Shown here piece by piece: positions 1-52,223 of a stretch of DNA of 52,223 bases. This stretch comes from Lachnospiraceae bacterium. Its GTDB lineage: Bacteria; Bacillota; Clostridia; Lachnospirales; Lachnospiraceae. The position numbers and the translations under genes are program-made. Below the pieces are notes generated by a model that saw nothing but the letters and a program-made list of their open reading frames with translations, was not told the origin of the DNA and did no database searches. Within the stretch, counting starts at the first letter, position 1, and the number at the start of each line of letters is the position of its first letter. The stretch covers positions 1 to 52,223 of the forward strand of contig JAFUGL010000047.1 of NCBI GenBank assembly GCA_017469405.1, read 5' to 3'.

Positions 1-101
1 AAATGATTTACAAATGTCACCTTACTATGTTCTACCTTATCACTCTTTGGAAATGTTTTATCCCATTCAGTTACCAATTTTAATTCTTCCGTTTTCATCA
101 T
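1..101 (-). CDS. Alpha/beta hydrolase, N-terminal fragment (cut by window edge)
   Basis: Only the first 33 codons are in the window; the gene runs off the left edge. The visible start MMKTEELKLVTEWDKTFPKS, followed by DKVEHSKVTFVN, resembles the opening of a family of Firmicute alpha/beta hydrolases (YcjY or dienelactone-hydrolase-like), but the catalytic triad lies outside the window. A GGAGG ribosome-binding site at 111-115 sits 9 bases before the first of two adjacent ATG codons, which supports the start at 101. It is transcribed divergently from the LysR gene at 307, a usual arrangement for a LysR regulator and its target. The family call is from memory of the N-terminal sequence and is moderately sure. 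Confidence 0.6.
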   Translation of the reverse strand, partial: MMKTEELKLVTEWDKTFPKSDKVEHSKVTFVNH

Positions 102-201
102 GATTATATACCTCCATATGCTATAAACAAAAAATCAAATTAATATATTACTTCATTACATAATATAACATCTTGTATAATCATTTGCTAATTGTTATAA
201 T

Positions 202-217
202 GAATATCATGATATTC
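202..217. promoter_or_regulatory. 16-bp perfect palindrome in the divergent LysR/hydrolase intergenic region
   Basis: GAATATCATGATATTC reads the same on both strands. It lies between the divergent starts at 101 and 307 and contains ATATCATGATAT, compatible with the loose T-N11-A pattern bound by LysR-type proteins. It is therefore a candidate operator for the LysR regulator on its own and its neighbour's promoter. Binding is inferred. Confidence 0.45.
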
Positions 218-242
218 CTTTTAGGCATATCATATAGCAATG

Positions 243-272
243 AGCAGTGCGTAGCATTTCGAGTTCACTGCT
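243..272. repeat. Short inverted repeat in the LysR leader
   Basis: The arms AGCAGTG (243-249) and CACTGCT (266-272) are exact reverse complements separated by 16 bases, just upstream of the LysR ribosome-binding site. It could be a hairpin in the leader or a second regulator contact. It has no T-run and is not a terminator. Confidence 0.3.
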
Positions 273-306
273 ATAAAATATACACTGCTTAATCAGGAGA
301 ATCCTC

Positions 307-1182
307 ATGGAAATACGAACTTTAAGATACTTTCTTGCCGTAGCAAGAGAAGAAAATATGACCCGCGCTGCAGAAATACTGCATGTTACACAGCCCACAC
401 TTTCAAAGCAGTTGAAAGCCTTGGAGGATGAGCTTGGGAAGAAATTGTTTACCCGTCATTCCTTCAGCATCAAGCTTACTGATGAGGGAATATTACTCAA
501 AAACCGTGCAGAAGACCTTGTAAGTATGGCGGATAAGATAGAAAAGGAATTTGTCGCTCTTGATGATGTTACCGGAGGCGACCTTTACCTTGGACTGGCA
601 GAATCATATCAAATCAGTCTTCTTGTCAGAGAGATAAATACATTTAAGAAAAGCTATCCCGGACTCAGGTATCATATCACCAGTGGTGATACGGAACAGG
701 TTGCCGAAAAGCTTAATAAGGGTTTGCTTGATTTTGCTGTCCTTGCCGAGACCCCTGATTCATCTAAATATGAATCTCTCGTATTTCCCGAATCTGATAT
801 CTGGGGAGTTGTCATGCCCGCAGACTCTACCCTTGCGAAAAAAAAGGCCATCCGTGTGGATGACCTTATCGGTTTACCATTATTTTGTTCAGGTCAAGGT
901 TGGGAAAAGGATATACCAGGATGGGCTAAAGACAAAATGGATAAGCTGCATCTCGAAGGCTCTTTCCGCCTATCCTATAATGCATCGCTTTTCGCAAAGG
1001 AACATCTCGGCTACCTTCTCACCTTTGATAAGCTGGTAAATACCTCCTTGGAGAGTGGACTGGTATTTCGCCCACTTACACCTAAGCTTGAAACCAAGCT
1101 GTATCTTATATGGAAAAAACATCAGGCATTTTCACCGATAGCAGAGAGGTTCTTAAATCAGATGCGTCAGGCTCTGTCCTGA
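307..1182 (+). CDS. LysR family transcriptional regulator
   Basis: This 291-residue protein has the usual LysR length. An N-terminal winged helix-turn-helix covers about residues 1-60 (MEIRTLRYFLAVAREENMT, then TRAAEILHVTQPTLSKQLKALE). An effector-binding domain of periplasmic-binding-protein type follows (about 90-290). AGGAGA at 295-300 ends six bases before the ATG, which fixes the start. The gene is divergent from the hydrolase at 1-101 with a perfect palindrome between them, so it probably controls that gene and itself. The ligand cannot be read from the sequence. The family call is certain; the target is inference. Confidence 0.92.
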   Translation: MEIRTLRYFLAVAREENMTRAAEILHVTQPTLSKQLKALEDELGKKLFTRHSFSIKLTDEGILLKNRAEDLVSMADKIEKEFVALDDVTGGDLYLGLAESYQISLLVREINTFKKSYPGLRYHITSGDTEQVAEKLNKGLLDFAVLAETPDSSKYESLVFPESDIWGVVMPADSTLAKKKAIRVDDLIGLPLFCSGQGWEKDIPGWAKDKMDKLHLEGSFRLSYNASLFAKEHLGYLLTFDKLVNTSLESGLVFRPLTPKLETKLYLIWKKHQAFSPIAERFLNQMRQALS

Positions 1183-1220
1183 TAATATGCGTTACCTCTA
1201 TGCTGTCATTCTCGGCTCTT

Positions 1221-1838
1221 TTATCTTATAAAATGTGTCGGCTGCCATTCTTCTTTTTCAGGCAAACCGTATTTTTCCTTTCCAAGCTCGATACTCTTCA
1301 TAAGAAAAGTCATGTTTTTCGCAAGGACTCTCATTGTCTGAAGACCTTCTGCATCCTCTTTTGCCTGACCCGGTTCTCTGCCGTGCACGCTGTTCCAATA
1401 CTGACTTGATGCCACAGGCATTCCACAGATTGTAAAATACTTATTAAGCTCATCAAAGGTTGCAGATAAACCTCCACGTCTCGCAACAACAACACTTGCA
1501 CCAACTTTCATAGTCTTATCAAAATGTGTACTGTAAAACAATCTGTCAAGACAGGCAATCAAAGTTGCATTTGCCGAAGCATAATAAACCGGTGAAGCTA
1601 CCACAAGGCCGTCTGCCTCCTCAAACTTAGGTGCCAGCTCATTTACCACATCGTCAAATACGCATTGTCCCTTCTTAAAGCAGGTTCCACAGGCTATACA
1701 TCCACGCACATCCTTATTTCCAATCTGGACAACCTCTGCTTCTATGCCCTCCGCCTCAAATACCTTTACCATCTCATTAACTGCAATGGTTGTGTTTCCG
1801 TTTACTCTCGGACTTCCGTTAATAATTAATACTTTCAT
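1221..1838 (-). CDS. NAD(P)H-dependent FMN reductase / flavodoxin-fold oxidoreductase
   Basis: The 205-residue protein starts MKVLIINGSPRVNGNTTIAV, the flavin-phosphate loop of the NADPH-dependent FMN reductase family. It continues with GCIACGTCFKKGQCVFDD, the CxxC-x5-C cluster seen in iron-sulfur flavoproteins of this group, and VVASPVYYASANATL. It should bind FMN and move electrons from NAD(P)H or a ferredoxin/rubredoxin partner in the cytoplasm. I chose ATG at 1838 because GGGAGG lies just before it; an upstream in-frame codon would overlap that site. It is the last gene of marR-MBL/rubredoxin-FMN reductase, 20 bases after its neighbour, so it may reduce the rubredoxin domain encoded there (inference). 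Confidence 0.85.
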   Translation of the reverse strand: MKVLIINGSPRVNGNTTIAVNEMVKVFEAEGIEAEVVQIGNKDVRGCIACGTCFKKGQCVFDDVVNELAPKFEEADGLVVASPVYYASANATLIACLDRLFYSTHFDKTMKVGASVVVARRGGLSATFDELNKYFTICGMPVASSQYWNSVHGREPGQAKEDAEGLQTMRVLAKNMTFLMKSIELGKEKYGLPEKEEWQPTHFIR

Positions 1839-1858
1839 CTTTTTTCCTCCCTGCAAAT

Positions 1859-2800
1859 CTAAGCCTTATTAAACTTATCCTTGCCCTGCTTACATCTCGG
1901 ACATTTCCAGTCCTCCGGCAGTTCTTCAAAAGCAACACCTTCATGCTCATCAGGATCATATATATATCCGCAGATGGAGCAGACATACTTACCTGAGCTT
2001 TCAGTTTGACTTAAATCCACTTCGGCAAATACTGTCGGAACAGGATTATCCAGATCCATCACTCGTTTTGCTTCCAGATTCTCATAGCCTTGCGGAGTAT
2101 GAGTTCCCATATAAACAGTCGGATGATTACGGACAAATTCCCTTACTCTGTCAAGGGTATCGCGGGCTGCAGGAAGATTGTCAAATACTACAGAGAGCTT
2201 GTTTTCATAAAGAGCTTCATCCACATAGGTGATATCTGCTTCAAACATATAGAACAGACCATCATTTTCAGCAATCACAAGGCTGTTTCCGTTTGTGTGT
2301 CCTTTTGCTTTTACAAGGTATATACCATCCTGAATTTTCTGGCTCTCAGGGAAATTGTAATATGCTCCATCCGTAAAGCTTACAGGAACAAAATTATCTA
2401 TTCCCTGAAGCTCATCGGCAGAAAGCTCTTCCTCATTTACATATATCTTCGCATTTGGGAAGGATTTCAGTTCTCCCGAATGGTCACCATGCTTATGTGT
2501 GAGAAGTATCTTCGTTACCTGTTCCGGCTTATAACCAAGAGCGGCAAATGCCTCCATATAACTGCAGATATCCTTTCCGGTGTAAATGATACTATTTTCA
2601 TCCGGTACCTCTTCCGGAGTTCCTGCCGGCAAACCCGTGTCCACAAGAATCACATCATCTCCCGTATCGATCAGATAATTCTGAAGACTGCCACGATACT
2701 TTACCTTGGAATCAAACTTGTCTGCTCCTTCCTCGCCTCCAAATACAAAAGGCTGTGCATAAAATCCATCCTTTCTGAATTTAACTGCTTTAATTTCCAT
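1859..2800 (-). CDS. Metallo-beta-lactamase-fold protein fused to a C-terminal rubredoxin
   Basis: Residues about 35-245 form a metallo-beta-lactamase domain with H102-K-H104-G-D106-H107, H168, D189 and H234 as metal ligands. Residues 272-313 are a full rubredoxin: C274-x2-C277-GYIYDP and C300-x2-C303 in [10 protein letters not shown]. The family uses a two-metal site for hydrolysis or, in flavodiiron proteins, for O2 or NO reduction. The ligand motif HxHxDH is the hydrolase type, not the HxExD type of flavodiiron proteins, and the flavodoxin domain is missing, although a separate flavodoxin-fold reductase follows. AGGAGG precedes the ATG. It sits 12 bases behind the OhrR-like regulator. A role in redox or oxidative-stress chemistry is inferred; the substrate is unknown. 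Confidence 0.88.
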
Positions 2801-2812
2801 TGTAATCCTCCT

Positions 2813-3271
2813 TTACATTTTCTTTTCCATGCTTATAAGCAAGTGATTTAAAAGTTCTTGAAGCATCAGAAGATCCTCCTCCGGAAGCGGTATACAATCC
2901 CGGATTTCCCCGGGTACGCTCTTTGCCTTTTCCTTCAGATTCCGACCTTCCTGCGTCAATGTAATATATAGCTTTCGCACATTCCCATCAGGCTTTATCC
3001 TGTTTATAAGACCTAATCTCTCCAACCTTTTCAGAAGCGGTGCAAGTGTACCCGAATCAAGATGTACCTTCCTTCCAAGCATCCCTTCAGTCATATCGCC
3101 ATGTTCCCACAGCACCATCATCACAAGATACTGGGTATATGTCAGGTTTAACTCGGAAAGAGGTTTACGGTACTGCCTGACTATTTCCTTTGCACAGGCA
3201 TAGAGTGGAAAACAAAACTGATCTTTAAGCCGTGGGACATCATCTTTATTTAACGTCTCGGTATCAGTCAT
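2813..3271 (-). CDS. ohrR: MarR family regulator, OhrR-like organic-peroxide sensor
   Basis: The 152-residue winged-helix protein closely follows OhrR: QFCFPLYACAKEI near the N-terminus places Cys20 where the peroxide-reactive cysteine of OhrR lies, then YTQYLVMMVLWEH and LDSGTLAPLLKRLERLGLI in the DNA-binding part. A second cysteine at about residue 126 (RDCIPLPEED) sits where two-cysteine OhrR proteins have theirs. Oxidation should release DNA. I start at ATG 3271 (GGAG seven bases before it); the longer frame would translate through the terminator hairpin at 3302-3333. It heads the operon with the rubredoxin fusion and FMN reductase and probably represses it. The ohrR symbol rests on sequence likeness. 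Confidence 0.8.
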   Translation of the reverse strand: MTDTETLNKDDVPRLKDQFCFPLYACAKEIVRQYRKPLSELNLTYTQYLVMMVLWEHGDMTEGMLGRKVHLDSGTLAPLLKRLERLGLINRIKPDGNVRKLYITLTQEGRNLKEKAKSVPGEIRDCIPLPEEDLLMLQELLNHLLISMEKKM

Positions 3272-3301
3272 AATATAACTCCATAATTCATTTATCTTTA
3301 C

Positions 3302-3333
3302 AAAAAAGGCTGGCGCGTATTGCCACGTCAGCC
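3302..3333 (-). terminator. Rho-independent terminator after the ferritin-like gene
   Basis: On the minus strand GGCTGACGTG pairs with CGCGCCAGCC around a GCAATA loop (one A-C mismatch, one T-G wobble), followed by TTTTTTG. It lies about 70 bases after the ferritin-like stop at 3400 and just before the OhrR-like gene, so it separates them or lets only part of the transcription through. Confidence 0.7.
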
Positions 3334-3399
3334 TCTTCATTTTCTTGCTTCTCTGCTGTTTACAAATTAAATCTAATCAGTAAACCATGTAACCGTCTC

Positions 3400-3864
3400 T
3401 TAATCGCCGAGTTGTTCAATCAGATAGTTATCGTAACCAATCTTTTCGATAATTCCCAGATGCTTTGCTACCCATGCACGATGGTCTGACTCACATTCAA
3501 CAAAGCTTTCAACCAGCTTTCTGGTAATGGAATCATCTGTAAGAGCAGCTGCAACCTTTTCAAGCTCTTCAACACCCTTCTGCTCTCTGAATCCGTCATC
3601 CCAATCCTTTAAGAGATCTTTAATTTCACAGAAAATAGGCTGCTCGACACATCCAAACACAGGCTGTCCGCCAAGCGCAACGATTCTTTCTGTACATTTT
3701 ATAGCTTCTTCCAATTCTTCTTCTGCTTCTTCTTTACAACGATCTGCAAACTTTCCAAAGCCCTGCGCACGGAAAGTCGCCTCATGGATGTAGTCTGCCT
3801 GTGAGCTGGAATACCATGCAATCGCATAATCGTTGAGCATCTTGATTTTTTCATCTAATGTCAT
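3400..3864 (-). CDS. Ferritin-like (bacterioferritin/Dps-type) protein
   Basis: This 154-residue, mostly helical and acidic protein has metal-ligand-like pairs of the ferritin-like four-helix family: EATFRAQGFGKFADRC and EEAEEELEEAIKCTERI in the first half, and ESFVECESDHRAWVAKHLG in the last helix (Glu and His three to four residues apart). It would store iron or use H2O2 to oxidise it in the cytoplasm. ATG at 3864 has GGAGGT at normal spacing, which favours it over a longer frame. A 12-bp palindrome lies upstream at 3904-3915 and a terminator follows. Beside an OhrR-like sensor and a rubredoxin fusion, it fits an oxidative-stress neighbourhood. The exact subfamily is not resolved. Confidence 0.75.
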   Translation of the reverse strand: MTLDEKIKMLNDYAIAWYSSSQADYIHEATFRAQGFGKFADRCKEEAEEELEEAIKCTERIVALGGQPVFGCVEQPIFCEIKDLLKDWDDGFREQKGVEELEKVAAALTDDSITRKLVESFVECESDHRAWVAKHLGIIEKIGYDNYLIEQLGD

Positions 3865-3903
3865 AATAACATACCTCCAAAGTTTTTTAAACGTTAATTG
3901 CTT

Positions 3904-3915
3904 GTTGTGCACAAC
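3904..3915. promoter_or_regulatory. 12-bp palindrome upstream of the ferritin-like gene
   Basis: GTTGTGCACAAC is perfectly palindromic and lies 40 bases before the ferritin-like start codon, where a promoter-proximal operator would be. Candidate regulators are unknown. No convincing -35/-10 pair was identified around it. Confidence 0.4.
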
Positions 3916-4015
3916 TAAATATTAATTGAAGGTCTGTTTCAAGTCACGTTATAATCCAACTCATTTATAAAATTATTTAACAGATTGATAAAAATATAAA
4001 GTTTTTAATTCAAAT

Positions 4016-4567
4016 TTACTCGCAAATATATGGTCTTAGCACTTCAGGGATGCTCTCTTCCATCAGATTGGCTACCTGCTCATAGGTTAAATCGTTTTTT
4101 TCTATGAGCCAGTCATAGAGAAACTGATTTGTCCCATAACAGAACATTTTCACAACAGCATCCAAGTCCTGTGGACATTCGCTGACATTAAGCTTTTTCT
4201 TAATCTCATTTTCTATAAACCGTATATTCATATCAGACATCTGAAATAAAAATGAATCCCTACCGCTTGTATGCTTAAGCGCATTTACCATAAATTTCCG
4301 GTTTTCATCATAAAATCGCATGCCGTCCAGAAATGTATCCTTAAATACATAACCGTTCCTTCCAACCTTACTGATATTCTTTCCGGTTTCTTGTGCATAG
4401 ATCCAGGCAATCATATCATACTTATCCTTGAAGTACCTGTAAAATGTAGGCTGTGTCACATCACAGTTATCCACGATATTGGCGATTGTAATTTTGTTTA
4501 TGGGTGTTTTCTCTGCCAATTCCAAAAAGGAATCTGCCAGAAGTTCCTTCGTAGTTTTTTTCTTCAT
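4016..4567 (-). CDS. TetR/AcrR family regulator
   Basis: The 183-residue protein has a TetR-type helix-turn-helix at about residues 8-50 (INKITIANIVDNCDVTQPTF, then YRYFKDKYDMIAWIY), where the YRYFKDK stretch is diagnostic. The C-terminal half resembles the DhaS-like TetR group with a helical ligand pocket. AGGATAG precedes the ATG. The flanking genes are unrelated accessory genes and no operator was recognised in the short flanks, so the target is unknown. Confidence 0.88.
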   Translation of the reverse strand: MKKKTTKELLADSFLELAEKTPINKITIANIVDNCDVTQPTFYRYFKDKYDMIAWIYAQETGKNISKVGRNGYVFKDTFLDGMRFYDENRKFMVNALKHTSGRDSFLFQMSDMNIRFIENEIKKKLNVSECPQDLDAVVKMFCYGTNQFLYDWLIEKNDLTYEQVANLMEESIPEVLRPYICE

Positions 4568-4618
4568 TTATTCTATCCTGCCTTACAATCAAATTTTTCC
4601 TTCTATCAATCCTCAGCC

Positions 4619-5584
4619 CTATAAAAGATTCAATCTCATATCCGTATATTTTTGAACCTTATCTTCAAAACCCAATTTTTTATATATCGGATATCCTTCA
4701 TCGGTTGCCATCAGGTCAATGCGACAAATATGATGTTCCTTAGCATATTCCATCATATTGCTCATAAGCTTCGTGCATACTCCTCTGCCACGGTATTTTT
4801 CTTCTGTATACACACTAAGCACCTCGGAATCATATCCATTTGGAAGAAATGGATTTGCAGGTTTCTCAATAATAAGAAGATACGCGGCAGCAACAAGCCT
4901 GCCCTCCGCCCTTGCAACAAATGCGATCAGTTTCTTCCCGAGTTCTCTCTCAAAATATCCCGGAAGCTGGTCTTGCATACTTTCTTTTTCCTTATCGGTG
5001 ATAGAGCCAAAATCATCTATCATATAAAGGATTCTAAGCCTTATCAATTCCGGGATATCACTTAAGTTTGCGATATCATATATTATGCTTTCTGTCTCAT
5101 CGGTAGGAATATCCATCTCACTCTTTTCTGTGACTCTAACACTCTTATAAAGACTGATATGGGCATCTAAATCCTTGAATCCGTTTTTGTGATAGAAATG
5201 ATAAGACGGTTTATCATTATCTGTTTGAAGAAATATACCGGCCAAACCCTTCTTGCTAATATCATCCTCAATAAGTGAGAGAAACCTTGAACCGATTCCC
5301 TGACCCTAATATGCAGATGAGACGCAAAGCTCTTCTATATTGTAATTTGTCCCCTCCCACCAATGATTGATTTTTCCGACGGACATACATACCAGTTTTC
5401 CGGCAATCAGCAAACCGTAATTTAATGCGCCATATGCACCGGATATATCCTTCATATATTCATTTAACTGTATACTGTCACTCCAATCATCATTCCATGG
5501 TTCGCCGGTAAATGCTTCTTTGTATAGTTCTGCCATCTGTGGAAGATATGATTCATCCAATATAATAAAATCTTCCTTATCCAT
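4619..5584 (-). pseudogene. Tandem double-GNAT acetyltransferase broken by an in-frame amber codon
   Basis: From ATG 5584 one frame runs to a stop at 4619-4621 and is interrupted only by TAG at 5306-5308. The first part (92 residues, MDKEDFIILDESYLPQMAEL) and the sequence after the stop (GQGIGSRFLSLIEDD) together give one GNAT domain: the amber replaces the residue in the acetyl-CoA pyrophosphate-loop motif between CVSSAY and GQGIGS. A second GNAT domain follows (about residues 150-320; EEKYRGRGVCTKLMSNMM). Lys AAG or Gln CAG to TAG would be a single change. No good ribosome-binding site restarts translation after it, so the gene is probably dead or yields a truncated protein. Readthrough or a sequencing error are alternatives. 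Its start overlaps the SAP-like gene by 8 bases. Confidence 0.8.
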
Positions 5585-6209
5585 TCACTTCACCGCCTTC
5601 TGCATTCTTAGCATCCTTATACTTTTCAAGAAGATCGTGAGAATACTCTTTCTTCATATCCGATTCTCTGACGATCTTCCACAAAGCCGCTGCTGCCTTC
5701 AAACGTTCATTAAATACTTTCGTTGCCTCATCTTCACAGAAATCTTTTACAAATTTATTCCATTGAAGTGCAGACTTATCATAAACAGCATAGGTCTTTT
5801 TGCCATAATAAATGTCCAACAGATCGCCCAACGTGAAACTTTCATCTCCGTTTTCCTTTACTGCCTTTACTGTCGCCACCATATCTACATTAAATTTGAA
5901 GTTCTCTTCTTCAGTCTGTTGTCTAAAGAACTCTCGAAATCTGTTGCCAAAAGTAAAGCCACACTCTATCAGCCCTGTCTGTAGCGTAAGATCTGTAACA
6001 ACGTTCTTCTTTTTCCGGCTTTTCAATTTCCTGTCAGGTAATATCTTCTCTCCGGAGAAATACGCTTCAATCACCTTGTTAAGTTCTATCTTTCCGCTTG
6101 GTGCATTCAGACCATGCGCCTTGCATATTTTTATCAGTTCATCCCTATACCAGTAATACTTGCTGAACTCCGCATAATCCTTTATATCATCAAATTCAGG
6201 TCTATCCAT
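5577..6209 (-). CDS. Protein with N-terminal SAP-like domain
   Basis: This 210-residue protein begins MDRPEFDDIKDYAEFSKYYW. Residues about 20-55 (RDELIKICKAHGLNAPSGKI, then ELNKVIEAYF) look like a SAP-type helix-loop-helix of the kind that binds nucleic acid or DNA ends. The remainder is charged and helical, ending KEYSHDLLEKYKDAKNAEGG. The family name is unknown to me with certainty; similar proteins are annotated as SAP or DUF6434-type. It lies 25 bases behind rhuM, and its stop overlaps the start of the broken acetyltransferase, so the three are likely co-translated. The function is unknown. Confidence 0.65.
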   Translation of the reverse strand: MDRPEFDDIKDYAEFSKYYWYRDELIKICKAHGLNAPSGKIELNKVIEAYFSGEKILPDRKLKSRKKKNVVTDLTLQTGLIECGFTFGNRFREFFRQQTEEENFKFNVDMVATVKAVKENGDESFTLGDLLDIYYGKKTYAVYDKSALQWNKFVKDFCEDEATKVFNERLKAAAALWKIVRESDMKKEYSHDLLEKYKDAKNAEGGEVNG

Positions 6210-6234
6210 TTATAACAATCCACCCTATATTTTT

Positions 6235-7257
6235 TTATTTCTGATTTTCAATCATTTTCTTTATCGTCTTATCAAAATCCGATTCAATAGGCTGGGTTTT
6301 ATTGAATACTTCATATTCAGCATTTGCCTTATCAATCGCCTGCCTATGAGATATTCTTCCGTTATCCTTAAGTATCTTGTATTGACGAAATTCGAGAAAA
6401 GCGTTTACACTCTTTCCAAACTCCTCCATCGTGAATACATTCTCACGCTCGATCAGATCCTCAATATAGTCAAAATATCCTGTTACTGCACGTTCCAATT
6501 GACGAATCTGTTTCTCATCCAAGTAATTCTTTGCAACCGAAACGTCAGATTTTAGTATTCTGCCATCCGGAGCATTCTTCCAAGTTGTAAGACCCATATG
6601 TTCCTTTTCATGATTCGCTGACTCATAAACAATTTCCGCAGCTGTATGATTAGTAATTGCATAATGGAACTTATTCTGAATAGTGGCATAAAAATGATAA
6701 GCCATTTCAGAATCCTTTGTATAATCAATACTACACTCTGCAAAAATATCAGTTATCTGCTGCCATATACGACGTTCACTGGCTCTGATTGAACGCACAC
6801 GTTCTAACAATTCTCGGAAGTAATCTTTTCCGAAGGCTGTTTTACCTTGTTTTAAGCGGTCGTCATCAAGAACAAAGCCTTTTGTCATATATTCTTTTAG
6901 AACTGTAGTAGCCCAGATTCTAAACCGTGTAGCTTTTTTTGAGTTTACTCTGTAACCAACCGATATAATAGCATCCAGATTGTAAAACATTGCTTCTCCA
7001 GTTTGAGTTTTATCTGGCATAGCTCCATGAGGACTGGTTATTTCCATTTTGGAAACAACCACCTTTTCATCTAATTCCCCTTCTTCAAAAATCTTTTTTA
7101 AATGCTTACTAATTGCCGGAACTTGTACTCCAAACAACTCCGCCATAGCCTTCTGTGTAATCCATAGACTATCATTCATTATATATGCATCAACGGAAAC
7201 ATCCCCTTCATCCGAATGATAGAGAACCATTTCCATTTGCTTGTCAAAATCTCTCAT
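6235..7257 (-). CDS. rhuM: RhuM family protein
   Basis: The 340-residue protein matches the RhuM family (virulence-associated protein first named in Salmonella). An N-terminal winged-helix-like segment includes SLWITQKAMAELFGVQVPAI followed by SKHLKKIFEEGEL, then AMFYNLDAIISVGYRVNSKK, ATRFRIWATTVLKEYMTKGF and a C-terminal part with NEM-free helical repeats ending in IESDFDKTIKKMIE. The first part resembles phage anti-repressor/KilA-type DNA-binding modules. RhuM genes are common on genomic islands; their biochemical role is unknown. GGAGG lies before the ATG. It sits in the middle of the HTH-nuclease/RhuM/SAP/GNAT run. Confidence 0.9.
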   Translation of the reverse strand: MRDFDKQMEMVLYHSDEGDVSVDAYIMNDSLWITQKAMAELFGVQVPAISKHLKKIFEEGELDEKVVVSKMEITSPHGAMPDKTQTGEAMFYNLDAIISVGYRVNSKKATRFRIWATTVLKEYMTKGFVLDDDRLKQGKTAFGKDYFRELLERVRSIRASERRIWQQITDIFAECSIDYTKDSEMAYHFYATIQNKFHYAITNHTAAEIVYESANHEKEHMGLTTWKNAPDGRILKSDVSVAKNYLDEKQIRQLERAVTGYFDYIEDLIERENVFTMEEFGKSVNAFLEFRQYKILKDNGRISHRQAIDKANAEYEVFNKTQPIESDFDKTIKKMIENQK

Positions 7258-7293
7258 AAAAGGTTTTCCTCCTTTTCAAGAATAAACACCATC

Positions 7294-7500
7294 TCACAGA
7301 TTATTTAAACTATTCATATTACTCAGATTTTCCGCAAGTTCCGATTTATCTTCAATTTTCCATCCACGTAATATTATGTCCATTAATCTTTCTTTCCTTA
7401 AATTTGTCATTTGTTGATCATTCGTATTGACAACAATTCTTTTTTTTGATAAAGTGTAGCCAAAAGAAACGAAGTTTTCTACCGTACAGTTTTTACTCAA
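7294..7500 (-). CDS. Possible small protein between the HTH gene and rhuM
   Basis: A 68-codon frame opens with TTG at 7500, overlapping the last bases of the HTH gene, and encodes MSKNCTVENFVSFGYTLSKK plus a charged tail. No Shine-Dalgarno sequence precedes the TTG. A shorter start at the internal ATG of MDIILRGWKIEDKSELAENL has AAGGAAAG at a usable distance and would give 29 residues. No family is recognised. It may be a real small gene, a decayed fragment, or chance. Confidence 0.3.
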   Translation of the reverse strand: MSKNCTVENFVSFGYTLSKKRIVVNTNDQQMTNLRKERLMDIILRGWKIEDKSELAENLSNMNSLNNL

Positions 7501-8209
7501 GCGGCGTGCTCGTTTCTTTTTTTATTTGCACAATATCATACAGAAATAATTTTCCATTCGCATCACAACGAACCAGCATTCTTGCTCTGAAAATATTATA
7601 TCTATCAATTTCACCAAATTCACTATAAACAGGGATACCAAACCTTGTATCATATCGATACCATCCGTTTTTTGCTTTATTACCATGGCGGCTGCCATAG
7701 TCCGGGAATTCTGCTTTTTTATCTGAAATTTGGATCAATTCACCAATTGCAGTTATCACATTAGCCTTTGCCTTCTCATTTGCTCCTCTAATAGCTTTTG
7801 TATATTTTGAATGCGTAAACTCATCCGGAAAATCTGATCCTATATATACCTTTTCTGCCGTTTCGGCAATCTCATAGTATTCCCCGATATATTGCATTAA
7901 TATCTGTTCTATGTCATCCCAATTAATCAATCTTCTTGACTTAAATAATATATCATTAATCAAGACTATTTTATTTCCGTCCGGATCGGTAACAATGTCA
8001 ATCTTATCTTTTGCTTTCTTTTTTGCAGTGAAAACCCCTTCAAATTTCATCTGGTACGCCAAGAGTCTCGGGATATATTCCGGCGGAGTTCTCCGACCTG
8101 CTTCCCAATCCTCCAATGTACGTACAGGAATACCAGTATGCTCTGAAAACTCCTTACGTGACATACCTGCGCTTTCTCGTAGTTCTTTTATTGTTGTTGC
8201 TATATCCAT
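7493..8209 (-). CDS. HTH (XRE-type) protein with nuclease-like C-terminal domain
   Basis: The N-terminal residues 5-55 are an XRE helix-turn-helix (IKELRESAGMSRKEFSEHTG, IPVRTLEDWEAGRRTPPEYI). After a basic linker (TAKKKAKDK) the C-terminal half ends with RYNIFRARMLVRCDANGKLF and LYDIVQIKKETSTPL. This ending is reminiscent of the barnase/EndoU/ColicinE5/RelE-like nuclease domains (PBECR) known from phage polyvalent proteins and toxins; that likeness is from memory. I start at ATG 8209 because GAGGTG is six bases before it, rather than the GTG at 8218. Two CGCAWTGCG sites frame its promoter, so it is probably self-regulated. It may be a one-gene toxin/antitoxin-like regulator. Confidence 0.65.
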   Translation of the reverse strand: MDIATTIKELRESAGMSRKEFSEHTGIPVRTLEDWEAGRRTPPEYIPRLLAYQMKFEGVFTAKKKAKDKIDIVTDPDGNKIVLINDILFKSRRLINWDDIEQILMQYIGEYYEIAETAEKVYIGSDFPDEFTHSKYTKAIRGANEKAKANVITAIGELIQISDKKAEFPDYGSRHGNKAKNGWYRYDTRFGIPVYSEFGEIDRYNIFRARMLVRCDANGKLFLYDIVQIKKETSTPLE

Positions 8210-8220
8210 TACCTTCACCT

Positions 8221-8275
8221 CGCATTGCGTTTATATATTTATAATATATCATATCGCCTCTCAAATCGCAATGCG
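8221..8275 (-). promoter_or_regulatory. Promoter with two CGCAWTGCG operator sites
   Basis: On the minus strand TTGCGA (8271-8266), 17 bases, then TATATT (8248-8243) form a promoter for the HTH gene. CGCATTGCG/CGCAATGCG, each palindromic around one base, occur at 8267-8275 over the -35 box and at 8221-8229 downstream of the start point. Two copies flanking one promoter fit repression by the HTH protein itself. Sites and spacing are seen; binding is inferred. Confidence 0.6.
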
Positions 8276-8295
8276 TGGTTTTATAATATTATTCT

Positions 8296-9918
8296 TCAAG
8301 ATGTCTGATTAATATTGGATAAAAAACAAACACTCTCCACATGCACACTGTGACAAAACTGATCCACCACAGCCACCTTCTTAACCTCAAACCCCTTTTC
8401 GGAAAGGTACTTGATATCCCTTGCCAAAGTTGCGGGATCACAGCTTACATATACAAGGCGCTTTGGTGATATCTTATCTATGGTGTCAAGTAGTGCTGTG
8501 TCGCATCCCTTTCGTGGCGGATCTACAACTATTACATCAGGCTTGATGCCTTCCTTTTCATAAAGTGTCGGTGCCAGTTCTTCTGCCTTGCCACAATAAA
8601 ACTCTGTATTTGACAAATTATTTAGTAATGCATTCTTCTTAGCATCCTCTATTGCCTGCGGAACTATCTCTACACCATATACCTTCTTCGCCTTTTGTGC
8701 CAGAAATAACGATATCGTTCCTATGCCGCAGTACATATCCCATACGGCCTCATTTCCGGTAAGATCGGCATAGGAAAGAGCCTTGTCATATAAGACCTTG
8801 GTCTGCACAGGATTAACCTGAAAGAAGGATTGCGGCGACACATTAAAACGAACATCTCCGATGTAATCCGTTATGTAATCCTCGCCGTATATGGTTATGT
8901 TTTTATAGCCAAGAATTTTATTGGTTTTTTCTTTATTGATATTTAGACTAATATTTGAAAGCTTGATTTCGCTTCCAGCCTTGTCTCCTAACTTTGATTT
9001 ATCTATATCAGGATTGTTCTTTGTAGCATCCGTATCCAAATCATTTGATTCTTCAACTTCATTTATGTCAAGCAAACACTTGTTATACTCTCCAACAGCA
9101 TCGCAAAGTGCGCTAATCAGCTCACTTTTCAATCTGTCATCTAAAGCTTTATCCCTGTTTAATTTTTCACCATTAATAACAAGGCATACACTTAACTCAC
9201 CAGTCGAAAAACCGACTCTTGTTACTATATGCCTTACCAAGCCCTTATGAAGCTCCTCATTATAGACAAACTGTTTGTCAATTTTATATGCTTCACTTAT
9301 CCACGCTCTTAAATTTTTAATGATAAATGTATTGATTTTATGTCCTGTGGCGCACTCATCTATATCTATGATTGAATGTGTCCTTCCGGCATAAAAACCG
9401 ATTCTTATATTTCCGTCCTTATCCACTCCTACAGGAAACTGCATCTTATTTCTGTAATTATAAGGAGTGTCCATACCATATATATCTTCCACAAGACTGC
9501 CCGCGTCCTTGATACCGCCAATTCGCTCAAGACAGCTTATAACCTTATTCTTCTTATACTCAAGCTGTCTATCATAAGACATATGCATGAGTGTACATCC
9601 GCCACAGCTTCTTGCCTTTGGACATACAGCTTCTACTCTGTAAGGCGAAGGAGTGATTATCTCCATAAGCCTTCCATAGACATAGTTCTTCTTGACCTTG
9701 ATAATCTTGACCTTAACCTCGTCTCCTACAACCGTGTCCTTGACGAAGCAGGTTATCCCTTTTTCCTCGTCTGACAAATCATTACCAATCCCTGATTTAT
9801 CTAAGCCTTTTTTTACAAGACTTTTATCTTTTAATCCTGTCTCTATAATATGCCCGATTCCCTCTCCGTCGGAGCCTATATCTTCTATTGTCACTGTATA
9901 TTCTTCATTCTTATTCAT
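8296..9918 (-). CDS. RumA/RlmCD-type RNA m5U methyltransferase (paralogue 1)
   Basis: The 540-residue protein has the full order of the family: TRAM domain (about 5-85), iron-sulfur cysteines (CPKARSCGGC, about 94-103), and a SAM-dependent Rossmann domain with VWDMYCGIGTISLFLAQKAK, VVDPPRKGCD and the catalytic-cysteine motif VYVSCDPATLARD. It should make 5-methyluridine in 23S rRNA or tRNA. An extra 60-residue polar stretch (about 265-325, rich in Asp, Asn and Lys) makes it longer than the usual 450 residues. A paralogue lies at 42975-44555. The ribosome-binding site is weak. The exact target base cannot be assigned. Confidence 0.9.
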   Translation of the reverse strand: MNKNEEYTVTIEDIGSDGEGIGHIIETGLKDKSLVKKGLDKSGIGNDLSDEEKGITCFVKDTVVGDEVKVKIIKVKKNYVYGRLMEIITPSPYRVEAVCPKARSCGGCTLMHMSYDRQLEYKKNKVISCLERIGGIKDAGSLVEDIYGMDTPYNYRNKMQFPVGVDKDGNIRIGFYAGRTHSIIDIDECATGHKINTFIIKNLRAWISEAYKIDKQFVYNEELHKGLVRHIVTRVGFSTGELSVCLVINGEKLNRDKALDDRLKSELISALCDAVGEYNKCLLDINEVEESNDLDTDATKNNPDIDKSKLGDKAGSEIKLSNISLNINKEKTNKILGYKNITIYGEDYITDYIGDVRFNVSPQSFFQVNPVQTKVLYDKALSYADLTGNEAVWDMYCGIGTISLFLAQKAKKVYGVEIVPQAIEDAKKNALLNNLSNTEFYCGKAEELAPTLYEKEGIKPDVIVVDPPRKGCDTALLDTIDKISPKRLVYVSCDPATLARDIKYLSEKGFEVKKVAVVDQFCHSVHVESVCFLSNINQTS

Positions 9919-10261
9919 TCTGTCTTATCTCATCCGTCCTATAATTATTATGCTGACTCAATATACCTAATTGCCGATATATTTCGTTATTCATTATATC
10001 AAAAATATCATTATATAATTATTCTTCCGCATCCTTATGCAGCTTGTTGTATTGCGGTGGTATATATTCGGATATATTTTCTATCTACTCCTTGCTTCCT
10101 ATAAGAAGCATGAGCTTACCTTTTCAACATACATATTTTTATACCCCATATATCGCTCAATTAAATAGATACGGCAGGAACTTTCGATATGAAATCCCCT
10201 GCCGGTCACTTAACATTTTAGATGTTAATATTTTACACTATTTTTTTATTAAATACAACCT
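9919..10261. other. Gene-free 343-base gap with two inverted repeats
   Basis: No supportable gene was found between the methyltransferase start and the galT stop. Two inverted repeats lie just downstream of galT: CGGCAGG/CCTGCCG (10172-10178 and 10198-10204, 19-base loop) and TTAACAT/ATGTTAA (10210-10216 and 10222-10228). On the minus strand they could form the 3' end of the galactan transcript, but neither is followed by a clean T-run. The rest is AT-rich and must hold the methyltransferase promoter. Confidence 0.45.
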
Positions 10262-11794
10262 TTATAATTCTTTTATGAACCTTTCAAAATATTTTCTGCC
10301 TTCTTCTGTGCACTTATATACACCTGCGCACTCAAGGACCTTTGAAAATACCTTGCCTATCTCATCCTGAACTATCTTGTGGATATTGGATGCATTTATA
10401 TCATCATAATTTTTCATCCACTCCTTAGCCCAGTCAACGTGTGAAGCAATGCTTTCATCAGATGCCAAATCCTCACCCTTAAGTATAAGCTCCTCCAAAT
10501 GTGCCATCTCGCCCTTAAGTCTTGCAGGAAGAACCGCAAGTCCCATAACCTCGATAAGACCTATGTTTTCCTTCTTGATGTGATGATACTGCGGATGCGG
10601 ATGATACTCGCCCATCGGATGTTCGTCTGTGGTTATGTTATTACGAAGTACAAGGTCAAGTTCGAAAAGATCTCCTCTCATACGTGCAATCGGTGTGATT
10701 GTATTGTGAGGTGTTCCGTCTGTCTCGGCATAGATAAATGCCTCCTCATCGGTATATGCTCTCCACTTTCCAAGGATATGATCCGCAAGCTCTACGATTT
10801 TATCAGCATCCTTTGCCTGAAGTCTTATGGTCGATAACGGCCAGTTAATTATACCTGCATGAACGTCTTCATAACCTGTAACAGTAAATTCCTTCTCATA
10901 AGGAGCCCTCACCATAGGAAACTCATAATTACCACCCTGAAAATGGTCATGGCTTAGGATAGAACCGCCAACTATCGGAAGGTCAGCATTTGAACCGGCA
11001 GTATAATGCGGAAACTGTCCCACAAAATCAAGAAGCTTTACAAAGGTATCCCTGTCTATCTTCATAGGAATATGCTTATCATTAAATATTATACAATGCT
11101 CATTGTAATACACATAAGGAGAATACTGAAGGTTGTAATTCTCTCCACCAAGCGTAATCGGTATGATACGATGATTCTGTCTCGCAGGATGTGAAAAATG
11201 TCCTGCATAGCCTTCATTTTCCCTGCATAAAAGGCAGCTTGGATAGCCGGACTTTTTAGCCTGACCTGCCTTTGCTATATCTCTTGGATCCTTTTCCGGC
11301 TTGGAAAGATTAATGGTAATATCCAAATCTCCAAACTCTGTAGGTGTCTGCCATTTCTCGTCCTTCTTAATTCTGTCAACCCTTATATAATTTGTTGCTC
11401 TTGAAAAATCATAATAATAATCAGTTGCTTCTTGTGGAGACTTTTCAAGATGTGCTGCAAACTCTCTTCTTATAACCGAAGGTGCCGGTGTAAGAAGTCC
11501 CATAATCTTAGTATCATATAAATCCTTATAGGTTATAGTATCCTCCGGCATAATCTTTTTCTCAAAAAGGACGAAAAGCATATCATCAAGGATTTCTGAA
11601 AGCTGTCTTTCATTTGTTTTAGTACCGCAAGAAGCAGCCTCATTATCGCTTACACCCTCCTCGATATATTCCTGCTCCTCAAATAATTCGAGCAGCTTAT
11701 TTCTCGTATATGTTTCATCCTCTTTGTCAACAAGTCCTGCATTAACTCCATAAGCTAAAAGCTCATCTATAAGTCTGCTTATCTTTTCGGTCAT
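10262..11794 (-). CDS. galT: UDP-glucose-hexose-1-phosphate uridylyltransferase (class II)
   Basis: GalT swaps UMP between UDP-glucose and galactose-1-phosphate in the Leloir pathway. The 510-residue length and motifs (KDERWQTP-like KDEKWQTPTEFGDLDITINL, GYPSCLLCRENEGYAG, HFSHPARQNHRIIPI, GSILSHDHFQGG, GEYHPHPQYHHIKKENIGLI, GLAVLPARLKGE) are those of the Firmicute class II enzyme rather than the 350-residue classical one. AGGAGG precedes the ATG. It is the last gene of the galactan run, after galE, galK and the surface GH53 gene, so galactose freed inside the cell ends in UDP-galactose here and is epimerised by GalE. Confidence 0.95.
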   Translation of the reverse strand: MTEKISRLIDELLAYGVNAGLVDKEDETYTRNKLLELFEEQEYIEEGVSDNEAASCGTKTNERQLSEILDDMLFVLFEKKIMPEDTITYKDLYDTKIMGLLTPAPSVIRREFAAHLEKSPQEATDYYYDFSRATNYIRVDRIKKDEKWQTPTEFGDLDITINLSKPEKDPRDIAKAGQAKKSGYPSCLLCRENEGYAGHFSHPARQNHRIIPITLGGENYNLQYSPYVYYNEHCIIFNDKHIPMKIDRDTFVKLLDFVGQFPHYTAGSNADLPIVGGSILSHDHFQGGNYEFPMVRAPYEKEFTVTGYEDVHAGIINWPLSTIRLQAKDADKIVELADHILGKWRAYTDEEAFIYAETDGTPHNTITPIARMRGDLFELDLVLRNNITTDEHPMGEYHPHPQYHHIKKENIGLIEVMGLAVLPARLKGEMAHLEELILKGEDLASDESIASHVDWAKEWMKNYDDINASNIHKIVQDEIGKVFSKVLECAGVYKCTEEGRKYFERFIKEL

Positions 11795-11915
11795 TTCATA
11801 ATCCTCCTAAAATATTTTAATCAAGCTTAATCTTATACACGATAAGCTTATATGCAGGAATCATTCATTTGCATATTCACTTACCATTTATTTCACTTAA
11901 AATTATATTTTTTCT

Positions 11916-13991
11916 CTACTTTGCATATAGATAAAAATCATCCCAGGCACCCCAGCCCTTGGCTTGCGCCTTAACCTTAACACCTATCGTAAGCTCGGTG
12001 CCGTCCTCAGTTATAACTATATTATCTATCTCAGGATTATCCCATTCCTGCCACTTGGTAACTCCTGTCTTTTGCTCAAGACTCTCGTTACCATACTCCG
12101 CATAAAGCACAAAGCTTGCATCATCACCACAATCTCCGCCTTCTATGTATGTTCCGAGAACATACTCTCCGGCATCAAGTGTAACCGTCTGATATACCGT
12201 ATATTCTATATCCTTTTCAGACCAGAAATGAAGACAATATGCTCCGTCATGAACATTACTTGAATCATCCTTACGGCTTATGATATCAGAGTCTATGTTC
12301 CACATACTCATATTCTCATCCTCAAAGCCCGGATTAGCAAGCAGATTTTCCGCAAGAACCTTAACTGTAACAGATACATCATAGCTTTTTCCGTCAACAT
12401 CTACAGTACCGTCTACAACATACTCTCCCGGTGTACTTGCGTCCGCACCGGCAAGACTGTCCTCTATCCAGCTTACCGGCATATCGGTTACAGTTCCGTC
12501 ATTATATCTTATATGAGCAACCTCCGGTAAAGCTATATATTCATCAACATTAATTTCTATATTGTCCGCTGTAACATCTGCCACAGCAAGATCAGCAACC
12601 GCACCTGTTCTTATATATTTATAAATCTTTGCAGATGCAAGAGGATGTCCGTAGAAATCAAACAATGCTTCATTGTCTACTGCCGAACCGCCATAATATT
12701 CGGCTGCGTCCTCATCATAATCCGACGCATAGCTTGCTGCCCAGCCGGAGCCTTTTTCCTCCCATATCTTTTTATTATTTTCATAAACCTCATCAGGATT
12801 TTCGGCATCAGCATAAACTCCTACAGGAATCCAAGCCGGCTCCCAATAAAATATGCCTAAGCCTGCATCACCGCAAAATGCAACTGCATTTGCAGCCTCT
12901 CTTATGGCATCGCACTGACCCTGCTCGGATACATCATAATAAAATGCATCTCCGGCCTTACCTTCGGACTCCGTATTGCCCGAACCGTCACCATCCTCAT
13001 AGGTATGTATATATGAGGTCTCAACAATCATTACCTTCTTGTCGTATTTATTGACAATGGTATTTAATATAGCCTTCATGTTTCCGACCTCACCGTGCCA
13101 ATACGGATAGTATGAAGAAGCAAACACATCATAATCCACACCATACTGCTCAAGATATGAAGCATAAGCAGGATAAGACCCCTTTTCAGGATTGGTAAAA
13201 TGTATCGCTATGAGAATATCCTTATCGATACCTCTTACCGCTTCGCTTCCTGCCTTAAATAATGTGCACATATCCTCCCATTCCTTTTCACCGCAGAAGC
13301 CGGTTGTGGTTTCATTTCCGATCTGAACCATGCCCACATCAACACCTGCATCTATCAGTGCATTAAGAGAATCCTCCGTGTACATTCTTAAAGCAACTGC
13401 TTTTTCATCTACCGATAAATCCTCCCATTCCTTAGGAGCTCTCTGCTTGCTCGGATCAGCCCAGAAGTCAGAATAATGAAAATCAATCAGTACTCGCATG
13501 CCTGCCTTTGTTGCCCAGGTTCCTATCTTTTTTGCAGTCTCAATATCATTGTTACCACCGCCATAAGAATTGCCGTTTTCATCATAAGGATTAACCCATA
13601 CTCTTATACGCACATAATTAACTCCACAATCGTTATAAAGGAAATCAAAAAATCCCTGCTCATCCAATTCATTTCCATCAAAGTCATAATACTTAACACC
13701 GCTGTCGAACTCCGCTGCAATTGAAGATAAATCAGCACCGGTTATAAAATCCTCTGACAGATTATCAATCTTTTCTACGAATACATCTGCCTCCACAGCA
13801 GTATCCTCAGATGAGTTTCCGGCAGGAAGAGGAATATAATCCCCGCCATCTGCGTCCTCCGGCGATGCAGCATCTTCCGAAGTAACCCCTGCATCCGTAT
13901 TATCAGTTGTCTCTTTCTTACCACATCCGACAGCACATAATGTAAGTGTCAAAGCAAGAACTGCTGTCAGTACCTTTTTCTCAAACTTCAT
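11916..13991 (-). CDS. ganB: GH53 endo-beta-1,4-galactanase, surface lipoprotein with Ig-like and carbohydrate-binding tail
   Basis: The N-terminus is a lipoprotein signal with lipobox LCAVGC (Cys23), then an acidic Ser/Thr/Asp linker (25-75). GH53 covers about 80-465: VRIRVWVNPYDENG, LIDFHYSDFWADP, the acid/base Glu227 in QIGNE, the nucleophile Glu324 in VMIVETSY, and FYWEPAWIP. It cuts internal beta-1,4 bonds of galactan or type I arabinogalactan. A bacterial Ig-like domain (about 485-545) and a C-terminal beta-sandwich starting NLLANPGFED, like CBM61 of other GH53 enzymes, complete its 691 residues. It works outside the cell, upstream of the importer. It lies between galK and galT. The domain calls other than GH53 are moderately sure. 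Confidence 0.93.
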   Translation of the reverse strand: MKFEKKVLTAVLALTLTLCAVGCGKKETTDNTDAGVTSEDAASPEDADGGDYIPLPAGNSSEDTAVEADVFVEKIDNLSEDFITGADLSSIAAEFDSGVKYYDFDGNELDEQGFFDFLYNDCGVNYVRIRVWVNPYDENGNSYGGGNNDIETAKKIGTWATKAGMRVLIDFHYSDFWADPSKQRAPKEWEDLSVDEKAVALRMYTEDSLNALIDAGVDVGMVQIGNETTTGFCGEKEWEDMCTLFKAGSEAVRGIDKDILIAIHFTNPEKGSYPAYASYLEQYGVDYDVFASSYYPYWHGEVGNMKAILNTIVNKYDKKVMIVETSYIHTYEDGDGSGNTESEGKAGDAFYYDVSEQGQCDAIREAANAVAFCGDAGLGIFYWEPAWIPVGVYADAENPDEVYENNKKIWEEKGSGWAASYASDYDEDAAEYYGGSAVDNEALFDFYGHPLASAKIYKYIRTGAVADLAVADVTADNIEINVDEYIALPEVAHIRYNDGTVTDMPVSWIEDSLAGADASTPGEYVVDGTVDVDGKSYDVSVTVKVLAENLLANPGFEDENMSMWNIDSDIISRKDDSSNVHDGAYCLHFWSEKDIEYTVYQTVTLDAGEYVLGTYIEGGDCGDDASFVLYAEYGNESLEQKTGVTKWQEWDNPEIDNIVITEDGTELTIGVKVKAQAKGWGAWDDFYLYAK

Positions 13992-14083
13992 AACCTCACA
14001 AGCCTCCTAAAGAGTTCGTTAATACATTTACCATAAAACAGCCAAGCAATCTGTCACAGAGCAAATGAACCTCATAACAAATA

Positions 14084-15376
14084 TTATGCCACCTTTATAC
14101 CGCCGTACTTTCTTATCATAAGCACATTACAAGAGCCTTCTCCAAACAAATCATCCATAGCCTTCTTATATTTCTCAACCACATCATTTTTTACAAATGC
14201 CTGTATGGTTCCCGCAAATCCACCGCCATGCACTCTTGCGACACCCTTATCGCCAAGCACAAGCTCGCTTATGCAAAGACCTACCGAAACATTTTGATGC
14301 TCTACATCATGATTGGTATAAACATTCTGAAGATACTTATAGGATGAATCTCCTGATGCCTTAAAGAGTCTTAAAAACTCTTCAAAATCATTATCCTTCA
14401 ATGCCTTGGCTTCAAGTACTGCACGCTCATTTTCCTCTAAGAAATGAAGTGCACGAAGTGCAGCTCTGTCACCATAAGCTTTTCTAATCTTATTTATTCC
14501 AGCCAAAAGCTCGTCCCTATCAACCTCGCGGAGAACCTCCTTGCTAAAGCAGGAAGCGGCATTTTTCATCTCCACAGGAACAGCCGCATAATCCGGCGTA
14601 AGGTCTGCATGAGAGCCCTTTGTATCAGTTATACACAAGCTGTAGCCTACACTGCTTAGGTCAAACTCGACTCTATCTATAACAGGTTCTTCAGGATTCT
14701 TGAAATCTATCTGGCAGAGTGAACCGACCGAGCATGCCATCTGATCCATAAGTCCGCACGGCTTGCCAAAATAGACATTTTCAGCGTACTGTCCAAGCTT
14801 GGCTATCTCAACTGCATCTATCTTCATATCATTGTAAAGACCGGACAAAATTGTTCCGATTATTGTCTCAAAAGCTGCAGATGAAGAAAGTCCGGAGCCG
14901 CTCAAAACATCACTTGTTATGTAGGCATCAAAACCGCCTATATTATAGCCGGCATTTTTTACACCATAGATTACACCTTTGATAAGTGCTATGGTTGTGC
15001 CCTCTTCACTGTCAACTTTTTCGATATTGTCAAGTGGTATGGTAAGCATATCATATCCCTTGGATAACACTCTTACTGCTTCATTATTTACATTTCCGAC
15101 AATTGCTATAGCATCATCATTAATAGATGCCGCAAGTACATTTCCGTGCTGATGATCCGTATGATTGCCGCCTATCTCACTTCTTCCCGGTGCGCTGTAA
15201 ATCTCTACAGCAGCGTCCATATCGCCATCCGCAAATATACGTGCGTACTCCGAAATTGCATCCACATATCTTTCTCTTTGATATGAAAGCCTGGTTTCAT
15301 CAACATATATATCCTTGATTTTATCATCTAATTTTCCCTCTTTTATCTCAAGGGAAAGCGCTGAAATCTTATTCAT
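14084..15376 (-). CDS. galK: Galactokinase
   Basis: GalK phosphorylates galactose with ATP to galactose-1-phosphate. The 430-residue protein carries the signature APGRSEIGGNHTDHQHGNVL, the GHMP phosphate loop VLSGSGLSSSAAFE, and the C-terminal RVHGGGFAGTIQAFV. It is about 40 residues longer at the N-terminus than the E. coli enzyme, as is common in Lachnospiraceae. AAAGGG precedes the ATG. It lies between galE and the surface galactanase in the same orientation, with gaps of about 90 bases, consistent with one galactan/Leloir transcript. Confidence 0.96.
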   Translation of the reverse strand: MNKISALSLEIKEGKLDDKIKDIYVDETRLSYQRERYVDAISEYARIFADGDMDAAVEIYSAPGRSEIGGNHTDHQHGNVLAASINDDAIAIVGNVNNEAVRVLSKGYDMLTIPLDNIEKVDSEEGTTIALIKGVIYGVKNAGYNIGGFDAYITSDVLSGSGLSSSAAFETIIGTILSGLYNDMKIDAVEIAKLGQYAENVYFGKPCGLMDQMACSVGSLCQIDFKNPEEPVIDRVEFDLSSVGYSLCITDTKGSHADLTPDYAAVPVEMKNAASCFSKEVLREVDRDELLAGINKIRKAYGDRAALRALHFLEENERAVLEAKALKDNDFEEFLRLFKASGDSSYKYLQNVYTNHDVEHQNVSVGLCISELVLGDKGVARVHGGGFAGTIQAFVKNDVVEKYKKAMDDLFGEGSCNVLMIRKYGGIKVA

Positions 15377-15468
15377 ATTAAAAGCCCTTTCTAAACCAAC
15401 TTAATTTAACTTACTTAATCATCTGTCTTTCCTGTCTGTTAGCTTCTGAATGATTATTCCTTATATGC

Positions 15469-16491
15469 CTACTCTACTGTATTATACCCGTCAGGATTCA
15501 TGCTCTGCCACTTCCAGGAAGAAGCGCACATCTCATCTATGCCATACTCCGCTTTCCAGCCAAGTTCCTTAAGTGCAAGACTTGCATCCGAATAACATAC
15601 CGGTACATCACCTGCACGTCTTGGTTTAATGACATAAGGCACATCGTGTCCGCATGCCTTGCTAAATGCCTTAACCACATCCAGAACACTCTGACCGTTT
15701 CCGGTACCAAGGTTGTAAACCTTAACACCCGGATTATCCTTAATCTTATTAATAGCTGCCACATGTCCTCTCGCAAGGTCAACTACATGTATATAATCTC
15801 TGATACAGGTTCCGTCCGGTGTATCATAGTCATCGCCAAACACACCCAGCACTTCTCTTTTTCCGATTGCAACCTGAGCCACATAAGGCACGAGATTATT
15901 CGGAATACCCTTAGGATCCTCACCTATAAGTCCGCTCTCATGTGCTCCGATTGGATTAAAGTAACGAAGCAGTATAACATTCCAATCATTATCTGCTGTA
16001 TGGAAGTCCGTAAGAATTTGCTCTATCATATGCTTGGTCCAGCCGTAAGGATTGGTGCATATACCCTTTGGACACTCCTCGGTGATAGGTATAAAAGCAG
16101 GGTCGCCGTAAACCGTTGCCGATGAAGAAAAGATTATATTTTTAACTCCATGCTTTCTAAGTGCATCACATAAGGTAAGTGTTCCGCCTATATTGTTCTG
16201 ATAGTATTCAAGCGGCTTTTCAACCGACTCACCTACCGCCTTAAGTCCTGCAAAATGTATAACGCAGTCAATCTTATTCTCATCCAAAACCTTATTCATG
16301 GCAGCTGCGTCACATATATCCGCTTCATAGAATTTAATCTTCTTTCCGGTAATCTTTTCAACCCTTTCTATAGCCTTAGGGCTTGAATTATAAAGGTTAT
16401 CAACCACAACAACCTCATATCCCTCATTTAATAATTCCACGCAGGTATGACTTCCGATATAACCTGCTCCACCTGTAACTAAAATAGTCAT
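15469..16491 (-). CDS. galE: UDP-glucose 4-epimerase
   Basis: GalE interconverts UDP-galactose and UDP-glucose with bound NAD. The 340-residue short-chain dehydrogenase-type protein has GGAGYIGSHTCVELL near the start, SSSATVYGDP, the catalytic YGWTK motif as NPYGWTKHMIEQIL, and LRYFNPIGAHESGLIGED. I start at ATG 16491, where GAGGAGG stands eight bases upstream; an upstream frame would add 22 unlikely residues. It sits between the sugar-sensor/GGDEF gene and galK. Confidence 0.96.
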   Translation of the reverse strand: MTILVTGGAGYIGSHTCVELLNEGYEVVVVDNLYNSSPKAIERVEKITGKKIKFYEADICDAAAMNKVLDENKIDCVIHFAGLKAVGESVEKPLEYYQNNIGGTLTLCDALRKHGVKNIIFSSSATVYGDPAFIPITEECPKGICTNPYGWTKHMIEQILTDFHTADNDWNVILLRYFNPIGAHESGLIGEDPKGIPNNLVPYVAQVAIGKREVLGVFGDDYDTPDGTCIRDYIHVVDLARGHVAAINKIKDNPGVKVYNLGTGNGQSVLDVVKAFSKACGHDVPYVIKPRRAGDVPVCYSDASLALKELGWKAEYGIDEMCASSWKWQSMNPDGYNTVE

Positions 16492-16578
16492 TTTATAATC
16501 CTCCTCTTTCCTTTTATTCATTATCGTTCTTAAAAAATTTTCATTATTGAAGTGCAAAACCTTTATCTTAAACTCAAT

Positions 16579-18510
16579 TTACACCCTGTTCATTTTCCTT
16601 GCCACTTTGCTTTGATACATAATGTCATCAGCTCTTTGTACAAGCAGGTCAAGGGTGTTTTCTTCATCCGGTTTTCCGATTACATATCCCGTGCTAGCGG
16701 TAAGGGTAATCGGAAGATGCTCCCTTTTACTGATATCCTCTAATCTCTTATCAAGTGAAGCTAATCTGTTTTTTACATCCTCTTCGGAAATATATTTTTC
16801 CAATACAAGGAACTCATCACCGCCGAGTCTGAAGCAAAGTCCCTCCTCCGAAGCAATAGCCATCGAAAGACTCGCGACGGTTTTTATGGCATAATCGCCA
16901 ACCTCATGTCCGTAATTATCATTTATAAATTTCAGCCTGTCTAAATCTATATAAACAACCGTGATTGCCTCACCGTTATCATGCAGTTTTCTGTAAAAGC
17001 TTTCGGCATACTCCGTATATCCGAGTCGGTTATAAAGCCCTGTCATGGAATCATGATTGTAAAGTGCCGAAAGTGCACTGTTTAAGTTAGCAAGCTTACT
17101 TCTGAAGAAAAGCTGTTCCATACCACTTGTAAGTGAATTCATTATGGCAAACAAAAACTGCTGTTCCATAAGATATATGGCATTTTTAATTGCAAAATAT
17201 CCTATGCATTTTTCTCTGAAATGAAGCGGCAAAAACAGGAAATTTTGTCCCTTTTCCTCTGTATCAAAAAGTGGGAAAAGCCCGTTTACCACACGACTTT
17301 CTCCTGCCAGTTTTTCAGCTCTTTCATCACCGTAGGCAAGAGCAAGCATCATATCCTTTGGATATCCGTTAGTCAAAAATTCGGATTCTATATTGGCAAC
17401 CTTTTTCGCCTTTTCCACATCTGCCTCAACATGATCCAGACCTATAAGATGTCTGTCTACCACCTGATACATAGCATCACATCTGAATGCAGGTATGCTC
17501 TCCGGTATGCAGGCAATCATTTCCTCAATTGTATTGACATGTGCCAGTCTTGAATCAAGGGCGAGCTTACAGCCTTCAAAATATCCCTGTTCTATATTCC
17601 AAAGCATATTCCACTTCATCTGAAGCCGCGGATTAACTTCAATATCCGATTCACATCCGCAGCTTTCCCAAAAGATAGGCTTTGCCTTGGTATGTCTGTA
17701 GCTCTCCGGCTCCTTGCCATTCCATATATCCAAAAACATATTTATGCATTCATAGCCTGCATCCTCACGGACATAGCTCATGGTAGATATCCTAGGCGTA
17801 TAATATCTGGACTTATCCAAATCATCAAAGCCCGTAATTATAAAATCATCCGGTGCGGTAAGACCTTTCTTTTCTGCCTCCGCCAAAACTCCTACGGCAA
17901 TATTGTCATTTGCACACACAACAGCATCCGGCATCTTTCCATTTTTGCCATACAACTCTACGAATCCGAAAGCGCCGGTATTATAATCAAAATCATCACT
18001 GTAAAACTCACAGGACTCTTCAGGCAATTCCTTCTCTTTTATATAATCGCGGATCGCTCGTTCTCTTTCCTTACTCTCAAAGTTATCCTCAGGTCCGAGT
18101 ATAAACCAAAAGGTTCTGCTTCCATGATGCTCATAAAGATGCTCAACGATTTTTTTCATGGCAGCATAGTTATCAATTCCGACCGAATAAAATCCATCAT
18201 ACCTGTTATTTATAACTATCCCCGGTACACCGGAATCTCGAACCTTTTGCAGTACGTCACGCCTTACATCATCATCGATGGTATTGTTAAGGTCTATTAC
18301 TACTCCGTCAAAGTCCTTAAAATCAGGAAGATTAAATATATTATATTCACCCTTATTATATTTTCTGTCACTGCTCCAGTTTGCCGAACTGTTAAATATG
18401 TAGAGACTTATATCCTCATCCGTTTCCTTTATCCTCTGCAGCATGCCCGACGGCCACGCATAAGTAAAGTAACGCATCCAGCTCTCCATAACAACCGCAA
18501 CTTTTCTCAT
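16579..18510 (-). CDS. LacI-type sugar-sensing domain fused to a GGDEF diguanylate cyclase
   Basis: Residues 1-290 are a periplasmic-binding-protein type 1 fold as in LacI effector domains (AVVCANDNIAVGVLAEAEKK, FIITGFDDLDKSRYYTPRIS), but with no DNA-binding helix-turn-helix and no signal peptide, so it senses in the cytoplasm. A middle region (about 300-470) may be GAF-like. GGDEF covers about 475-640: LYNRLGY, IDLDRLKFINDNYGHEVGD with Asp522, and an intact RLGGDEF (561-567), so it should make cyclic di-GMP from two GTP. The RxxD inhibitory site is absent (S554 to G557). It lies inside the galactan/Leloir gene run, so galactose or an oligosaccharide is the likely ligand (inference). A GGAG site and a large hairpin (18527-18615) precede it. 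Confidence 0.9.
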   Translation of the reverse strand: MRKVAVVMESWMRYFTYAWPSGMLQRIKETDEDISLYIFNSSANWSSDRKYNKGEYNIFNLPDFKDFDGVVIDLNNTIDDDVRRDVLQKVRDSGVPGIVINNRYDGFYSVGIDNYAAMKKIVEHLYEHHGSRTFWFILGPEDNFESKERERAIRDYIKEKELPEESCEFYSDDFDYNTGAFGFVELYGKNGKMPDAVVCANDNIAVGVLAEAEKKGLTAPDDFIITGFDDLDKSRYYTPRISTMSYVREDAGYECINMFLDIWNGKEPESYRHTKAKPIFWESCGCESDIEVNPRLQMKWNMLWNIEQGYFEGCKLALDSRLAHVNTIEEMIACIPESIPAFRCDAMYQVVDRHLIGLDHVEADVEKAKKVANIESEFLTNGYPKDMMLALAYGDERAEKLAGESRVVNGLFPLFDTEEKGQNFLFLPLHFREKCIGYFAIKNAIYLMEQQFLFAIMNSLTSGMEQLFFRSKLANLNSALSALYNHDSMTGLYNRLGYTEYAESFYRKLHDNGEAITVVYIDLDRLKFINDNYGHEVGDYAIKTVASLSMAIASEEGLCFRLGGDEFLVLEKYISEEDVKNRLASLDKRLEDISKREHLPITLTASTGYVIGKPDEENTLDLLVQRADDIMYQSKVARKMNRV

Positions 18511-18526
18511 AAAATCTCCTTATTCC

Positions 18527-18615
18527 TTCTTCCTGATATATCCAAATTATGTACTCGCATAGCTCGCGTTGCTTAACGCTATGCTAAGCACATAATTTGG
18601 ATATATCAGGAAGAA
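18527..18615. repeat. Long hairpin with a perfect 26-bp stem
   Basis: Bases 18527-18552 and 18590-18615 are exact reverse complements over all 26 positions. Inside, GCATAGC (18557-18563) and GCTATGC (18578-18584) can extend the stem after a small internal loop, or GCGTT/AACGC (18566-18570, 18575-18579) can form a GCTT-capped hairpin instead. It lies between the cytoplasmic GH53 gene and the GGDEF gene, its 3' arm ending six bases before the AAGGAG of the latter. No T-run follows. It may be an RNA processing or stability element, or a small inverted-repeat element. Confidence 0.85.
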
Positions 18616-18652
18616 TCACATCTTATCAGAAAGAATTTCTTCCCTGATTAAT

Positions 18653-19753
18653 TTAAAAATCTCTTATTGTGGAAAGTGCCGGTAATGCATTTCCGTCATA
18701 ATCAAAGAGTGCCTGATTGGCCCATTCATTTCCTCCCGGACCTTTTTCACCGGTAAATTCAAGTGCCGCCTCTGTTGCCCAGCCACAGCCCGGTACAGGT
18801 ATCCAGCCCGGCTCCCAGTAGAAAAATCCAAGACCTCCGTCTACTGCTTTTATACGATTCATAACATCCAGCATAAAATCAGCCTGTCCCTGCTTGGTCA
18901 TAGGATATGTAAGCTTTTCCAGAAGATCTTCTCGTGTAGCCATGCCCTTAAGCTCATCAATAGGTTTTCCCTCATAGCTTCTGTAGTCTTCCATGCTAAA
19001 GCCCATAGATACCTCTGCAACCACAATTTTTTTGCCGTATCTTTTTGCCATATCCTGCATATTAAATGAAAGTTCATCTAAAGTACCATGCCAGAATGGA
19101 TAATAAGATAGTCCTATTATGTCAAAATCTTCTCCGCGTTTGACAAAATTGTCAAACCATTCCACATACATTTCATTTAATCCACCATTATCTAAGTGTA
19201 TCATAATTGGGACATTTTTTTCAATAGTTCTTACCGCTCTTATACCGGCATTTATAAATAATGCAATCTCATCAAAATTAGGTTTTAAACCATACGGCCA
19301 TAAAAGTCCGTTAGTTATCTCATTTCCAACCTGAACCATGGTAGGAGGCACACTCTCGTCATGGAGTCTTTTCATGGTTTCAAGTGTGAATTCATATACT
19401 GCCTCTTCCAGTTCCTTTACATTTTTTCCTTTCCATGCTTTTGGTATAACCTGTTTTCCCGGGTCTGCCCAGAAATCACTGTAATGTAAATCCAAAAGAA
19501 TACCCATATCATGTGCCTTTGCACGCTTTGAAAGTTCTATGGTTTTATCTATATCATTGGTTCCCGCTCCGTATGGATTGCCATCTTCATCATATGGATC
19601 ATTCCAAAGTCTTAAGCGCACATAGTTTGTTCCATAGTTCTTAAGAATGTCAAGCAGATCCCCTTCTTTTCCGTTATCATAATATTTTGCTCCACACTGT
19701 TCTTCTTCAATCAGTGTAGATATGTCCATTCCTTTGATAAAATTTTCCGTCAT
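18653..19753 (-). CDS. GH53 endo-beta-1,4-galactanase, cytoplasmic
   Basis: This 366-residue protein is a bare GH53 catalytic domain: NYVRLRLWNDPYDEDG, LLDLHYSDFWADPGK, the acid/base Glu145 in QVGNEITNG, the nucleophile Glu247 in VVAEVSM, and FFYWEPGWIPVPGC. It has no signal peptide and no binding module, unlike the lipoprotein paralogue at 11916, so it should shorten imported galacto-oligosaccharides in the cytoplasm, together with the GH42 enzyme. ATG 19753 follows GGAG by seven bases; a few upstream codons (KRRRK) are excluded because they contain that site. A terminator-like hairpin lies upstream at 19850-19877. Confidence 0.93.
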   Translation of the reverse strand: MTENFIKGMDISTLIEEEQCGAKYYDNGKEGDLLDILKNYGTNYVRLRLWNDPYDEDGNPYGAGTNDIDKTIELSKRAKAHDMGILLDLHYSDFWADPGKQVIPKAWKGKNVKELEEAVYEFTLETMKRLHDESVPPTMVQVGNEITNGLLWPYGLKPNFDEIALFINAGIRAVRTIEKNVPIMIHLDNGGLNEMYVEWFDNFVKRGEDFDIIGLSYYPFWHGTLDELSFNMQDMAKRYGKKIVVAEVSMGFSMEDYRSYEGKPIDELKGMATREDLLEKLTYPMTKQGQADFMLDVMNRIKAVDGGLGFFYWEPGWIPVPGCGWATEAALEFTGEKGPGGNEWANQALFDYDGNALPALSTIRDF

Positions 19754-19849
19754 TTTGCGTCTCCTTTTCATATTATAATGTCAATGCTTTATCTGAATTG
19801 CTCCCCTTAGCAAATGTTTTTCCTATTTGTTTAATTTACAGTATTGTAA

Positions 19850-19877
19850 GAGCTCCGGCAGTTTTCTGCCGAAGCTC
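19850..19877 (-). terminator. Terminator-like hairpin between zinc-ribbon and GH53 genes
   Basis: On the minus strand GAGCTTCGGCAG and CTGCCGGAGCTC pair over 12 positions (one T-G wobble) around AAAA. Only TTACAAT follows, so it is a weak terminator or an RNA-stability hairpin that would lower expression of genes after the zinc-ribbon gene relative to those before it. Confidence 0.5.
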
Positions 19878-19888
19878 CACATCATATA

Positions 19889-20101
19889 CTAGTCAAAATC
19901 TGTTATGCGGTCATACATAACCTTATAACGAAAACGAATCATTTCATTTTTTTCAAGTACATCCTTTTCATTGCCTGTATACTGGCAGCGGATGCAATAA
20001 TACTCATCCTTATCCTTGTCGTAAAACATATCTATGTCCAAATCCCTTAAAAAACAGGAAGGACATCTATAGTTTAATTTGCCTTTTCCACCTTGAGCCA
20101 T
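19889..20101 (-). CDS. Small zinc-ribbon protein
   Basis: The 70-residue protein has CPSC near residue 13 and CIRC about 24 residues later, in YRCPSCFLRDLDIDMFYD and EYYCIRCQYTG, a four-cysteine zinc ribbon. A consensus AAGGAGG ten bases before the ATG shows it is a real gene although it overlaps the end of the 613-residue gene by 28 bases in another frame. The overlap implies translational coupling. Similar short proteins occur in Lachnospiraceae; no function is known to me. It may be an accessory to the neighbouring enzyme or a general housekeeping protein. Confidence 0.8.
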   Translation of the reverse strand: MAQGGKGKLNYRCPSCFLRDLDIDMFYDKDKDEYYCIRCQYTGNEKDVLEKNEMIRFRYKVMYDRITDFD

Positions 20102-21915
20102 GTTGAAAATACCTCCTTAGCTTTAACCTGTTTTTTAACACCGAGAGTAAACATAGGGGAGAATGCATATCCCTCTCTTATGTAACAATCAGCTTCCTTG
20201 GACTCCGTCTTAAGTGAAACCTTTGTCTCTATGGCAGGTATAACTGCTTCGGCAGTTGTTGCGCCCACCACATCAGCCTCACGGCACTTATAAGCATAAT
20301 CAATGCTCTTTTCTTCCGAACCGCCTGTAACCTTAAGGGTAATACCTGTCATATCTTCAGGGTACTCTGTGGTACCGTAGCAGGCTACCATATATTCATT
20401 TAAGGTTACTTCTGCATCAGTATTACTCATCTCCAAAATGTGTCTTTCTATCTGAATGTCTGATGAGCCTTCCTTAAATATCACCTTGGTCTGAAGCTTA
20501 ACCGTCAAATCATAAAACTCTATATCAACCGGATCAAGAGTAAGAGTTCTTACTCCGTTCTCCTCTGAAAAACTTGCATGTGTTCTGCATTGGCAGAGGT
20601 CAACTTCTTCGCCGTTATAGGAAAGCTTGGCACTTCTTACTGTACCTTCACCTGCATAGTGGGTAAAATATCCAGCTCTGTACTTTTCCTGTATAAGGAA
20701 TGGATAGGATGCATCCTGAACATGCTTTGTTCCTATACCAACCTCCCACTTAAGCTTGGCAGCATATGGTCTTAAATCAACGATTGCTCCACCCTGATCC
20801 ATGTTTACACAGGCTCTCATATATGGGTCAACATACCAGAAAAGCTGCTTATTGGAACCATATAAAATGTCCTTCCAAAGAGCACATTCAGGTTCTTCGT
20901 AATGTTTGTTTGCACGATAGAAATCTGCAAACTCTGCCATAGTCATATCTACAAGCTCGCCCTTTTTCTTAAGCTCGCCGTAGTAAGCCATGCCATCCTC
21001 ATAGGATTTTTTAAGAAGCTCATGAGGCTGCTCCCAGCGTCCCATCTTATTAAGCCAGCCCGGTCCGACAAACATCATATTATATGAATATCCGTTATTG
21101 TATTTTGCAAGATGTCTGTACTGGTCAATCAGGTTATAAAGATATGGATATTCCCAGGTCTTTGTATCATAAATCATACCGCGAAGTACATTTTGCGGAT
21201 GAGTACCGAAGTTTGAGCCGTTACCGTCATAGCATGCAAGCAAGTCTCTCGAAAGATGAGGTATGGCAACTATACCGCTATCTTCCTCTTCATTTGCCGC
21301 AGGTGCATGAGTGTTTTGCTTGGAAGGTATCCATGGTGCCCATGGACCTCCGTCAAACAATGTGTACCAGGAATTGTTGCAGGTATGATATGCCTTTGGG
21401 CCTTCCTCCCAGCAGGTGGCTACGGCACATTTTACCATCGGATACTTTTCCTTTATATAATTGGTAAGATCAGCATCCATATAGTAAGATCCTGTTGACT
21501 CAGGATAAAATCCAAAGCGCTCATAGAACTTGCCAAACACATCATCAACTATCTGCTTTTTGTCCTCCATATCAAACATCCAGATACAGAAGTCCTTGGT
21601 CTTATATTTCTCACGAAACTCCTTACAAGGAAGTCCGAGCAATGAAAGTGCTATCTCATCGCCATATTTTTCGTGATCGGCCTTTGCAAGCTCACATGCC
21701 TCATCATTAAAGAGTGATGCATATGTCATCTGAATAGTGGTCTTAAGACCGTTTTTATGTGCAGTTTCCTGCTGAAATTTGAATATATCGAGCGACTCTG
21801 TAAGCAGAGCCTTTCTTCCTATATCCTCCGCCTTGCCATGTCCCGTAACCTTTTCGGCATACTCCGGAACCATCTCAGGACGGTGTATAATATTTACTGC
21901 AAATGTTTTTTCCAT
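20074..21915 (-). CDS. Putative carbohydrate-active protein of unknown family (613 residues)
   Basis: I do not recognise an activity. The start MEKTFAVNIIHRPEMVPEYA, then LLTESLDIFKFQQETAHKNG, LKTTIQMTYASLFND and FYPESTGSYYMDADLTNYIK, looks like a beta/alpha barrel of the NodB-deacetylase or GH57/GH38-like kind (about 1-330). After LFWYVDPYMRACVNMDQGGA the C-terminal 230 residues look beta-rich (KLQTKVIFKEGSSDIQIERH), as in sugar-enzyme sandwich domains. Proteins of the DUF3863/DUF3864 type could be relatives, a guess from memory. No signal peptide, so it is cytoplasmic. I start at ATG 21915 after AGGAGA. It follows the permease genes by 57 bases and so probably acts on imported galactan fragments. 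Confidence 0.7.
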   Translation of the reverse strand: MEKTFAVNIIHRPEMVPEYAEKVTGHGKAEDIGRKALLTESLDIFKFQQETAHKNGLKTTIQMTYASLFNDEACELAKADHEKYGDEIALSLLGLPCKEFREKYKTKDFCIWMFDMEDKKQIVDDVFGKFYERFGFYPESTGSYYMDADLTNYIKEKYPMVKCAVATCWEEGPKAYHTCNNSWYTLFDGGPWAPWIPSKQNTHAPAANEEEDSGIVAIPHLSRDLLACYDGNGSNFGTHPQNVLRGMIYDTKTWEYPYLYNLIDQYRHLAKYNNGYSYNMMFVGPGWLNKMGRWEQPHELLKKSYEDGMAYYGELKKKGELVDMTMAEFADFYRANKHYEEPECALWKDILYGSNKQLFWYVDPYMRACVNMDQGGAIVDLRPYAAKLKWEVGIGTKHVQDASYPFLIQEKYRAGYFTHYAGEGTVRSAKLSYNGEEVDLCQCRTHASFSEENGVRTLTLDPVDIEFYDLTVKLQTKVIFKEGSSDIQIERHILEMSNTDAEVTLNEYMVACYGTTEYPEDMTGITLKVTGGSEEKSIDYAYKCREADVVGATTAEAVIPAIETKVSLKTESKEADCYIREGYAFSPMFTLGVKKQVKAKEVFSTWLKVEKAN

Positions 21916-21972
21916 TATTATTAATCTCCTATATGTTTTGCCACTTGGATAATCCAAACGGCAGAGCATTTA

Positions 21973-22824
21973 TTAACCCTTTACTGAACCGCCGGTTACA
22001 CCTTCTACATAGTACTTCTGCATGATTATGAAAAGTATGGAGATAGGTATTGAAACCAAAAGTCCTCCTGCACAGAATACTGAGAAGTAGTTATTTACCA
22101 GTGAACGGTTTAGCATGTTGTAAAGTCCTATGGCAACTGTCCAGTCGCTTGATATACCGGAGTTGAGCATAAGCTTTGCAAGTACGAAGTCACCCCAAGG
22201 TATAAGGAATGAGCTTATAATCTGGTATACTATAATCGGCTTACAAAGAGGGATGACAACTTTAAGGAAAATTGTAAACTCCGATGCACCCTCAACCTTT
22301 GCTGCTTCTCTTAAGGATGCCGGTATAGTGTCCATAAAGCCCTTTACTATAAGGTATCCAAGTCCGGAACCTGCCGAGTAAACTATAATCATACCAAGGT
22401 GGCTGTTGGTAAGTCCAATGGACTTCATTACGAAATATACAGCTATCATGGAAAGTACGCCCGGGAACATATTTAAGATAAGTGAAAATGTCATTATCTT
22501 CTTTCTTCCCTTGAAACGCATACAGCTAAATGCATAGCTTACCATAAGTACAAATATAGTTGAGATAATACATGTAAATATTGCTATAACAAGCGTATTC
22601 TTAAACCATGTCATATACTGTACAACCGAATCCGGATGCAAGAATATCTTCTTGAAGTTATCAAGTGACCATGATGTCGGGAAGAAATGTGCCTTATTAA
22701 TTCCCGGATATCCCGAAAATGCAGTTACAACCAGCCAAAGAATCGGAATAAGCCATATGACAACCAATATCGCTAAAAAGATATGTGAAATAATTGAACC
22801 GATAATCTTTTTTGTCTTTGCCAT
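21973..22824 (-). CDS. ganQ: ABC transporter permease, MalG/GanQ type
   Basis: The 283-residue inner membrane protein has six predicted membrane segments and the EAA loop REAAKVEGASEFTIFLKVVI, where the shared ATPase docks. The end GVTGGSVKG is typical of MalG-type permeases. Its ATG overlaps the stop of the MalF-type gene by one base (TAATG). With its partner and the binding protein it matches the GanSPQ galacto-oligosaccharide importer of Bacillus subtilis in gene order and context; the symbol is by that analogy. No ATPase gene is near. Confidence 0.92.
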   Translation of the reverse strand: MAKTKKIIGSIISHIFLAILVVIWLIPILWLVVTAFSGYPGINKAHFFPTSWSLDNFKKIFLHPDSVVQYMTWFKNTLVIAIFTCIISTIFVLMVSYAFSCMRFKGRKKIMTFSLILNMFPGVLSMIAVYFVMKSIGLTNSHLGMIIVYSAGSGLGYLIVKGFMDTIPASLREAAKVEGASEFTIFLKVVIPLCKPIIVYQIISSFLIPWGDFVLAKLMLNSGISSDWTVAIGLYNMLNRSLVNNYFSVFCAGGLLVSIPISILFIIMQKYYVEGVTGGSVKG

Positions 22825-24251
22825 TATTGATACTCCTCCTCTCTGTCTCCGGCTATAAGCTTGGAGAATGATATAATCGTAAATACCGCACAGATTATAA
22901 ATACTATGATTCCTATAACAGATGCCATCTTGTAGTTGTAGTACTCATTTGTAAGTCTGAACAGCCATGTTACAAGAAGGTCAACCTCCTTGGCATTGGC
23001 ATTGGCAAGTGCCTGGTCAGGGGTAATATATACATCCTGAGTCAGAAGATAAATTACGTTAAAGTTGTTGATATTCTTTACGAAGTCTGTGATAAGTGCC
23101 GGTCCCTGGATAAATAATACATAAGGCATGGTTATCTTCCAGAAAATCTTCCACTTGCTTGCACCGTCAATCCTTGCACTCTCAAGCTGGTCTGTAGGTA
23201 TATTCATAAGTACACCGGTCGCGATCAGCATCTGGTATGGTATACCAACCCAGATATTGATAATTACTATCATAAACTTAGCCCAATGCGGATCGGTAAG
23301 GAACGGTATGTAATTAAGGTGTGCACTTACAAGTCCGATGTGCTTTAACCAATCGGTAAGTCCGATATTGGAACAAATTGTATTGACTATACCCTGATCT
23401 CCGAAGAAGTTTCTTACAAGAAGAAGGGTTACAAACTGAGGTACTGCTATCGCTACTATGAATAAGCTTCTCCACATCTTAGGAAGCTTTGTGGTTTTCT
23501 TATTAATGAGCATTGCAAGAAGTATACCGCCTATAAAGGTTGTAAGTGTTGCAAGCACTGCCCATGTAAGTGTCCAACCAAGTATTTTTCTAAATGCATA
23601 TCCGAAGTAGTTACCCATACCTTCGGTAAATAATTTCTTGAAGTTTGAAAATCCTACCCAATCCAAAAGAGAATTAGGGGGCATATGATTCTGGTCGTAA
23701 TTTGTAAAAGCTATTGCTATAAGAACAAATATAGGAATAACATTCATAAGAACTACACCAATTGCAGGAAGTGTTAAAAGTGTAATATGAAACTTTTTAC
23801 CTATAATTGACTTTACTGTTTCTTTATTGGAATCTATGTGCTTACCAAATTTCTTCTGCTGTTGAAGTTCATAAACAGCTTTGATATTATAGATGTAAAA
23901 CAATATAAAGCAAACTATTAAAAACAATGCAATTATTGAGTTAAGTAATATAAGGAATGAATTGTCATAATCATTTACTGTCTGCTGCATGGTTAACGGA
24001 TCAAATACTGCCTCACGCTGAACTGTTCCAAGTGTTCCAAATTTCGCAAGGTTAGGAGCTGCATAAAAAATACACATTATTATGAATGCTATCTCAATAA
24101 GTGTAACAAATATTCCTTTAAGCCACTGACCCTTAAATGTATAACCTGCACCCATAAACAGAAGTGAACATTTGACCCCGGCATCGCCCTTTACGACTGC
24201 CTTGCCAAAATCCGCAAAGTATTTAAGCGGATTACTCTTTTTTTCTCTCAT
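22824..24251 (-). CDS. ganP: ABC transporter permease, MalF/GanP type
   Basis: This 475-residue membrane protein has two extra N-terminal membrane segments (about 50-75 and 105-135) and a six-segment MalF core with the EAA loop LESARIDGASKWKIFWKITM. The length and N-terminal extension (KYFADFGKAVVKGDAGVKCS) are those of Firmicute MalF/GanP proteins. I start at ATG 24251 after GAGGGGG; a longer frame would run through the hairpin at 24284-24328. It pairs with the permease at 21973 and the lipoprotein at 24405. Confidence 0.92.
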   Translation of the reverse strand: MREKKSNPLKYFADFGKAVVKGDAGVKCSLLFMGAGYTFKGQWLKGIFVTLIEIAFIIMCIFYAAPNLAKFGTLGTVQREAVFDPLTMQQTVNDYDNSFLILLNSIIALFLIVCFILFYIYNIKAVYELQQQKKFGKHIDSNKETVKSIIGKKFHITLLTLPAIGVVLMNVIPIFVLIAIAFTNYDQNHMPPNSLLDWVGFSNFKKLFTEGMGNYFGYAFRKILGWTLTWAVLATLTTFIGGILLAMLINKKTTKLPKMWRSLFIVAIAVPQFVTLLLVRNFFGDQGIVNTICSNIGLTDWLKHIGLVSAHLNYIPFLTDPHWAKFMIVIINIWVGIPYQMLIATGVLMNIPTDQLESARIDGASKWKIFWKITMPYVLFIQGPALITDFVKNINNFNVIYLLTQDVYITPDQALANANAKEVDLLVTWLFRLTNEYYNYKMASVIGIIVFIICAVFTIISFSKLIAGDREEEYQ

Positions 24252-24283
24252 TTCCGTCCCCCTCTTTTCTTTTTTATTGATAG

Positions 24284-24328
24284 CAATAGCCCCATACGCC
24301 ATCCGGCGGATGATGTATGAGGCTATTG
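24284..24328 (-). repeat. Intercistronic hairpin between binding-protein and permease genes
   Basis: CAATAGCC/GGCTATTG (8 bp), CATAC/GTATG (5 bp) and CATCC/GGATG (5 bp) stack into one long hairpin with a GGC loop and small internal mismatches. No T-run follows. In sugar ABC operons such hairpins after the binding-protein gene protect the upstream mRNA, giving more binding protein than permease; that role is inferred here. Confidence 0.75.
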
Positions 24329-24404
24329 TTTAGGTTAAGGTTTTTTGTGTTTTTTCGTGAATCATTTAATTAATAAGTTACATTTATTACTTTTATTTAT
24401 CAGC

Positions 24405-25742
24405 CTACTGTACAGGTGCTGTAATACCTTCTACAGCATTGTCAAGTAATGTCTGAAGATCTGTACCATCAGGATTTCCTGAGATAAGAGTAAGTCCAAG
24501 AGTATTTGCAGGCTCCCAGTAGTTGCCGCCAACTCTCTGTGGTACTGCATAGTCAGCCTGTTTTGCAAGTGCTGCAATTGCAGGATTTGACTGAACATCG
24601 CTTGAAGCTGCTGCCTTTGCATTTGCAGGGCCAAGGCTTCTTGCATTAAATCTTGCTATCTGATTTTCTTCATTTGTTAAGAACTCAGCAAGAATCATAG
24701 CCCAACCAACGTTCTTTGAATGTGAATTTACACCGACTAACTTGTATCCTGAGAATGATGCCATCTGAACCTGCTTACCTGCTACTGTATATGTAGGAAG
24801 CTTAGTTGCTGCATATCCATCACCCCATGCTGCCTTAATTGTATCTGCATTCCAAGTACCGCTTACTGCTGCTGCAATCTTTCCTTCAGTAATACCTGTA
24901 ACGATATCAGCATCGCCTGCATTTAAGAATGCACTTGACTTTCCTATATCAATGATAGCCTGAGCTACATCAGTTGCACCATCAGCATTCCAAGTACATG
25001 AGTTTGTTACACCGTCATCATTTAAAGTAACATCATATCCAGCTCCTTTGAAGAATGAGTAGTTGTACCAAGCTCCTGAAACTTCCATAGCAACCTGCTT
25101 ACCTGCTGCATCTGCAACCTCAAGCATCTTGTCAAGTGACTCAACATCTGATTCTGAGAATACTGATGAGTCATAGTATAAGAAGTAACCATTATCAGCT
25201 GTCATTGGGTAAGCGTAAAGCTTTCCGTTCATTGAAGCTGCCTCAACTGCACCTGCTAAAGTCTCAGCCTTTACATCATATGTATAAGTGCTTGCAACCT
25301 CCTGAAGAGCACCGGCATTTACGAGTTCATTCATCTGGTCATCAGCAAATGTAAATACATCAGCTGCTGCTTCAATATCTGTTAAAACTGTATCCTTGGC
25401 ATCTGCCTCTGAACAAGCACCAAGCTTAATGTCAAATGTTACATCCGGATACTGCTTAGCAAATTCATCAATAAGTCCCTGTGTAAAAACCTGATCTTCT
25501 TCTGAAGCCCATACTGTAAGAGATACAGTACCATCGGTTGCAGCTATAAGATTACTAACCGCATCTGAATTTGTACCACTGCTTGCCTGAGTAGTGTCGC
25601 TGTCTGAATCAGACTTCTGAGTTTCTGTTGCTGCAGTAGAATCTTTAGAATCTTTAGAATCATTATCATCCTTACCACAGCCTGTTAAACATCCGGCAAC
25701 TAAGGTTGTTGCCATAGCTAACGCTAAAAATCTTTTTTTCAT
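24405..25742 (-). CDS. ganS: Sugar ABC transporter solute-binding lipoprotein (GanS/MalE type)
   Basis: The 445-residue protein has a lipoprotein signal (lipobox LTGC after VAGC), a linker rich in Asp, Ser and Lys with a KDSKDS repeat, then a type 1 extracellular solute-binding domain (SLTVWASEEDQVFTQGLIDE, AVSGTWNADTIKAAWGDGY, YWEPANTLGLTLISGNPDG). Anchored outside the membrane it would capture galacto-oligosaccharides for the GanP/GanQ-like permeases. It is the first gene of the run, directly behind a strong promoter and a LacI-type operator, and AAGGGAGG precedes the ATG. The sugar is inferred from the locus. Confidence 0.92.
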   Translation of the reverse strand: MKKRFLALAMATTLVAGCLTGCGKDDNDSKDSKDSTAATETQKSDSDSDTTQASSGTNSDAVSNLIAATDGTVSLTVWASEEDQVFTQGLIDEFAKQYPDVTFDIKLGACSEADAKDTVLTDIEAAADVFTFADDQMNELVNAGALQEVASTYTYDVKAETLAGAVEAASMNGKLYAYPMTADNGYFLYYDSSVFSESDVESLDKMLEVADAAGKQVAMEVSGAWYNYSFFKGAGYDVTLNDDGVTNSCTWNADGATDVAQAIIDIGKSSAFLNAGDADIVTGITEGKIAAAVSGTWNADTIKAAWGDGYAATKLPTYTVAGKQVQMASFSGYKLVGVNSHSKNVGWAMILAEFLTNEENQIARFNARSLGPANAKAAASSDVQSNPAIAALAKQADYAVPQRVGGNYWEPANTLGLTLISGNPDGTDLQTLLDNAVEGITAPVQ

Positions 25743-25756
25743 TTTTTACCTCCCTT

Positions 25757-25774
25757 GGGATTATATTTAATCCC
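25757..25774 (-). repeat. Small leader hairpin next to the binding-protein ribosome-binding site
   Basis: GGGATTA (25757-25763) and TAATCCC (25768-25774) pair around a four-base loop, just upstream of the AAGGGAGG of the solute-binding protein gene. It may stabilise the mRNA 5' end or tune initiation. Confidence 0.4.
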
Positions 25775-25834
25775 TTTTAATCCCTGTTTTGTTTGCTTTA
25801 TTTTCTTTGTTTCGAAGCCGGAGCGCAACCATCA

Positions 25835-25852
25835 TGCGCAACCGGTTGTTCA
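25835..25852. promoter_or_regulatory. LacI-family operator at the galactan operon promoter
   Basis: TGCGCAACCGGTTGTTCA, with the perfect core CAACCGGTTG, lies 7 bases after the -10 box of the binding-protein gene. The same 18 bases, with one change, occur at 27070-27087 at the GH42 promoter. A further partial copy, GCGCAACC, is at 25823-25830. The central CG palindrome is what LacI-family regulators bind, so the LacI gene between the two sites is the obvious candidate. Confidence 0.8.
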
Positions 25853-25859
25853 TAATATG

Positions 25860-25888
25860 AAGATACCACATGTTAATGTGGATGTCAA
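25860..25888 (-). promoter_or_regulatory. Promoter of the galactan importer operon
   Basis: On the minus strand TTGACA (25888-25883), exactly 17 bases, then TATCTT (25865-25860). The spacer itself contains the inverted repeat CCACAT-TAAC-ATGTGG, which could bind a second regulator. The operator at 25835-25852 covers the start point. Confidence 0.75.
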
Positions 25889-25963
25889 CCCAATTTTTAA
25901 CTTTTTTTCTTTTTTCTTTCAGTCCGGTTATTATGATATATGATTGTTTATTATGATTTATAA

Positions 25964-26968
25964 CTATTGTGTGGAACCTTTAAGTAAAACATCATAGCTA
26001 AGCAAAAGCTTATTTTGAACAGTTTTTCCGGCAATCTTATCAAACAAAACCTTACATGCTGTTGCGCCAAGTTCCTTAGGATCATAGCTAAGTGTAGTTA
26101 TCGCAGGCTGGCTATTTTCAAGGACTACACTATTATAAAAGGATGCCACCTTTATATCACTTGGAATCTCAACTCCGTCTTTTTTTAATTTTGCAAGTAC
26201 ATTTGCGCAAATTCCATCATCCATACAAACCAGGCATTCAGCACCATTTCTTAAAGCATCATCAACCGCTCTTTCGACACTTATTGAATCATCACTTCCA
26301 ACATAGATAAGCTCTTCATCCGGTTTAACCCCTTGTTCCTTCAATCCGAGCAAAAATCCGTCCCGTCTGGTACGATTAACAACATGATTGAGGCTTCCTC
26401 CTATAAGAGCAATTTTCTTAACACCCTTCATAACAAGAATTAAAGTAAGTTCTTTACAAGCCCTTATATGATCGTTGTCTACCTGAGTTATATTTTTAAT
26501 TTCAGTACTTCCTATTACAACAAAAGGGATTTCACTCTTTTTTAAAAATTCTACACTTAAATCATTTACAAGAGTTCTTCCAAGAATTGCCCCATCAACT
26601 TTTTTGTTTGTTATTATCCTTTTCAGCTGATTTATATTATCTTCATAAACCATAGATAAGAGAATATCATAATTATAACCTCCGGTTACATCTGCTATCC
26701 CCATCATACATCTTTGGAAAAACGGCAACTCTGTCGCAACAGAATCCGCAGGAGTCACCCAACATATATTGTAGGTCTTTGATTGCGCAAGTCCTTTAGC
26801 CATAGGATTAGGCACATAATTATTTTCCTCAATATATTTTAAAACCTTTTCCTTTGTCTCATTACCTATTCTACCCTTTCCGGATATAGCACGTGATACC
26901 GTCGTTTTAGATATATTAAGCGCCTCTGCAATATCAGATATTGTAAGATTGTTATTTACAACAGCCAT
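25964..26968 (-). CDS. ganR: LacI family transcriptional regulator of the galactan locus
   Basis: The 334-residue protein has the LacI helix-turn-helix (LTISDIAEALNISKTTVSRA, then ISGKGRIGNETKEKVLKYIE and the hinge YVPNPMAKGLAQSKT), followed by a sugar-binding domain (about 60-330). It lies between the importer operon and the divergent GH42 gene, each preceded by nearly the same 18-bp operator, so it should repress both until an oligosaccharide or galactose binds. AAAGGAA precedes the ATG. Its own promoter may be TGAACA-N17-TATAAC overlapping the GH42 operator, giving self-control. The symbol is by role, after B. subtilis ganR. Confidence 0.9.
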   Translation of the reverse strand: MAVVNNNLTISDIAEALNISKTTVSRAISGKGRIGNETKEKVLKYIEENNYVPNPMAKGLAQSKTYNICWVTPADSVATELPFFQRCMMGIADVTGGYNYDILLSMVYEDNINQLKRIITNKKVDGAILGRTLVNDLSVEFLKKSEIPFVVIGSTEIKNITQVDNDHIRACKELTLILVMKGVKKIALIGGSLNHVVNRTRRDGFLLGLKEQGVKPDEELIYVGSDDSISVERAVDDALRNGAECLVCMDDGICANVLAKLKKDGVEIPSDIKVASFYNSVVLENSQPAITTLSYDPKELGATACKVLFDKIAGKTVQNKLLLSYDVLLKGSTQ

Positions 26969-27037
26969 TTTTATTCCTTTCTATAGTCTTTTCTTCAGAC
27001 TACATTTTTAATCTTTCTTTCAGACTGAATTACACTA

Positions 27038-27066
27038 TTTACAACGGTCAAAAGTTATGTTATACT
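27038..27066 (+). promoter_or_regulatory. Promoter of the GH42 gene
   Basis: TTTACA (27038-27043), 17 bases, then TATACT (27061-27066). The operator begins three bases after the -10 box, and the leader to the start codon is about 125 bases. Confidence 0.7.
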
Positions 27067-27069
27067 TTG

Positions 27070-27087
27070 TGCGCAACCGATTGTTCA
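27070..27087. promoter_or_regulatory. LacI-family operator at the GH42 promoter
   Basis: TGCGCAACCGATTGTTCA differs from the site at 25835 by one base and overlaps the expected start point of the GH42 transcript. A further palindrome, TTGCGCAA, lies at 27106-27113 and could be an accessory half-site. Confidence 0.8.
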
Positions 27088-27198
27088 TTTTTAGACTATC
27101 ACTAGTTGCGCAAACTGTCAAGAAGAAAAAATAAATGTAACAAGGATAACGCCATCTGATATAAAAAAATAATGAAATTTATTAGGAGGTTATTATAT

Positions 27199-29181
27199 AT
27201 GAGGATTAATGATTTTTTATTTGGAGCTGCATATTATGAGGAATATATGCCATACGAGCGTACGGAAACAGACTTTAAGCTTATGAAGGAAGCGGGCATG
27301 AATGTTATAAGAATAGCCGAGTCTACCTGGAGTACCTGGGAGCCAAGTGACGGAGTATTTGATTTTTCACATCTTACTCATATGCTTGAATGTGCCGAAA
27401 AATATGATTTAAAGGTAATAATCGGAACACCGACCTACGCTATTCCTTCCTGGCTTGCAAAAAAGTATCCAGATATAATGGCATATGGAAAAAACGGTCA
27501 TGAGCTTTATGGTCACAGACAACTTTTTGATATAACTAATCCTGATTATCTAAGACATGCAGAGCGCATAATAAGAAAACTTATGGAGGTTGTTAAGGAC
27601 AATCCTCAGGTTATAGGTTATCAGTTGGACAATGAAACCCGTTCTGCCGGGGCTGCATCACCTGCAACACAAAAGCTCTTTATTGAAAAGCTTAAGAAAA
27701 AATATCCTGATATAGAAGATTTTAACCAAGAATTCGGTCTTGATTACTGGAGCAACCGCATATCCTCATGGGAGGATTTTCCGGATATCAGAGGAACCAT
27801 AAACGGAAGCCTTTCAGCTGCATATAAAAGATTTTTGCGTGACTGCATAACCGATTTTCTAACCTGGCAGTCAAACATCGTTCGTGAATATATGCATGAG
27901 GGACAATTCATAACCCACAACTTTGATTACTCCTGGTGCGGATATTCGGTGGGCATACAGCCTGAAGTAAATCAGTACGAAGCAGCAAAATGTATGGATA
28001 TCGCAGGCTGTGATATATATCATCGTATGCAGGATTATCTGGACGGTTCTACCATAACCTTTGGAGGTGCGGTAGCACGTTCTCTTAAAAAGGATAATTA
28101 TCTGGTTCTTGAAACAGAGGCTCAGGGCAATGTCGAATGGCTCGCATATCCGGGTCAGCTGCGCCTTTCTGCATACAGTCATATAGCAAATGGTGCAAGC
28201 AGTGTTATGTACTGGAACTGGCACTCCATACACAATGCCATAGAATCCTATTGGAAGGGTGTTTTAAGCCATGACCTCACACCACATGCAACCTATGAGG
28301 AAATCAAAAATTTCAGACAGGAATTTATACCTCTTGAAAAGAAATTAAAGAACCTTAAGAAAAAAGCATATGTTGGAATTCTTGTAGACAACGCAAGTCT
28401 AACCGGACTGAATGAATTTCCGATAAGCGAAGATCTTGATTATAATGCAATTCTAAGAAGCTTTGCTGATTGCTGTCACGAGCTTAATATAGAATATGAT
28501 TTATTATATAAAGACGATTCATTTGAAGGTTATAAGCTTTTAATCGTACCTGCACTTTACTCTGCCTCTGATGAAACCTTACTTAAAATAAAGGATTATG
28601 TTAAAGCCGGCGGGCATCTTCTTATGAGCTTTAAGAGTGCATTTTCAGATGACGAGCTTAAAATATATCATGATGCGCAGCCTCATCTTTTGACCGAATG
28701 TATAGGCGCAACTTACGATATGTTTACCGTTCCTAAAAATGTTGATATAGAGTTTGATTCCAAGATATATCCGGCAAAAGAATGGATAGAGCTTATGACT
28801 CCGATAGATGCAGGGGTATGGGCATCCTACAAGCATAAGTTTTGGGGAAATTATGCAGCCATAACACATAACAGATACGGCAGCGGAACAGCAACCTACA
28901 TAGGCTGCTATACCGAAAAGGAAGCGATTAAAAAGCTTTTGAAAAAGGTATCGGATATAGCCGAGCTTCCATCCTGCAATCTTGAATTACCGATAATCAA
29001 AAAATGTGGTATAAACGAAGAAGGAAAAGAGATAAGCTTTTATTTCAACTACTCCTCCGACACACATACTTTCTCTTTAGACTGTTCTGACGGCACGGAG
29101 CTTTTAAGTAGTACACAGGTTTCAAATAATGACAAAATCACATTAAAGCCTTGGGACCTCGTCATCATCGAGAGCTTGTGA
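27199..29181 (+). CDS. ganA: GH42 beta-galactosidase
   Basis: The 660-residue cytoplasmic enzyme has the three GH42 parts: barrel (1-380) starting FGAAYYEEYMPYERTETDF, with IRIAESTWSTWEPSDG, the acid/base Glu146 in QLDNETR and the likely nucleophile Glu305 in LVLETEAQG; a flavodoxin-like trimerisation domain (about 385-590); and a small beta domain. It removes galactose from the ends of beta-galacto-oligosaccharides. I start at ATG 27199, after AGGAGG. It is divergent from the LacI gene and controlled by the operator at 27070. Its 3' end overlaps the convergent transglutaminase-like gene by 39 bases. Confidence 0.94.
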   Translation: MRINDFLFGAAYYEEYMPYERTETDFKLMKEAGMNVIRIAESTWSTWEPSDGVFDFSHLTHMLECAEKYDLKVIIGTPTYAIPSWLAKKYPDIMAYGKNGHELYGHRQLFDITNPDYLRHAERIIRKLMEVVKDNPQVIGYQLDNETRSAGAASPATQKLFIEKLKKKYPDIEDFNQEFGLDYWSNRISSWEDFPDIRGTINGSLSAAYKRFLRDCITDFLTWQSNIVREYMHEGQFITHNFDYSWCGYSVGIQPEVNQYEAAKCMDIAGCDIYHRMQDYLDGSTITFGGAVARSLKKDNYLVLETEAQGNVEWLAYPGQLRLSAYSHIANGASSVMYWNWHSIHNAIESYWKGVLSHDLTPHATYEEIKNFRQEFIPLEKKLKNLKKKAYVGILVDNASLTGLNEFPISEDLDYNAILRSFADCCHELNIEYDLLYKDDSFEGYKLLIVPALYSASDETLLKIKDYVKAGGHLLMSFKSAFSDDELKIYHDAQPHLLTECIGATYDMFTVPKNVDIEFDSKIYPAKEWIELMTPIDAGVWASYKHKFWGNYAAITHNRYGSGTATYIGCYTEKEAIKKLLKKVSDIAELPSCNLELPIIKKCGINEEGKEISFYFNYSSDTHTFSLDCSDGTELLSSTQVSNNDKITLKPWDLVIIESL

Positions 29182-30288
29182 TGAATTAATAGCATCATCA
29201 GAATCAATTGCTGACTGATTTTCGTTATTATTTTGCAGCGATTGATTTTCATTATATTCATCCCGGCTGTTTAATCCTAAGCTATTATGAACTTTGTAAT
29301 CATCAGACGCAATAAGAGCTTGAAGCTTCTTATTGCGCCTGCTGTTTATAACCTTTGTAAATAAAGACATAGCTATAAGCAGGGCAGCAACGACTATAAT
29401 ATAAAATTTAAAATCTCCAAATTTAAGACGCATCGGAAGCTTATAAGACTTTTCCGCAAGGGAATACGTAAAATAATCACTGTCATATTTGCCGCGTCTT
29501 AGATGTCCCTTGAATTCCTTATCATTTTTCAGAAAATAATTATAGGTAGGCATCTTACCATTTACATCATCCCAGGTAATATCCATGTTGTACCACGCGC
29601 CATCAAGACATACCATATTCCACATATGATTTGTCTCATCCGGTCTTCCGTCTCCACCATAGCCGGTTATAACTCTTGTCGGAATACCTGCCTGATTGAG
29701 CAGATTATAGGCAGCGAGACTGTAACCGCTGCATACCATCTGCTTATCCTTAAATCCATCTATATCGGTATGATTGACATAGAGTGTCTTTTTATCGTAC
29801 TCAAAATTCTTTATCAGATAATCATGTACATTTTGAACCGTGTCATAATCCGTATCACATTTTAGTTCGTCTGCAAGCTCCTTCATCATGGAAAAATGCT
29901 GATTCATATCAAACTTTGTATACTTAAAGCTTATCAGTATTCTTAATGTTCCATGATTATAATAAAGGCTAAGATAATCTATATAGAACGAAAGATAGCA
30001 TCCGCTTATAAGTGGATTTTTTTCATCATAATGAAACTGATAATCCTCCATGGATATTCCCATTATCGATTTGGCAAGCTCATAATCCGAAACATCATAG
30101 GTCACGTCAACCTCATGGTTATATATCTGGTTTGAAACCTTGACATAAAAATCATCCATTGATGATATCTTTTCATTTCCTGCCGCATAAGCATCAACCG
30201 GACTCATTAAAAGCACAAAAAATACAGCAGCAAGAAATAGTGCCACTGTATTTTTTATATTTAAAACCGACCTTTTATCTGCCAACAT
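29143..30288 (-). CDS. Exported transglutaminase-like protein with C-terminal membrane anchor
   Basis: The 381-residue protein starts with a signal-like hydrophobic segment (about 12-35, VALFLAAVFFVLLMSPVDAY). The transglutaminase-like fold has its triad in MVCSGYSLAAYN (Cys), NHMWNMV (His) and WYNMDITWDD (Asp). A membrane segment (about 300-320, FYIIVVAALLIAMSLF) and a polar, Asn/Gln-rich tail end it. It would be a surface peptidase or cross-linking enzyme, with the active site outside. It follows the OB-like lipoprotein gene by 16 bases in the metal-transporter run. Why a transglutaminase is there is not clear. The tail overlaps the GH42 gene. Confidence 0.82.
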   Translation of the reverse strand: MLADKRSVLNIKNTVALFLAAVFFVLLMSPVDAYAAGNEKISSMDDFYVKVSNQIYNHEVDVTYDVSDYELAKSIMGISMEDYQFHYDEKNPLISGCYLSFYIDYLSLYYNHGTLRILISFKYTKFDMNQHFSMMKELADELKCDTDYDTVQNVHDYLIKNFEYDKKTLYVNHTDIDGFKDKQMVCSGYSLAAYNLLNQAGIPTRVITGYGGDGRPDETNHMWNMVCLDGAWYNMDITWDDVNGKMPTYNYFLKNDKEFKGHLRRGKYDSDYFTYSLAEKSYKLPMRLKFGDFKFYIIVVAALLIAMSLFTKVINSRRNKKLQALIASDDYKVHNSLGLNSRDEYNENQSLQNNNENQSAIDSDDAINSSQALDDDEVPRL

Positions 30289-30304
30289 AAGCTATCTCCA
30301 ATAA

Positions 30305-30961
30305 CTACTCCATCTTTGCATTAAGAAGCGTTGAGTATATATATCCGTCTTCCTCATATGTTGAAAATGTACCTGTAACTGTGATTTCATCATCTACAGC
30401 AGGATAATCCGCCGGATAGTTGTAATTTCCATCCAAAGTAAACTCTATTCCCTGGGCACAGCAGGCTGTTGCATCCTGAATTATGCACGCAAAATAGTTT
30501 TTACCGCTCTCCTGGTCTGTATATACCGCAAATGCTCCCGACATCTTAATAGTCTTCCCCAGATAACTATCAGGATCAACCATCATATTATATACTTCAG
30601 AGTAAACCATAGTGCTGGAAAGCTTTGTAAGATCCACATCAATCTCCGGTGGAACAACTGTAGCTTCCTTCGGTGCATTTTCCGAAGTATCTGCAACCTC
30701 AGTAGTTTCTTCCTCCGTTGTCACTTCGGTTGTTGCCTCAGTAGCTGCTTCGGTTGTTGCTTCGGTTTCTTTTTCGGTAGTTGCCTCTTCCTGTGTGGTT
30801 TCAGAATTCTTTTCTTCCTCTTTAACCACACCTTCCTCAAGGACATCATTTACACCCTTTGTGCCACCGCCTCTGCTGCCCGAATCAGCCGCCTTACCAC
30901 ACGCAGAAAGCGACATCATTATCATAACAAGACTTATCAATAAAGCTATCTTTTTTTTCAT
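30305..30961 (-). CDS. Lipoprotein with Thr/Glu-rich linker and OB-like domain
   Basis: The 218-residue protein has a lipobox (LSAC), then a low-complexity linker of about 65 residues made of repeated ATTE/TTE units, then a domain of about 100 residues (YNMMVDPDSYLGKTIKMSGA, YFACIIQDATACCAQGIEFT, EITVTGTFSTYEEDGYIYST) that looks like an OB fold with a CC pair. It lies one base after the metal permease stop. No ZnuA-type binding protein is in the operon, so this lipoprotein may take part in metal handling, but the fold is not that of ZnuA. Function unknown. Confidence 0.78.
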   Translation of the reverse strand: MKKKIALLISLVMIMMSLSACGKAADSGSRGGGTKGVNDVLEEGVVKEEEKNSETTQEEATTEKETEATTEAATEATTEVTTEEETTEVADTSENAPKEATVVPPEIDVDLTKLSSTMVYSEVYNMMVDPDSYLGKTIKMSGAFAVYTDQESGKNYFACIIQDATACCAQGIEFTLDGNYNYPADYPAVDDEITVTGTFSTYEEDGYIYSTLLNAKME

Positions 30962-30962
30962 T

Positions 30963-31832
30963 TTATGCCTTACCTCCTACCTTTCCGACTATGGAAAATA
31001 CGAAAAATCCTGCCATATCAACTGCAACAATTGTTGAGCCAACAGGCGTTCCATATATTATCGACAGAAAAATACCTAAAAGTGCGCAAATAATCGAAAA
31101 AATCGCCGCACATACAGTAACCGATAAAAAGCTCTTGAAAACTCTCATTGCCGAAAGCGCCGGAAATATAATAAGTGCCGTTACCAAAAGCGAGCCGACA
31201 AGATTCATAGCAAGAACTATTATAACCGCGATAATAACTGCGATTATAAGATTATAAGCATTTGCCTTTGTACCTACCGCTTTAGCAAAGCTTTCATCAA
31301 ATGTTACTGCAAATATTTTATTATAAAAATATATAAATGCCAATACAACAACTATTGAAAGAACTATACAAAGCCATACCTCAGAAGACTTAAGTGTAAG
31401 AATCGAGGTTGAACCGAAAAGTGTACTGCACACGTCTCCCGAAAGGTTTGTGGATGTTGAAAATATATTCATCAAAAGGTATCCGATAGCAAGTGCTCCT
31501 ACTGAAATCATTGCAATTGCCGCATCGCCCTTTATCTTTGTGTTTTGTCCCGTCCACAATAATAAAATAGCAGAAATTATGGTTATAGGCAATACTATAA
31601 GCATATCATTTTGGCCTGATGACTTTGACGATTCTCCAAAGGACACATTTACAATTGAGGCTATTGCCATCGCTCCAAATGCCACATGTGAAAGGCCGTC
31701 ACCGATAAATGAAAATCTCTTAAGCACAAGTGTTACCCCAAGCAAAGATGAGCAAAGCGCTATAAGTACACCAACTATAATGGCATACTGTACAAACGGG
31801 AACTTAAGATAATAAGTAAGTGTATCAATCAT
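30963..31832 (-). CDS. znuB: Metal ABC transporter permease, ZnuB/MntB family
   Basis: The 289-residue membrane protein has about eight membrane segments and family motifs VTLVLKRFSFIGDGLSHVAF and LVGSLLVTALIIFPALSAM. It would import zinc or manganese with the ATPase encoded just upstream, which it overlaps by 8 bases. I start at ATG 31832 after AAGGGGG; a longer frame lacks a ribosome-binding site. The metal cannot be decided, so the symbol is a family label. Confidence 0.88.
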   Translation of the reverse strand: MIDTLTYYLKFPFVQYAIIVGVLIALCSSLLGVTLVLKRFSFIGDGLSHVAFGAMAIASIVNVSFGESSKSSGQNDMLIVLPITIISAILLLWTGQNTKIKGDAAIAMISVGALAIGYLLMNIFSTSTNLSGDVCSTLFGSTSILTLKSSEVWLCIVLSIVVVLAFIYFYNKIFAVTFDESFAKAVGTKANAYNLIIAVIIAVIIVLAMNLVGSLLVTALIIFPALSAMRVFKSFLSVTVCAAIFSIICALLGIFLSIIYGTPVGSTIVAVDMAGFFVFSIVGKVGGKA

Positions 31833-32538
31833 TTTCTTTGCCCCCTTCCTCATCCAGATAGAGCTTTCCAAGCTTTGTCTTTTTATACTCCTTTACAGTA
31901 CCGAAAAATGTATCATTTCCGATGTGAAGGATATGACTGGCATATTTTACCGCACTATATATATCATGTGAAATCATTATTATTGATATTCCATCATCAT
32001 TTAACTTCTTTATCATCTTATACATATCAGCCGTAACCTTAGGATCAAGCCCGGATACAGGCTCATCAAGCAAAAGCATCTTTTCCGTAGCACAAAGTGC
32101 CCTCGCCAAAAGCACTCTCTGCTGTTGTCCGCCTGACAGTTCTCTGTAGCATCTCTTGGAAAGATTTTCTATACCAAGTCTTTCCATATTTTTTTTAGCA
32201 AGTGCCTTCTCATCTTTAGTATAAAATGGTCTGAATCCAGTCTTCGCCTGACATCCTGAAAGAACAACCTCCCTGACTGATGCCGGAAAATCTCTCTGGA
32301 CAAGAGTCTGCTGAGGCAAATATCCAATCTCTGTACTCTTTAGGTCGTCTCCATACTCTATAGTACCACCCATAGGCTTTTGCAGGTGTAATATCGTCCT
32401 CATAAGTGTAGACTTACCGGTTCCGTTTTCTCCGACTATACAAAGGTAATCTCCCTTTTTCACCTCAAAGCTAAGGCCTTCAACTAAAGCATTATTTTCA
32501 TATCCGAGTGTTAAATCCTTACATATAAGCTCACTCAT
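31825..32538 (-). CDS. znuC: Metal ABC transporter ATP-binding protein, ZnuC type
   Basis: The 237-residue ATPase has Walker A GENGTGKST, a Q-loop (IGYLPQQ), the signature LSGGQQQR, Walker B MLLLDEP and the switch His in IIMISHD. It powers the ZnuB-type permease. It is the first gene of a four-gene run (ATPase, permease, OB-like lipoprotein, transglutaminase-like). A consensus promoter and a 12-bp inverted repeat lie just before it, fitting metal-dependent repression. Confidence 0.9.
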   Translation of the reverse strand: MSELICKDLTLGYENNALVEGLSFEVKKGDYLCIVGENGTGKSTLMRTILHLQKPMGGTIEYGDDLKSTEIGYLPQQTLVQRDFPASVREVVLSGCQAKTGFRPFYTKDEKALAKKNMERLGIENLSKRCYRELSGGQQQRVLLARALCATEKMLLLDEPVSGLDPKVTADMYKMIKKLNDDGISIIMISHDIYSAVKYASHILHIGNDTFFGTVKEYKKTKLGKLYLDEEGGKEND

Positions 32539-32568
32539 GATATATCCTCCAAATCATAGAAAATCAAA

Positions 32569-32603
32569 AATTTGAAAATGAAATTAAAAACCATTTTCAA
32601 ATT
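32569..32603. promoter_or_regulatory. Inverted repeat at the metal-transporter start point, candidate metalloregulator site
   Basis: AATTTGAAAATG (32569-32580) and CATTTTCAAATT (32592-32603) are exact reverse complements with an 11-base spacer, starting four bases after the -10 box. The TGAAAAT/ATTTTCA halves resemble Fur-family (Fur, Zur, PerR) sites, but the spacing is wider than the classical box. It could also be a leader hairpin. Confidence 0.6.
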
Positions 32604-32606
32604 CAC

Positions 32607-32635
32607 ATTTTACCCCAGACACACTATTATGTCAA
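32607..32635 (-). promoter_or_regulatory. Promoter of the metal-transporter operon
   Basis: On the minus strand TTGACA (32635-32630), 17 bases, then TAAAAT (32612-32607): a near-consensus promoter for znuC. Confidence 0.8.
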
Positions 32636-32678
32636 GCTAATTATATACGAAAAAGTTGAACATGCGAGTAACACTGAA

Positions 32679-32719
32679 ACAGGCACCTTCCACATATGTT
32701 TATGTGTCAAGATGCCTGT
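32679..32719. repeat. REP-like imperfect hairpin
   Basis: ACAGGCA (32679-32685) and TGCCTGT (32713-32719) enclose CACATA/TATGTG (32691-32696, 32701-32706), with asymmetric internal loops. On the minus strand it begins GGGGACAGGCA, a motif I associate with dispersed REP-like elements served by REP-associated tyrosine transposases in several bacteria. It lies 19 bases after the HipA-like stop and before the metal-transporter promoter. A single copy in the window cannot prove that it is dispersed. Confidence 0.5.
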
Positions 32720-32737
32720 CCCCAGCTTAAATATACA

Positions 32738-33520
32738 TTATAATCTAAATAAATCTTCATTTACTTCTAATTGTTTGATTAAAAATTCTGTCTCTTTTCT
32801 CTTACCAAAATCTGAAGTAGCTGCTTTTAAGAAATTAAAAGCTTTGTCATAATCTATCCGGAATGCCGGAATAACAGGAAAGTTAAAAGCTGTTATTTGA
32901 TCTCCAAACGAACCACTTATAGTACAAGAACAGTATGTTTCATCAACTGTATGTAAAGCCCTTCCATTATCAAAAATAGGAGCTATTCTACAACTACCGG
33001 TTACATTATTGATAATTAATCCAAAATTATGTGGATGTCTGTCAGTATTTTCGATAAGATAGTCTAATTGTAATAATCTATTAAGATATAAATAAAATTC
33101 ATCTTTATTAAACCCAAAATTTGCGATAGTTTCACACAAATATTGTAATCTTGCTTTAGCTTCTGGTAATGATGCTAAATAATCTGCCAAGTCACTGTTG
33201 CCTGTCAGTATCTTGTAAATAGCATTCATTGTAAAAAATTCTTCATTAGCATTAAGAAAACTTTTTGAACAACAAGCCATCCTATCATTTACTTTACATA
33301 CAGAATATTTTACAAATAGATTCTTATCTAAATCAGAACAATTTAAAATCTCGGAAACTAAAAACTCAACAAAACCTTCTCTTCCATTTTCATCTAGTTT
33401 ATAGTAGATATTATCTTTTTTATATTTTACTTGTGTACCTTTTGTAACATTTTTACCAAAGTATAAATATTTATCTTCAATTGTAAATGACGGTATCTCA
33501 AATAAATTCATACTCTGCAT
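32738..33520 (-). CDS. HipA-like Ser/Thr kinase
   Basis: The 260-residue protein carries the HipA/CtkA-type kinase core: LDYLIENTDRHPHNFGLI, with the catalytic Asp160 and metal-binding Asn165, and IAPIFDNGRALH, with Asp184 of the DFG-like metal site. It is shorter than E. coli HipA (440 residues) and lacks its N-terminal subdomain, as in the split or short HipT/CtkA kinases. The ATG follows GAGGTGAT and is nine bases after the stop of the 115-residue partner gene. HipA kinases are toxins that phosphorylate tRNA synthetases or other proteins; whether this one is a toxin is unknown. The gene is notably AT-rich. Confidence 0.82.
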   Translation of the reverse strand: MQSMNLFEIPSFTIEDKYLYFGKNVTKGTQVKYKKDNIYYKLDENGREGFVEFLVSEILNCSDLDKNLFVKYSVCKVNDRMACCSKSFLNANEEFFTMNAIYKILTGNSDLADYLASLPEAKARLQYLCETIANFGFNKDEFYLYLNRLLQLDYLIENTDRHPHNFGLIINNVTGSCRIAPIFDNGRALHTVDETYCSCTISGSFGDQITAFNFPVIPAFRIDYDKAFNFLKAATSDFGKRKETEFLIKQLEVNEDLFRL

Positions 33521-33529
33521 AATATCACC

Positions 33530-33877
33530 TCAATCACGAACCTTAACATCATTCCATGTTAAAGATTCTCCATCGAATCTAAGCCATTTAAAATCATCAA
33601 CATCCACTCCATGTGTTTGCCTTAAAATCTTATATGCATTATACTCTGTTAAACCTAAATGTTTTAACATCTTCTCATCACATCTGCAAGGTGGTAACAC
33701 TCTTTCCTGCATAGTCGTAATAATAGTCAGCTTATTAGCGCATTCCGCAAAAAGTATTTTAAACTTATTATCAGTAAAAGCTTTATATGAAACGACACCA
33801 TCATGAATACTAATATGACCGGTTATTTCATCTTTCCACATTACATCACATTCTGTATTTTTTAAAAAATCGTCCAT
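33530..33877 (-). CDS. Small partner protein of the HipA-like kinase, unknown
   Basis: The 115-residue protein is not recognised. It is mixed alpha/beta by eye, with a CRCDEKMLKHLGLTEYNAYK segment in the middle and an ending WLRFDGESLTWNDVKVRD. Both it and the kinase have the same GAGGTGAT ribosome-binding site, and its stop is part of the next gene's site, so the two are co-translated. No helix-turn-helix is evident, so it is unlike HipB. It could be the missing N-terminal subdomain or inhibitor of the kinase (as HipS is in split HipBST systems) or a substrate. This is inference from gene order. Confidence 0.7.
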   Translation of the reverse strand: MDDFLKNTECDVMWKDEITGHISIHDGVVSYKAFTDNKFKILFAECANKLTIITTMQERVLPPCRCDEKMLKHLGLTEYNAYKILRQTHGVDVDDFKWLRFDGESLTWNDVKVRD

Positions 33878-33914
33878 ATCATCACCTCAAAATAATTCTA
33901 TCACTTATTTCATC

Positions 33915-33946
33915 AAAAAGAAAGAGCAGTTTTAGGCTGCTCTTTC
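33915..33946 (-). terminator. Rho-independent terminator of the OFA transporter gene
   Basis: On the minus strand GAAAGAGCAG pairs with CTGCTCTTTC (perfect 10-bp stem, 7-base loop) and is followed by TTTTT. It is about 60 bases after the transporter stop and just before the kinase-partner gene, whose promoter must therefore lie inside or after it. Confidence 0.88.
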
Positions 33947-34007
33947 CCAATGTTTTATACTCGTTTATAGAATTTTGTTTTTAGGATGTTATACAAACAT
34001 GCCGACC

Positions 34008-35447
34008 TTACTTAGCGGCTTTCTTTGCAGCCTTAGCTTCAAGTGCCTTATCTGTAGGTCTTACAAGAACAAGGCAAAGAACCAATGCGATAATGTACAT
34101 AACTATTGTGAAGTAAAGTACATTCTGGTAACCGACAGGACTAATCTTATCAGCCTTATCTAAATCAATGCCAAGTGCCTGTGCCTCTGCAGCAGTCTTG
34201 TAAACATGATCTCCGACATCATACAGCCACTTGTTTGTCTTCTCAACTATCATAGTTGCAACCTGATTACCGGTAAGACCTGCAAATGCCCAAGCGGAAA
34301 GTGTAATTCCGTGGATAGCACTTATACTTCCCATTCCATAGTGGTCTGAAAGAAGTGTAGGTACATTTGAGAAACCACCGCCGTAACCTGCATTTACGAT
34401 AAATATAAGTGCAAGTACAAGGAATATAAGAAGAGTATTGCCTTCACCATTCTTAATACCCTGAGTCAACATAACAAGTCCGGTAAATGCTATTGAAAGA
34501 ATGAATATAAGCTTATAAATAGTATTTCTGTCCTTCATGGTATCTGCCCATGCAGAGAAACCAAGACGACCACCTGCGTTAAATATTGCAGAAATTGTTG
34601 ATATAATACCAACCGAAGCAAAAAGGCCTATACATTTAACGATTGCCTTTTCCTGTGAAATAAGTGCAAGACCACAGGTAATATTTATATAAAACATAAC
34701 CCAGATTCCGATATAATTTCCAATTGGCTTAGTCTTAAGTACCTGTATGATACTTGGCTTAGCATCCTTGCCCTGTGGCTCATGCCATCCCTCAGGCTTC
34801 TTAAGTAGTAAATGTCCTACAAACATCATTACAAAATATACACACGCAAGAATCCAGAACATCTTATAAACACCGGTTCCATCTGATGTACCGTCCGGAT
34901 TAGTTCCGCTAAGACCTGAAAGCATCTTAGTCATAATCGGACTTGCTATAGCCTTTGCAGCACCAAAACCTGCAACAGCCAAACCGGTAGCCAGACCTTT
35001 TCTATCTTCAAACCACAGCATGAGAGTTTTTACAGGTGATAAATAACCTGTACCAAGTCCTACACCCATAATGAAACCATAGCTGATATAAATTCCAAAG
35101 AGTGCAAGCTTACTTCCCTGATGCTCACCACCGTAATAGATGAAATATCCTGTAAGTGCCATACCTACTGAAAAACAGATAGTTGCAATAAGTGATGACT
35201 TATGGATATCCTTCTCAACTACATTTCCTAGAAATGCTGCTGACATACCAAGGAAAAATATTGCAAAGGAGAAAGCCCATTCTGTCGCTTTCTTGGTTGA
35301 ACCTATGTAATCCGCAATTTCCTGGCTGAATATTGACCAGCAGTAAACAGTACCGATACTACAGTGAAGTAAGAGTGCAGGTATAGCTGCGCGTATCCAC
35401 TTATTGGTGCGCCATCCTCCTGCTTTTGTTTGTTCGTTTGTTCCCAT
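34008..35447 (-). CDS. MFS transporter, OFA (oxalate/formate antiporter) family
   Basis: The 479-residue membrane protein has 12 predicted segments and the OFA opening IRAAIPALLLHCSIGTVYCW, followed by SIFSQEIADYIG and GLGTGYLSPVKTLMLWFEDR, with a Lys/Ala-rich C-terminus. OFA members exchange or take up small organic acids such as oxalate, formate, lactate or pyruvate; the substrate is not readable. It is a single-gene unit: a perfect terminator follows and a palindrome precedes. AGGAAG precedes the ATG. Confidence 0.9.
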   Translation of the reverse strand: MGTNEQTKAGGWRTNKWIRAAIPALLLHCSIGTVYCWSIFSQEIADYIGSTKKATEWAFSFAIFFLGMSAAFLGNVVEKDIHKSSLIATICFSVGMALTGYFIYYGGEHQGSKLALFGIYISYGFIMGVGLGTGYLSPVKTLMLWFEDRKGLATGLAVAGFGAAKAIASPIMTKMLSGLSGTNPDGTSDGTGVYKMFWILACVYFVMMFVGHLLLKKPEGWHEPQGKDAKPSIIQVLKTKPIGNYIGIWVMFYINITCGLALISQEKAIVKCIGLFASVGIISTISAIFNAGGRLGFSAWADTMKDRNTIYKLIFILSIAFTGLVMLTQGIKNGEGNTLLIFLVLALIFIVNAGYGGGFSNVPTLLSDHYGMGSISAIHGITLSAWAFAGLTGNQVATMIVEKTNKWLYDVGDHVYKTAAEAQALGIDLDKADKISPVGYQNVLYFTIVMYIIALVLCLVLVRPTDKALEAKAAKKAAK

Positions 35448-35482
35448 CTTTTTTCTTCCTTTTCTTATTATTACATTTTTAC

Positions 35483-35494
35483 ATTTTGCAAAAT
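35483..35494. promoter_or_regulatory. 12-bp palindrome upstream of the OFA transporter
   Basis: ATTTTGCAAAAT is perfectly palindromic, 36 bases before the transporter start. It may be an operator in the leader; no clear promoter pair was found beside it. Confidence 0.35.
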
Positions 35495-35629
35495 CAAGTC
35501 TTTAACAATATAACTTACTGTAAATCACTGATTTGCCAAAATACGCCTTTTATAAAGCACTAAAAAACATTATATATATAATTATTTGTAATTGCAAGAT
35601 TTTTTGTATTTTGATTATCATTTATATTA

Positions 35630-36403
35630 TTATTTTACAGAACCTAAGGACCTGTCGGCAAAAAAGCTGTCGATAGAATTCATAAGTCCGGTTCTTCCCA
35701 TTGATTTTAGCAGATACCCATCAGGCTTTTTGTTTATTATCTTCATAACGCTTTCCCGATCATTTTTACCTGTTAAAAAGATAACAGGTATTTTGGATAT
35801 AAACGGATCATTTTTTATCCTCTCAAATACCTCATATCCATCAAGCTCCGGCATATCATAATCAAGTAAAATAAGATCCGGCTTATATCTGTCAAGATAT
35901 CTTAATGCCTCCCTGCCCGAGCACACACCGTCAACCTTATAATTATCCTCCAGCCATATAGAAGCGATGGAGATATAATCACTGTCATCATCGACAAGAA
36001 GTACACTTTTTGTCCTCTCGTACTCCTTGTGCATTTCAAACTGATTCATAACGCCGATTACCAGCTCTCTTATATCCACCGGTCTTTTATAAGCACCTAC
36101 AATCCTTTGTGTATTTTCAGTATTTAAGGCTTCATTTACGCAGCTTTCATCTCCGATCAGGCAGATTGTTTTATTGAACTCATTGCACATATCGGTAAGA
36201 TATGTCATGCGCTGTGCAATCATCGTCTTTGAGTCTGATGCATAATAAAGAATCATATCTGCAAAGCTTCTGTGGTTATTGATATCCTCCAAAGAATCCG
36301 GTACCTCGATTACATTAAATCCGGCATCCTTAAGATTTTTTGTTATAGCCTGCGTTATAAATCCATTTACCGATTTTATAAATAAAATAGTTCTGTTTAC
36401 CAT
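35630..36403 (-). CDS. Response regulator with degenerate and intact receiver domains
   Basis: The 257-residue protein contains two receiver-like domains. The first (about 5-125) keeps the fold (FADMILYYASDSKTM, IVGAYKRPVD) but lacks the acidic pocket and the phospho-acceptor Asp. The second (131-250) is intact: VDDD at 137-140, Asp181 in LLDYDMPELDG, Thr211 and Lys233. No DNA-binding or enzymatic output is present. GAGGG precedes the ATG. It is the last gene of the five-gene signalling operon, 25 bases after the REC-HPt gene, and would be a phosphate sink or a protein-interaction output. Confidence 0.85.
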   Translation of the reverse strand: MVNRTILFIKSVNGFITQAITKNLKDAGFNVIEVPDSLEDINNHRSFADMILYYASDSKTMIAQRMTYLTDMCNEFNKTICLIGDESCVNEALNTENTQRIVGAYKRPVDIRELVIGVMNQFEMHKEYERTKSVLLVDDDSDYISIASIWLEDNYKVDGVCSGREALRYLDRYKPDLILLDYDMPELDGYEVFERIKNDPFISKIPVIFLTGKNDRESVMKIINKKPDGYLLKSMGRTGLMNSIDSFFADRSLGSVK

Positions 36404-36428
36404 ATTCGCTTACCCTCATATACCTTTT

Positions 36429-37481
36429 CTATATACCAAAAATGTCTCTCAGCTTCTCCCAATCAAGCTTTTTAACCGCTTTTTTTATGGAGTCAACCTT
36501 TGCTTCATCTTCTTCTTTAAGCTTATAATCGGAAAGTGCATTAAGCACCATTTTTATACTGCCCGCATCATAGCAGTATGTAAATTCTGCCATGGACATA
36601 TAAGCGTCATTTAAGGTTTCTTCCGATACTGAAGGAAGTATTTTTCTGGTTTCATCCTCATTTAATATAACCTCATCAAAAAGTCTGCTAAGAGGTTTTT
36701 TAAATGAAGTGTATAATTCAAGAAGCGTATCTGTTTTATCATTTATAAGCTTCATATCTCCCATCTTACCGGCTTTTTCAAGCTCTGCCGAAAGATCGGA
36801 CAATTCTTTTGCTCCTACCAGTCTGGCTATGCTTTTTAGAGAATGGACCCTAAGTATATACATCTGGATATTGTCATTCCCCAGATAGTTTCTTATCTCG
36901 TCTGACTTATCATCTATAGATGCGGCAAATATTGTTAAAGCATTTATATAATCATTTGCATTGTCACAATGCGCTATACCATCATCTATATCAAGTCCCT
37001 TTATATCAAAAATCCATTTTGGAAGTATTTCCTTTTCCTTATCCATACGGATATTTTTTTGTTCTTCGCTTTCTTCTTCCTTATCCTGAAGGACAAACCT
37101 TTCAGATAAGAATTTATTAAGAATCTCCGAAAGCTGTGCCGGCTCTATAGGTTTATTTAATACCGCATCAAATCCTGCCTTTTCGTAATCTGATTGTCCT
37201 TCCTGCGGCTCGTACGCCGTATAGCAAACAACAGGAATTTTAAAATCATCACCGGTTGCATCTTTTAGTTCTTTTAAAGTCTCATAGCCATCCTTTTCGG
37301 GCATATGATTGTCAAGGAAAACTATATCGTAATCCTCTTCATTATATTTTTTTATACATTCATCTCCGTCTGCTGCAAGGTTGCTTTCGACCCCATAAGC
37401 CATAAGTAAAGACTCCAGCATAATACGGTTGATTTCCATATCATCACAAACCAAAGCCTTTGGTTTTTTTATTTCAGCCAT
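36429..37481 (-). CDS. Receiver plus HPt-type phosphorelay protein
   Basis: The 350-residue protein has a receiver domain (8-125) with DD at 13-14, Asp57 in VFLDNHMPEKDG and Lys110, then a charged linker (130-150) and an HPt-like helical domain with His213 in YILRVHSLKSIARLVGAKEL. About 80 further helical residues follow (265-350), perhaps a second degenerate HPt. It combines acceptor and donor phosphorelay elements, as found at the ends of hybrid kinases, but without the kinase. AGGAGG precedes the ATG. It is in the operon with REC-EAL, HPt and membrane proteins. Confidence 0.87.
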   Translation of the reverse strand: MAEIKKPKALVCDDMEINRIMLESLLMAYGVESNLAADGDECIKKYNEEDYDIVFLDNHMPEKDGYETLKELKDATGDDFKIPVVCYTAYEPQEGQSDYEKAGFDAVLNKPIEPAQLSEILNKFLSERFVLQDKEEESEEQKNIRMDKEKEILPKWIFDIKGLDIDDGIAHCDNANDYINALTIFAASIDDKSDEIRNYLGNDNIQMYILRVHSLKSIARLVGAKELSDLSAELEKAGKMGDMKLINDKTDTLLELYTSFKKPLSRLFDEVILNEDETRKILPSVSEETLNDAYMSMAEFTYCYDAGSIKMVLNALSDYKLKEEDEAKVDSIKKAVKKLDWEKLRDIFGI

Positions 37482-37515
37482 CAGATACCCTCCTTTATTT
37501 CTTATATTTTTAAAG

Positions 37516-38613
37516 CTATTCTAACACGTTCGTCTCTTCGTTTTCTTCCAACTCAGCTAAAATTTCTGCTTCTTCTTTATCTTCCGGCTCATTTAATTTC
37601 TTAATCATTCTTGCGATTCTAATCATAATAACTATTATCAATATGATAAGTCCTGCGAAATATACACTCATCGTTCTCGTGTACGCCGCTACCTGAGTAA
37701 AATGAAGCAGGGTTAATACAGTAATCATTGCCACAAGTATATAACGTTCAACCCTTATATTAATCATTTTTACAATAGTATCCACGTATCCAAGTACCAA
37801 AAATGGCAGTATAAAACAAGCCAGATATTTTATATAATAATGTCCTATCGGGTTTTTGATTACAAATTGAGTAAATAATAAAGGACATGCAGAATATACA
37901 GGCACTACAATTGATAATAGTCCAAGATAATATATTTTCTTACGAACTGTTTTCTTTGATTTATTAACAATAAAATATACGAGAAGAATTATGCCAAAGC
38001 AAAACAGCAAACATCCCGAAATTATGAAATATTTTTCTATACTTAAATATTTGCGCAAAAGTTCATTTTTTGTGCCAAGATAAAAGTTATAATTCTTTAA
38101 AAAACTATTTTTATAAGAAGTTTCAATCCTTATAGTTATCGAACCTTTAGCGTCATTAGGTATTTCTATAAAATGCGTATAGTTTCCCGGAGAATCTCCA
38201 AAATGTGGTTTCTTACCAAAATGATAAATTCTTTCAGATGAGTTATAGGCATTATCCTTTGAAAAAATACCGGTATTTTCATCTGAGATATTTATACTTT
38301 CAGAAATATAAACATCAACATATGCATCGTTGGTTTTAAAGGATAAGGTTTTACCACGCATATCATCAGTAATATTGTGAGTGGCAGCAAGTATGTAAAC
38401 ATTATTTTTATTGTTATCATAGTATGTGCTGATACTATTTGAATTTTTTATCTTAATCGAAATCAGATAATTCCAATTATCATCAAACCTAAATGTACCG
38501 GTTTTATCAGCTTCTTCCATTCTTTTAGCAACAGCTGAAAGAACCAGGGTAATCAGAATAAGTACACCCACACAGATAGTAATAAAACGGAGACTTTTTT
38601 TCTTAATGTTCAT
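37516..38613 (-). CDS. Membrane protein with extracytoplasmic sensor-like domain
   Basis: The 365-residue protein has a first membrane segment (about 9-28), an extracytoplasmic beta-rich domain (about 30-180, FRFDDNWNYLISIKIKNSNS, GKKPHFGDSPGNYTHFIEIP), five more membrane segments (about 190-340) and an acidic Glu-rich cytoplasmic tail. The layout is like 7TMR-DISM receptors, which usually continue into a kinase or GGDEF domain; here the protein stops. I start at ATG 38613 with AAGGAT eight bases before, not at the GTG two codons earlier. No family is recognised. It is likely the input of the signalling operon around it (inference). Confidence 0.7.
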   Translation of the reverse strand: MNIKKKSLRFITICVGVLILITLVLSAVAKRMEEADKTGTFRFDDNWNYLISIKIKNSNSISTYYDNNKNNVYILAATHNITDDMRGKTLSFKTNDAYVDVYISESINISDENTGIFSKDNAYNSSERIYHFGKKPHFGDSPGNYTHFIEIPNDAKGSITIRIETSYKNSFLKNYNFYLGTKNELLRKYLSIEKYFIISGCLLFCFGIILLVYFIVNKSKKTVRKKIYYLGLLSIVVPVYSACPLLFTQFVIKNPIGHYYIKYLACFILPFLVLGYVDTIVKMINIRVERYILVAMITVLTLLHFTQVAAYTRTMSVYFAGLIILIIVIMIRIARMIKKLNEPEDKEEAEILAELEENEETNVLE

Positions 38614-38703
38614 ACTCACTTATCCTTAGGTAATTATTAATTCACTACTTTCTATACTTTTATATGTAAATAAAAATCATTTAAACTCAAATCTTTTTTA
38701 TCT

Positions 38704-39042
38704 TTACATAATGCTTCTTAACTCTTCTCTTTTATCCTGAATCTCAGCTTCAAGAGCTGAGTAATCCATTTCGGTTCTTGATCTTAACAACTCGGTTATC
38801 TCCACAACCTTGTCATATATAGGTGTGATAGCAAGGTTTCCCAGTACTCCCTTTAATGCATGTGCCGCCTCAAAGGCTTCATCCAGATTATTTGCTGCGA
38901 GTGCCTCATGAAGCTTGTCAAAGCTTTTTTCATCAACAACTGTTCCGGCTAGTCTAAGATAAAGTGCCTCATTATTTATACATCTTGCAAGCCCTTCTTC
39001 AACATTTGCACCATAGTTTCTTAACGCATCTATTGTAAGCAT
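38704..39042 (-). CDS. Stand-alone HPt domain protein
   Basis: The 112-residue helical protein is one HPt domain, with the phospho-accepting His61 in FEAAHALKGVLGNLAI. It passes phosphate between receiver domains. AAGGGA precedes the ATG. It lies between the REC-GGDEF-EAL gene and the membrane-protein gene, so the three receivers of this operon are natural partners. No histidine kinase is in the window. Confidence 0.88.
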   Translation of the reverse strand: MLTIDALRNYGANVEEGLARCINNEALYLRLAGTVVDEKSFDKLHEALAANNLDEAFEAAHALKGVLGNLAITPIYDKVVEITELLRSRTEMDYSALEAEIQDKREELRSIM

Positions 39043-39094
39043 TTTTTATCCCTTTCGTATCTTTATATATTTTTCACGATTATTATATTTCACA

Positions 39095-40795
39095 TTACTG
39101 TTCCTGTAAGTCCTTCTCTATCAAAAGATTAAACTCTGCGGCAGGTAAAGGTTTTGAGAAATAGTATCCCTGAATCACATCACAGCCTCTGTCCTTTAAG
39201 GTTTTGTACTGATTCTCTTCTTCAACGCCCTCCGCTATAACAGGCACCCTAAGAAGTCTTGCTATATCAAGTATTATCTCAACAAGCTTAAGATTTTTAT
39301 AATCAGTGAGCATATTTCTTATAAATTTCATATCCATTTTAAGTACATCTATCGGAAGTGTTGTAAGCATATTTAATGATGAATAACCTGAGCCGAAATC
39401 ATCCAGCTCAATTTTAAAGCCTCTGCTTCTTAATTTATTTACAACCTCTATTAGCTCATTTACATTATCAGAATACGCTGATTCAGTTATCTCCAGCATA
39501 TATTCGTTAGTAGTAAGTCCATACTTTTCAACGAGATTTGTAAGCTTATCAAAAAGCTTTGGATCATATATATCAATTCGGGAAACATTTACGGATACCG
39601 GTATGGTGACATTATACTTATCCTTCCATTCCCTGATCTGTCTTGCAGCCTCTTCCCACACATAATTATCGAGCTTTTGTATAAGTCCGTTACCCTCAAA
39701 AAGCGGGACAAAATCTCCGGGGCTTATCATACCGAGTTCAGGATGCTTCCATCTTATAAGCGCCTCTGCACTCGAAAGTCTCGGTCTGTCGCCTGTTATA
39801 TTGTATTTAGGCTGGAAATAAACCATAAGCTGTTTTTCCGAAACTGCCGTATAAAAATCTCTTATGAGCTTTTCTTCATATATAGCCCTGTCATAAAGAT
39901 TTTTATCATAATAAGCAACATTTCTGGTATAGTCCTCTCTTATTCTGTTGCAGGCGATAACCGCTCTGTCATACCACATCTCCGGCTGAACGGATTTATC
40001 AACATCAGGGTAGACACCAAGTCTTACTCTTATATTATGTGTGCTTGTTTTCTCATAAATCTGCTTATTAATCCTCTCAAGCACATTGTGTCCGTATATA
40101 TCCTTGTGTTCAAGATACACGTAAAATGTATCTGCATTTACACGGCTTGCAAGCCCTCCGTTTTTATGATCAATCATATCCTGAAGTTCATTTGCCACAA
40201 GAACAAGTATCTCGTCACCAAAATCTCTTCCGTATATCTCATTTATAAGATGAAAATGATCGATGTTAAGCACAACCGCATCCATCTTTGTATCCGGTGC
40301 ATATTTTTCTATCTGTGAAATGTATCTTAAGAAATATTCTTTGGTATAAAGGCCTGTAAGGGAATCCTTTTCTGTGGCCTGAATTATATTTTTATCCTCT
40401 GCAAATTCTATGATTCTTTCAGCTCTCGCAAATATAACCTCCGGCATATCATAAGGCTTTGTTATGAAGTCAATTGCACCAAGCTTTATACTTTCAATCT
40501 CGGCATCCTTTTCGGAGGTCATTACAATTATCGGAACCCTCTTAAGAATTTCATCCTCTTTACATAGCTTTATAACCTCATAGCCATCCATCTTTGGCAT
40601 GAGCAAATCAAGCAGCACAAGGGCAAAGTCATAAGGTCTTTCTCTTAAGATTTCCATGGCCTGCCCGCCATCCTCGGCAAAAGTCACTTCGTATGCCTGA
40701 TTAAATATATTTCCAAGTATTTCTCTGTTAACAAATTCATCATCAACTATGAGTATGTGCTTTTTAAAGCCATCCTTTTCCTTAAAGCGTTTCAT
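39095..40795 (-). CDS. REC-GGDEF-EAL protein, probable cyclic di-GMP phosphodiesterase
   Basis: The 566-residue protein has a receiver domain (12-130; DD at 18-19, Asp63, Lys113), a GGDEF domain (145-300) and an EAL domain (310-560). The GGDEF signature is replaced by RVNADTF (218-224), so the cyclase is almost certainly inactive, though it might bind GTP. The EAL domain keeps EAL (344-346), EITES (435-439), DDFGSG (465-470) and AEGVE with Glu522, so it should cleave cyclic di-GMP under control of receiver phosphorylation. It is the first gene of the operon behind a strong promoter. In this window it would oppose the cyclase at 16579. Confidence 0.92.
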   Translation of the reverse strand: MKRFKEKDGFKKHILIVDDEFVNREILGNIFNQAYEVTFAEDGGQAMEILRERPYDFALVLLDLLMPKMDGYEVIKLCKEDEILKRVPIIVMTSEKDAEIESIKLGAIDFITKPYDMPEVIFARAERIIEFAEDKNIIQATEKDSLTGLYTKEYFLRYISQIEKYAPDTKMDAVVLNIDHFHLINEIYGRDFGDEILVLVANELQDMIDHKNGGLASRVNADTFYVYLEHKDIYGHNVLERINKQIYEKTSTHNIRVRLGVYPDVDKSVQPEMWYDRAVIACNRIREDYTRNVAYYDKNLYDRAIYEEKLIRDFYTAVSEKQLMVYFQPKYNITGDRPRLSSAEALIRWKHPELGMISPGDFVPLFEGNGLIQKLDNYVWEEAARQIREWKDKYNVTIPVSVNVSRIDIYDPKLFDKLTNLVEKYGLTTNEYMLEITESAYSDNVNELIEVVNKLRSRGFKIELDDFGSGYSSLNMLTTLPIDVLKMDMKFIRNMLTDYKNLKLVEIILDIARLLRVPVIAEGVEEENQYKTLKDRGCDVIQGYYFSKPLPAAEFNLLIEKDLQEQ

Positions 40796-40838
40796 CCGGC
40801 GCAGCCCCTCCTCTCGTGTACCTTCCTCGAATAAAAAA

Positions 40839-40867
40839 ATTATACCAAAGAATTAAATGTTGTTCAA
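40839..40867 (-). promoter_or_regulatory. Promoter of the signalling operon
   Basis: On the minus strand TTGAAC (40867-40862), 17 bases, then TATAAT (40844-40839). AGGAGGGG follows before the ATG of the REC-GGDEF-EAL gene. Confidence 0.8.
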
Positions 40868-40894
40868 TAAAAATGTGCGCCATGAAAAAGAGCT

Positions 40895-40925
40895 AAAAAA
40901 ATAGTCGATGGAATTCCCACCGACT
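40895..40925 (-). terminator. Rho-independent terminator of the TetR unit
   Basis: On the minus strand AGTCGGTGG pairs with CCATCGACT (one G-T wobble), loop GAATT, followed by ATTTTTTT. It lies three bases after the metallopeptidase stop and just before the promoter of the signalling operon. Confidence 0.85.
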
Positions 40926-40927
40926 GA

Positions 40928-41491
40928 TTATTCTACCCATTTTAACTCTGCAAGAAGCTTATTGCCGTTATCCTTAAGCCATTTTTTATGGATTTTATAA
41001 TCCGGCATCACTCGCTCGATTTCTTTCCAAAACTTTTCCGAATGATTCATCTCGATTCTGTGACAAAGTTCATGTACTACAACATAATCAAGTACCTCTA
41101 TGGGCGCTCTCATCAAAGCTACATTAAAGTTCAGATTACCCTTGCTTGAACAACTTCCCCATCTTGTCTTTTGATTTCTTATGGATATTCTTCCATAGGT
41201 GACTCCGACTATAGGAGCATAATATTTTACCCGCTTTGGTATAACAGTTCTTACCGAATTGATAAGCTCATTTAATTCAAGAAGAGAAAGCCTGTTTACT
41301 TCCTTGTCTTCTTTTTGCTTTTTCTTCATAAGTTCCATATGCTCATCTATCCATTTTGAATGTTCATCGATAAATTTATTAATCGCAGCCTTGGACATGC
41401 GAAGAGGAGCCCGGACGACAACATCCAAGCTCTCATTAATCTCTATCTGTATGGTTTTTCTTTTTGATTTTTTAATGATTATGTTATTCAT
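40928..41491 (-). CDS. YgjP-type zinc metallopeptidase (M48/DUF45)
   Basis: The 187-residue protein has the zinc motif HELCHRIEMNHSEKFW and the family stretch RISIRNQKTRWGSCSSKGNL, followed by NFNVALMRAPIEVLDYVVVH. These proteins are presumed cytoplasmic zinc peptidases of the SprT/WLM kind; substrates are mostly unknown. I start at ATG 41491, overlapping the end of the DUF998-like gene by 8 bases, where MNNIIIKKSKRKTIQIE begins the domain. The ribosome-binding site is weak, so translation is probably coupled to the gene before it. Confidence 0.88.
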   Translation of the reverse strand: MNNIIIKKSKRKTIQIEINESLDVVVRAPLRMSKAAINKFIDEHSKWIDEHMELMKKKQKEDKEVNRLSLLELNELINSVRTVIPKRVKYYAPIVGVTYGRISIRNQKTRWGSCSSKGNLNFNVALMRAPIEVLDYVVVHELCHRIEMNHSEKFWKEIERVMPDYKIHKKWLKDNGNKLLAELKWVE

Positions 41492-42131
41492 TTGCTTTTC
41501 GTCTTTCAAACCCTTTAAATAGATACCATCCGAGCACTGCATTAAAACCAACTGCCGCAAATACGCTAAAGCGTTCCACTATTCCGAAATATTCGGGCGG
41601 TACAGCAGCGGTTCCGATTGCACCTATAAACATCATGGCAAGTGCAACAGCAGCCCAGATCCCTATGCCTCTTATCTGCTTATCCTTGCATCCTGCTATG
41701 ATAATTATAACAAGTGAAACAATAGATAATAGCACTACTGCCATAGTAACCACCATATGCATTACCTCCTGAAAGGAGTCAATTTCTTTTCCGCTGTCGG
41801 AAAGAGAAAACATTTTATATCCGACATTTGATATGAGATTCATTATGGCAAAAAGGTAAACTCCCAGTCGAAACAGCTTGGACGATATCTTGTTTTCCGA
41901 AACGAAAACGGCAACACAGGTAATGCAAACCATTCCGCCAACACCGTAAAATGCCGAAAGTCTCTCCCAAAGAACTCTTGAAGGAGCACTTTCCGCAGAA
42001 AGATCACTAACCGCCTGTTCCATCCATTTATACCCCGGAAATGCCATAGGCGAAAATACCACTGCTGCCGTATATGATATAAAAGATAGGATGCCGACTA
42101 ATCCAATCCAGTTGATCAACTTTTTATTCAT
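41484..42131 (-). CDS. DUF998-type membrane protein
   Basis: The 215-residue protein has six predicted membrane segments and the DUF998 opening INWIGLVGILSFISYTAAVV, then FPGYKWMEQAVSDLSAESAP. The role of the family is unknown. GGAGG precedes the ATG. It is the middle gene of TetR-DUF998-YgjP, 64 bases after the TetR stop, a common pairing of a TetR regulator and its membrane-protein target. Confidence 0.82.
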   Translation of the reverse strand: MNKKLINWIGLVGILSFISYTAAVVFSPMAFPGYKWMEQAVSDLSAESAPSRVLWERLSAFYGVGGMVCITCVAVFVSENKISSKLFRLGVYLFAIMNLISNVGYKMFSLSDSGKEIDSFQEVMHMVVTMAVVLLSIVSLVIIIIAGCKDKQIRGIGIWAAVALAMMFIGAIGTAAVPPEYFGIVERFSVFAAVGFNAVLGWYLFKGFERRKANE

Positions 42132-42195
42132 CTCTTAACGCCTCCATCTTTTTCCAATTAATTTTTCATTTACTTTTTCATTCACCTTTTTCAAT

Positions 42196-42810
42196 TTACT
42201 CTTTACCTTTATTCTTCACATCGTATATCCTGCAAAACTCATCTATATAATCCTGAAGCCTTCCCTCTTCCACTTTTTGTCCGGCAAAACGCATATCAAA
42301 CTCATAATCAATAATCGCATGTATCGCCATCGCAAAGGAAAATGCAGCCACATCCACATCTTTAAAGTCTGCAATACCCTTTACCTGCAATGCGTAAAAC
42401 AAGGTCTTCGTGGCATTAATCATCTTTTTTGTTTCTTTAACCATAATATCTGCTGCCGCACTGTTAATCGTCCTTTCCGACATAATTATTTTATAAAAAA
42501 GGTACATTTTTTTATCATTTACCATCCTCTTATAGGAAGTAACCGAATCGGTCAGTATCTCCTTAAGCACCTTCCCCTCTGCAAGCTTATCATAATCTAT
42601 CTCGCCCACATCCGCTATCTTCTTTGATGCGGTTCTTAAAGCCTCATACATTTCATTTACTATTTCTTCCTTTGAAGAAAAATGATTATAAAGCGAAGCC
42701 TTTGTTATGCCTACCTTATCTGCAATCTGCTGCATGGATATGGTTCCAAGTCCTTTTTCCGCTGCAAGTAAAAGAACGGCTTCAATTATCTCTTCTTTTC
42801 TGTTTGTCAT
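42196..42810 (-). CDS. TetR/AcrR family regulator
   Basis: The 204-residue protein has the TetR helix-turn-helix at about 5-50 (IIEAVLLLAAEKGLGTISMQ, QIADKVGITKASLYNHFSSK), with YNHFSSKEEI diagnostic. The C-terminal domain is helical. I start at ATG 42810, after GGAG; an upstream frame would include that site. Its own promoter carries an operator-like palindrome in the -35/-10 spacer, so it probably represses itself and the two genes behind it. Confidence 0.9.
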   Translation of the reverse strand: MTNRKEEIIEAVLLLAAEKGLGTISMQQIADKVGITKASLYNHFSSKEEIVNEMYEALRTASKKIADVGEIDYDKLAEGKVLKEILTDSVTSYKRMVNDKKMYLFYKIIMSERTINSAAADIMVKETKKMINATKTLFYALQVKGIADFKDVDVAAFSFAMAIHAIIDYEFDMRFAGQKVEEGRLQDYIDEFCRIYDVKNKGKE

Positions 42811-42875
42811 AATTTTTCTCCATATTATTCTTAAAAAATTTTTCAATATCTATTTAGCTTTACTTATCGTTTGTG

Positions 42876-42904
42876 ATTTTACTACCGATTGGTAGTTTTG
42901 TCAA
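42876..42904 (-). promoter_or_regulatory. TetR-unit promoter with palindromic operator in the spacer
   Basis: On the minus strand TTGACA (42904-42899), 17 bases, then TAAAAT (42881-42876). The spacer is filled by ACTACCAATCGGTAGT (42881-42896), an inverted repeat with 6-bp arms. A regulator on this site would block polymerase directly, the classic TetR layout. Confidence 0.85.
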
Positions 42905-42905
42905 G

Positions 42906-42939
42906 AAAAACAGACAGAGTCAAAACTCTGCCTGTTTTT
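42906..42939 (-). terminator. Terminator after the second RumA-type gene
   Basis: AAAAACAG/CTGTTTTT and CAGAGT/ACTCTG pair in one stem with a single A-C mismatch and a CAAA loop, ending in a T-run on either strand. It is 35 bases after the methyltransferase stop and insulates the TetR promoter, whose -35 box is next to it. Confidence 0.88.
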
Positions 42940-42974
42940 AAAAATTAAATTTTAATATATTAAATAATATTAAA

Positions 42975-44555
42975 TTATTGATTCTTGGATATAAGGCAAA
43001 TACTTTCAATATTCCTCGTAAAAGGGAATTGGTCCACGCAACTTGCCTTAACAAGCTTATAACCTTTCTCATCCATTATCTTTAAATCTCTTGCAAGGGA
43101 TGTTGGTTTGCAGGATATATAAACTATCTGCTTTACTCCAAAGTCCAAAATCTTATCCAGTGCTTTTGGATTTATGCCATCCCGAGGTGGATCGACTATG
43201 ATTAAATCAGGCTTATCCGAAACCAGATCAATTGCCTTTAAAACATCTCCGGCTATAAACTCACAGTTAGTAAGTCCGTTAAGCTTTGCATTTTCCCTTG
43301 CGGCCTCTACAGCCTCCTCAACAATTTCAATTCCTATTACCTTTTTTGAAGCAGGTGCCATCATCTGCGCTATGGTTCCTGTTCCACTGTATAGGTCAAA
43401 GACGACTTTTCCTGAAGGATTATTCATTTCAGTATCATATGCGTCCGATTTGGTTCTGTCACTTTCATCAAAAGAACCACCCTCATATATATACTCTCTC
43501 GCCTTTTTGTAAAGCACCTCACAGCCCTTTGTATTAGTTTGGAAAAATGAAAATGGTGATATCTTAAATTTCAGTCCTATTACTTCCTCAGTTATATAAT
43601 CATTTCCGTATAAGCATATGGTTTTGTCGCTTTTAACTACATCTCCGAGAGTATCATTTTCAGTATAGAGAATTCCGGCTATGATTCCGCCTTCGCTGAG
43701 CTCTCCATTTTCTTCAAGAGATATCAGACCATTTGCATATTTATTAAGCAGAGCTTTTTCATCAAAGCCATATGTATTCCACTGGGTTGATGTAACAAGA
43801 TTTATAAGAAATTCTCCGGTTGCAGCTGATTGTCTTACCACAAGGTTTCTTAAAATTCCCTCATGTTTCATCCTGTGATAGTAAGGTACATTTTTTTCAA
43901 CGAAAAATGTTAAGGTGTACTGAACTATTTTTCTCCAGTCCGAATTAATTATCATACAACCGGTTTTCTTGTTAACACTTGTATCAGATATTGCAGTTTC
44001 CCTGTTAACACTTTTTTCAACAGCGATTCCACTTTCATCTTCAATCCCCTTTTTCTCATCGAAATCTCTGCTCTCGCACACACTCACTATATCATGAAAG
44101 CTTCCCTTCTTGTGAAGGCCAAGTGCAAGAGGCCCATCCTTATATTCATCTCCAAATGAAAACTCCATCTTATTGCGATATGCGATTTGAACAGGAGACG
44201 GTATGATACCTTCCCACTCATAAGAATGTCCGGGAAGTGCCTTATCTATCAGTTTTTTAACCATATCTTCCTTGAACTTAAGCTGGTTCTTATATGAAAG
44301 ATTTTGGTATGCGCATCCTCCGCATATACCAAAATAAGGACATAGCGGTTCTATATCCTCAAGTTCAGACCTTTCTATTACTTCAAGCAAACGTCCCTCA
44401 GCCATACCGGTCTTTTTCTTGGATATGGAAAATCTTACCTTCTGTCCCGGAAGTGTCTCCTTAACAGTAACTTTTCTGTCATCTATAAAAAGACTTCCCT
44501 TGTTCGGAAAATCAAATTCTTCTATATATCCCTCGTATATTTCACCTTTTTTCAT
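42975..44555 (-). CDS. RumA/RlmCD-type RNA m5U methyltransferase (paralogue 2)
   Basis: The 526-residue protein has the same layout as the one at 8296: TRAM (about 1-60), iron-sulfur cysteines CPYFGICGGC (about 72-81), a SAM domain with VVFDLYSGTGTIAQMMAPAS, IIVDPPRDGINPKALD and the catalytic VYISCKPTSLARD. Two polar insertions (about 165-200, Glu/Ser-rich, and about 365-380, Asp/Ser-rich) are not in standard family members. One paralogue probably methylates 23S rRNA and the other another uridine; which is which cannot be said. GAAGG precedes the ATG. Confidence 0.9.
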   Translation of the reverse strand: MKKGEIYEGYIEEFDFPNKGSLFIDDRKVTVKETLPGQKVRFSISKKKTGMAEGRLLEVIERSELEDIEPLCPYFGICGGCAYQNLSYKNQLKFKEDMVKKLIDKALPGHSYEWEGIIPSPVQIAYRNKMEFSFGDEYKDGPLALGLHKKGSFHDIVSVCESRDFDEKKGIEDESGIAVEKSVNRETAISDTSVNKKTGCMIINSDWRKIVQYTLTFFVEKNVPYYHRMKHEGILRNLVVRQSAATGEFLINLVTSTQWNTYGFDEKALLNKYANGLISLEENGELSEGGIIAGILYTENDTLGDVVKSDKTICLYGNDYITEEVIGLKFKISPFSFFQTNTKGCEVLYKKAREYIYEGGSFDESDRTKSDAYDTEMNNPSGKVVFDLYSGTGTIAQMMAPASKKVIGIEIVEEAVEAARENAKLNGLTNCEFIAGDVLKAIDLVSDKPDLIIVDPPRDGINPKALDKILDFGVKQIVYISCKPTSLARDLKIMDEKGYKLVKASCVDQFPFTRNIESICLISKNQ

Positions 44556-44638
44556 TTTTAACCTTCTTTTTTATCATCATATATCAAATAATATATTTTT
44601 CCATTACATAAATCAGCTTGAGTATGATTAATTCAAGT

Positions 44639-45121
44639 TTAGATAGAATGAAATTCATAGCTTACTATATCATAATCATCGATATCTATAATTGCATAGG
44701 TTTTCTTTCCGTCATCCTGTCTTGGAAGAGAGATACTGCCCGGATTAAGTATCGTTACATCATCTTCATTTTCATCCAGATACGGTATATGTGTATGCCC
44801 AAATAATGCTATGTCACACTCATTTTGAAGTGCATTGTATCTAAGACCTGAAAGTCCCATACTTACGCCCTCTCTATGACCGTGAACCGCATATATCCTA
44901 TGCTCACCAAACATCAAGATAAGTCTGTCTTTAAGCTCCGGTATATAGTCAGTATTTCCACAGACAAAATAAGCCGGAACCCTTGCCATGCTTTCTATCT
45001 CACGATAGCTGCTGCCCACATCTCCGAGATGGATAAGCGCATTTATCTTACCGGCATCCTCTATCGCCTTTTTTACATTTTCATTTCTTCCGTGCGAATC
45101 ACTTATAACCAGTATTCTCAT
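44639..45121 (-). CDS. YfcE/MJ0936-family metallophosphoesterase
   Basis: The 160-residue cytoplasmic protein has the metal ligands of the family in order: ISDSHGRN, HLGDVGSS, CGNTDY, AVHGHREG and FGHTHIPY. Such enzymes hydrolyse phosphodiesters with Mn or Ni; natural substrates are unclear. AGGATAC precedes the ATG. It lies 66 bases after the RdgB gene in the same orientation, a pairing commonly seen in Firmicutes. Confidence 0.92.
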   Translation of the reverse strand: MRILVISDSHGRNENVKKAIEDAGKINALIHLGDVGSSYREIESMARVPAYFVCGNTDYIPELKDRLILMFGEHRIYAVHGHREGVSMGLSGLRYNALQNECDIALFGHTHIPYLDENEDDVTILNPGSISLPRQDDGKKTYAIIDIDDYDIVSYEFHSI

Positions 45122-45187
45122 AGTATCCTATTAAACCTCACAAACACCAAACATACATAATTAACAAAATCCTTATAATTAAATTCT

Positions 45188-45778
45188 TTATATAATCTCT
45201 TTAATTGCACGAAGCGCATTTCCTCTGTGACTAAGATTATTTTTCTCCACGGGATCAAGCTCTGCGGTAGTCTTACCAAGCTCAGGAACATAAAATATAG
45301 GATCATAGCCAAAGCCGTTTTCACCGGCAGGCTCATAGGCTATCCTTCCTTCGATGGTGCCCCTTCTGGTATCGACTCTGCCATCCGGATATGCAATCGC
45401 TATAGCACATACAAAACGTGCAGACCTTTCTTCATCCGGTACGCCCTTAAGTCTGTCAAGTATTATACGATTTTTAATTTCATAAGGTGTATCAACACCC
45501 TCATACCTTGCGGAATATATGCCCGGCTCACCACCAAGGTAATCAATCTCAAGTCCACTGTCATCCGCAAGCACGATACAGCCCTCTGCTTCCTTAACCT
45601 TTGAAATGGCTGTAGCCTTTATGATTGCGTTTTCTTCAAAAGTCTTACCGTCCTCAACTATATCTATATCAATTCCCGCCTGCTTCATGGATAAAATCTC
45701 ATAGTTCTCATCCGCAAGAATCATCCTGATTTCCTTCATTTTATCTTCATTTCCGGTTGCAAATATAATCTTTTTCAT
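45188..45778 (-). CDS. rdgB: XTP/dITP pyrophosphatase
   Basis: The 196-residue protein is a Ham1/RdgB nucleotide-sanitising enzyme: it cleaves XTP, ITP and dITP to monophosphates. Seen are FATGNEDKMKEI near the N-terminus, VLADDSGLEIDYLGGEPGIY, SARYEGVDT and ENGFGYDPIFYVPELGKTTA, and the C-terminal SHRGNALRA. Length is normal. AGAGGT precedes the ATG. Confidence 0.95.
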   Translation of the reverse strand: MKKIIFATGNEDKMKEIRMILADENYEILSMKQAGIDIDIVEDGKTFEENAIIKATAISKVKEAEGCIVLADDSGLEIDYLGGEPGIYSARYEGVDTPYEIKNRIILDRLKGVPDEERSARFVCAIAIAYPDGRVDTRRGTIEGRIAYEPAGENGFGYDPIFYVPELGKTTAELDPVEKNNLSHRGNALRAIKEII

Positions 45779-45892
45779 TTTTAAGTACCTCTGCTTTCTA
45801 ATATCTATACGTTATTTTTTTATTATGAACCATATCCCATGTATGCCATCAATCTGTAACAGCCATATAATAATTCTTTTTATCTTTATCAA

Positions 45893-45930
45893 TCTATTCC
45901 TTATCTATTCCTTATCTATTCCTTGTCTAT
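45893..45930. repeat. 11-bp tandem repeat across the protease stop codon
   Basis: TCTATTCCTTA occurs at 45893-45903 and 45904-45914, and as TCTATTCCTTG at 45915-45925, with a partial fourth copy after. Read on the minus strand, the repeat spans the end of the papain-like gene and its stop (45916). Because 11 is not a multiple of 3, slippage would change where the protein ends. Confidence 0.8.
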
Positions 45931-47649
45931 CTCTTCCTCATCACCATCAGACACATAATTTGTAAATGCCTTTAAGCAGACATTACAGTTCTGGGTTTTC
46001 TCAGCGCTGTGCCAGCTTTCACCGTAAAGGCTTATATAACCCTCGCCGTCTGTAATATCAAAATTCTCCGTTCTCTCATCCACATCATACTCTATGGCAA
46101 TCGGATGTATTGCCTTTGGAGTGTGAATCTTAACGACCACGGCATATTTACTCTTGTCGGAAAGTCGAACGGGTTCAGGTATCCTTACAGTATAGTAGCC
46201 GGCATATTTCATGCTTCCAGAAGCAAGTAACTCCCTGTTATCAAAGGAGCTTTCATCCTTATAATTCTGTACCAGATAGACCTCAAAGCTGGTATCCTTG
46301 TCTGTTGCATAAAATGAAACGGCCTCAAGCTCTTCATTTTCATCTGTCTCATAAACATTTGCAAAAAAAGCATCCTCTTTATTAAAGCCCATAAGTCCGA
46401 CCCAGCCGAGCAGATCCGACTGATAAATCTTATCAAAATTATCAGCCTCGCCAACCTTGGTATAGACAACGGATTTATTGCATATTACATTGTCATAGTA
46501 AGAAACATAAAAATAACCGTCTTCGCCAAACTCTTCGCCCCAGCTGTTTTTACAGATAAATGCGCCGTCTCCCTTAGGCTCTATAGTAAAGTTTTCCTTT
46601 GAGAAACTGTCATCCCATCCTACAACCACCACATCATGATTTGCGCCCTCATCGCCATCATAATAGTAAGCAGCATTTTCCCTGGAGTAATACATGGAAA
46701 CACTGTCCACATACTCCATCTGGCAGTAAATGGAAGTCTCAACCGCACCGTATCTGAAAATTGCACTCTTTAAAATGTCCATATCCTTATCATTTATTAT
46801 AAGTGCCTCCTCCAGATGCTTTACAGCTTTTAACGAATCATCCGTCTTACCGTCTCCGTAAGGATCATCCTTTTCATATACAGGTCCCTGCCAAGCCGCA
46901 AGATACGCAATACTCATGGTATGCTCGCCACCTATATCTATATCCAAATTATAGCTGTTGGTTAGTGTCATGTTGTCCGTTGAAAATACACAGTACTCTT
47001 TAGGTAAGAGTGTGGTCTCAAGGGCACCCAGCGAAGCAAATGCCCAGCAGGTACCATATCTTCCCTGATCCCTTACTTCGGTGACTCTGCCATAATCTCT
47101 CATATCATAGCTTGAAGGCAATGCCCGTTCCCTGCCTGTAAGTGCAAGGTCGATGTGATTATCATAATAATAGTAGTCTGTACTGTACCCGAGATATTTT
47201 GAAACCTCATCAAGCGGAATCATAATCTTATCGCTATCCGAAGCTTTATCAACCTCGCTTTCAAGATCTATTTCCTCCTGTCCGTTTAGCAAAGCATCAT
47301 CTTTTCCGACTTTAAACTCCAGCTTATTTTCACCCTTCATCACAAGGAGTCTTCCATCAGGATACTCTTGCACAGAAGCATTTAACAGACTTTTTAAAAA
47401 ATCCGCCTCCACAACCAACTTCATTGTATCGGTTACATAATAATCAAAGCCAAATTCCTCTATGCTTATTCCATTTATGGTTACGATAAGATCCTCATTT
47501 AATCTGTCAACCATATCACTTTTAAAACCGGCGGCACATTCGGAAAAATCATCTGACATATCTACCATAACAACCTGCTTTCTGGTTGCAAAATATGTAA
47601 TTGTAAATATCGCAGCTATTGCCGCAAATAATACAAGTATCTTTTTCAT
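45916..47649 (-). CDS. Exported C1 (papain-like) cysteine peptidase with copper-amine-oxidase-like and lectin-like domains
   Basis: The 577-residue protein starts with a signal/anchor (ILVLFAAIAAIFTITYFATR). Residues about 50-170 look like a copper-amine-oxidase N-terminal-type domain (IMIPLDEVSKYLGYSTDYYY), often a cell-wall module in Firmicutes. The peptidase domain (175-400) has Gln195, Cys201 in YGTCWAFASLGALE, His338 in GANHDVVVVGWDDSF and Asn368 in ICKNSWGEEFGEDGYFY. A lectin-like domain (about 410-565) with an acidic tail ends it. It should act at the cell surface. AGGATT precedes the ATG. Confidence 0.88.
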   Translation of the reverse strand: MKKILVLFAAIAAIFTITYFATRKQVVMVDMSDDFSECAAGFKSDMVDRLNEDLIVTINGISIEEFGFDYYVTDTMKLVVEADFLKSLLNASVQEYPDGRLLVMKGENKLEFKVGKDDALLNGQEEIDLESEVDKASDSDKIMIPLDEVSKYLGYSTDYYYYDNHIDLALTGRERALPSSYDMRDYGRVTEVRDQGRYGTCWAFASLGALETTLLPKEYCVFSTDNMTLTNSYNLDIDIGGEHTMSIAYLAAWQGPVYEKDDPYGDGKTDDSLKAVKHLEEALIINDKDMDILKSAIFRYGAVETSIYCQMEYVDSVSMYYSRENAAYYYDGDEGANHDVVVVGWDDSFSKENFTIEPKGDGAFICKNSWGEEFGEDGYFYVSYYDNVICNKSVVYTKVGEADNFDKIYQSDLLGWVGLMGFNKEDAFFANVYETDENEELEAVSFYATDKDTSFEVYLVQNYKDESSFDNRELLASGSMKYAGYYTVRIPEPVRLSDKSKYAVVVKIHTPKAIHPIAIEYDVDERTENFDITDGEGYISLYGESWHSAEKTQNCNVCLKAFTNYVSDGDEEEIDKE

Positions 47650-47699
47650 AAAATCAATCCTGATATTCTTTCTATAAATACTTTATAAGTATCCGTCAT

Positions 47700-48884
47700 T
47701 TAGATATTATGCTCATCAGCATGTCTGTTATCCTTATCTTTTCTCGGTGGTTTAGGTCCCATAAACTGATAAAAATATGATTTAATCATTCCGTTATAAA
47801 TCTTCCTGTTCTTATCAGCCTTTCTTCCTATATATTTCTCCGCCTCATCATATGAGGTTATAAGATACATGGACCAGTCCGAAAGTCTTGCAAAGCTCTC
47901 ACCTATGGTTCGATAAAGCTCCGGCAGATCCTTCCTATCCTCAAGTCTTTCGCCATAAGGTGGATTGGTTATTATAAATCCGTAATGCTTTGGATTGGAA
48001 AGCTCCTTAACATCCCTTGCCTGAAAATGAATGTACTTATCCACTCCTGCCTCACGCGCATTTGTCATGGCACATTTTACAATTTCAGGATCAAGATCAT
48101 ATCCCTGAATGTTCATTTCAATATCTTTTCTAATCACATCATGAGCCTCATCATATGCGTTATACCAAATCTTTTTAGGAATAACCTTATCCCAGGAGTC
48201 CGCAGTAAACTCACGGTTCATGCCCGGTGCGATATTGGCCCCTATCATAGCCGCCTCAATCGGAAATGTACCGCTACCGCAAAACGGATCGACCAGTACC
48301 CTGTCCTTATTCCAAGGCGTAAGCATAAGAAGTGCCGACGCAAGAGTCTCGGATATCGGAGCCTTACCCACAAGCTGCCTGTATCCACGCTTATGAAGTG
48401 AAGTTCCGGATGTATCGATTCCTATGGAAACCATATCCTTAAATATAAACACCCTTATCGGATACTCGTCTCCATCCTCTTCAAAATGATTTATATGGTA
48501 GGTCTGCTTCATCCTGTCCACTATAGCCTTTTTTACAATCGACTGTATAGAACTTCCCGAAAAAAGTGCACTCTTATTGGTAGTTGCCTTAGTCACCCAA
48601 AACTTCGCATCCCTTGGCAGATACTCCTCCCATGCAAGGGCCTTCGTACCCTCAAAAAGCTCATCGAATGTAACTGCCTTAAAGCTTCCCATCTTTAAAA
48701 GGATTCTTTCGGCAGTTCTTATAAATATATTGGCACGCGGAATAACGGTTTCATCCCCCTTAAAGGTAACTCTGCCGTCCTCCACGGAAACTATCTCATA
48801 TCCAAGTTCAATTATCTCTTTTTTAAGCACCGACTCCAGTCCGAAATGGCACGGTGCAATAAGCTCAAATTCCTTACCGTTCAT
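47700..48884 (-). CDS. YpsC/RlmL-type RNA N2-guanine methyltransferase
   Basis: The 394-residue protein has an N-terminal ferredoxin-like/THUMP region (1-165) and a SAM methyltransferase domain with LVDPFCGSGTFPIEAAMIGA and the active-site FIITNPPYGERLEDR. Relatives methylate guanosine in 23S rRNA (RlmL/RlmK type; YpsC in Bacillus). The C-terminal tail is basic, rich in Lys, Arg and His. GAAGGAT precedes the ATG. It is divergent from the rhodanese gene at 49059. Confidence 0.9.
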   Translation of the reverse strand: MNGKEFELIAPCHFGLESVLKKEIIELGYEIVSVEDGRVTFKGDETVIPRANIFIRTAERILLKMGSFKAVTFDELFEGTKALAWEEYLPRDAKFWVTKATTNKSALFSGSSIQSIVKKAIVDRMKQTYHINHFEEDGDEYPIRVFIFKDMVSIGIDTSGTSLHKRGYRQLVGKAPISETLASALLMLTPWNKDRVLVDPFCGSGTFPIEAAMIGANIAPGMNREFTADSWDKVIPKKIWYNAYDEAHDVIRKDIEMNIQGYDLDPEIVKCAMTNAREAGVDKYIHFQARDVKELSNPKHYGFIITNPPYGERLEDRKDLPELYRTIGESFARLSDWSMYLITSYDEAEKYIGRKADKNRKIYNGMIKSYFYQFMGPKPPRKDKDNRHADEHNI

Positions 48885-49058
48885 ACATTTTTATCCTTCT
48901 TGCTTAAATTTGCACATTATCCATATTATTTTAAATGTCTTGCGATATAGTGTCAAGGATTTATATATTGCGGGGTGTGGCACTATGACACAATGACACA
49001 AATTAAAATGTTATGAATATTTTAAAGTAGATGATTATTTTTTAAGGAGGCGGACATT

Positions 49059-49367
49059 TTGAGATTTCGTAATATTAATATTAGGAACATCATGAATGAA
49101 GCAATCAATAACGAAGGAATAATAGTAGACGTAAGAGAAGTGGAAGAATTCGCAAAGGGTCATATACCAATGGCTATCAATCTGCCTCTTTCAGATATAG
49201 AAAACGGAAAAATTGGCTTACCAAAAAATAAGGTAATACTTGTTTATTGTGAAAATGGCGGGGGAAGTATGATGGCTGCACGTATTTTGTCCAATATGGG
49301 ATATAATGTATTAAATGCTGTGGGCGGTCTGGCAAATTACAGAGGCGCTTTGACAAGACACAGATAA
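49059..49367 (+). CDS. Single-domain rhodanese-like protein
   Basis: The 102-residue protein is one rhodanese domain with the active-site loop VYCENGGGS (Cys64) and GIIVDVREVEEFAKGHIPMA. It would carry a persulfide for sulfur transfer or sulfide handling. The start is TTG at 49059, eight bases after AAGGAGG; no ATG fits. The loop Cys-Glu-Asn-Gly-Gly-Gly-Ser is unusual at positions where Cys-x4-Arg is common, so the substrate may differ. Upstream, ATGACACA is repeated twice in tandem at 48985-49000. Confidence 0.85.
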   Translation: MRFRNINIRNIMNEAINNEGIIVDVREVEEFAKGHIPMAINLPLSDIENGKIGLPKNKVILVYCENGGGSMMAARILSNMGYNVLNAVGGLANYRGALTRHR

Positions 49368-49532
49368 CTTATGATTTTAAGCAGATGCTTTTATAAAAAA
49401 ATTTACCAATTGATGTATATTCCTTTTAATATATGTCCATAATTAGAGTGTAAAGGTTATTACATTATAACCTAAAACATATCTAAGGTGCATATATTTA
49501 CTGATGCACTGATATATTAAGGAGGAATAGAC

Positions 49533-49673
49533 ATGTCATCTAAGAATCAGTCAAAGAATCAGGCTGGTAACAAGAACAGCCAGACTAACAGCCAGAACAA
49601 TACAGGCTCTAACAATCAGTCAAACAATCAGAGTAACAATTCTAAGGACAGCAAGCAAGAGAATTGTGATTAG
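49533..49673 (+). CDS. Asn/Gln/Ser-rich microprotein (46 residues)
   Basis: A clear AAGGAGG nine bases before an ATG opens a 46-codon gene encoding MSSKNQSKNQAGNKNSQTNS and a similar tail ending KDSKQENCD. About two thirds of the residues are Asn, Gln or Ser; there is no hydrophobic stretch, and the only cysteine is next to last. A strong terminator follows at 49691-49719, so it is its own transcription unit. An inverted repeat GTGCAT/ATGCAC lies just before the ribosome-binding site. It must be disordered. It could be a spore- or stress-related protein or an RNA-binding peptide; no family is recognised. Confidence 0.75.
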   Translation: MSSKNQSKNQAGNKNSQTNSQNNTGSNNQSNNQSNNSKDSKQENCD

Positions 49674-49690
49674 TTAAATACAAAAGCAGT

Positions 49691-49719
49691 GGCAGGTGCA
49701 AATATGTACCTGCCCTTTT
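49691..49719 (+). terminator. Rho-independent terminator of the microprotein gene
   Basis: GGCAGGTGCA and TGTACCTGCC pair over 10 positions (one G-T wobble) around AATA, followed by CTTTTAATTTTTT. Confidence 0.9.
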
Positions 49720-49724
49720 AATTT

Positions 49725-49753
49725 TTTAATTGCATTTAGCGTCATTTTATAAT
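49725..49753 (+). promoter_or_regulatory. Probable promoter of the cytidylate-kinase-like gene
   Basis: A perfect TATAAT (49748-49753) stands 17 bases after a weak TTTAAT (49725-49730), directly behind the terminator of the previous gene and 42 bases before the start codon. Confidence 0.55.
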
Positions 49754-49795
49754 AAAATTAACTTACGGAAATTTTTAGTCAAAGGGGGTTTTATT

Positions 49796-50317
49796 ATGGC
49801 GAATCAAATCATAATTACTATCGGACGAGAATATGGAAGTGGCGGACATGAAATCGCTAAAAAAATAGCTGAGCATTTTGGATTTAATATGTATGACAGA
49901 AGTGTTTTAGATGAGATGGCCAATGATCAGCCGGATGTTTCAACAAGTGCCCTTGAGGAACTCCAATTTGACTACATAAAAAATAAAGCTGCTGAGCGCG
50001 AATCCTTTGTAGTAGTAGGAAGATGTGCAGAGACAGTCTTAAGAGACAGATACAAAATAATTAGTATCTTTGTAACAGCAGATCTTGAAGACAGAATCAA
50101 ACGTGTAAAGCGTAAATACAATATAGAAACCGAGGGTGAGGCAACCAATAAAATCAAGCGTCACGACCGCACCAGACGAAACTATCATAACAGTCATTCC
50201 GAATCTGAGTGGAGTGATGCAACAACTTATGACTTAACCATCAACAGCAGCCGTCTCGGAATCGAAGGAACAACCAAATTCCTTATTGATTACATAGAGC
50301 GAATAAATAATAAATAA
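49796..50317 (+). CDS. Cytidylate-kinase-like family protein
   Basis: The 173-residue protein has the nucleotide-kinase P-loop in IIITIGREYGSGGHEIAKKI and FVVVGRCAETVLRDR, ISIFVTADLEDRIKRVKRKY and a lid-like KIKRHDRTRRNYHNSHS. It is shorter than Cmk (about 220 residues) and belongs to the cytidylate_kin2-type proteins that are frequent in Clostridia; substrate unknown. I start at ATG 49796 after AAAGGGGG; an upstream frame would include the promoter. A perfect bidirectional terminator follows. Confidence 0.85.
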   Translation: MANQIIITIGREYGSGGHEIAKKIAEHFGFNMYDRSVLDEMANDQPDVSTSALEELQFDYIKNKAAERESFVVVGRCAETVLRDRYKIISIFVTADLEDRIKRVKRKYNIETEGEATNKIKRHDRTRRNYHNSHSESEWSDATTYDLTINSSRLGIEGTTKFLIDYIERINNK

Positions 50318-50358
50318 AAAAAGATTGAGTATGCTTATCTGCATACTCAATCTTTTTT
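50317..50358. terminator. Bidirectional terminator with perfect 18-bp stem
   Basis: Bases 50317-50334 and 50341-50358 are exact reverse complements with a TTATCT loop, A-run on one side and T-run on the other. It serves the kinase-like gene on the plus strand and the repeat-rich surface protein gene on the minus strand. Confidence 0.93.
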
Positions 50359-50386
50359 ATATCAGATGAACCGGTCTATGTGGCAT

Positions 50387-52045
50387 TTATTTTCCACCGT
50401 ACCATGCAATTCCTTCATCACGCCATCCTAATTTTTTAAGATTATCTCTTTCTGCCGCACTTGTAGTATAATGATGTGCTCCTGCCTTTGCATTTGGATT
50501 ATATAATCGATATAAAGGCTGTCCTTCTTTACCTGTTGAATACCAACCTATACCTTCATATTTCCATCCAAGCTTTACAAGATTATCTCTTTCTTTCGCG
50601 CTTGTAGTATAATGATGATCTCCCGCATTTGGATTGTAAAGTCGATATACAGGTGTATCAGAGGTTTTAGGTGCGTTCCATGCAATACCCTCATATCTCC
50701 AACCAAAACTTACAAGGTCATTTTTCTCTTTTTCATTTGCAGTGTAGAAATGCTCACCTGAATTCGGATTGTAGAGGCGGTACATTTTTGAATACTCTGT
50801 TTTAGTCTCTTTGGGCTGTTCTATTGTTTCCTCAGAATACTCATATAAATCGTACCATGAAACAACTCCTTTATTATCAGCCCATCCCTCTTTTAGAAGA
50901 TTACCGTTAGCGTCGTATTCATAGAAATTATAACCATCTGTTATCCCCTTATTTTCATTAAAACACCTTATCAAATTTCCATTAGCATCATACATGTTTC
51001 TAACGACTTTTTCAACAGCTCCGGATCCATTATACTCTGTTTCTCTTAATACATTTCCACTCGAACCATACACATATTCTGTATAATTACTAATTTTTCC
51101 ATCTTTTTCGTAGTCTGTTTCTTTAACCAAATTATTCTTTGAATCATACTCATATATAGTATAGTTTGTTATATTGCCATTTTTATCATAACCTGTTGCC
51201 TTTATTAAATTATTGTTTGCATCATATTCATATATTGAATATGGCAGATTATTCTTGTCATATGTACTTCCATTAAAATTATTAGTATAATGACCGGTTT
51301 TTATTAAATTACCCTTAGAATCATATTCCCATGTAAAAGCAGTATAAATATTACCGTTGCCGTTATAATATATTTCTTCTGTTTTATTTCCGTTTGAATC
51401 ATATTGATATGTAAACCATCTATATACCTTATCATTTTCATAATCGGTACGCTTTATCTCATATCCTCTTGAATCATATTCATGTATATCATACATGGTT
51501 TTATTTTCTATATAATCATTTACGAAGGTCTTATAGATTTTTCCATTCGAAGTATACTCAGTTGTAACCTTTCTGACTACAGTTCCATCCGGATAATAAT
51601 CGATATATTGGATTTCGTTTCCATTTTTGTCATATTCATACAATGTATAAATAAAAAGTTCACCATCATAATAAACGGATCTTTTCTTTAACACCTCTTT
51701 GCTTAAGCAAAGGATATTTAACGTAAATTCCTCAACTTCATCCAGATAATTTAATTCTTCCAAATCAAGTGATTCATCAAATTCTCCTTGAGTTTTGATT
51801 TTTTCCTCTTCTTCCAAATCCTCCTGTAATTCTGATTCTGCCTGTACTTCCTGCTCTTCTACTTCTTGATTTTCATCTGTTTCAACAAATTCTTCTGATT
51901 CTTCAACTGTTGCTTCATCATCCTGGACACTTTCTGAAATTACATTGTCTGTTTCTTCAGCTTTGACACTTATATTTGTCCAACCACATACTGACAAAGC
52001 CATAGCACCACATATTACTGCTGTTACTACCTTTTTTGACCTCAT
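50387..52045 (-). CDS. Secreted repeat protein: YD-like repeats and three DUF5648-like repeats
   Basis: The 552-residue protein has a signal peptide (about 1-30, VTAVICGAMALSVCGWTNIS), a Glu-rich acidic segment (about 32-100), nine repeats of about 20 residues around a core such as YEYDSNGNLIK (about 125-405), and three C-terminal repeats of about 45 residues beginning YRLYNPNSGEHFYTANEKEK or similar and ending GWRYEGIAWN. The last kind matches DUF5648, often found on secreted lytic or wall-binding proteins. The middle repeats resemble RHS/MORN-like YD repeats. No LPXTG or enzyme domain is visible. It probably binds cell wall or carbohydrate. I start at ATG 52045, after AGGAGG. Confidence 0.82.
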   Translation of the reverse strand: MRSKKVVTAVICGAMALSVCGWTNISVKAEETDNVISESVQDDEATVEESEEFVETDENQEVEEQEVQAESELQEDLEEEEKIKTQGEFDESLDLEELNYLDEVEEFTLNILCLSKEVLKKRSVYYDGELFIYTLYEYDKNGNEIQYIDYYPDGTVVRKVTTEYTSNGKIYKTFVNDYIENKTMYDIHEYDSRGYEIKRTDYENDKVYRWFTYQYDSNGNKTEEIYYNGNGNIYTAFTWEYDSKGNLIKTGHYTNNFNGSTYDKNNLPYSIYEYDANNNLIKATGYDKNGNITNYTIYEYDSKNNLVKETDYEKDGKISNYTEYVYGSSGNVLRETEYNGSGAVEKVVRNMYDANGNLIRCFNENKGITDGYNFYEYDANGNLLKEGWADNKGVVSWYDLYEYSEETIEQPKETKTEYSKMYRLYNPNSGEHFYTANEKEKNDLVSFGWRYEGIAWNAPKTSDTPVYRLYNPNAGDHHYTTSAKERDNLVKLGWKYEGIGWYSTGKEGQPLYRLYNPNAKAGAHHYTTSAAERDNLKKLGWRDEGIAWYGGK

Positions 52046-52223
52046 TTTTCTCCTCCTAAATAAAGATTTATTGTATAGCTTCATTGTACCAAACCGCTTA
52101 CGCGGTGGCTACCTCGAATTTTCGATTAATTTACTCTTTCCCAAAAATAAAAGTAGCGTTTAACGTATTTTTGTTGTATTGTTAAGTTCCCCAACCTAAT
52201 AACAACTATTACACAAACACTAC
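52046..52223. other. Leader/promoter region of the surface-protein gene
   Basis: No gene is visible in the last 178 bases. On the minus strand CCGC-GTAA-GCGG (52105-52094) forms a GNRA-capped hairpin that can lengthen through flanking GGTAC/GTA(G)CC pairing, about 50 bases before the start codon. It is a candidate structured leader. No convincing -35/-10 pair was found. Confidence 0.35.

Follow-up and report, generated by a model that had tools for sequence, protein, structure and literature searches.

Several routes are known by which small molecules influence the production or turnover of c-di-GMP. Among diguanylate cyclases carrying a ligand sensor, SpdE, STM1987, DcpA and Lcd1 sense amino acids or nucleotides via Cache or GAF domains, and the Periplas_BP domain, which may bind solutes including sugars, is placed among the domains without validated roles in the available portions of a review on the subject (PMC8846402). 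For sugars, the sole example in the same portions is one from Vibrio cholerae, where EIIA-Glc and PdeS connect the phosphotransferase system (PTS) to a phosphodiesterase. In Pseudomonas aeruginosa, glucose-6-phosphate is reported to act on c-di-GMP through the two-component sensor SagS (PMC8544897) and raffinose to do so through the lectin LecA (PMC4855137). From the perspective of gene organisation, the aml operon of Actinoplanes contains genes for the LacI-type regulator AmlR and the maltase AmlE together with a GGDEF-EAL gene (PMC6828939, in part), and the galactan loci of Roseburia bring together GH53, ABC transport and LacI regulators (PMC5320581, main text). A comparative genomic study of Butyrivibrio lists a 'diguanylate cyclase (GGDEF)' among the genes unique to Pseudobutyrivibrio, with no context in the part available (PMC6912079).

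The window, that is, the whole stretch of 52,223 nucleotides analysed here, contains a gene in which a LacI-type sensor and a cyclase are combined in a single polypeptide within a galactan operon. With somewhat better than even confidence, the product is read here as a cytoplasmic one-component sensor of the galactan pathway that would respond to galacto-oligosaccharides, set the level of c-di-GMP and thereby change swimming. Within this functional assignment, the pathway is well supported and the class of ligand is plausible.

Architecture of the protein and its galactan locus

The gene (16579..18510, minus strand) encodes a protein of 643 residues composed of a LacI-type periplasmic-binding-protein (PBP) domain, a GAF-like middle domain and a GGDEF domain. 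The LacI-type effector-binding fold is present by both sequence and fold comparison; it spans approximately residues 1-290, with the Peripla_BP_3 stretch, assigned by Pfam and fold, at residues 122-274 (17689..18147, minus strand), and PurR is found among its matches in sequence and fold searches. The helix-turn-helix (HTH) of LacI (PF00356) was not matched in the protein, which opens directly with strand 1 of the PBP fold, and a transcription factor was set aside for lack of the HTH. Hydropathy revealed neither a signal peptide nor a membrane stretch, for which reason a periplasmic or membrane sensor was also set aside, and the protein is predicted to be cytoplasmic and soluble. The middle domain (residues 288-484; 17059..17649, minus strand) was defined from the fold of the model as a GAF-like fold plus a signalling helix; Foldseek listed many GAF domains for it, with a best E value of 0.008, none at E≤0.001 and a model pLDDT of 67. 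Pfam gave no match above cut-off for this region, GAF included, and a search against PDB sequences returned insignificant matches only.

The GGDEF domain (residues 485-639; 16594..17058, minus strand), delimited by Pfam and motifs, matches PF00990 with an E value of 5e-32, and its catalytic and metal-binding motifs, DLDRLKFINDNYGHEVGD and RLGGDEF, are complete (DxDxxKxxND..GH..GD pattern). The RxxD I-site, which is frequent in diguanylate cyclases and not required, is absent from this protein and from all those aligned sensor-family rows in which a GGDEF motif was found (57 of 61). The residue that distinguishes cGAMP-making GGDEF domains is not serine here, so c-di-GMP is the expected product. 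The intact motifs thus predict a diguanylate cyclase. A preliminary description of this DNA had recognised a LacI-like effector fold without DNA-binding part joined to an intact RLGGDEF cyclase lacking the RxxD site, located between a galactanase gene and galE, and all of these features were recovered.

The cyclase gene sits on the minus strand between a GH53 endo-galactanase gene (18653..19771), whose product lacks a hydrophobic N-terminus and is presumably cytosolic, and galE, encoding UDP-galactose epimerase (15469..16557; the true start is probably an inner ATG near 16491). Read along the minus strand, the locus comprises a LacI-family repressor with an HTH (25964..26968), a solute-binding protein whose best NCBIfam match is GanS, below its cut-off (24405..25742), two ABC sugar permeases, GanP-like (22824..24302) and GanQ-like (21973..22824), a 631-residue protein of no known family (20074..21969), a small ORF, the signal-less GH53 and the cyclase. 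These are followed, after galE and on the same strand, by galK for galactokinase (14084..15376), a second GH53 that is probably extracellular, given its lipoprotein-like N-terminus and Big_4 domain (11916..13991), and galT for galactose-1-phosphate uridylyltransferase (10262..11794), while a GH42 beta-galactosidase gene (27172..29181, plus strand) faces the opposite way. The 631-residue protein, for which Pfam and PDB sequence searches gave insignificant matches only, is the best conserved member of the operon in more distant loci.

In the three closest relatives, the gap between the GH53 and cyclase genes measures 10-15 bp, so the two genes should share one transcript; in the window they are set apart by an insert containing an inverted repeat of 29 nt, and Rfam gave 0 matches on the window. 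A LacI-type operator-like palindrome, GCGCAACCGGTTGTTC, is located upstream of ganS (25838..25849) and a second one between lacI and GH42 (27073..27084). With up to one mismatch, palindromes of this type give four matches in the window against 0.38 expected, two of these matches being one site on both strands and another lying inside ganS. The palindrome precedes ganS in 11 of 14 related loci (up to two mismatches), the other three having no ganS in the DNA examined, and none occurs before the GH53 or the cyclase gene in the window.

Regarding the binding pocket, the preliminary description had counted a loss of sugar-pocket residues as evidence against its reading; instead, R149 and D229 are found in 61 of 61 aligned rows and N201 in 60 of 61. 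Their counterparts in the LacI ancestor chain 9nt3 are R, N and D, numbered R197, N246 and D274 in LacI. The loops of the N-lobe carry E/D9, W11, R13, W19, N40, N44, W45 and N76, which are the same in every one of the 17 galactan-set rows, with E at position 9. In the sister set (n=21), the counts are 17 for W11, 16 for R13, 16 for W19, 14 for N40, 14 for N44, 15 for W45 and 17 for N76, and in 23 other rows W11 is kept in five and the remaining N-lobe loop residues are not among the four commonest. Such aromatic-rich loops are suited to stacking against sugars, perhaps with more than one ring engaged; common ancestry alone could account for part of this pattern, and the structure model is at its least certain in the pocket loops (residues 1-16 and 41-59). 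The LacI repressor of the operon lacks equivalents of N201 and D229 and its pocket differs from that of the sensor. Since this part of the pocket is not common to both, the repressor may read another ligand, and a ligand shared by the two proteins is unsupported.

Association of the sensor clade with GH53

A scan of genome contigs yielded 14 related loci with 46-98% identity. In ten of them (L065-L074) GH53 adjoins the cyclase gene, and operon neighbours are found as well; L074 is filed as Muribaculum and is probably a mis-binned contig. Three others, two from Butyrivibrio hungatei and one from Butyrivibrio sp. M55, belong to a GanSPQ-LacI-GH42 locus with no GH53 in the flanks examined, and at the one whose surroundings were examined further (L076) the cyclase gene has an alpha-amylase gene and genes of a two-component system as neighbours. 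The last one (L075) lies among glycosyltransferase genes, in a genome with a 372-residue GH53 ORF on another contig.

Within the genus of the window, the gene is present at 59% identity or more in 5 of 37 genomes, and the same five carry a short GH53 ORF (366-394 residues, over cut-off), which adjoins the cyclase gene in every case. GH53 over cut-off occurs in six of the 37 genomes, including one (G026) with longer GH53 ORFs only and without the cyclase gene. Sensor-part homologues are present in 30 of the 37 (E≤1e-20; not all need carry GGDEF), so the link to GH53 is a property of the clade and not of the architecture. The wider sensor family shows no tie to GH53: with galactan-operon models, GH53 was absent from 20 stretches around 21 other sensor-family genes of the genus, out of 58 matches. 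Ten chosen flanking proteins from six of these loci were submitted to Pfam, which covers other sugar genes partly; one gene has ABC sugar permeases and an FGGY kinase nearby (L098) and another lies beside surface-polysaccharide genes (L081).

In a family sample of 397 genomes, which overlaps the contig scan (L073 and L126, for instance, show no difference in the tree), the clade is represented by 26 genes in 25 genomes (E≤1e-60), spread over 24 genera. GH53, scored as presence at the genome level with positions used for the listed matches, is found in 22 of the 25 carriers and in 63 of 372 non-carriers (Fisher p 2e-13, where p-values overstate independence because the sampled genomes are related). 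Once the seven genomes with linked or fused genes are removed, the figures are 15 of 18 against 63 of 372 (p 5e-9), that is, co-occurrence persists where the genes are unlinked. The control xylanase family GH10 is present in 6 of 25 against 49 of 372 (p 0.12). The polygalacturonase family GH28 reaches 10 of 25 against 70 of 372 (p 0.015), a difference that disappears within GH53-positive genomes (p 0.45), whereas the GH53 link is kept on both sides of the GH28 split: 9 of 10 against 23 of 70 where GH28 is present (p 9e-4) and 13 of 15 against 40 of 302 where it is absent (p 2e-9). These controls do not explain the co-occurrence with GH53. Three of the 25 carriers lack GH53, even by a laxer search, and 63 of the 85 GH53-bearing genomes lack the clade gene.

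At the level of gene position, seven of the 26 genes are fused to GH53 or lie within 1.6 kb of it, one runs off the contig end, and 18 have no GH53 within the approximately 7 kb examined or up to the contig end. According to Pfam, 20 chosen flanking proteins at 11 of these 18 unlinked loci are mostly housekeeping or unrelated; they include a glycosyltransferase, a carbohydrate phosphorylase, a fucose pyrophosphorylase, an MCP and a GGDEF-EAL protein. One unlinked gene (L142) has a galE 0.6 kb downstream, 70% identical to that of the window, and another (L127) has ABC sugar permease genes nearby. The preliminary description had regarded homologues mostly away from sugar loci as contrary evidence. 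This applies in part, to the 20 stretches of the genus and to the 18 unlinked family genes, but not to the relatives at 46-98% identity or to the genome-wide co-occurrence. By its conserved linkage to and co-occurrence with GH53, the gene behaves as a component of galactan utilisation.

The 18 unlinked genes and their mostly housekeeping surroundings, together with the three carriers without GH53 and the mild enrichment of GH28, are what would be expected if the sensor read another small molecule of pectin feeders (a different sugar from pectin, a nucleoside or some general signal of carbon supply), the tie to galactan then reflecting niche or operon position. LacI-type domains also bind purines, as PurR does, and PurR is among the matches of this one. 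This explanation is the best of the alternatives, yet an unlikely one: neither GH10 nor GH28 carries the signal, and both the fusions to GH53 and a sensor without GGDEF beside GH53, described below, point at galactan itself.

GH53 fusions and a sensor without a cyclase

The fusions to the galactanase are the most surprising part of the finding. In three genomes (L140 of genus g42, and L145 and L147 of genus g40), PBP, GGDEF and GH53 are encoded by one uninterrupted ORF of 1133-1143 residues, without a hydrophobic N-terminus. The GH53 parts match their family with E values from 5e-96 to 6e-101 and, like the GH53 of the window, contain GNE and V[AV]E, the motifs that hold the catalytic residues. 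They are followed by approximately 170 C-terminal residues, for which L147 has no significant Pfam match. The order in the fusions, cyclase followed by GH53, is the reverse of that in the operon, and both trees (quick trees, no bootstrap) place the fusions and the operon genes on different branches. The tree requires five gains or losses of GH53 linkage, so there were either several gains or repeated losses of an old linkage. The fusion gene L140 is followed by a gene for a GGDEF-EAL protein and then by a second PBP-GGDEF gene, and at another locus (L138) the gene is present as a split copy, behind which comes a GH53 that bears a Big_4 domain, as the second GH53 of the window does.

In a class-wide sample, the clade was found in 2 of 311 genomes, the one containing the window and one from a different family (G586). 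In the latter, a GH53 gene, 64% identical to that of the window, precedes, with 8 bp in between, a gene for a 488-residue protein made up of the PBP domain and the middle region and having no GGDEF; a convergent ORF ends where this gene ends. The bond between sensor and galactanase can thus outlast that between sensor and cyclase, and output may vary, c-di-GMP not always being the one used. Together with synteny and co-occurrence, the fusions and this sensor uphold the tie to galactan use proposed in the preliminary description.

The same observations lend themselves to a different interpretation, in which the c-di-GMP output would be local or secondary and the protein would act mainly by contact on the galactanase or the operon, as a partner that senses the ligand for GH53, with GGDEF perhaps serving as a dimeriser or nucleotide sensor. 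Physical fusion in three genomes and a sensor that stays with GH53 where GGDEF is absent would suit this arrangement, and the 30 GGDEF matches of the genome containing the window, 29 of them over cut-off, leave room for local signalling. However, the catalytic motifs, intact in the protein of the window and in all 17 rows of the galactan set, argue for selected cyclase activity, and action by contact appears quite improbable. Least probable of all, with only a slight chance, is an ordinary PBP-GGDEF paralogue that landed in the operon and was kept by co-transcription, with no ligand from the pathway: sensor homologues are indeed common (30 of 37 genomes of the genus, E≤1e-20) and GH53 is found in none of the 20 stretches around 21 others, but the linkage is kept over several genera down to approximately 46-50% identity and is seen again, in fused form, on a distinct branch of the tree, and co-occurrence persists where the genes are unlinked.

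Proposed mechanism and comparison with described systems

In the favoured reading, that of a galacto-oligosaccharide sensor, an extracellular GH53 would cut beta-1,4-galactan, GanSPQ would import the resulting galacto-oligosaccharides, the cytosolic GH53 and GH42 would degrade them, and GalK, GalT and GalE would take up the galactose. Most likely, the ligand of the LacI-type domain would be an imported beta-1,4-galacto-oligosaccharide (galactobiose or slightly longer) rather than a sugar of the medium; a galacto-oligosaccharide is favoured over free galactose because the tightest partner of the gene is the signal-less endo-galactanase. Closure of the lobes may then be transmitted through the GAF-like domain and the helix to the GGDEF dimer, altering the synthesis of c-di-GMP.

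As for the output, the genome (91.5% complete) contains a single PilZ match in addition to its GGDEF domains. This PilZ protein has a YcgR-type N-domain, and its gene belongs to the flagellar-chemotaxis cluster, with FlhF/FlhG-like genes on one side and cheB-cheA-cheW on the other and with flhA and a sigma-70 family gene nearby. A flagellar brake is the likeliest output, since the sole PilZ match is of the YcgR type and located in that cluster. The YcgR-type protein would be the likely receiver, so that feeding on galactan would change swimming. We lean towards a sugar that raises rather than lowers c-di-GMP: the ligand would most likely activate the cyclase and slow swimming, and cells would stay with the pectin particle. 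The signal would be switched off as GH53, encoded in the same operon or fused to the cyclase, uses up the ligand. The fuller version of this scheme, in which the sensor reads the cytosolic substrate or product of the galactanase, the cyclase answers with c-di-GMP and the signal is removed by a GH53 that is linked or fused to them, would amount to a self-resetting switch between feeding and swimming; it is tentative, its chances falling somewhat short of even. If it holds, an enzyme of fibre digestion forms part of a second-messenger circuit, and, to our knowledge, neither a diguanylate cyclase gated directly by a sugar nor a fusion of a glycoside hydrolase with such a cyclase would have been known before.

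More generally, the locus suggests that galactan feeding is wired into the decision to stick or swim. A cyclase gene tied to one polysaccharide pathway comes with a defined candidate ligand, a defined enzyme partner and a likely output, which make the question of what the cyclase senses directly testable. It would also suggest how Lachnospiraceae of the gut and rumen couple attachment to the fibre being eaten.

Two further candidates were set aside. An AI-2 receptor is one of them: a survey of AI-2 connects this signal with the Peripla_BP_4 proteins LsrB and LuxP and not with PBP-GGDEF fusions (PMC12268683). The other is a protein for which GH53 is mentioned together with GGDEF (PMC5457731); it carries HAMP and GGDEF domains, shares 81-92% identity with diguanylate cyclases of Kluyvera and Enterobacter, and differs in architecture from the protein described here. 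Among the literature matches listed, with subscription papers and preprints mostly outside their scope, there was no cyclase linked to galactan or to a LacI domain and no description of a galactanase-cyclase fusion, in keeping with the preliminary description, which knew of no characterised pathway of this kind.

Compared with described systems, the protein shares its effector domain with LacI/GalR repressors such as CcpA, LacI and CelR, but it lacks the HTH and is instead fused to GAF-like and GGDEF domains, targeting a second messenger and not DNA. The loci with GH53 in Roseburia name no diguanylate cyclase, the word 'diguanylate' appearing 0 times in the main text (PMC5320581). The aml operon of Actinoplanes is likewise a sugar operon with a gene of c-di-GMP metabolism and a repressor of the LacI type that governs it; there, however, sensor and GGDEF are separate proteins, the GGDEF-EAL protein has a transmembrane domain and the link is transcriptional, as far as the available text describes it (PMC6828939). 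In the EIIA-Glc/PdeS, SagS and LecA systems a sugar or sugar phosphate changes c-di-GMP, and none of them is described in the excerpts concerned as a cyclase with a LacI-type domain of its own. In SpdE, STM1987, DcpA and Lcd1 a small-molecule sensor stands in line with GGDEF as it does here, although the sensors there are Cache or GAF domains for amino acids or nucleotides (PMC8846402). The protein is regarded here as a variant within the ligand-sensing diguanylate cyclases and not as a class of its own.

Further genes of the galactan operon

Among the products of the galactan operon is a soluble protein of 631 residues (20074-21969), for which no significant match was found in Pfam, NCBIfam or PDB sequences. 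In more distant galactan loci, where a GH53 gene likewise adjoins the cyclase gene (L067 and L070-L074), this protein is 85-87% conserved, and the permeases, GH53 and the cyclase are all less conserved than it is. It is possibly an undescribed galactan-use enzyme. Between its gene and that of GH53 lies a 70-residue ORF (19889-20101), which overlaps the end of the former and contains two CxxC pairs, zinc-ribbon-like as judged by eye; a Pfam search with this ORF returned no match.

The LacI repressor of the operon (25964-26968) lacks the usual N/D effector-contact residues, and presents MDDG and SFYNS there instead. Because these contact residues are replaced, the effector, judging from the sequence, may be an unusual one.

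The sensor protein and its upstream gap

Directly after the PBP domain of the cyclase, residues 283-286 form an SCGC motif (17653-17664), whose cysteines are each kept in 60 of the 61 aligned sensor-family sequences. The same family's sensor and middle region also occur without GGDEF, in a gene located directly behind a GH53 gene (L156, 1453-2919, minus strand) in a genome from another family of the class.

The gap between GH53 and the cyclase gene contains an inverted repeat (18527-18615), with 29-nt arms that are 97% complementary and a 31-nt spacer. No other copy of the exact arm was found in the window, with up to 3 mismatches allowed, and a search of 155 loci did not find its exact sequence in any that came from another genome. 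In the three closest relatives, the gap measures 10-15 bp.

Other cyclic di-GMP genes in the window and the genus

The window contains a second c-di-GMP gene (39095-40795), whose product combines GGDEF and EAL with a response regulator receiver in a single protein. Elsewhere in the genus, a divergent HD_5 (HD-GYP-like) gene adjoins the PBP-GGDEF gene in L080 (8458-9501) and L083 (5649-6692), and the two could constitute a cyclase/phosphodiesterase pair; same-size ORFs are also present in L085-L087, the HD_5 identity being established for L080 and L083 only. Further PBP-GGDEF genes adjoin surface-polysaccharide genes (L081, 4507-8931) or, in L098 (610-9278), genes for ABC sugar permeases and for a sugar kinase of the FGGY type. 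These neighbourhoods raise the possibility that the remaining members are linked to different sugars.
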